Source of the DNA: a virus
DNA: 31,692 bases
Strand: one strand, 5' to 3'
Virus record (IMG/VR): IMGVR_UViG_3300030107_004249
Location: 1 to 31,692 of that record
Under the pieces are notes generated by a model. It ran no database searches. It was not told where the DNA came from and saw nothing but the letters and a program-made list of their open reading frames with translations. Position 1 is the stretch's first letter. Each line of letters opens with the position of its first letter. The translations under genes and the position numbers were made by a program. Of the stretch, positions 1 through 31,692 are shown in pieces.

Positions 1-66
1 CACTCTAAGTACTCGGCAACCTCTAGAAATGGAGCAAAAAAGAAGTACCGAGGACAAGGAAGATAA
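1..66 (+). CDS. C-terminal fragment of an upstream gene (unidentified)
   Basis: Frame 1 is open from the window edge to a TAA at 64-66 and encodes a basic tail ending K-K-K-Y-R-G-Q-G-R. The stop lies just before a strong intrinsic terminator, as expected for the last gene of an upstream transcription unit. The fragment is too short to identify. In T4-like marine phages other baseplate genes (such as gp53 or gp5) often lie upstream of gp25, but nothing here proves this. The first 66 bases could also be non-coding. Confidence 0.45.
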   Translation, partial: HSKYSATSRNGAKKKYRGQGR

Positions 67-73
67 GATAAGA

Positions 74-93
74 CCCCCGAAAGGGGGTTTTTT
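74..93 (+). terminator. Intrinsic (rho-independent) terminator
   Basis: A perfect 5-bp C/G stem (CCCCC at 74-78, GGGGG at 83-87) closes a GAAA tetraloop and is followed directly by six T residues (88-93). It lies 8 bases after the stop codon of the upstream reading frame and before the late promoter at 103-109. It would separate the upstream unit from the gp25-gp6-gp7 unit. It is the only GC-rich hairpin of this type I could find in the window. Confidence 0.9.
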
Positions 94-102
94 AGTGCGT
101 AT

Positions 103-109
103 CTAAATA
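103..109 (+). promoter_or_regulatory. Late promoter motif CTAAATA
   Basis: CTAAATA lies 21 bases before the ATG at 131 and just after the terminator, in the only real intergenic gap at this end. T4 late promoters carry TATAAATA at -10, and CTAAATA is the reported variant in marine cyanomyoviruses (recalled, not looked up). They are read by a phage sigma factor (gp55) with a sliding-clamp co-activator. It would drive the 58-aa gene, gp25, gp6 and possibly the giant gene, since no other good motif appears before 13937. Confidence 0.7.
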
Positions 110-130
110 TAGTAGGTAAAATAACTAAAA

Positions 131-307
131 ATGACTAACAATCCTAGTCGAATACCCATGACTGAATACTATTTTGACAATAAAAGACCTAAAGTACCCG
201 AAAAAAAGGTGCTTACAGAGGTAATGCACGACATTCCAGATGATTATGAAGGTGAATATGATAATGTTGACTGGAGAAATGTCAAAAATAGTGAAAAACC
301 ATTATAG
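131..307 (+). CDS. Small acidic hypothetical protein (58 aa)
   Basis: An ATG at 131 opens a 58-codon frame ending with TAG at 305-307. It sits between a late promoter (103-109) and gp25 and fills the gap there. The product is hydrophilic, begins M-T-N-N-P-S-R-I-P, and has an acidic centre (D-I-P-D-D-Y-E-G-E-Y-D-N-V-D-W-R). No membrane segment, signal peptide or known motif is visible. I do not recognise the family. Its placement at the head of a late baseplate unit suggests a virion component or assembly factor, which is inference from neighbours only. There is no clear Shine-Dalgarno sequence. Confidence 0.6.
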   Translation: MTNNPSRIPMTEYYFDNKRPKVPEKKVLTEVMHDIPDDYEGEYDNVDWRNVKNSEKPL

Positions 308-333
308 ATATATGTAAAGTATAGTAATTTTTG

Positions 334-735
334 ATGGCCGTACAAATTTCTCGTGCATTTAAGGATATTAGTCTATCTTTTACACGAAGTCCTATTACTA
401 ATGACATTGTTACTCTTCGAAATGAAGATGCCATCAAGAAATCTGTCATAAATTTATGCCGAACTCGATTAACAGACAGGTTTTTTAACGAATTACTAGG
501 TACATCTATTGAAGATGCACTATTTGAGTTGGTTGGTGAAGATATTGGTGTCTCGTTGGAAGAAGAAATTAGATCTCTACTCAATAACTTCGAACCAAGA
601 ATCAAATTAACGCAAGTTAATATAGAAGATGATATAGATGAGAATGGATTATACATTACTATTCGTTATAATATCGTTGGATTACCTTTTCCAGAACAAA
701 ATATAGAGTTTCTCTTACAACCTAGCAGAATATAA
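334..735 (+). CDS. 25: gp25-like baseplate wedge subunit
   Basis: This 133-aa protein matches T4 gp25 (132 aa) in length. It carries the family's E-P-R motif at residues 87-89 (N-N-F-E-P-R-I), preceded by the typical L-E-E-E-I-R-S-L-L helix, and a C-terminal beta part. gp25 belongs to the sheath-initiating wedge core: it joins gp6 and gp53 in each baseplate wedge and seeds tail sheath polymerisation. I chose the ATG at 334. A TTG directly upstream (331) is in frame but adds only one residue. The stop overlaps the gp6 start by one base (TAATG), so the two are probably translationally coupled. The gp25-gp6 adjacency is common in marine T4-likes, whereas in T4 itself the genes lie in separate clusters. 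Confidence 0.94.
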   Translation: MAVQISRAFKDISLSFTRSPITNDIVTLRNEDAIKKSVINLCRTRLTDRFFNELLGTSIEDALFELVGEDIGVSLEEEIRSLLNNFEPRIKLTQVNIEDDIDENGLYITIRYNIVGLPFPEQNIEFLLQPSRI

Positions 736-2651
736 TGGCACTTAATCAGTTTACTAACTTAGATTTTAACGATTTACGCACTCAGATCAAAGATTATCTG
801 AGAGCTAACTCAACTTTTACTGACTTTGACTTTGAGGGATCTAATTTTTCCATATTAATTGACACTTTAGCATATAATTCCTACATTACTGCCTATAATA
901 CCAACATGGCAGTCAATGAATCGTTCATTGATAGTGCTACTTTAAGAGAAAATGTCGTTTCTTTGGCAAGAAATATAGGTTATGTACCAAGATCGAAGAA
1001 AGCTTCGGTTGCAAAGGTAAGTTTTAGTGTAGATGTAAGTGCAATAAAGGCAAAAACAGTCAAATTACATAAAGGATTGGTCGCAGTAGGCAATGTTCAG
1101 AACGGTTCCTACATGTTTTCAATACCTGATGACATTACTGCCAATGCAGATATCAATGGTTTAGTAACTTTTGACAATATTGATCTATTTGAAGGTACTC
1201 TTCTTACAAAACAATTCACTGTAGACTCGTCACAGACAGATGCAAAGTACATTTTACCTAATGTTAATATCGATACATCAACAATTAGAGTAGAAGTACT
1301 TAATGCTAATGGAATTTTAGAGACTTATAGCAAGTATGAGAACATTTTCCAAGTAGATAAGGACTCTAGATTGTTCTTAGTACAAGAAATTGATGATGAA
1401 AAGTACCAATTATTGTTTGGTGATGGTACTTTAGGTAAAAAAGCAGGTTCTACTAAGTCAGTTCCTACTGGTCACGGTAGTACAATAAAGGCAAGTTACA
1501 TTGTGACAAATGGAGAAGGTGGTGATGGAGCTGCTAATTTCGTATTTTCTGGTAAATTGACTTATAAGTTGGGTGGTGGTGATGTTGATATTACCTCTGG
1601 CATATCCCTTTTAACGACTGTACAATCGTCTGAAAATGGTTCTGATATAGAATCCCTAGATTCCATCAAATACCTTGCTCCAAGGGTCTATGCGTCGCAG
1701 CAGAGGGCAGTCACTGCAAATGATTACATTAGTTTAATTCCAAGTTTATTTGGAAATATAGACTCAGTAAGTGCCTATGGTGGAGAAGAACTTGATCCTC
1801 CAGAATACGGTAAGGTTTATATTACTATAAAACCAAAAAATGGTGAATTTTTATCGGATGTATCAAAAACGTCCATCAAGGCTGGATTAAAGCAATACAC
1901 TGTTGCTGGAATTAAGCAAGAATTTGTTGATCTAAAGTACCTTTATGTTGAATATGACTCAACTGTGTCATATGATCCAGGTCAAACTCAAACTTCTGAA
2001 GGATTGGCATCATCTATTAAGGGTGCAATTCAAGAATATTCAAAATCTAGTGATATCAATCAATTTGGTGGAAGATTAAAGTATAGTAAATTACTGAATA
2101 TTATTGATAAAGTCAGTAGTGCAGTAACTTCTAACATTACTGTTCTTAAGATGAGAAGGAATATGGTTCCTGTATATAATGCTTTTGCTAACTATGAGTT
2201 ATGCTATGGCAATAGATTCCATGCAGATCAAGAAGGATTTAATATTAGGTCTTCTTCATTCAAAATTGAAGGAGTACAAGGTGATGTTTATCTAACAGAT
2301 TTCCCAGATGATGAAACAGGAGCAACTGGGACAATAAAATTCTTTACTATGGTTGATGAAAAACCCAATTATATTAACAATAATGCAGGTAGTGTAGATT
2401 ATGTAAAAGGTGAAATATTAATCTATCCTATATCAATTTCCTCTACATCACTTACAGGTAGAATAGAAATTGAAGTTATTCCAGAATCTAATGACATTGT
2501 TGCAAAACAGAACCTTTATATTGTGCTAGATACTACAGCAAACAGTAAATTGACATTGTTAGAAGATATTATTACTTCTGGTTCCAACAAGTCTGGGGTA
2601 ACATATGTACCTCCATCAAGTTTTGTCAGCACTACAAAATATACAAGATAA
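735..2651 (+). CDS. 6: gp6-like baseplate wedge subunit
   Basis: The protein has 638 aa against 660 in T4. The N-terminal block F-T-D-F-D-F-E-G-S followed by L-I-D-T-L-A-Y-N corresponds to the T4 gp6 block with D-Y-D-F-E-G-S and L-C-D-L-L-A-Y-N. It is followed by the N-E-S-F-I-D-S-A-T-L-R segment and G-Y-V-P-R-S-K-K. The middle part contains the R-A-V-T-A-N-D-Y region near residues 325-332, also typical of the gp6/gpJ baseplate fold. gp6 dimers form the inner ring that holds the six wedges together around the hub. The start overlaps the gp25 stop by one base, and the next gene begins 3 bases after the stop, so the gene belongs to a compact wedge operon. The length is ordinary, without the insertions seen in gp8, gp14 and gp15. 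Confidence 0.94.
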   Translation: MALNQFTNLDFNDLRTQIKDYLRANSTFTDFDFEGSNFSILIDTLAYNSYITAYNTNMAVNESFIDSATLRENVVSLARNIGYVPRSKKASVAKVSFSVDVSAIKAKTVKLHKGLVAVGNVQNGSYMFSIPDDITANADINGLVTFDNIDLFEGTLLTKQFTVDSSQTDAKYILPNVNIDTSTIRVEVLNANGILETYSKYENIFQVDKDSRLFLVQEIDDEKYQLLFGDGTLGKKAGSTKSVPTGHGSTIKASYIVTNGEGGDGAANFVFSGKLTYKLGGGDVDITSGISLLTTVQSSENGSDIESLDSIKYLAPRVYASQQRAVTANDYISLIPSLFGNIDSVSAYGGEELDPPEYGKVYITIKPKNGEFLSDVSKTSIKAGLKQYTVAGIKQEFVDLKYLYVEYDSTVSYDPGQTQTSEGLASSIKGAIQEYSKSSDINQFGGRLKYSKLLNIIDKVSSAVTSNITVLKMRRNMVPVYNAFANYELCYGNRFHADQEGFNIRSSSFKIEGVQGDVYLTDFPDDETGATGTIKFFTMVDEKPNYINNNAGSVDYVKGEILIYPISISSTSLTGRIEIEVIPESNDIVAKQNLYIVLDTTANSKLTLLEDIITSGSNKSGVTYVPPSSFVSTTKYTR

Positions 2652-2654
2652 GAC

Positions 2655-5600
2655 ATGCTCGATAATACTAAAGTAAAAATCTCGAATATTCTGAGTAGCT
2701 TAATACCAGATTTTATTGAAGCAGATAATCCCAAATTCAAAGAATTTCTAGAACAGTACTATATCTTTGAAGAGCGTGAGTATGGAACAACAAATATTGC
2801 TGATGATTTATCAGAATATAAGGATATTGCTAAATTATCAGAAATTGAAACTGTAAGAGCACAAACTATACCTGTACCAGGAACACTTGTCCCACCACAA
2901 GTAGTTGCTCTTACTGCTGATGTACTTTCATTTGACGGTACTATAAACGTCACTCATACCAAGGGTTTTCCAAATACTTACGGTCTTTTAAAGATTGATA
3001 ATGAAATAATCACATATACTGGTAAAACTGCTACTTCATTTACTGGTTGTGCTCGTGGATTTAGCGGTATTAGTGCTATTGAAACAGAAGGAGATCCAGA
3101 GTTTTTAACTTTTAGTGAAACTGAGTCAGCTGAACATAGTGTTGGAACTGTAGTATTAAATCTTGGATTTGTCTTTATAGGGCAATTTTATAGTAAATTT
3201 AAAGAACAATTTCTTCCAGGAGTAGAGAAAAGATCTTTTGCTCCAGGTCTTTCTGTTGAAAATATATTAACCAGAGCAAAGGATTTCTATACATCTAAAG
3301 GAACTGACAGTTCTATTGATCTTTTATTTAAAGTTTTATATGCTAAAGATGTAGTAATAGACAAACCTTTCAATAATACTATATCTGTTTCTGATGCTGA
3401 ATGGCAAATTAGTGATGAGATAATGGTAGAAGCATTATCAGGTAATCCAATGAACCTGAAATTGTATAATTTATTTCAGGGTAGTGCTACTGGATTTTCT
3501 ACTAGTCCAACTGCAACTGGTGCAATATCTAATGTTGAAGAAGTATTTTTAGGAACAAAGGTATATCATAAGATATTTTTATCAAGAGATACTGTAAAAA
3601 ATAAGTTTGAAGTTAATAATAGAACAAAAGTATTAGAAAAAGGAGTTACCGAATCTGTAGTAACAGTGGATTCTACTGTTGGATTTGGTAATACTGGGTT
3701 CTTTTGGTACCCAAATTCACTTGGGACATATCAAAAAGTAGAATATACTTCAAAATCTTATAATCAATTCTTTGGTTGTGTAGGAATTGCAAGTACAAGC
3801 TTAGGAAAAAATACTCCAATAATTGGAGATCAATTCGTTTGGGGTTATGAAAATAATGATTTAGAAAAAGTTTGTCAGATGAGAGTAGTTGGATCTGTTA
3901 TAGATTCACCTAAAAGTGAAATTGAAGATACGCAATTCTATTCTGCAGGGGATCAAATTGGTGTAAAATATCTTGGAGATACAATTGATGAGTCTGATGT
4001 AAGATTTAATCAGTGGATTTATAATAATGCTATAGATTTTGATGTTGTTATAGAACAAATTGGTCCTGGAGGAATCCCAATTTCTGGTATTGATGCTGCT
4101 AATAAAATTATTACGACTATCGATAAGCATTCAGTTAAGAAATTATCTGATGCTACTATTGACGTATTTGAGAAGTTTAGTGGAAAGGTTCTTGACACTA
4201 ATGTAAAGGTAACTTCTATTACTGACAATAATATTGGTTATTATGGCAATGGAACAGGTGGAATACTTAAAAATGGAGTTCCAGTTGTTGGAACACATTA
4301 CACAATTAGATATAATTTAAGAAAAACAACTCCATCTATTGGATTAGACTACCTATTATCTGATATTCCTAACACATTTTCAGATAAAGAAGAAAATTGT
4401 ATTGCTGCTTTTTCGGGATATCCTTCTGGTGACTTTAATACTACAGATAGATCAAAAACATTCACTTCAAATGATGTTGGTCTTGTAGGTGCTGGAATAA
4501 CAATTACAAATCATGAATTTTTGCAAGGGGAAAAGGTATATTATCAACCATTAACTGCATCCACTGGAGTAATTGGTGCAAATGAGAATAGAAGTGGAAT
4601 AGAAACAGGAATTTATTATATTGGTGTTGTTGATGATGATCATATAAAACTTTCACTAACAAGACAAGCAATATTCACTAATGATACTTTATGGGATGAG
4701 ACTCCAGTATCACCAGCTGTTGGATTCCCAACTGGAACTGGAATAGATGAGCATAAAATTACTCCATATTCATTATATGTTGGTGGATCTCTAAAAAATC
4801 AAAATAATTTAAAAAGAATAAGAAAAGTTCCTGTAGATGCAAAAAATAGCAAAAATATTATTGGTCCAGTTGGAGTAGCAGTAAATGGACTAGAACTGCA
4901 TTCTGCATTGTCCAAGGATTCTGTTTATTATGGTCAAATTGATAAAATTAATGTTTTTAGTCCAGGTAAAGAATATAATATTGTAGAACCACCAAATGTT
5001 TCTGTTGCAGACAGTGTTGGTAGTGGAATAGAATCAATTGTTCATCTTGGAAATGGTTATATTTCGGATGTTGTTTTGACTAGTTCTGGATGGGATTATC
5101 AAGGTATTCCATCTGTTACAATAACTGGTGGTAATGGAACAAATGCCGAATGTAAGGCAAAAATGAAGTATATTACACACAAATTGACATTTAATGATAG
5201 TTTTGTTGATGTAAATTTACTTGTTGGTGATTATGGTAAATTTAATCTTTCTAAAGAACATAAACTTTTGCAAGGTGAAGCAGTAGTTTATAATGCAGAC
5301 CCCAATGGAGCTCCAGTTGGTGTTGGTAGTACTAATGTAGGATTATCTACTAGTGTATTAACAAATGGTGGAACTTATTACGTAATTAAGAATAGTAATA
5401 CTAGTTTTTCTCTAGCATTAACTAGAGAAAGAGCAGTTGCTGGTATCAATACTATTCAATTTACAACAGATGGATCTGGAATACACAAAATAACAGCAAA
5501 GAGGAAAAGACGTATTGTTGATACTATAAGTGTAGAAACTCCTGGTAAGAATTTTGCATATAATAGAGTTGATATAGATTCTTATAGATACGCTCCAACT

Positions 5601-8600
5601 ACACAAATTGGCATATTAACTACATTTACAGGAATCAGTACAGAAAATAATTACATATATGCAAGAAATCATAATTTTGGTCATGGAGATGTAGTAACTT
5701 ATTCGCATAGTGGAACTGCAATTTCTGGGTTATCAACAGCATTATATTATAAAGTAACTGTCGTTGATAAGAATAATTTCAAGTTAAGTGAAGCTGGAAC
5801 TGCGACTACCATTAGTAATCATAATTTTGATAATAGAATTTATAGTGATTTGAATAGTATCGGAGTTGGTACTCACACATTTACATATCCAGATGTAAAA
5901 GTAACAATAGAGGGTATAAGTGCTGTTGGTATTGGAAGTACAGTTCTTCCATCATATCTCAATGCTACTGCATATGCCAATTTGGAAGGAAGTGTAAGTA
6001 ATATATTCATTAAACGTGGAGGAATAGGATATGGATGCTCTACTATAATTAATCATATTAGGCAACCAAATATTACTTTACAAACTGGACAAGATGCCAG
6101 GGTTGGTTGTATTGTTGATGTTAATGGGGTTGTTGTTGCTACAGTTATTAATGATCCTGGAAAAAATTATTCAACTCCACCAATTCTAAAGGTTATTGGT
6201 TCTGGAGTATTTGCAAAATTAAAGGCAACAGTTGTTAACGGTAAAATAGATTCTATTGATATTATTGATGGTGGAGTTAATTATACTCAAGGACAAACAA
6301 CAGTAGAAGTTATTCCTGCAGGATCTGAAGCATTATTTAAAGCAGATATTCATAAGTGGAGTGTTAATAGTGTAGAAAGATATTCTCATATATTGAGTTC
6401 TGCATTGTATCAAGATACAGTTCAATTAAGATCCACTATAAAGGCAAAAGGAAATAAAATTTGCTCATTCTATCCTCAGAAACAACTTAGAATGGATTTG
6501 GATGATAATTTAAATTCTGACAAGACCGAAAAGATATCTGATTTGAAGCATTCTCCAATTATTGGTTGGGCTTATGATGGAAATCCAATTTTTGGTCCTT
6601 ATGGTAAACCACCAGGAGTTGGTGTTAAGAAAATGCAATCTAGTTATATTATAGATGCAGTATCAGATTCTAATCTAAGACCACAATATGTTAATGGTTA
6701 TTTTGTTGAGGATTATTTCTATGATCAAGATAGTGGAGATTTAGATGAATATAATGGAAAATATCTAACTCCTGGTGAAAGCGATGATTTCCCAAATGGA
6801 ACTTATGGATATTATGCATCAATACAAGATACTCCAACAACAACTCCAACTTTCCCATATTTACCATTTAGACATTATAATGATACTGATGAGTTTAATT
6901 ATGAGTTATTAAGAAATCAAAGTGATGATTATATTAATACTGGTGAATATAAGAGGAATGTTACTAATTATGGTTATAATGTAGATAATACAAGATATAG
7001 TTTTCATATAGATCCGTTAAGTTCTAAAGCACTTTTAGAAGTAGAAGAAATAAGATCTGCTGGTGTTACTACTGTTAGCATGGATGTTGCAGGAGATAAG
7101 TATAAAGTTGGTGAACTTGTATCTTTCTCTGACTCATCTTCCGTTAGCGGAAAAATTAAAGAAATCGCTGGTAAAGATATTCAAACAATTTCTTTAACTG
7201 AAACAGCTGTTAAAAATTTAAAATTCCAAGTTATTGAGGATCAAGTGACTGCATTCAGTACTGTTCCACATAATTATATTGATAGTGAAATAGTACAAAT
7301 TTCTGGTATTAGTTCAGCACTATTCAGTCACATTGAAGGTGCTAGAGTTGTTGGTGTTAAGACAGTTACTACTGCACTTTCTGTTGGACTTGCTAATACT
7401 GCAAATACTGGACTTACAACTTTTATAAAACTTTCCGAATCTACTATATCTGATAGATTTGATATTGGAGATATAATTAAAATTGGTAATGAGCAAATGC
7501 GTATCCTTCAAAAGGATCATTATAATAATAGATTTAGAATAGCAAGGACACAAAATGGAACAGTTGCAGCTGGATCTGGTATAGCAACTGGAACTGCTGT
7601 TTCAAAAGTTCCTCATGAGTTTACATATAAAGTCAAGAAAAAGGTAAAAAATAAAAACTTACAATTTAGTAGAAAATTCAATTTTGACGGTGAATTGGCA
7701 GTTGGTATAGGAAGTACAGTAAAATCAACCATTGTTGGTTATTCTGGTATTAGTACAATTTACAAATCCATACCACAAGGTGCCATTTATCTTCCTGGAC
7801 ATCAATTTAAAACTGGTGATGAATTGTCTTATGTTGCTTATGGTAGCACAATAAAATATGCAAATAATACTGATTTGACTCCAGAACTTGATTTAGCTGG
7901 TATTGGTTCCATATATGCTATTAAATTTAATGATGAATTTATTGGTATAACGACTGGTACTAGAGTTGGAATAACATCTGATAATATAGGGTTCACTAAT
8001 GTAATGAAATACTTTACAGTTGCTAGTGGACATGATCATAGATTTGAAACTATTGAAGATAATATTGCAGGAGAATCTAAGAGAGTACAAGCAACTGTTG
8101 CAGTTAGTACTTTTACTGGATCTCATGGGTTAGCATTAAATGACAATATTACCTTTAAGATTACCCCAAATTTAACACAAAATTATGCGTTTAAGTTTGA
8201 CGATAATTTCAATAAATTGGTAACCAATCATATTGGGTTTACTACAAACTTAGTTGGTGTTGGAATAGGTACAACAAATTCATTAATCAACCTTACAAAT
8301 CATGGATATAGTACTGGTGATCAAGTAATCTATAAAGCTACAAATCCAATAACACCATTAGAAACAAATACAATTTATCATGTTATAAAGGTATCTGATA
8401 GTGAAATTAAATTAGCTTTAAGTAATTATAATGCGACTAATAAAGATCCTTATGATCACATTTACTTCACTAATTCTGGTAGTGGTAATCATGAACTTGC
8501 TAGAGTACATCCACCTTTACAATTCTATAGAGGAAATAAGATAGAATTGGATGTTTCAGATACTAGTATGTCTGATTTTAATATTAATTTCTATTATGAT

Positions 8601-11600
8601 GAAAAATTTGAATCTAGATTTGAGTCCGATTTAATTAAAAAACCAAGTGCGAGTGAATTTGGTAATACTAGTCCATCTTCTAAAATTACTATAGATGTAG
8701 ATGAAACTTTCCCACAAATTCTTTATTATAAACTTGAAGGTACTGGACCAAATTATACTAGTACATATCCATCATCTGTGGATACTGACGTACCAAATCA
8801 TTCTAAAATAAACGTTGTAGAATCTGATTTAAATGGAACTCATAGGGTTACTGGTGTTGCAGGAACTACGTTTACTGTAAGTTTGGTTGGTAGTGCAGAA
8901 ACAACTTCATATACTTCTTCTGGATTTAGTACTGCAATCTATAGTAGCGATTCTACTAATATTAGAGGTGGTATACACTCATTAAAAATTGTTAATAGTC
9001 TTCCAGTGTATAGTTTACCTAAAGTTGTTTCTGTTGCAACTACAACTGGATCTGAAGTTATATTCTCAGAAAAAGGAGATGATATTGGTGAGATTTTAAA
9101 TATCGGTGTTGTTAATCAGGGTCTAGAATATTCGAGTGATAAAACTTTAGCACCTAAAGCTGATGCATATACTATTTTAAAGTTGAAAAATGTATATACA
9201 TTAGATTCTGTTGGAATAATAACAGGTGGAAATAATTATACATCTTCACCAATAGTGACATCAATTGGAAACCCTTCTATTATATGCTCTGCTTCAATAT
9301 TGGGTAATTCTGTATCTGAAGTTGAAATATTAGCAAATGATAGTGGTTTATCTAAAGATCTGCAGATGATACCTACTGTCAATTCAAATGGTGTTAAAGT
9401 TATAAGTGCAAGTTCTAATTTTGCTGTTAATACTCTATTTTTAAGAGCTCCAGTTACTGGATTTACTACTTTCCCATTTAAAGTTGGTGATGAAGTTTAT
9501 ATTGAGAATATCAATATAACTGATAATATGGATGGATATAATTCCAGTGATTATGGTAATAGAAACTTCACAATAACAGAAGTTGATGAAACTGGTGGTC
9601 AGGAAAGTATTAAGTATTCAATTGCTGGTATAGGAAGTACTGGTGGAACTTATGATACTAATAATGCTTTTGGTAGAATCGTGAAAGTTGATGATTTAGC
9701 AATATTTCAACCAAATCTGAAGAAAGTTGAGTTTGTTGAAGGTGAAAAAATATCACAAGATAATGGTGTTTATGGTTATGTTGTAAAGGATGGTTGGGAT
9801 CCAGATGCACAAACATTGAAAATTAAAGGTAATAGAGGAAGATTTGAAGCTGATCAAAAGATTACTAGTTCTTTGAATAATTCTAAATCTATCATTCAAA
9901 CTGTCTATGATTATGATTTTAATCTATCTGTAGATAGTATTGCTCTTAAATCAACTGATTGGGAAACAAATAAAGGTAAGTTGAATTTTGATAGTCAAAG
10001 AATACATGATAATGATTATTATCAGAGATTCTCTTATGCAATTAAGGGTGAGGTTCCTTACGAGACATGGAAAGAACCTATTACAAGTCTAGGGCATATA
10101 TCTGGTTATAAACCATTTGCAGACTATGAAGTTCTTAATGGATTAGGTACTACTGTTGGATTTGGTTCAGCAAGTGGAGATGTTCTATTGAATATTGAAA
10201 TGATTAGTGAAGCTTCAGTTCATGACAGATATTATTATGATTTTGTATCTGATGATACACCTAATCCAAACTTAACTAAAATTATTACCTTTGATTCTAA
10301 GGTTCTTACTGATTATAGTGAATCTAGATCAAATAAAGTTCTTTTACTTAAGGATATTGGAGATCAATTTAGTGGACAAACAAAAACATTTACTGGTGAG
10401 CATAAGTTCATAAGAAGTGATGGTGCTGATAAAATCAGTAAAGTTTCTGGTGGAAGTGGTCAATTAACTGCAACACAAGGAACTAGTTACGATGCATCTA
10501 CTGGCGTATTGACTATTGTTACTACCACAGCACATAAATTAGTTGCTGGTGCTACCATTTCTATGGCAGATTACTCTTTAGTGTTTAGATGTGATTTAGA
10601 TGGGTTTATGACTGATCATGCCTATCCTCGTCCAACAGATCCTGCATCCACTTCAAATAGTAAGTTTAATAATGGTGTATTAGCAATTGGAAATACTACT
10701 GAGACTTCATTTGATGTCACGATTAATAATCCCATAGAAGGTGGTCAAATTGTTGGATTAACAACTTTTGCACTTTACACTATTGGTGATTCTGATACAT
10801 TAACATCAGCTGCTAGTACTGAAAGATTATTTTATAAGACAGTTCAACCTGGTATAGGTGTCAGTGTAGATACCAATACTGTTACGATAAATGGACATAG
10901 TTTTAGTAATGGAGAACCATTAGAGTATTCTTCAAATGGTGGAACTAGAATAGGAATTGCTACAGCAACTATAGGTGCTGGTACTACAACATTCTTACCA
11001 GATAAAGTATGGGCAATTGTATCTGTAACTGATGGTGTATTAGATCAAAAAGACTTTAAATTGGCATCTTCCTTATCAAATGCAAATGCTGGTACTGCTC
11101 TTACTATTACTGGTATTGGTACTGGAAATACGCATACTTTCTCTGTACCTTCAGAACTTGCTACTACTAGGACAGTAATATCAATTGATAATATCATACA
11201 AAGTCCATTAACTAGTAAAGTCGCTATTGGAATTTCATTATCACAAGCTGTTGGAGTTGGAACAACTACATTGTGGTTGCAAGATGTATCTAAGGTAGAG
11301 GGTGGTGCTTTATTGAGACTTGAGCAAGAAATAATGAAAGTGAATACAGTTGGTGTAGGGTCTACAAACTCATTAAACGTTGATAGGGGTGTGATGGGTA
11401 CTGTAGCAGTTGCACACACTGTTGGAGCAGGTTTAACCTATCTTACAGGTGATTATAGGATAAAAGATGGAAATATTCATTTCTCAACTCCACCATATGG
11501 ACCAACAGGAATAAGTTCAAATACTACTAGATCATCATTTGATGGAAGATCATTCTATAGATTAGATTATCAGTATAATACTACTTTTGATGATGTTTCT

Positions 11601-13919
11601 GAAGATTTTGATGGTCAAACTGCTAAATTCTGGTTAACTAAAGATGGAACTGAAATATCAGGTATTCAAACAAATTATGGAATGGTTTTGGTTAACAATA
11701 TATTCCAAGATCTTCATTATGGTGAAGGTGGTTCTAGTCTATCAGATTCTGATTATAGAATAGTAGGATATGGAAATTCTATTGATTTTACTGGAATTGC
11801 AACTAATAATGATCTTCCTAAAGGTGGAATTATTAATGAGTATAGTGTATTTCCTGGAGTTGGTATTCAATCTGCCTATGGTGCTGTTGGTGTCGCCTCT
11901 GTGGGTGCTGGTGGAACTATCAGAGAAGTAAGTATAGGAAATAGTGGTTCTGGTTACCTAATTGCACCTAGAGTCGGTATTGCAATCACTAATTATCACT
12001 TTACACATAATTTTATTAGTGCATCTCCAAATTGTCTTACTGCAGGTGGTGGAGCATCGGGAACCCTTACTCCTACATTTGCAACTTATGAGTCCACAAC
12101 AGGTGATTTGGTATTAACAATTCCCGATCATACTCTAACAACCAGTAATACTGTTCGGATTACTGATGAAACATTAGTATTTACATGTTCTAGAGATGGA
12201 TTTGTATCTGAGAAGAAATATCCTAGATCAACTGATCCAGCTTCTGGGGAAGATCTAACAATTAGTAATGCAAATGGGAATACAATTACTGTCAATGTGG
12301 GTACAGGAGCAGGAATAGGAGCTTCATTTACTGCATCAATAAACAATGGACAGATTACTGGAATAACAGTAACAAATCCTGGAAGTGGATATACAGCAAC
12401 ATATCAACCAATTTTGGAAATTGACCCACCATCACCTTGGAGAGGATTGCCATTGAAAGGTGGATTGGGAGTTGGAGCATCTATGGATGTTACTGTTGGT
12501 ACTGCTGGAAGTGTTATTACTTTTGAACTTTCAAATCCTGGTTATGGATATAGTACTGGTGATGTTTTATCACTAGATCCTGTGCCTTATAAGGTTGGAG
12601 TTACTTCTACACCATTTACAATTACAGTTAATAACAGGTATCAAGACAAGTTCTCTGGATGGAATTTTGGAAAACTATTAGAATTGGATGATCTTAGTTA
12701 CTTGTTTAATGGATTCAGGAGATCATTCTTGATAACAAGAACAGTAACTAATAGAGAGTATTTCAGTATTATTGCTAAAGAGGGTTCTGGAATAGTTCTT
12801 GCCAATAATTTAATGATCTTTATTAATGATGTTTTACAAAAACCAGTAGTTGATTATAGTTTCAATAAAGGTACTAGAATAACATTTAATGAAGCACCTA
12901 AGAGAGGAAGTAAGTTTAGAATGTACTTATATGTTGCATCTAGAGATGATTATTTTGAAGTTGACGTAGATCAAACAGTCAAGGAAGGTGATAGACTGCA
13001 AATTCAACCTTGGGATTGGGGTAGTATTGTAGGACAAGATCAGAGGATAATTTATGAATTACTTGCTTCTGATACAGTTGAAACTCAAACATATAGTGGT
13101 TCTGGTATTAGAACTGATAATGTTCAGAGACCAGTAGTGTGGACAAAACAAAAATCTGACACATATATTGATGGTGAAGTAATATCTAAGGCTAGAAATT
13201 ATTTGGAACCACAAATAATGCCTAATACTAATATTATTGCTTCTGTTGCTGCTACTGATACTAAAATATATGTGAAGAATGTATATCCTACATTTAGTCA
13301 ATATGATGATATTGCCACTAATTTAAATAATATTAGAATTGTTGGATTAGGAACAACTGCTTTTGACAGTGGTAATGTTGAGAAAATAAAAGGAGTATCT
13401 TATTCTGGTGATTATGGTCAGGTAATTGGTATAACTACTGCCATAATATCAAGTCCTATAGTTGCAGAACAAGTTAAGTTCCTATTAACTCCTGCTCCTG
13501 AATGTATAACAGACCATGCTAAACCTGGTATAGATACTGGGGATTATTTTGTAATTCAAGATGTATTCCCCAATGTTGCAACAAGTATAACTTCTCTTGG
13601 GGTAAATACAAGTACCACAGTATCAGTTGGAATTGGTAGCATAAACACTGTATATCAAGCATATGCAGTTTCTGTTGGATCTTCTACTGTTGAAGTGACA
13701 TGTAATGTATCATCTGTATCAGGGGTTACAACAACTGCACTTCCTGCTCCATATCTTGGTGCTACTAATCGTAATGCAGGATCATATACTTGGGGTAAAA
13801 TTCAAGTAAGTAGAACTACATCATCTGAAGCATTTGATTTCTTTAATCAAAATGGTTTGGCAGGTATTGAGACATCAGCATATGTATCAAGAATTATACC
13901 ATTGAAAACTACATTATAA
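2655..13919 (+). CDS. Giant gp7-slot baseplate/virion structural protein (3754 aa) with YHYH domain and beta-module repeats
   Basis: One uninterrupted frame of 3754 codons lies 3 bases after gp6, where T4 has gene 7 (1032 aa). Residues 14-40 (I-P-D-F-I-E-A-D-N-P-K-F-K-E-F...Q-Y-Y) and 208-236 (A-K-D-F-Y-T-S-K-G-T-D... F-K-V-L-Y) resemble two blocks of the C-terminal half of T4 gp7 (M-P-D-S-Y...; Y-D-F-Y-S-T-K-G... F-K-V-L-Y). I infer an N-terminal gp7-like wedge domain. After it come 'NHxFxxGDxVxY' modules, G-x-G-Y modules, a YHYH domain (about 1299-1392), a cupredoxin-like F-Y-R-G-N stretch near 1955, a duplicated D-G-F...Y-P-R-x-T-D-P-A-S unit, and an I-F-I-N-D-V-L-Q-K-P domain near 3390. 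No signal peptide or membrane segment is visible. It probably projects from the baseplate, anchored by the N-terminus. The reading frame is firm. The gp7 assignment is from memory of T4 and moderate. Confidence 0.8.
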   Translation: MLDNTKVKISNILSSLIPDFIEADNPKFKEFLEQYYIFEEREYGTTNIADDLSEYKDIAKLSEIETVRAQTIPVPGTLVPPQVVALTADVLSFDGTINVTHTKGFPNTYGLLKIDNEIITYTGKTATSFTGCARGFSGISAIETEGDPEFLTFSETESAEHSVGTVVLNLGFVFIGQFYSKFKEQFLPGVEKRSFAPGLSVENILTRAKDFYTSKGTDSSIDLLFKVLYAKDVVIDKPFNNTISVSDAEWQISDEIMVEALSGNPMNLKLYNLFQGSATGFSTSPTATGAISNVEEVFLGTKVYHKIFLSRDTVKNKFEVNNRTKVLEKGVTESVVTVDSTVGFGNTGFFWYPNSLGTYQKVEYTSKSYNQFFGCVGIASTSLGKNTPIIGDQFVWGYENNDLEKVCQMRVVGSVIDSPKSEIEDTQFYSAGDQIGVKYLGDTIDESDVRFNQWIYNNAIDFDVVIEQIGPGGIPISGIDAANKIITTIDKHSVKKLSDATIDVFEKFSGKVLDTNVKVTSITDNNIGYYGNGTGGILKNGVPVVGTHYTIRYNLRKTTPSIGLDYLLSDIPNTFSDKEENCIAAFSGYPSGDFNTTDRSKTFTSNDVGLVGAGITITNHEFLQGEKVYYQPLTASTGVIGANENRSGIETGIYYIGVVDDDHIKLSLTRQAIFTNDTLWDETPVSPAVGFPTGTGIDEHKITPYSLYVGGSLKNQNNLKRIRKVPVDAKNSKNIIGPVGVAVNGLELHSALSKDSVYYGQIDKINVFSPGKEYNIVEPPNVSVADSVGSGIESIVHLGNGYISDVVLTSSGWDYQGIPSVTITGGNGTNAECKAKMKYITHKLTFNDSFVDVNLLVGDYGKFNLSKEHKLLQGEAVVYNADPNGAPVGVGSTNVGLSTSVLTNGGTYYVIKNSNTSFSLALTRERAVAGINTIQFTTDGSGIHKITAKRKRRIVDTISVETPGKNFAYNRVDIDSYRYAPTTQIGILTTFTGISTENNYIYARNHNFGHGDVVTYSHSGTAISGLSTALYYKVTVVDKNNFKLSEAGTATTISNHNFDNRIYSDLNSIGVGTHTFTYPDVKVTIEGISAVGIGSTVLPSYLNATAYANLEGSVSNIFIKRGGIGYGCSTIINHIRQPNITLQTGQDARVGCIVDVNGVVVATVINDPGKNYSTPPILKVIGSGVFAKLKATVVNGKIDSIDIIDGGVNYTQGQTTVEVIPAGSEALFKADIHKWSVNSVERYSHILSSALYQDTVQLRSTIKAKGNKICSFYPQKQLRMDLDDNLNSDKTEKISDLKHSPIIGWAYDGNPIFGPYGKPPGVGVKKMQSSYIIDAVSDSNLRPQYVNGYFVEDYFYDQDSGDLDEYNGKYLTPGESDDFPNGTYGYYASIQDTPTTTPTFPYLPFRHYNDTDEFNYELLRNQSDDYINTGEYKRNVTNYGYNVDNTRYSFHIDPLSSKALLEVEEIRSAGVTTVSMDVAGDKYKVGELVSFSDSSSVSGKIKEIAGKDIQTISLTETAVKNLKFQVIEDQVTAFSTVPHNYIDSEIVQISGISSALFSHIEGARVVGVKTVTTALSVGLANTANTGLTTFIKLSESTISDRFDIGDIIKIGNEQMRILQKDHYNNRFRIARTQNGTVAAGSGIATGTAVSKVPHEFTYKVKKKVKNKNLQFSRKFNFDGELAVGIGSTVKSTIVGYSGISTIYKSIPQGAIYLPGHQFKTGDELSYVAYGSTIKYANNTDLTPELDLAGIGSIYAIKFNDEFIGITTGTRVGITSDNIGFTNVMKYFTVASGHDHRFETIEDNIAGESKRVQATVAVSTFTGSHGLALNDNITFKITPNLTQNYAFKFDDNFNKLVTNHIGFTTNLVGVGIGTTNSLINLTNHGYSTGDQVIYKATNPITPLETNTIYHVIKVSDSEIKLALSNYNATNKDPYDHIYFTNSGSGNHELARVHPPLQFYRGNKIELDVSDTSMSDFNINFYYDEKFESRFESDLIKKPSASEFGNTSPSSKITIDVDETFPQILYYKLEGTGPNYTSTYPSSVDTDVPNHSKINVVESDLNGTHRVTGVAGTTFTVSLVGSAETTSYTSSGFSTAIYSSDSTNIRGGIHSLKIVNSLPVYSLPKVVSVATTTGSEVIFSEKGDDIGEILNIGVVNQGLEYSSDKTLAPKADAYTILKLKNVYTLDSVGIITGGNNYTSSPIVTSIGNPSIICSASILGNSVSEVEILANDSGLSKDLQMIPTVNSNGVKVISASSNFAVNTLFLRAPVTGFTTFPFKVGDEVYIENINITDNMDGYNSSDYGNRNFTITEVDETGGQESIKYSIAGIGSTGGTYDTNNAFGRIVKVDDLAIFQPNLKKVEFVEGEKISQDNGVYGYVVKDGWDPDAQTLKIKGNRGRFEADQKITSSLNNSKSIIQTVYDYDFNLSVDSIALKSTDWETNKGKLNFDSQRIHDNDYYQRFSYAIKGEVPYETWKEPITSLGHISGYKPFADYEVLNGLGTTVGFGSASGDVLLNIEMISEASVHDRYYYDFVSDDTPNPNLTKIITFDSKVLTDYSESRSNKVLLLKDIGDQFSGQTKTFTGEHKFIRSDGADKISKVSGGSGQLTATQGTSYDASTGVLTIVTTTAHKLVAGATISMADYSLVFRCDLDGFMTDHAYPRPTDPASTSNSKFNNGVLAIGNTTETSFDVTINNPIEGGQIVGLTTFALYTIGDSDTLTSAASTERLFYKTVQPGIGVSVDTNTVTINGHSFSNGEPLEYSSNGGTRIGIATATIGAGTTTFLPDKVWAIVSVTDGVLDQKDFKLASSLSNANAGTALTITGIGTGNTHTFSVPSELATTRTVISIDNIIQSPLTSKVAIGISLSQAVGVGTTTLWLQDVSKVEGGALLRLEQEIMKVNTVGVGSTNSLNVDRGVMGTVAVAHTVGAGLTYLTGDYRIKDGNIHFSTPPYGPTGISSNTTRSSFDGRSFYRLDYQYNTTFDDVSEDFDGQTAKFWLTKDGTEISGIQTNYGMVLVNNIFQDLHYGEGGSSLSDSDYRIVGYGNSIDFTGIATNNDLPKGGIINEYSVFPGVGIQSAYGAVGVASVGAGGTIREVSIGNSGSGYLIAPRVGIAITNYHFTHNFISASPNCLTAGGGASGTLTPTFATYESTTGDLVLTIPDHTLTTSNTVRITDETLVFTCSRDGFVSEKKYPRSTDPASGEDLTISNANGNTITVNVGTGAGIGASFTASINNGQITGITVTNPGSGYTATYQPILEIDPPSPWRGLPLKGGLGVGASMDVTVGTAGSVITFELSNPGYGYSTGDVLSLDPVPYKVGVTSTPFTITVNNRYQDKFSGWNFGKLLELDDLSYLFNGFRRSFLITRTVTNREYFSIIAKEGSGIVLANNLMIFINDVLQKPVVDYSFNKGTRITFNEAPKRGSKFRMYLYVASRDDYFEVDVDQTVKEGDRLQIQPWDWGSIVGQDQRIIYELLASDTVETQTYSGSGIRTDNVQRPVVWTKQKSDTYIDGEVISKARNYLEPQIMPNTNIIASVAATDTKIYVKNVYPTFSQYDDIATNLNNIRIVGLGTTAFDSGNVEKIKGVSYSGDYGQVIGITTAIISSPIVAEQVKFLLTPAPECITDHAKPGIDTGDYFVIQDVFPNVATSITSLGVNTSTTVSVGIGSINTVYQAYAVSVGSSTVEVTCNVSSVSGVTTTALPAPYLGATNRNAGSYTWGKIQVSRTTSSEAFDFFNQNGLAGIETSAYVSRIIPLKTTL
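4489..11155 (+). repeat. Dispersed 'NHxFxxGDxVxY...YYVxxxxxxxFKL' protein modules in the giant gene
   Basis: At least six diverged copies share H-x-(F/Y/L)-x-x-G-(D/E)-x-V-x-Y, then an I-x-G-L/T-x-x-x-Y-Y or I-Y segment, then F-K-L/I-K-L-(S/A). Approximate positions are 4489-4770, 5244-5498, 5652-5896, 7785-7977, 8278-8510 and 10866-11155. The third copy is the cleanest (N-H-N-F-G-H-G-D-V-V-T-Y ... L-Y-Y-K-V ... F-K-L-S). Copies differ too much at DNA level to be recent tandem duplications. The alternation of short beta segments suggests small beta-sandwich modules in series. Confidence 0.75.
6549..6830 (+). other. YHYH domain within the giant protein
   Basis: Residues about 1299-1392 read H-S-P-I-I-G-W-A-Y-D-G-N-P-I-F-G-P-Y-G and, about 45 residues later, L-D-E-Y-N-G-K-Y...F-P-N-G-T-Y-G-Y-Y. 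These are the two hallmark blocks of the YHYH family (G-W-x-x-D-G-x-P-I-Y-G; L-D-x-x-N-G-x...F-P-x-G-T-Y-x-Y). The domain is widespread in marine bacterial secreted proteins and in T4-like marine phage structural proteins, and its biochemical role is unknown. Here it is embedded among repeat modules, not at a terminus. Confidence 0.85.
10497..12246 (+). repeat. Duplicated D-G-F...Y-P-R-x-T-D-P-A-S unit in the giant gene
   Basis: Two copies of about 51 residues lie at 10497-10650 (residues 2615-2665) and about 12093-12246 (residues 3147-3197). Each begins S/T-T-G-x-L-x-x-T, passes through H-x-L-x-x-x-x-T-(I/V)-x-(M/I)-x-D and L-V-F-x-C-x-x-D-G-F, and ends Y-P-R-x-T-D-P-A-S. Spacing within the unit is kept, while the sequence between the copies (about 480 residues) is unrelated to it. 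This is an internal duplication or separate acquisitions of one module. Confidence 0.8.
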
Positions 13920-13936
13920 TTAAATCCTAAATCATA

Positions 13937-13944
13937 TATAAATA
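13937..13944 (+). promoter_or_regulatory. Late promoter motif TATAAATA before gp8
   Basis: An exact T4-type late -10 sequence, TATAAATA, lies in the 42-base gap after the giant gene, 17 bases before the gp8 ATG at 13962. Its place in one of the only two non-coding gaps between gp6 and gp13 favours a real promoter, one that restarts transcription after the 11-kb gene. Confidence 0.75.
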
Positions 13945-13961
13945 ATCAAAAACATATAGCA

Positions 13962-15545
13962 ATGCCAGCTGTAATCACAGATCAGTTTAGAATATCAAAT
14001 GCTGAAACTTTTGTTCAAAGTTTTGTCGGGGTAGGTACAACTGCAAATTATTATTATACATTTTTAGCTCATCCGAATCCGCAAGGACTCTATAATGAGG
14101 TCGAAAACTATGGAACGGATACTTGGAATACAATTCCTCCAAGTCCGAAAGATTCATTTGAACAGGAGTATTCATACCATGATAGTATGCTCTTTTTGAA
14201 AAAGGTTGGTGTTGAAGACGTTTCTAGAATTATTCCTAGATATGATTGGCAGAATGGTACTACCTATGACATGTATAAGCATAATTATGATATTAATAAT
14301 CCAACATCTCAATTAAACTCTAAAACTCTATATGAAGGAAAATATGTTGTAGTAAATTCTGAGTATAAAGTTTATCTTTGTATAAACAATGGTGCAGAAC
14401 CAGAAAATCCAAAAGGTAAAAAATCTTTAGTAGAACCAAATTTTGTTTCAACTATACCTCAGGCTGCATCTGTTAATGCACAAGATGGTTACTTATGGAA
14501 GTATTTGTTTACTATTTCTCCTGCTAATGTTATAAAATTTGCTACTGATGATTATATACCTCTTCCAAAAAACTGGGGTGATGCTAATACAATAACAGTA
14601 AAGAATGCTGCTGTAGATGGAGCATTACAAACTATAGTAATTTCTACTAGAGGAACCAATTTCCAATTTAGTGAAGGAACAACACTTAGAGTTCCAGTAT
14701 ATGGTAATGGTGCTGGTGGAGAAGCAACAGTAACTATTGCTAATGGGGAAATTTCCACTGCTGAAATTACATCTCCAGGAACTGGATACACTAGGGCATT
14801 CATACGGGTTCAAAGTGGTGTTAGAGGGTTGAATTCTGATACTTCAGGAGATCTAGTACAAGTTACTAGTGGAAGTGGAGCAACATTTGAAATTCCATGC
14901 CCACCAAAGGGAGGACATGGTGATGACATTTATAGGGAGTTGGGTGCTCATAGAATAATGGTTTATTCTAAGTATGATAGTGATCCTGATTATATAATTG
15001 GAAATAACTTTGCTAGAGTTGGGATTATAAAGAATCCTACCATATATGGTAGTGACACAGTGAGACTAAATACTGGAAATGCCACTGCTCTTGGAGCACT
15101 AAAATTAGTTACTCCAGCAACAACTTCAACTGACAATTATGCAGTTAACACTAAATTAACACAAACAGTAGGAGTAGGTTCAACGGCAGTTGCATATGTT
15201 GGTGCATACAGTAGGGTAACTAATGTCTTAAGATATTTTCAACCAGCTGGACTTTCAACAAGTGCTACCTATGGTTATAAGGTTTTACCTTTCAGTAATG
15301 CTGTTGGTGTCAACACTTCAATAGTTCCATCTGCTGGACCTACATTACCTTTAGATACATCATTTAGTGGATCATCTGAAACATTAGCAGGAAAAGTAGT
15401 TCAATATGGTCAACAATTTACCAATGGAATTGCTCCACCTGACATTCAAAAATATTCTGGTGAAATAATCTATGTTGATAACAGAGCACCAATCACGAGA
15501 TCCACATCTCAAAAAGAAGAATTAAAAATCGTAGTAGAATTCTAA
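13962..15545 (+). CDS. 8: gp8-like baseplate wedge subunit, enlarged (527 aa)
   Basis: Several blocks match T4 gp8 (334 aa): I-I-P-R-Y-D-W near residue 90 (T4 V-I-P-R-R-D-W), D-G-Y-L-W-K-Y-L-F-T-I (T4 D-G-Y-V-W-E-Y-L-F-E-I), D-D-Y-I-P-L-P, V-G-I-I-K-N-P, and the C-terminus Y-S-G-E-I-I-Y-V-D-N-R-A-P-I...E-E-L-K-I (T4 H-S-G-E-M-I-Y-M-E-N-R-P-P-I...E-E-I-N-I). In T4, gp8 is a dimeric wedge protein bound to gp7 and gp10. The extra length sits in two places: a G-x-G-Y module (about 14614-14830) and a stretch of V-G-V-G-S-T type (about 15060-15430), both between conserved gp8 blocks. A late promoter precedes it at 13937. The next gene starts 3 bases after its stop. Confidence 0.93.
   Translation: MPAVITDQFRISNAETFVQSFVGVGTTANYYYTFLAHPNPQGLYNEVENYGTDTWNTIPPSPKDSFEQEYSYHDSMLFLKKVGVEDVSRIIPRYDWQNGTTYDMYKHNYDINNPTSQLNSKTLYEGKYVVVNSEYKVYLCINNGAEPENPKGKKSLVEPNFVSTIPQAASVNAQDGYLWKYLFTISPANVIKFATDDYIPLPKNWGDANTITVKNAAVDGALQTIVISTRGTNFQFSEGTTLRVPVYGNGAGGEATVTIANGEISTAEITSPGTGYTRAFIRVQSGVRGLNSDTSGDLVQVTSGSGATFEIPCPPKGGHGDDIYRELGAHRIMVYSKYDSDPDYIIGNNFARVGIIKNPTIYGSDTVRLNTGNATALGALKLVTPATTSTDNYAVNTKLTQTVGVGSTAVAYVGAYSRVTNVLRYFQPAGLSTSATYGYKVLPFSNAVGVNTSIVPSAGPTLPLDTSFSGSSETLAGKVVQYGQQFTNGIAPPDIQKYSGEIIYVDNRAPITRSTSQKEELKIVVEF
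14614..14830 (+). repeat. G-x-G-Y module inserted in gp8
   Basis: About 72 residues hold two units: I-V-I-S-T-R-G-T-N-F and then A-E-I-T-S-P-G-T-G-Y, with G-N-G-A-G-G-E-A-T-V-T-I between them. They separate the gp8 block ending D-Y-I-P-L-P-K-N-W from the block V-G-I-I-K-N-P, which are close together in T4 gp8. The units resemble those of the giant protein and gp14. Confidence 0.8.
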
Positions 15546-15548
15546 CAA

Positions 15549-18500
15549 ATGACACAGAATACTAATTTAAATATTTCGCCATATTTTGACGATTTTGATG
15601 CAAGTAAGAACTATAATAAAGTCTTATTTAAGCCTGGATTTCCTGTCCAAGCAAGAGAATTAACTACGCTTCAAACTATTCTTCAGAATCAAATAGAGAA
15701 GTTTGGACAATATTTCTTTAAGGAGGGATCCACAGTAATTCCTGGTGGTACTCTTTACGATAATAGGTATTTTGGGGTAAGAGTTGATGCAAAGTTTTTA
15801 AATATTCCTGTTAATGCATATACTAAAGTATTATCTGATAATAAAATTAAGATAAAGGGAGAAATAACTGGAGTAACCGCAACAGTAGTTAATAGGATTA
15901 CAGAAGTAGAATCTGAAGATAATTTTGATACTCTATATGTTAAGTATACAGGATCTGGTAGTGATGGAGAAACTAGAGAATTTCAGGATGGAGAGAATTT
16001 AATTACTCTTGCTGATGTTCCATATGCTAATACAAAGATTTCTGCAAATAGTACTTTTGCCAAATGTATTGATACTGGAGCAACTAAAACAGGATGCTCT
16101 GCTTCTATAACAGAGGGTATCTATTTTATTAGAGGATATTTTGTAAAAGTCCCAACTGATACTATAATTTTAGATCAATACAGTAATTCTCCAAGTTATA
16201 AAATTGGACTTGCTATAACAGAAAAAATTATTTCTGCTTCTGCTACAAATTCGGATTTATATGATAATGCACAGGGATTTTCTAATGAAGCAGCACCAGG
16301 TGCTGATAGATTTTCCATTGATGTGGAATTAACTAAGAAATTATTAACTGATGAAGAAGATAAGAACTTTATTGAGTTAATTCGTGTTAATGACGGTGTT
16401 CTTGAAAAATTCCATGATGGTACTCCAGAATTTAACTTCTTTGCTGATGCGTTAGCAAGAAGAACGTATGAAGAATCTGGAGATTACTACGTAAGACCAT
16501 TTTCTATTGATGTAAGGGAATCCCTTAATGATAGAATTTCTAATAGAGGATTGTATCTAGAAAATCAAACAACACAGAATGGAAATACTCCTTCTGATGA
16601 CATATATTGTCTTCAGATGTCTCCAGGTAGAGCATATGTCAGAGGACATAGAGTAAGTAAAGATTTCACTTCAGCAATTGACGTAGTAAAACCAAGAACT
16701 ACAAATTTAAAAGAGAATGTTAGTGTTCCAGTTAGAACTGGTAATGTTATAAGTGTCAATAATATAAAGGGAGCTCCAAAAATAGGATTTACATCTTCAA
16801 CTCAATATTCTATTGATTTATTAGACAGCAGACTTGCATCTACAGGTATAAAGGAAACTACTGCTGAAACTATTGGTAAAGCAAGAGTTTATGATTGGAT
16901 GGAGAAAGATGTCACATCTCTTGGATTTACGACTACTAAGTATGAAGCTAGATTATATGATATCCAATTATATACTAAAATAAACGTTGAACTTGCATTA
17001 ACTGCTACTGCAAATGATCATGTTGAAGGAAAGTATAGTGGTGCTGAAGGGTTTGTAGTAAGTACTACTTCTAGTTCTAGAGATTTCACTCTACAAGATG
17101 TTAGAGGACAATTCCACATAAATGAACCACTATTACTTAATGGTGTTGATATTGGAAGAAATGTTGGCGTATCTACAGATCATAGTTTTGAAGATGTCAA
17201 GGCAATTCAAAATACTGTTGGTATTAATACCTTTGCTGCTGATTTAGATTTAGATCGTAAGAAAAATGTATTTACTGAAGGTACAGAGTTTAGTATTAGT
17301 AACAGTTCTGGTGCTAATGGTACTGGATTCTCTACTGTTACTTCTGGTAGTGTTCCTGATGTTAGGGGATATGTTAAAGTTGGTGATATCTTAAGATATG
17401 CTAATGCTGGTCAAGGTGATCCACACTTCAACCAAGTTCAACAGATTGGTACTAGTGGAACAAGTTTCCAAATAAAAGCTATTGCAACTGTTCCTGGAGT
17501 TTGTCAAGGTACAATTTCAAATGGTAGTCCAACTGGATTGTCAGTTCCAATTTCAACTCTAAATGATGCAGATAAGGTTGGTCTTAGGGTTCCTATGGCT
17601 GACAAGTACGTATCGTCAATGAATGTATTAGATTCATCTTATGTGTTAAGGAAGCAACTTGATAAACAAACTAATGGTTCTGGACAGGTAGTATTTAACT
17701 TAGCAGATCTTAATGATGACAATTTATTCTTTGAACCATATACATCTGATGATTTTATTTTAAATCGTGCTACTGATGGAAATACTGGTAATGGTGCCAG
17801 AGTCAATCTTCAGAAAGTACAAGTTGTGGAAGATGCTGGTCTAAGAACTTTAACAATTAATGGTCTAGCCGCAAGTAAAATATACACTTTAACAGCAACT
17901 TTAAAAAGAAGTAAGTTAGAATCAAAAGCTAAGAAGATTGTAAGATGTAGTGATCTTATTGTAAGAAAATCTAAGTACGATGGTTCTGGTATAGGTGTAA
18001 GTTTTACATTCAATGATGGTTTAAACCGTGATGCAAGTGGTGGTGTAATATCTGCTGCAGATAGAAAAGGATATGGAACTAGAGTACAAGATAGAGAAAT
18101 TTGCTTAAATTATCCAGATATACATAGAGTTCTTGGTGTATTTGAATCGAATAGTACAAGTGATCCAACTATTCCATCATTAACCGTAAGTATTGCTTCA
18201 CAATCTGATGTATTTACTGGTAATAATGTAACTATAGGTGAACAAATAATTGGTAATACTTCAGGAGCTCTTGCTCGTGTAGTAAGAGTTGTTACTTCAA
18301 ATCAATTGGAATTTGTATATGAAAATCAAAAAAGATTCGAAGTTCAAGAACTTATTACTCTAAGATCTTCTTCTATTATTGGTAATATTAGTCTACTAGT
18401 AACTGGTGATAGAAATATTATGAGTGATTTTGATGTTGATAAAGGTCATAGAGCAGAATTTGTAGATTATGGTAGACTTGTAAGGAAAAAGAATTCTCCC

Positions 18501-21500
18501 GAACCAACTAGAAGACTTAGGGTAATATTTGACTATTACAGTACAGATGAGAGTACTGGTAGTATTGAAACTGTAAGTAGTTACGACACATTAAACTATA
18601 CAACAGAAATACCTTTTGTTATTGATAATAAAGCATCAGATTTCATTGATCTAAGACCTAGAGTATCATCTCCTTATGTTGGAAATGCATCACCATTTAC
18701 TTTCTCAAATAGAGATTTTACAGGATCTAAGACAGAAGCACTAGTAAATAATAAAAGTTTTATTGTAGATTATAGTCATTATCTTGGAAGAGTTGATAGA
18801 TTATATTTGACAAAAGATGGTGTCTTTGAATTGAAGAAAGGAGAGGCTTCTACAAATCCTAAAGCACCTACTAGAAATGATGAAGGTTTTGAGGTTGCAT
18901 TGATAACAATGGATCCTTACATATTGAATGCAGGACAAAATGTTTCTGTGAAGATGATTCCTCATAAGAGATACACCATGAGTGATATTGGTGGTCTTGA
19001 GCATAGAATTAAGAATCTTGAGAATTATACTACACTTTCTCTTCTTGAGACTGATACTAAGAACTTAGCAATAAAAGATCCAAATACTGGGTTAGATAAG
19101 TTCAAATCTGGTTTCTTTGTGGATAACTTTAGAAATCATGCTTCTCATAATTTGACTGGTGAGTCTCAATTTGATATAGATTTAAAAACAGGTGAATGTA
19201 GACCAAGGACTACAGAGAGAAATGTTTCTCTTATATTTGAAACTAAATCATCAAAACTTGCTCCAAAATCTACTGATTATCGTTTTGTAACTGATTTTGA
19301 TAATACAGACATAGTAAGAAAGGGTGCAGGATTAACTCTAAACTATGATGAAGTAGAGTTTATTAATCAACCATTAGCAACAAGAGTGGAGAATTTAAAT
19401 CCATTTGCTGTTGTAGTGTATTCTGGAACTCTTGAATTGACTCCAGCAACTGATTTCTGGATTGATGAAATAGTTGCTCCACCAGAAACTATTAGAATGG
19501 GTGATGGTGTATTTGATGCTATTGCTGAAATTATGGGTGTTGAGGATAGAGAGAATGGTGGTATGTCTACTGGTGTCTTTAACTCTACTGAAATTACTTG
19601 GGGTGAATCAGAACTTATTAGTGAAGACTTAGTTGATAGTACTGTTATTAATACTCATTCGGAGACAGAAAGATTACATGGACATGGTATAAGAGATATT
19701 ACTACAACAACAGAGACCATTGCTAATGATTTCTTACAAACCTTTGAAACAGGTGGAACAGAAAGAACATTTGGAGCTGAACTAAGAGTACAGACAGAAA
19801 ATATAAGTTTAGGACCAAAAGTTACTGGTACTGAAATTCTTTATAATTGTAGATCCAGAAATATTGAAGTAGTTGGTACAAGGTTAAAACCAAATACTAA
19901 GTACTATGTTTTCATGGAAAACGTTGATATTAGTGAATGGTGCGTTCCTAAATTGATTCCAGTAACAATGGTTAGAGGATCATTCGAAACTGGAGATGCC
20001 ATTACTAATGTTGGACCACAAATAACTCAACTTGGTGTTCCTAGAATTGATTTTAGAGCAGCACAAGTTAACCATAGATTTGGACCATACAATGCTCCAA
20101 CAGAAACATATGCATTAGAACCATATACTCAAAGTGAATTAACATCAGCATATTCAGCAACTAGCAATGTTATAAACGTTGATACTTATGATCTTGCAGA
20201 TCAAAGGACAATTGAACGTACTGGATGGGTTGTAGAAGGTATGCGTCTTGCTAATAGTGATGGAACAGCAGAATGTACAGTAAATTCATTAAGTTTAATG
20301 AGTGATGATTTTGGTAATTTATTATTCTCATTACACATTCCAGATCCTTCTATTGCAAGCAATCCTAAGTTTACTACTGGAATGAGTACTATTAGAGTTA
20401 CTACTAGTTCTACTAATGCAGCAATATTAGATCCAGGTGAAGCTTCTGCACAAACAACATATCTTGCATCTGGTTATGCACAGTATAGTGTAGAGCAGAC
20501 ACTTTCGATCAAGACACCTGAAGTTGAAAGAATGCAACTTGGAACTGATCAACCAGTTACAAGAATAGATACAAATCTAGTAGAAGATAGAATAGAGCAA
20601 AGAGTAAGTGTTGATGATACTGGTTGGTATGATCCTCTTGCACAGTCATTTATTGTACCTAGAGACAAGTATGCCGATGGTATGTACATCACTAGCGGAG
20701 AGTTATACTTCAAGTCTAAGGATGATAGCAATGTAACTGTTCAAATAAGAGAATTGGATGAGGGTGGTAGACCATCTATGACTATTCTTCCTTTTGGAGA
20801 AACTACAATTACTCCAGGAAGTGCTGATGTTTCTACTGATGGATCTGTGGGAACAGGATTTACATTCTCTGTACCAGTTTATTTGAGAGGAGATGGTAGA
20901 TATGCTCTAACTATAATTTCACCAACTATTGGATGGAATACATTTATTACAAGAATGGGAGAACCAGATCTAATAACAGATAGATTGAATGATAAGCAAC
21001 CATCTCTTGGATCTCTATTTAAATCACAAAACAATCAACTTTGGACTGCAAGCCAACAAGAAGATCTTAAGTTTAAATTAAATAAAGCAAAATTTGTAAC
21101 TGGAAAATCTGCTTCTGTTGTATTGTATAATCATGATTTACCTTTAGGTAAAATTAGAAAAGATCATCCAATAGTTGCTTATTCTAAGCAAAAAACACTT
21201 TCTATTACAAGTACCACAAGAGTATTTGATCAAGGAACTAAAGTTGAACAGACAAATAGTGGTGTAACAAGTAAAGGTTATGTACTTAAGTCTGGTGGTC
21301 CAATAGACACTGGAACTGGCAAATTGACTGCTGTTGCAAATACTGGATCAAGTCTAGTTAATGGAACATATACTGGTGTCACATTTACTACTCTAAGTGG
21401 TATTGGTGCAAATGCACAGGCAACAATTGTAGTTTCTAGTGGAGCAGTATCTTCAGTTAATGTAACTACTGGTGGAAATGGATATGCTGTTGGTGATTTA

Positions 21501-22946
21501 TTGGAAGTTGATAAAATTGGTGATACTGGTTCTGGGGTACGTGCTGTAGTTACAACAGTAACAAACACAGATAGATTAGTTCTTGAAGACGTTAATGAAG
21601 ATATTAAGGCTGGTGTTGCAATAACACACTACAATTCATCTTCAGTAGGAACAGTAATTGCTGGTGGTCAAGTAAGTGCAGCATCTACTGATGCTGTTAG
21701 AGATGGTTTAACTATGCAAATAAACCATAGAAATCATGGTATGCATTCAAGTTCCAATATGGTTAAGATTGAAGGACTTATTGGTGAAAAAACATCACTC
21801 CAGTTGTCAGATAAAATTGATGATAGTACTACTACTATTAAAGTTAATGATGCGTCAATATTAACTACTTTTGAAGGTTCTCCAGTTGGTGCTGGTAATA
21901 GTGGTCACATTCTGATTGGTAAAGAAATTATATCATATGAAGGTGCAAATACATCAACAGGAGAATTGACAACTATTAACAGATCTGTTGATAATACTTT
22001 AAGAACAGATCACAATGCAGATGATAGTGTTTATAAGTATGAATTTAATGGTATATCTTTAAGAAAGATCAATAAGACACATAATATATCAAATAAAGAA
22101 AAAACATTTAATACTTATCATGTAGAAATTGGAGATTCTACCAAATTCTTTGAAACTACAAAGATTGGTGGAGGTGCCAATTTAGGAATTTCTCAAAATG
22201 TTCCATTTGAAGCAATAAACCCAAGAATAAATGCAATTGCACCAACAGGTACTGATGTTAAGGGTAGAATAAAAACTACCTCTGGAACTAGCATGAGTGG
22301 TAATGAAGCTTCTTTCACTGATAGAGGATATGAGTCTGTTGCTCTTAATAAACTAAATTACTTGAGTGATCCAAGAATCGTTGCATCTGCAGTTAATGAA
22401 TATGAATTACTTAACAATGAAAAATCGTTTGCTCTGGAATTAACACTTTCTACTAATAATGAAAATGTTTCTCCTATGATTGATCTAAGTAGATCTAATA
22501 TTATTGTAACGAGTAATTTAGTTGATAGTAAGGTTTCTGACTATACTACAGATAATAGACCTAAAATTCCTGGACAAGATCCAAATAGTGGAATATATGA
22601 GACTAAAAAGATTGAATTAGAATTCCCATCAAACTCAATCTACGTTCAATTTGATGGACATAGGGAACCAAGTGCAGACTTCCGTGTATTCTATAAACTT
22701 TATAGAAATGATAGTCAAGATTTCCAACAACATTGGATTCCATTTAACTCCGATGGATCTTCTGATAAAATTGTAGTTGCTAACAATAGGCCAAATACTT
22801 ATAGTGAGTATAAGTATACTGGAGAAAATCTTCCACAATTTACTGCTTTCATGATTAAAGTTGTTATGACTTCCACCAATCAAGCACAAGCACCAAGATT
22901 TAAGAACTTTAGATCTATAGCATTAAGATCATTTGATATTCAATAA
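15549..22946 (+). CDS. DUF4815-type virion structural protein (2465 aa), probable outer baseplate/fibre-network component
   Basis: The N-terminus (S-P-Y-F-D-D-F-D-A-S-K-N-Y, L-F-K-P-G-F-P-V-Q-A-R-E-L, L-Q-T-I-L-Q-N-Q-I-E-K-F-G) is the hallmark of DUF4815 proteins of T4-like marine phages and related phages. Near residue 1695 comes a second conserved region: D-P-L-A-Q-S-F-I-V, then V-T-V-Q-I-R, I-L-P-F-G, M-G-E-P-D and a L-F-K-S-Q-N...W-T-A block. The C-terminus (about 2330-2465) is a beta-rich domain with V-Q-F-D-G-H-R-E-P-S-A-D-F-R-V-F-Y. One G-x-G-Y module (21442-21580) and one I-G-K-E-I-I-S-Y-E-G...H module (about 21800-22030) lie between. It directly follows gp8 where T4 has gp9, gp10 and gp11, so an adsorption-apparatus role is inferred. 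No transmembrane segment is seen. The stop overlaps the next start by one base. Confidence 0.85.
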   Translation: MTQNTNLNISPYFDDFDASKNYNKVLFKPGFPVQARELTTLQTILQNQIEKFGQYFFKEGSTVIPGGTLYDNRYFGVRVDAKFLNIPVNAYTKVLSDNKIKIKGEITGVTATVVNRITEVESEDNFDTLYVKYTGSGSDGETREFQDGENLITLADVPYANTKISANSTFAKCIDTGATKTGCSASITEGIYFIRGYFVKVPTDTIILDQYSNSPSYKIGLAITEKIISASATNSDLYDNAQGFSNEAAPGADRFSIDVELTKKLLTDEEDKNFIELIRVNDGVLEKFHDGTPEFNFFADALARRTYEESGDYYVRPFSIDVRESLNDRISNRGLYLENQTTQNGNTPSDDIYCLQMSPGRAYVRGHRVSKDFTSAIDVVKPRTTNLKENVSVPVRTGNVISVNNIKGAPKIGFTSSTQYSIDLLDSRLASTGIKETTAETIGKARVYDWMEKDVTSLGFTTTKYEARLYDIQLYTKINVELALTATANDHVEGKYSGAEGFVVSTTSSSRDFTLQDVRGQFHINEPLLLNGVDIGRNVGVSTDHSFEDVKAIQNTVGINTFAADLDLDRKKNVFTEGTEFSISNSSGANGTGFSTVTSGSVPDVRGYVKVGDILRYANAGQGDPHFNQVQQIGTSGTSFQIKAIATVPGVCQGTISNGSPTGLSVPISTLNDADKVGLRVPMADKYVSSMNVLDSSYVLRKQLDKQTNGSGQVVFNLADLNDDNLFFEPYTSDDFILNRATDGNTGNGARVNLQKVQVVEDAGLRTLTINGLAASKIYTLTATLKRSKLESKAKKIVRCSDLIVRKSKYDGSGIGVSFTFNDGLNRDASGGVISAADRKGYGTRVQDREICLNYPDIHRVLGVFESNSTSDPTIPSLTVSIASQSDVFTGNNVTIGEQIIGNTSGALARVVRVVTSNQLEFVYENQKRFEVQELITLRSSSIIGNISLLVTGDRNIMSDFDVDKGHRAEFVDYGRLVRKKNSPEPTRRLRVIFDYYSTDESTGSIETVSSYDTLNYTTEIPFVIDNKASDFIDLRPRVSSPYVGNASPFTFSNRDFTGSKTEALVNNKSFIVDYSHYLGRVDRLYLTKDGVFELKKGEASTNPKAPTRNDEGFEVALITMDPYILNAGQNVSVKMIPHKRYTMSDIGGLEHRIKNLENYTTLSLLETDTKNLAIKDPNTGLDKFKSGFFVDNFRNHASHNLTGESQFDIDLKTGECRPRTTERNVSLIFETKSSKLAPKSTDYRFVTDFDNTDIVRKGAGLTLNYDEVEFINQPLATRVENLNPFAVVVYSGTLELTPATDFWIDEIVAPPETIRMGDGVFDAIAEIMGVEDRENGGMSTGVFNSTEITWGESELISEDLVDSTVINTHSETERLHGHGIRDITTTTETIANDFLQTFETGGTERTFGAELRVQTENISLGPKVTGTEILYNCRSRNIEVVGTRLKPNTKYYVFMENVDISEWCVPKLIPVTMVRGSFETGDAITNVGPQITQLGVPRIDFRAAQVNHRFGPYNAPTETYALEPYTQSELTSAYSATSNVINVDTYDLADQRTIERTGWVVEGMRLANSDGTAECTVNSLSLMSDDFGNLLFSLHIPDPSIASNPKFTTGMSTIRVTTSSTNAAILDPGEASAQTTYLASGYAQYSVEQTLSIKTPEVERMQLGTDQPVTRIDTNLVEDRIEQRVSVDDTGWYDPLAQSFIVPRDKYADGMYITSGELYFKSKDDSNVTVQIRELDEGGRPSMTILPFGETTITPGSADVSTDGSVGTGFTFSVPVYLRGDGRYALTIISPTIGWNTFITRMGEPDLITDRLNDKQPSLGSLFKSQNNQLWTASQQEDLKFKLNKAKFVTGKSASVVLYNHDLPLGKIRKDHPIVAYSKQKTLSITSTTRVFDQGTKVEQTNSGVTSKGYVLKSGGPIDTGTGKLTAVANTGSSLVNGTYTGVTFTTLSGIGANAQATIVVSSGAVSSVNVTTGGNGYAVGDLLEVDKIGDTGSGVRAVVTTVTNTDRLVLEDVNEDIKAGVAITHYNSSSVGTVIAGGQVSAASTDAVRDGLTMQINHRNHGMHSSSNMVKIEGLIGEKTSLQLSDKIDDSTTTIKVNDASILTTFEGSPVGAGNSGHILIGKEIISYEGANTSTGELTTINRSVDNTLRTDHNADDSVYKYEFNGISLRKINKTHNISNKEKTFNTYHVEIGDSTKFFETTKIGGGANLGISQNVPFEAINPRINAIAPTGTDVKGRIKTTSGTSMSGNEASFTDRGYESVALNKLNYLSDPRIVASAVNEYELLNNEKSFALELTLSTNNENVSPMIDLSRSNIIVTSNLVDSKVSDYTTDNRPKIPGQDPNSGIYETKKIELEFPSNSIYVQFDGHREPSADFRVFYKLYRNDSQDFQQHWIPFNSDGSSDKIVVANNRPNTYSEYKYTGENLPQFTAFMIKVVMTSTNQAQAPRFKNFRSIALRSFDIQ

Positions 22947-23170
22947 TGGAAAGATATTTAAAGGTAGAATCTGATATCTCTTTAATAAGAGATACGGAAT
23001 CTAATGCTATTGTGAATACTAATAGAAGTGAATTTGATAAGTTCATGAAACTATCAGAAGCAAAGTATAATGAAAAGATAGAGTTTGAAACTCTAAAGTC
23101 GGATGTAAATACAATGAAAGATGATTTAGATGAAATAAAATCTCTTCTGAAAAGTATTGTGCATAAATGA
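22946..23170 (+). CDS. Small coiled-coil protein (74 aa), conserved-looking, unknown role
   Basis: The ATG overlaps the stop of the DUF4815 gene (TAATG), so translation is probably coupled. Residues about 1-25 (E-R-Y-L-K-V...L-I-R-D-T-E-S-N-A-I-V-N-T-N) look like a compact, conserved head. Residues about 28-74 are strongly helical and charged with heptad-like leucine/isoleucine spacing (F-E-T-L-K-S-D-V-N-T-M-K-D-D-L-D-E-I-K-S-L-L), consistent with a coiled coil. I have the impression that similar proteins sit here in other marine T4-likes, but cannot check. It could be a chaperone or a small trimerising virion part. No function is assigned. Confidence 0.8.
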   Translation: MERYLKVESDISLIRDTESNAIVNTNRSEFDKFMKLSEAKYNEKIEFETLKSDVNTMKDDLDEIKSLLKSIVHK

Positions 23171-23172
23171 AT

Positions 23173-23180
23173 TATAAATA
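23173..23180 (+). promoter_or_regulatory. Late promoter motif TATAAATA before the 23209 gene
   Basis: An exact TATAAATA lies just after the stop of the coiled-coil gene, in a 38-base gap and 28 bases before the ATG at 23209. It would start a unit covering the three small/medium virion proteins up to about 25210, and perhaps the neck genes beyond. Confidence 0.78.
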
Positions 23181-23208
23181 TCTACGATAGATTCTATTTG
23201 ACCTAATA

Positions 23209-23553
23209 ATGGCAGCATATGTTAGTAATATCGTAATTGACGTTGGTGCTGATTTTAATCAGACATTCAACCTTGAAACTAATGCTAATACACCTTTAAA
23301 CCTAACAGGTTATACTGGTGCAGCTAGGATGAAGAAGCATACATCTTCTACCAATGTTGCTGCAACTTTCGCAGTTTCCTTTCCTAATAGAACAGCAGGA
23401 CAGGTTAAGTTATCTCTGACCAACTCCACAACTAAGGTTTTAAAACCTGGTAGGTATGGTTATGATGTATTACTAAAGGACGGTTCCAATATGATTACTA
23501 GAGTCGTTGAAGGCAGTGCTCTTGTCACTGCTGGCATTACAACTACAATTTAA
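23209..23553 (+). CDS. Probable virion structural protein, small beta-sandwich (114 aa)
   Basis: The product is short and beta-rich: V-I-D-V-G-A-D-F-N-Q-T-F, L-N-L-T-G-Y-T-G-A-A-R-M-K-K, G-Q-V-K-L-S-L-T-N-S-T-T, and L-K-P-G-R-Y-G-Y-D-V-L-L-K-D-G. This pattern (L-x-G-Y-x-x-x-x-x-(I/M)-(R/K) ... V-x-L-S-L-T ... L-x-x-G-x-Y-x-Y-D) resembles small domains at the N-terminus of baseplate-upper-protein-like (BppU-like) and fibre-linked phage proteins. It stands directly behind a TATAAATA promoter and before two fibre-like genes, which supports a role in the baseplate or fibre attachment. There is no signal peptide, cysteine pair or membrane segment. The specific function is unproven. Confidence 0.8.
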   Translation: MAAYVSNIVIDVGADFNQTFNLETNANTPLNLTGYTGAARMKKHTSSTNVAATFAVSFPNRTAGQVKLSLTNSTTKVLKPGRYGYDVLLKDGSNMITRVVEGSALVTAGITTTI

Positions 23554-23558
23554 AATCT

Positions 23559-23786
23559 ATGGCAGATATTAAAGTAAGGGTTGGTTCTCAAAATGCGGTT
23601 AAGGTTTTATCATCATTTTCTGGTGGTGGAGGAACTTTAGGTGGTTTAAGTGACGTTGATATTTCAGCTGGATTAGAGAATGGAATGGTTTTGGTATACA
23701 ATTCTTCGACATCAAAGTGGGTAGCAACTTTAGAACTTACCCCAGGAGCAACGCAAAACTTGGACATCAACGGAGGTAACTGGTAG
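23559..23786 (+). CDS. Small virion-associated protein (75 aa) with L-S-D-V-D and L-E-N-G-M-V-L-V-Y-N motif
   Basis: It starts 5 bases after the previous stop. It has a short beta N-terminus (A-D-I-K-V-R-V-G-S-Q-N-A-V-K-V-L), a glycine loop (S-G-G-G-G-T-L-G-G), and then L-S-D-V-D-I...L-E-N-G-M-V-L-V-Y-N-S-S-T-S-K-W-V-A. The latter 'L-S-D-V...G-x-x-L-x-Y-(N/D)-x-x-x-x-x-W' pattern is widespread in phage tail-fibre stalks. The C-terminus is N-L-D-I-N-G-G-N-W. The gene seems to be a free-standing version of that fibre segment, acting with the 473-aa fibre-like protein whose start lies 3 bases downstream. The exact role is unknown. Confidence 0.8.
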   Translation: MADIKVRVGSQNAVKVLSSFSGGGGTLGGLSDVDISAGLENGMVLVYNSSTSKWVATLELTPGATQNLDINGGNW

Positions 23787-23788
23787 TC

Positions 23789-25210
23789 ATGGCAAGTAAA
23801 ATAAGAATTAAAAGATCCAGTAGTGCAACTGCACCAGGTAGTGGTAATCTGCTATATGGTGAACTTGCTGCTTCGTTTGGTGGTGGTACTCAAGCAAATA
23901 ACGGTGAAAGGTTATTCATCGGTAATTCTAGTAATAACCCAATAGTAATAGGTGGTGAATACTATACAGACCTATTAGCAAATGCTCCTGGTGTTGTTGC
24001 TGCTGGTGCCAATGCTTCTGTTGTAACTAATGGATTCGTTCCTATTTTGAATAGGGATAGTAATGGTAATCCAGGTGGAGGAGGACTTGTCAATAACCTT
24101 CCACGAGTTGATCAATGGAGTGTAGATAAAATAACAATAGATGGCAATACGATTTCGTCAAATGGTACTGGTGGAACTAGTTCTGATGAAGATATTATAT
24201 TAAGAACAAATGGAGATGGGCATGTTATTAGTCCAGATAATCAAAGATTGACATGGGGTGATGGTAAAGACGGAACAGTACATTATGATTCGACTGCGAA
24301 TAAAATAATGGTCAATGGTGTACCTTGGCAGTTTAATTCTGGAATAGGTATAACAGGTGGAATGACCATCGATAACGTTGCTATTTCTACAAATACAGTA
24401 GCAACTAATAGTGGTAGTGTTCTTTATATTGACCCATATCCTGATGGATTAAGTAGTGATGGTTTGGTTGTTGTTAAAGGTAGTTTGCAAGTAGATGGTA
24501 CAACAACTACTGTTAACTCTACTGCATCAACTCTGAATGATCCTGTGATTCATCTTGGAGATATCACTAGTAAGTTGTCTGTTATGGCATCAGTTGCAAG
24601 TGGTGTTTCTACCATTAGTGTCGATAGAATTGTTGGTATCAACACAGGAGATATAATAAATGTACCTGGACTTCCTGGTGCAGGTTCTACTGCTGTTACT
24701 TCTTATTCAGGAACAGCTAATGCAGAAGGTAATTATGTTATTACCTTTAGTGGAACAACTACTGCTGCAATTTCTACCAGTACTTCGACAAATGGTATTG
24801 GTATAACGGTCACTCATGCCTATGATACCAATACTGACCGTGGTATATCATTCAGTTATAACGAATCGAGTGGAACTGCTAACAACAAAACTGGTTTCTT
24901 CGGTTATAATGATAGTGCAGGAGAAAATAGTAATGCTCCTGCTCGTGCTTGGACTTATATTCCAGAAGTAACTGCTCTTGTTGGTAACGTTGCAACTGGT
25001 GTTAGAGGTATGCTAGACATTGCAGGACTCTACTACCAGACTGGTGGTTATGTTGCTGATAACAATGACGTAACATACTTTAATGACCAAGGTAAGTTAG
25101 TTGGTGTTGGTGGTACTACTGCTGGTATATCTACTTCAAACTGGGTATTAACCACAAATGCTGCTGGTGTACCAAAATGGACAAGTACTTTAGATGGGGG
25201 AACCTATTGA
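23789..25210 (+). CDS. Tail-fibre-like virion structural protein (473 aa)
   Basis: The N-terminus (K-I-R-I-K-R-S-S-S-A-T-A-P, L-L-Y-G-E-L-A-A-S-F, E-R-L-F-I-G) is the usual start of fibre/adhesin-like proteins in T4-like marine phages. In the middle, G-S-L-Q-V-D-G-T-T-T-T-V-N-S-T (about residues 231-245) followed by L-N-D-P-V-I-H-L-G-D, and later D-R-G-I-S-F-S-Y...K-T-G-F-F-G-Y-N-D-S...W-T-Y-I-P, form the conserved beta-helical/fibre module of that group. The C-terminus ends with W-V-L-T-T-N-A-A-G-V-P-K-W-T-S-T. It holds the position of T4 gp12/fibritin, between the baseplate and neck genes, so it may be a short fibre, whisker or fibre-connector protein. The stop lies inside the next gene's possible start region. 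Confidence 0.85.
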   Translation: MASKIRIKRSSSATAPGSGNLLYGELAASFGGGTQANNGERLFIGNSSNNPIVIGGEYYTDLLANAPGVVAAGANASVVTNGFVPILNRDSNGNPGGGGLVNNLPRVDQWSVDKITIDGNTISSNGTGGTSSDEDIILRTNGDGHVISPDNQRLTWGDGKDGTVHYDSTANKIMVNGVPWQFNSGIGITGGMTIDNVAISTNTVATNSGSVLYIDPYPDGLSSDGLVVVKGSLQVDGTTTTVNSTASTLNDPVIHLGDITSKLSVMASVASGVSTISVDRIVGINTGDIINVPGLPGAGSTAVTSYSGTANAEGNYVITFSGTTTAAISTSTSTNGIGITVTHAYDTNTDRGISFSYNESSGTANNKTGFFGYNDSAGENSNAPARAWTYIPEVTALVGNVATGVRGMLDIAGLYYQTGGYVADNNDVTYFNDQGKLVGVGGTTAGISTSNWVLTTNAAGVPKWTSTLDGGTY

Positions 25211-25469
25211 TTCTATGAATAATGATGTTGATGTGAATGTTTTGATTGGTTTGTATAATCAAAAAATGGCAACCATAATGAATCAGAATGTTCTATTGGA
25301 AGCGAAATATCAATCGCTTAAAAAAGATTTTGAATCTGAAAAAACTAAATTATTATCTTTAAATCTTGATTTGCAAAAACAAGTGGATGAATTGACGACT
25401 AAGACTAAATCAAAGTCGAAAACATATGCTAAACCAGAAGATAAATATCAAGAGGGTATTGAAGATTAA
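25194..25469 (+). CDS. Small coiled-coil hypothetical protein (91 aa)
   Basis: The ATG at 25194 overlaps the preceding gene by 17 bases. An internal ATG at 25215 gives an 84-aa product without overlap and has a G-rich stretch (25196-25202) about 12 bases upstream, so the start is uncertain. Residues about 20-65 are helical and charged (L-L-E-A-K-Y-Q-S-L-K-K-D-F-E-S-E-K-T-K-L...L-Q-K-Q-V-D-E-L), which predicts a coiled coil. The tail is lysine- then acid-rich. The stop shares a base with the gp13 start (TAATG). I do not recognise the family. Position just before the neck genes suggests a tail/neck accessory or fibre-trimerising protein. Confidence 0.75.
   Translation: MGEPIDSMNNDVDVNVLIGLYNQKMATIMNQNVLLEAKYQSLKKDFESEKTKLLSLNLDLQKQVDELTTKTKSKSKTYAKPEDKYQEGIED
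25440..25447 (+). promoter_or_regulatory. Possible late promoter GATAAATA before gp13
   Basis: GATAAATA lies inside the end of the coiled-coil gene (codons D-K-Y), 22 bases before the gp13 ATG. That is within the 17-28 base range of the other four motifs here. It is weaker than them because it is coding sequence and departs from TATAAATA at the first base. Confidence 0.45.
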
Positions 25470-26287
25470 TGGCAAAACCAAATTCAAGACAAGGATTAAT
25501 TGATTACTGTCTAAGAAGACTTGGATATCCTGTGTTAGAAATTAATCTAGATGATGATCAGATGGATGATCTAGTTGATGATGCCCTACAATATTTTAAT
25601 GAACGTCATTTTGATGGTGTAGAAAGAGTATTTCTGAAGCATGAGCTTACAGAAGATGATATAACTAAAATGAAGGAGAATCAAACTACCACTACTGGAA
25701 CATCTAGTACTGGTATAACATCTGCTTCTTGGAAAGAAAATAACAATTTTTTACCATTACCAGATCATATTATTGGAGTAGAAAAAGTCTTTAAGATGGA
25801 TTCTAGTACAATATCTAGTGGATTATTTAATATTAAATATCAAATCTTTTTGAATGATTTATATTATTATGGTGCATTAGATTTGATGAACTATGCAATG
25901 ACAAAAACCTATATGGAGGATTTAAGTAGAATTATTACTCCAGATACACAAATTAGGTTTAATAAGAAGAGAAATAGACTTTATATGGATATTGATTGGG
26001 CTCAGGTTAGCGATAATACTTGGATGATTCTTGATTGTTGGAGAGTATGTGATCCTGCAACTGGATGTAGTACTGTTTATAATGATCATTGGTTAAAGAG
26101 ATATTTGACTGCTACCTTCAAAAGACAATGGGGTCAAAATCTTATTAAGTTTAATGGTGTTCAATTGCCAGGTGGAATTACTCTTAATGGAAGAGAAACA
26201 TATGAAGATGCAGTAAAAGAATTAGAAATAATTGAAGATCAACTCAGGAAGGAGTACGAATTGCCTCCTATGGATCTTATAGGATAA
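25469..26287 (+). CDS. 13: gp13-like neck protein
   Basis: This 272-aa protein (T4 gp13 is 309 aa) begins R-Q-G-L-I-D-Y-C-L-R-R-L-G-Y-P-V-L-E-I-N and D-D-Q-M-D-D-L-V-D-D-A-L-Q-Y-F-N-E-R-H-F-D-G. This is the recognisable N-terminal block of the T4-like neck protein family (residues about 7-50). The middle carries L-P-D-H-I-I-G-V-E-K-V-F and the C-terminus is an acidic helix. gp13 binds the portal after packaging and, with gp14, forms the neck collar that closes the head and offers the site for tail docking. The start overlaps the upstream stop by one base. gp14 follows after 4 bases, as in T4. No insertion module is visible, unlike in gp14 and gp15. Confidence 0.9.
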   Translation: MAKPNSRQGLIDYCLRRLGYPVLEINLDDDQMDDLVDDALQYFNERHFDGVERVFLKHELTEDDITKMKENQTTTTGTSSTGITSASWKENNNFLPLPDHIIGVEKVFKMDSSTISSGLFNIKYQIFLNDLYYYGALDLMNYAMTKTYMEDLSRIITPDTQIRFNKKRNRLYMDIDWAQVSDNTWMILDCWRVCDPATGCSTVYNDHWLKRYLTATFKRQWGQNLIKFNGVQLPGGITLNGRETYEDAVKELEIIEDQLRKEYELPPMDLIG

Positions 26288-26291
26288 TGTT

Positions 26292-28295
26292 ATGCCACTC
26301 AATCCATATTTTCTACAAGGTGCAGCAAGCGAACAAAGATTAGTTCAAGACATTATCAATGAGCAATTGAAAATGTTTGGGCAAGATGTTGTATATTTGC
26401 CTAGAAAGATAGTTAATAAAACAAATATTCTAAAAGAAGTAGTAGCATCAAAATTTGATGATGCTTTTAGGATAGAAGCATATTTAATGAATTATGAGGG
26501 ATTTGAAGGTTCTGGAGATATACTAACAAAATTTGGTGTACAAACTACTGACTCTGTAACTTTTGTAATTTCTAAGGAAAGGTATGAAGATTTTATTAGT
26601 CCATTTTTAGATGACGAAGTAGAGTTAACAAGTAGACCACAAGAAGGAGATTTAATCTTTTTCCCTTTAGATAATACAATATTTGAAATTAAGTATGTTG
26701 AAGCTAAGAAACCATTCTATCAGTTACAAAAACTTTATGCTTACACATTAAGTTGTGAAGTATTCGATATGGCACTTGATGATCAAATCGAGACAAGTAT
26801 TGAGGCAGTTGATAAAGCAGCAGTCGAGTTTGGATATACTGTACAACTTGCAATGGTTGGTTTGGGTGCAAGTACTGCATCTGCGACTGTTCAAAGAGCG
26901 ACTGTAGGAAGTGCATTAACTACTGGATACAGTCTTAGAGAGATTGATCTAATTAATGATGGAACTGGATATACTGCTGCACCAACTATTGGTATTTCTA
27001 CTGCACCTGTACTTGGTGTGAATGCAAGTGCTGTTGCTATAATGACTAGTCGTAGTGGACATACTTCATCAGGATTATCTATTGATAGAATTTTGATGAC
27101 CAATCCAGGTTTTGGTTATACAGTACCACCAACAGTTACCATAACTTCTACGAATTCATATGGAACTGGTGCTGCAGCAACTGCGATCCTTTCTGATGAT
27201 AGAGGATTAGGTCCAATTAATATTACTGATGGTGGTGCAGAATATGGAGTAGTACCAAATGTTAATATAACTGCTGCAACAACTGAAGCACTTGGACTAG
27301 TTCATGTAGGTACTGCTGGAACTGATAGAAGTAGTGTTGGTATAATAACTGGACTTACTCTTACTAATAGTGGTATAGGATATAAGAGTGATCCACCAGT
27401 TACAATTGATGCACCAGATGTTAGAATTGGGGTAGTAACTAACTTTAGTGCATTCCAACAAGGATCTGGATTCCAAGTCAATGATGAGGTATTAATTAGA
27501 TATAGAGATGGTTATTATCAAGGTATTGGTACTGATGCATACTTGAAGGTTACTGGCATTAGTAGTACTGGTGCAATAACATCAAGTGAGATAAAATATG
27601 GTGGACACAGTTATGATAAGGATAAGTACTATCAAGTAGATCCACCAAATGGTGGAACTCCTGCACTTGATTACTTCTATAATTCCAATTTCCTTGGTCT
27701 TTCAACAAATACTCAAGATACTGGAACACAAGCAACAGCTACTGCTCACATCAATTCTGCAGGACTTGTTACTTCACTAGTATTAACTAATGCAGGTGTT
27801 GGATATACAGGATTTACTAATGTTATTATTAGTAATGATCCATCTATTAAGAATCCAGTAGCTGGAAAGGCAGATGCCAAGGCAGAAGCATTCTTAGGTG
27901 CTGATGGTACAGTTACTGCTATACGATATAGTAGTGCTGGAGCAGGATATGACTTTGACCCATTAGTAACAATAGATGCACCTGCAACATCAGTCTCTGG
28001 TGATTATATGTTTAAAGAGGTTGTACGGGGTGTTGGATCTGGTACAACGGCACTTGTTCAGAGTTGGGATGCAGATACAAGAATTCTTTTAGTCAACAAT
28101 GTTAGTGGAGACTTTATAGAAGGAGAAAGAGTTGTTGGTATTGGAACCACATTACAGGGATCTGATGCAACATACATAGTTAAAACAGTATCCGATCAAG
28201 ATGATACTGATCTTTATGGAGATAATTCTCCATTTGAGACTGAAGGAGATGCAATTTTAGACTTCTCAGAAACCAACCCATTTGGTGAGTTCTAA
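26292..28295 (+). CDS. 14: gp14-like neck protein, strongly enlarged (667 aa)
   Basis: Residues about 1-165 match T4 gp14 (256 aa): V-V-Y-L-P-R-K (T4 C-Y-Y-V-P-R-E), Y-E-G-F-E-G...K-F-G-V-Q-T-T-D-S-V-T-F (T4 F-E-G-Y-E-G...N-F-G-M-Q-V-Q-D-E-V-T-L), and E-G-D-L-I-F-F-P-L-D-N-T-I-F-E-I-K-Y-V-E...P-F-Y-Q-L. The C-terminus N-S-P-F-E-T-E...N-P-F-G-E-F recalls T4 S-S-P-F-D-N-D. Between them lie about 360 residues of G-x-G-Y modules and a W-D-A-D-T-R-I-L-L-V module (28027-28125). gp14 joins gp13 in the neck and contacts gp15 on the tail. The inserted modules may decorate the neck surface (inference). The stop overlaps the next gene's late promoter. Confidence 0.92.
   Translation: MPLNPYFLQGAASEQRLVQDIINEQLKMFGQDVVYLPRKIVNKTNILKEVVASKFDDAFRIEAYLMNYEGFEGSGDILTKFGVQTTDSVTFVISKERYEDFISPFLDDEVELTSRPQEGDLIFFPLDNTIFEIKYVEAKKPFYQLQKLYAYTLSCEVFDMALDDQIETSIEAVDKAAVEFGYTVQLAMVGLGASTASATVQRATVGSALTTGYSLREIDLINDGTGYTAAPTIGISTAPVLGVNASAVAIMTSRSGHTSSGLSIDRILMTNPGFGYTVPPTVTITSTNSYGTGAAATAILSDDRGLGPINITDGGAEYGVVPNVNITAATTEALGLVHVGTAGTDRSSVGIITGLTLTNSGIGYKSDPPVTIDAPDVRIGVVTNFSAFQQGSGFQVNDEVLIRYRDGYYQGIGTDAYLKVTGISSTGAITSSEIKYGGHSYDKDKYYQVDPPNGGTPALDYFYNSNFLGLSTNTQDTGTQATATAHINSAGLVTSLVLTNAGVGYTGFTNVIISNDPSIKNPVAGKADAKAEAFLGADGTVTAIRYSSAGAGYDFDPLVTIDAPATSVSGDYMFKEVVRGVGSGTTALVQSWDADTRILLVNNVSGDFIEGERVVGIGTTLQGSDATYIVKTVSDQDDTDLYGDNSPFETEGDAILDFSETNPFGEF
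26930..28000 (+). repeat. Array of eight G-x-G-Y modules inserted in gp14
   Basis: Core sites in order read G-T-G-Y, G-F-G-Y, G-A-E-Y, G-I-G-Y, G-S-G-F, G-H-S-Y, G-V-G-Y and G-A-G-Y. Most are preceded by (I/L)-x-(L/M/I)-x-(N/S)-x and followed by P-x-(V/I)-x-I. Spacing is about 35-60 residues. The block interrupts gp14 between its conserved N-terminal part and its short conserved C-terminus. DNA identity between copies is low, so the array is old or assembled from diverged units. Confidence 0.85.
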
Positions 28296-28298
28296 ATA
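28292..28298 (+). promoter_or_regulatory. Late promoter CTAAATA overlapping the gp14 stop codon
   Basis: CTAAATA at 28292-28298 contains the gp14 stop (TAA 28293-28295) and lies 24 bases before the gp15 ATG at 28323. A 27-base intergenic gap follows the stop, in a block where neighbouring genes otherwise abut. It would drive gp15, gp16, the 83-aa gene and gp17. Confidence 0.72.
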
Positions 28299-28322
28299 GA
28301 AATATAAGTAAACCACAATATT

Positions 28323-29375
28323 ATGCTAGGAACGTATTACTACCACGAGATTATTAGGAAGACTATCATTGCTTTTGGTACTCTTTTTAATACAATTGAT
28401 ATCAGACATAAGAAACAAGATGGTAGTGCTTATAGCACTATGAGAGTTCCTATTGCTTATGGCCCTAGAGAGAAATTTCTTGCACGATTAGAGCAAAAAC
28501 CAGATTTAAGATCACGAGTAGCAATAACATTACCTAGATTAGCATTTGAATTGACAAGTATTCAATATGATAATGAGAGAAAGGTTTCTACAATGCAAAC
28601 CTTTAATACTCTCACTAGTAGTACTAAAAAGGCAAGAAAAGTTTATATGCCAGTCCCATACAATCTAGGATTTAGGTTGAATGTGATGACTGAATTTAAT
28701 GAGGATTCATTACAAATAGTTGAGCAAATACTTCCAGTATTTCAACCTTCGTTTAATTTAACTATTGATTTAGTCGAAGCAATTGGTGAGAAAAGAGATG
28801 TTCCAATGGTTTTGGAAAATGTAACTTTTGAAGATAACTATGAAAGTGGTATGGAGGAGAAAAGAGTTATAACACATACACTAGAATTTAACGCAAAGAC
28901 TTATCTATTCGGTAATGTTCCTAGTGCTGGTACAGGACTTATTAAGAAAGTTCAGGTTGATAAGTATACAGATACTGCTAATACTAAGACTGCATCTAGA
29001 GAACTTAGATATATTGCTGAACCTAGAGCACTTAAGGATTATAATAGTGATGCAACTACTAATCTTGCAGAAGATATAACAGCAACTAAAACACAGTTTA
29101 ATGTTGCTAATGCTGGTGGACTTTCAGTTAATGGTTATATAGATATTGGTGAAGAATTGATGATGATTAAAACTATTAGTGGCAATACATTAACAGTTAA
29201 GAGAGGTTCTGATGGTACTACCAAGTCCTCACATATTAATGGAGATGCTGTTAATATAGTTAATACTGCAGACGATGTTCTTGTTGAACTTGGTGATGAC
29301 TTTGGATTCAGTGAACAACGTTATGATTATGGTGATGGTAGAGTTTGGAGTCCCACAAAAGGAGCTGATGTATGA
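28323..29375 (+). CDS. 15: gp15-like tail terminator / sheath stabiliser, enlarged (350 aa)
   Basis: It aligns with T4 gp15 (272 aa) at L-F-N-T-I-D-I-R-H (T4 L-F-S-N-I-Q-I-K-R), M-R-V-P-I-A-Y-G-P-R-E-K-F (T4 I-R-V-P-I-T-Y-A-S-K-E-H-F), I-T-L-P-R-L-A-F-E-L, and L-Q-I-V-E-Q-I-L-P-V-F-Q-P-S-F-N (T4 M-F-Q-I-V-E-Q-I-L-P-Y-F-Q-P-H-F-N). gp15 forms a hexameric ring capping the finished tail and docks it to the neck. Residues about 245-315 hold an extra module: Y-I-D-I-G-E-E-L-M-M-I...V-K-R-G-S-D-G-T-T...H. Its stop shares an ATGA overlap with gp16, whose AAAGGAG ribosome binding site (29358-29364) lies inside the gp15 gene. Confidence 0.92.
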   Translation: MLGTYYYHEIIRKTIIAFGTLFNTIDIRHKKQDGSAYSTMRVPIAYGPREKFLARLEQKPDLRSRVAITLPRLAFELTSIQYDNERKVSTMQTFNTLTSSTKKARKVYMPVPYNLGFRLNVMTEFNEDSLQIVEQILPVFQPSFNLTIDLVEAIGEKRDVPMVLENVTFEDNYESGMEEKRVITHTLEFNAKTYLFGNVPSAGTGLIKKVQVDKYTDTANTKTASRELRYIAEPRALKDYNSDATTNLAEDITATKTQFNVANAGGLSVNGYIDIGEELMMIKTISGNTLTVKRGSDGTTKSSHINGDAVNIVNTADDVLVELGDDFGFSEQRYDYGDGRVWSPTKGADV

Positions 29376-29788
29376 GTAAATTTGATGCCATAGACAATGC
29401 TTTAGACATTGAAGTAGTTAAGGAGGCTGAAGATACTCTGAAAAGAGGAAAAGATCAACTCAAGAAACTAGAAAAGAATAAGGATAATAGTACTCTTGAT
29501 TATGAGTACACACGAGGAAATCTTTATTCTTTAATTGAGAAAGGTCAAGAAGCACTTGATCGTATTATGGAAGTTGCCGAAGATGGTCAACAACCAAGAG
29601 CATTTGAAGTTGTCAGTCAATTAATCAAGAATGTTGCTGATACAACTGATAAGTTAATTGATTTACAATTGAAAATGAAAGATTTGAATGAGGAGCAAGC
29701 AAAAGGGCCTTCTACTGTCAATAATGCACTATTTGTTGGTTCTACTGCAGAGTTGCAAAAATTACTAAAAAAGGGGATGAGTAAATGA
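29372..29788 (+). CDS. 16: gp16-like small terminase subunit
   Basis: The 138-aa protein (T4 gp16: 164 aa) aligns at Y-E-Y-T-R-G-N-L-Y (T4 Y-G-V-V-R-R-N-M-H), at the helix A-E-D-G-Q-Q-P-R-A-F-E-V (T4 A-K-N-A-D-S-P-R-H-M-E-V), at L-Q-L-K-M-K-D-L and at N-A-L-F-V-G-S-T-A-E-L (T4 N-A-T-V-F-M-G-S-P-T-E-L). Small terminase forms rings, recognises viral DNA and stimulates the gp17 ATPase at the start of packaging. The N-terminal helical part and the central coiled-coil helices are present, and no separate DNA-binding helix-turn-helix is obvious, as in T4. It starts inside the gp15 stop (ATGA) behind a strong AAAGGAG, 7 bases upstream, so coupling with gp15 is likely. Confidence 0.92.
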   Translation: MSKFDAIDNALDIEVVKEAEDTLKRGKDQLKKLEKNKDNSTLDYEYTRGNLYSLIEKGQEALDRIMEVAEDGQQPRAFEVVSQLIKNVADTTDKLIDLQLKMKDLNEEQAKGPSTVNNALFVGSTAELQKLLKKGMSK

Positions 29789-30036
29789 AAAGTTATAGAC
29801 AGTTTAGAGAATCATATCTCCGCATTCAAGAGAGAGGTTCTACTTATGCCTTAACTATTAATTGGAGAGGAAGAACATTATTTACTCAAATGTTTTTTCC
29901 CAATGTTTTTACACGACCAACAAGAACTTCTGTATTACAATCAATAAGAAAGATATATCCGAATGCGAAATTAATATCATACAATCCATCAATGAGAGAT
30001 CCAACTAAACCATTATTAGTATCTGGTGAACAATAA
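29785..30036 (+). CDS. Small basic protein between gp16 and gp17 (83 aa), unknown role
   Basis: The ATG overlaps the gp16 stop (ATGA), behind AAGGGGA at 29771-29777 (7 bases away), a good ribosome binding site for this window. The protein is basic (many R/K) with a short helical N-terminus (K-S-Y-R-Q-F-R-E-S-Y-L-R-I-Q-E) and then a mixed alpha/beta part (T-Y-A-L-T-I-N-W-R-G-R-T...L-Q-S-I-R-K-I-Y-P-N-A-K-L-I-S-Y). In T4 gp16 and gp17 adjoin directly, so this is an addition. The R-I-Q-E fits the (I/L)-x-E pattern of the T4 prohead protease, but that is a weak hint. It could be a packaging accessory or a capsid-internal protein. It has no recognised family. Confidence 0.75.
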   Translation: MKSYRQFRESYLRIQERGSTYALTINWRGRTLFTQMFFPNVFTRPTRTSVLQSIRKIYPNAKLISYNPSMRDPTKPLLVSGEQ

Positions 30037-30042
30037 AAAATT

Positions 30043-31692
30043 ATGGCTGACAACATATATCTTGGTAACCCCAATTTAAAAAAGGCAAATACTGCCGTTG
30101 AATTTACTGCTGACCAAATTAGTGAATTTATTAAATGTAAAGACGATCCTGTATATTTTGCTAGAACCTACATTAAGATCGTAAACGTTGATGAAGGTCT
30201 TGTCGGTTTCGATATGTGGCCGTTTCAAGAGAAGTTAATTAATAGATTCCACGATAATAGATTTAATATCTGTATGATGCCTCGACAGACTGGTAAGTCT
30301 ACGACATCGGTATCATATCTGTTACACTATGCAATATTCAATGATAATGTAAATATCGGTATTCTTGCTAACAAGGCAGCAACTGCACGAGATCTACTTG
30401 GTAGATTGCAGATTGCTTATGAGAACCTTCCCAAATGGATGCAGCAAGGCATTCTAACGTGGAATAAAGGTAGTTTGGAACTAGAGAATGGTTCTAAGAT
30501 TATGGCAGCATCTACGTCTGCTGCTGCTGTTCGAGGTATGACCTTTAACATTATATTCTTAGACGAATTTGCTTTCGTACCTAATCATATTGCAGATGAC
30601 TTCTTTAGTTCTGTATATCCTACTATTTCATCTGGACAATCTACTAAGATTATAATTGTATCAACGCCAAAAGGTATGAATCATTTCTACCGAATGTGGC
30701 ATGATGCAGAGAATGGGGAAAATGAATATGTTCCTACTGCTGTTCATTGGTCTGAAGTTCCGAATAGAGATGCAGCTTGGAAAGAACAAACTATCAAGAA
30801 CACATCAGAGCAACAGTTCAAAGTTGAGTTTGAATGTGAGTTCTTGGGATCTGTTGATACTCTCATCAATCCAGCAAAACTTAGATCATTGGTATATGAA
30901 AAACCGATTACATCAAATAGTGGATTAGACATATATGCAGCACCAGAAGAAAAGCACGATTACTTGTGTACTGTAGATGTGGCAAGAGGAGTAGGGGAAG
31001 ATTATTCTGCTTTTGTTATAGTTGATATTACTGAATTTCCACATCAAGTAGTGGCAAAGTATAGGAACAATACGATCAAACCTATGCTGTTTCCAAATAT
31101 AATATATGAAACTTGTAGAGGATATAATAATGCATTTGTATTGTGTGAAGTAAATGATGTAGGAGATCAGGTTGCTGCTATTCTAAACTTTGATTTGGAG
31201 TATATGAATCTTCTTATGTGTTCTATGAGAGGTAGAGCAGGTCAGATAGTAGGACAAGGATTCTCTGGTAATAAGACACAGTTGGGTGTGAAGATGTCCA
31301 AGACTGTTAAGAAGATTGGATCATTGAATTTAAAACAAATAGTAGAATCGGATAAAATTTTATTTAAAGATCTGGATATTATTTCAGAATTAACTACTTT
31401 TATATCTAAGAGTAATTCATTTGAGGCAGAGGATGGGTGTAATGATGACCTTGCTATGTGCTTAGTAATATATGCATGGCTAGTTCAATGTGATTATTTT
31501 AAAGAACTTACAGATCAAGATGTAAGAAAGAAATTATATGAAGATCAAAGAGATCAGATTGAGCAAGATATGGCACCTTTTGGGTTCATTAGTGATGGTA
31601 CTGATGATATGTCATTTGTAGACCCAGAAGGAGATCGATGGTATACAGATGAGTATGGAGATAAGGGTGGAGGAATGGAATACATGTGGGAT
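30043..31692 (+). CDS. 17: gp17-like large terminase subunit (partial, 550 codons visible)
   Basis: The frame is open from the ATG at 30043 to the window end, so the stop is outside. The ATPase half has Walker A P-R-Q-T-G-K-S-T (R81-T87, lysine 85), Walker B I-I-F-L-D-E (D174, E175) and the coupling motif I-I-V-S-T-P-K-G-M-N-H-F-Y. The nuclease half has V-D-V-A-R-G (D312), C-E-V-N (E369) and D-G-C-N-D-D-L (D468/D469), matching T4 D401, E458 and D542. gp17 docks on the portal and pumps DNA into the prohead by ATP hydrolysis, then cuts headful ends. The C-terminus is acidic and flexible-looking. It begins 7 bases after the 83-aa gene, with no strong ribosome binding site. At 550 codons the coding region is probably near its end. 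Confidence 0.96.
   Translation, partial: MADNIYLGNPNLKKANTAVEFTADQISEFIKCKDDPVYFARTYIKIVNVDEGLVGFDMWPFQEKLINRFHDNRFNICMMPRQTGKSTTSVSYLLHYAIFNDNVNIGILANKAATARDLLGRLQIAYENLPKWMQQGILTWNKGSLELENGSKIMAASTSAAAVRGMTFNIIFLDEFAFVPNHIADDFFSSVYPTISSGQSTKIIIVSTPKGMNHFYRMWHDAENGENEYVPTAVHWSEVPNRDAAWKEQTIKNTSEQQFKVEFECEFLGSVDTLINPAKLRSLVYEKPITSNSGLDIYAAPEEKHDYLCTVDVARGVGEDYSAFVIVDITEFPHQVVAKYRNNTIKPMLFPNIIYETCRGYNNAFVLCEVNDVGDQVAAILNFDLEYMNLLMCSMRGRAGQIVGQGFSGNKTQLGVKMSKTVKKIGSLNLKQIVESDKILFKDLDIISELTTFISKSNSFEAEDGCNDDLAMCLVIYAWLVQCDYFKELTDQDVRKKLYEDQRDQIEQDMAPFGFISDGTDDMSFVDPEGDRWYTDEYGDKGGGMEYMWD

Follow-up and report, generated by a model that had tools for sequence, protein, structure and literature searches.

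Which protein stands at the gene 7 position of a T4-like baseplate block when that position is filled by a giant of 3754 amino acids, and how is such a protein put together? We followed this question in a 31,692-base virus fragment from IMG/VR (record IMGVR_UViG_3300030107_004249), which was analysed over its whole length and is referred to here as the window. A single frame of 3754 codons (406 kDa) lies open on its + strand, free of internal stops, while each of the remaining five frames carries 190–567 stops over the same interval. GC content at codon positions 1, 2 and 3 is 0.44, 0.41 and 0.13, the third position thus being AT-rich. The frame starts three bases past the end of gp6 and is followed downstream by gp8, so the giant that a preliminary description had placed at the gene 7 position is real. 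The genes needed for the argument are:

331..735, + strand: gp25 wedge protein (PF04965, phrog_261)
735..2651, + strand: gp6 wedge protein, the expected partner of the gp7 core (phrog_219, E=2.9e-189; PF21379)
2655..13919, + strand: probable giant gp7-type baseplate wedge protein, 3754 aa, 406 kDa (open frame; phrog_2885 'baseplate wedge subunit', E=0)
13962..15545, + strand: gp8 wedge protein with one copy of module A (PF09215, phrog_438; module A 3.2e-11)
15549..22946, + strand: VrlC-like second giant, not gp7 (DUF4815, phrog_358; N, M and C core segments absent)

Beyond the second giant, the block continues through small genes to gp13, gp14, gp15, gp16 and gp17. The order gp25–gp6–giant–gp8 fits the position of T4 gp7; T4 gene 25 itself lies elsewhere, and gp6–gp7–gp8 is the order in common. 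None of the block's PHROG or Pfam matches in the window names gp9, gp10, gp11, gp12 or wac, and the window holds no RNA families or tRNAs. The match of the giant to phrog_2885 (2211 bits; best stretch 4–2577) is to a profile of 4179 positions, and a phmmer search with the full giant protein against the PDB returned no matches. As had been presumed, similar giants occur in other marine phages: relatives of the first 333 residues were found in 467 phage records, nearly all cyanophages, with the closest isolate about 45% identical to the N-terminal part. The GenBank name 'gp7 baseplate wedge initiator' already stands on the giants of S-SSM7 (3007 aa) and P-SSM4 (7312 aa). Neither the existence of the giants nor their family is therefore new; the split core set out below is undescribed in the literature searched.

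Three segments link the giant to T4 gp7:

2676..2831, + strand: gp7 core segment N (residues 8–59; T4 gp7 645–676), segment HMM 2e-12 in the window and 3e-3 in T4, decoys at least 0.013
3255..3410, + strand: gp7 core segment M (residues 201–252; T4 gp7 733–758, 'DFY.sKGt..s...LFkvLy'), 3e-14, reciprocal PHROG matches, PDB profile
9990..10142, + strand: gp7 core segment C (residues 2446–2496; T4 gp7 862–908, 'YQ.FSY.iK....W......H..G'), 3e-14 in the window and 2e-5 in T4, best decoy 1.7e-3

At segment M, giant residues 201–243 match T4 gp7 724–765 through phrog_964 (E=7.6e-6), and T4 gp7 in turn matches phrog_2885 (E=1.3e-4). With an hhalign value of 5.9e-9 for the region, the gp7 likeness noticed earlier at residues 208–236 holds in both directions. 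A profile built from 30 relatives of residues 1–360 and compared with the whole PDB was significant only for T4-type gp7 (1.5e-5 and 4.2e-5), no other baseplate family matching better, and a profile of the small relatives reached gp7 at 1.9e-11 and 6e-9. The neighbouring stretch 14–40, likewise described as gp7-like, aligns in register with T4 645–683; its T4 order and the segment HMM support the likeness, but the direct T4 match is weak (hhalign E 0.12, not significant alone). Segment C was first seen as a conserved element ('YQ.FSY.iK....W......HPaG') in small same-locus proteins (Synechococcus phage BUCT-ZZ01, 607 aa; Methylophilales phage Melnitz-3, 896 aa; Pelagibacter phage HTVC008M, 1016 aa), in many IMG/VR relatives and in T4 862–908. 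Direct comparison of the window-type segment with T4 gave an hhalign value of 0.005.

A core HMM made from the small relatives only recovers the giant at residues 8–59, 174–349 and 2418–2497 (4.5e-9, 3.2e-17 and 1.4e-12), and also matches seven T4-type gp7s in two collinear pieces at full-sequence E-values of 4e-13 to 2e-11. Separate HMMs for N, M and C found all three segments, in T4 order, in 21 of 21 proteins tested, the window protein and T4 gp7 included. The best values among 441 reversed and shuffled decoys were 0.013 for N, 1.1e-5 for M and 1.7e-3 for C. Given that T4 gp7 itself scores 3e-3, 1e-12 and 2e-5, the link to T4 rests on M, C and the common order. The segments lie in a single ORF at the gp6–gp8 locus in all nine complete or near-complete Kyanoviridae genomes and were found in none of the other window ORFs tested. 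No second gp7 turned up elsewhere in those nine relatives, the window itself being a 31.7-kb fragment. Three Pfam domains found in T4 gp7 (PF21427, PF21428 and PF21456) had no reported match in the window protein. The idea that simple contractile systems have the gp7 core in common comes from published knowledge; P2 gpI was not recognisable as a relative (hhalign of the core profile against the single P2 gpI sequence, E=0.42).

We put at roughly four in five the probability that the giant ORF is the gp7 orthologue (baseplate wedge initiator) of a Kyanoviridae-type T4-superfamily phage, its core split in three and expanded at three sites. The preliminary description had read it otherwise: only the N-terminal 260 residues would be gp7-like, the N-terminal half of T4 gp7 would have been lost, and some 3500 residues of unrelated modules would have been appended behind the anchor as a free-ended skirt or fibre. 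N and M do sit at the N-terminus, the core does have some 1260 residues behind it, and the relatives lack the N-terminal half of T4 gp7. But the third core segment, more than two thousand residues further on and kept in those giants that extend that far, contradicts a likeness confined to the N-terminus and places most of the modules inside the core rather than behind it. The series of small proteins likewise shows modules nested between M and C, and core-first proteins in Stenotrophomonas, Desulfovibrio, pelagiphage and methylophage lineages make a loss no simpler. We regard the appended arrangement as very improbable.

The N-terminal half of T4 gp7 (residues 1–640) found nothing at E<=1 in the nine Kyanoviridae genomes, and the phrog_964 match of the giant is confined to residues 205–242. 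The same half has matches in 1432 phage records; the host groups named there are T4-type and include no cyanophages, and it would thus appear to be specific to a lineage and no hallmark of gp7. The non-T4 lineages checked (including Stenotrophomonas phage DLP6 and Desulfovibrio phage 7757) are also core-first, and if the T4 lineage gained the half, no other lineage has to have lost it; such a gain is therefore likelier, though not proven, than a loss here. The half is hence missing from the giant as first described, but its loss is the less parsimonious account.

Gp7 has been stated to be absent from pelagi- and cyanomyophages and replaced in function by VrlC (PMC7029224), and the HTVC008M annotation at this locus indeed does not carry the T4 gp7 name. 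The HTVC008M ORF between gp6 and gp8, however, has N at 6–47, M at 189–243 and C at 759–820, whereas VrlC of this phage is encoded by another ORF, downstream of gp8 (phrog_358), that has no core segments. The window repeats this division: phrog_358/DUF4815 has no match in the giant ORF and is matched by the ORF at 15549–22946. VrlC-type giants resemble the gp7 giant as neighbouring, very large virion genes, but belong to a different family and lack the gp7 core segments. A true absence of gp7 is the least probable of the readings that we weighed, and the split core argues, against the published statement, that gp7 is present in these phages. Cyanomyoviruses and pelagimyophages are abundant marine T4-like phages.

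Public records interchange the names 'head closure Hc2', 'VrlC' and 'gp7'. The HTVC008M gp7 (L085:33435-36485) is listed as 'head closure Hc2' and that of S-MbCM7 (L294:1-10602) as 'VrlC'. Two proteins carrying the GenBank name 'gp7' were rejected, S-MbCM7_079 (L294:12576-21038) as a phrog_358 member and S-SSM7_103 (L003:26090-32933) as fibre-like. The C-terminal part of S-SSM7_103 resembles the end of phrog_2885 (3359–3793), as if a piece of X3, the stretch behind the core, were a separate gene elsewhere.

The three insertion sites differ greatly in size. In the giant, X1 (between N and M) spans 141 aa, X2 (between M and C) 2193 aa and X3 (behind C) 1258 aa; the extent of X2 is:

3411..9989, + strand: insertion X2 inside the gp7 core (residues 253–2445; modules A, B, D, YHYH and unassigned sequence), core HMM matches on both sides

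The corresponding lengths are 56, 103 and 124 aa in T4 gp7, where about 640 residues precede N; 27, 175 and 174 aa in a 555-aa relative (L119); and 628, 2801 and 3715 aa in P-SSM4. By these distances, the bulk of the extra mass of the giant is nested inside the gp7 core, with a smaller tail behind it. N, M and C serve as common landmarks in same-locus proteins of 555 to 7312 aa, which form a natural series for the growth of a structural protein by nested insertion; a still smaller core is seen in Desulfovibrio phage 7757 (587 aa; M 84–136, C 237–289). T4 gp7 (PDB 5hx2, 5iv5; phrog_964) shares with the giant the gp6–gp7–gp8 position and the order of N, M and C. The giant differs from it in lacking the 640-aa N-terminal half, in the size of X2 (2193 vs 103 aa) and in carrying modules absent from T4 gp7. 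Other Kyanoviridae giants (phrog_2885; S-SSM7, P-SSM4, S-SZBM1) have the same family, locus and split core as the window protein, but their sizes and insert sites vary. The small core-first gp7s (BUCT-ZZ01, Melnitz-3, HTVC008M, DLP6 with 1288 aa, and phage 7757) contain the same three segments with the core N-terminal; unlike the giant, they have inserts of 100–515 aa (vs ~2190) and one, two or no copies of module A.

Structure prediction fared better on a small relative than on the giant. The AlphaFold model of window residues 1–360 was poor (pLDDT 53.9), and its top Foldseek match, T4 gp7 5hx2_A, did not reach significance (E 0.019, prob 0.21). For the 555-aa relative, modelled complete, the prediction was confident at 140–310 only; its top three PDB matches by Foldseek were all gp7 (9f4a, 5iv5 and 5hx2; E 1.4e-5 to 3.4e-4, prob 0.99–1.0), with gp18 next, at low TM-scores of 0.14–0.17. 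A search of the literature found no cryo-EM structure of any Kyanoviridae baseplate.

The inserts are made up in part of recurring modules, detected by HMM iteration; a BLASTP self-comparison of the giant gave none at the threshold used. They comprise:

2910..3149, + strand: module D, a beta domain inserted at X1 (residues 86–165), module HMM 7e-36; second copy at residues 327–409
4470..4688, + strand: module B copy (residues 606–678); further copies at 5229-5450, 5628-5825, 7758-7985, 8259-8450 and 10854-11099, HMM 1e-15 to 1e-20
4920..5222, + strand: module A (GxGY) copy (residues 756–856); further copies at 5976-6329 and 12237-12599 and a weaker one at 8955-9392, module HMM
6528..6827, + strand: YHYH domain (residues 1292–1391), PF14240, 59 bits against a cut-off of 25
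10467..10754, + strand: module E, putatively mobile, 'YPR', copy 1 (residues 2605–2700), 43% identical to copy 2, E=2e-16
11985..12299, + strand: module E copy 2 (residues 3111–3215), phrog_1276, E=1.1e-19, presence/absence polymorphism

Module A occurs six times in the window protein, 15 times in P-SSM4, twice each in HTVC008M and Melnitz-3, and once each in BUCT-ZZ01 and the 555-aa relative. By hhalign, the copies in the giants and the single module of the small gp7s are the same module (E=4.5e-10), a comparison that shows X2 to have been built partly by amplifying the GxGY module, present in a single copy in small gp7s. This single module resembles T4 gp18 domain I in a PDB profile search (3e-8 to 2.6e-6), in Foldseek (prob 0.97–1.0) and against Pfam PF22639 (gp18 domain I; 3.3e-5, just below the family cut-off). 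The giants' own copies have no direct match: compared with T4 gp18 they are not significant (E 0.1), and Pfam yields nothing for them. Their gp18 likeness would thus hold by transitivity, through the small gp7s. The six copies of module B found no convincing relative in the PDB. Outside the giant, a gp14-like neck ORF (26292-28295) has about six copies of module A behind its gp14 part, and the VrlC-like giant has one. On this distribution, module A has spread to many virion proteins.

Module E ('YPR..DPAS'), an unrelated module in X3, is, at both of its sites, cleanly present in some giants and absent from others that are otherwise colinear; the giants compared include L020, L036, L055, L059, L066 and L069. 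The module (phrog_1276) recurs at 801 sites across 318 phage records, the named organisms among them being nearly all cyanophages. We read this polymorphism as direct evidence that the giants grow or shrink by whole modules. A hypervariable C-terminus, which the gap profile had seemed to indicate, was rejected, the gaps being due to truncated contigs and to the two module E sites.

With a YHYH domain and repeated beta modules, the giant could also be primarily a receptor-binding or tail-fibre protein, in which a short gp7-derived adaptor docks on the wedge and the 2000-residue insert is an adhesin; genes for the tail fibre and the baseplate are indeed where S-TIM4 has its host-adaptation mutations (PMC6224464). 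Core segments close X2 off on either side, however, and separate fibre-like ORFs exist in the relatives (phrog_5342, phrog_17885). Because X2 is colinear, ~30–53% identical throughout 12 divergent giants and interrupted by few gaps, it looks like a scaffold in its pattern of conservation, unlike typical adhesins. An adhesin thus seems unlikely to us, if somewhat less so than the alternatives discussed above.

That giants of this kind are built into particles is known for an orthologue. S-SZBM1_208 (6619 aa, 724 kDa) was identified in purified virions by mass spectrometry with 71 peptides (PMC9146016 Table 1); we found it to have the split core (N 7–58, M 694–747, C 3529–3583) and to adjoin a gp6-like gene in the same gene block. 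ORF122 of S-CREM2 (~1940 aa), which belongs to the baseplate wedge block of that phage, yielded 91 virion peptides (PMC10665884). A wedge protein of ~400 kDa that makes a skirt or fibre, as was suggested at the outset, is accordingly borne out as a virion protein of the 400-kDa class by way of an orthologue (PMC9146016), but the skirt or fibre is still something that we infer.

How might such a protein work? In the T4 wedge, the gp7 core joins gp6 to start wedge assembly. By analogy, the three core segments of the giant would fold together and bind gp6. Since the core is split, X2 would have to depart from the wedge and return to it; with both its ends pinned there, it would project as a closed multi-domain lobe and not as a free fibre, as the split core predicts for the extra mass, and X3 would be the sole free arm. 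Assuming one copy per wedge as in T4, six copies of the 406-kDa chain would add ~2.4 MDa to the outer baseplate. Cyanomyoviruses lack g10, g11, g12 and wac, which raises the question of what substitutes for these baseplate proteins of T4 (PMC2984593); it is plausible on this ground that the giant does some of the scaffolding of the missing gp10/gp11/gp12 layer. Host contact would then more likely fall to the mobile modules of the tail and to separate fibre proteins. In its fullest form, which we offer as a tentative proposal, less probable than otherwise, the wedge initiator would itself be the outer baseplate: a closed loop of 2000–2800 residues set into the gp7 core, grown by duplicating a sheath-domain-like module that the core region already had, would form a multi-megadalton layer that replaces the gp10–gp11–gp12 shell of T4 in abundant marine T4-like phages.

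Two further observations concern gene content. The annotation of HTVC008M lists the curli transport genes CsgF and CsgG at L085:7562-9557, unrelated to the gp7 finding. In P-SSM4 (L291:1-29102) and S-SZBM1 (L299:7690-34108), two or three additional virion genes separate gp8 from the giant gp7; the window differs from both in that gp8 directly follows the giant.
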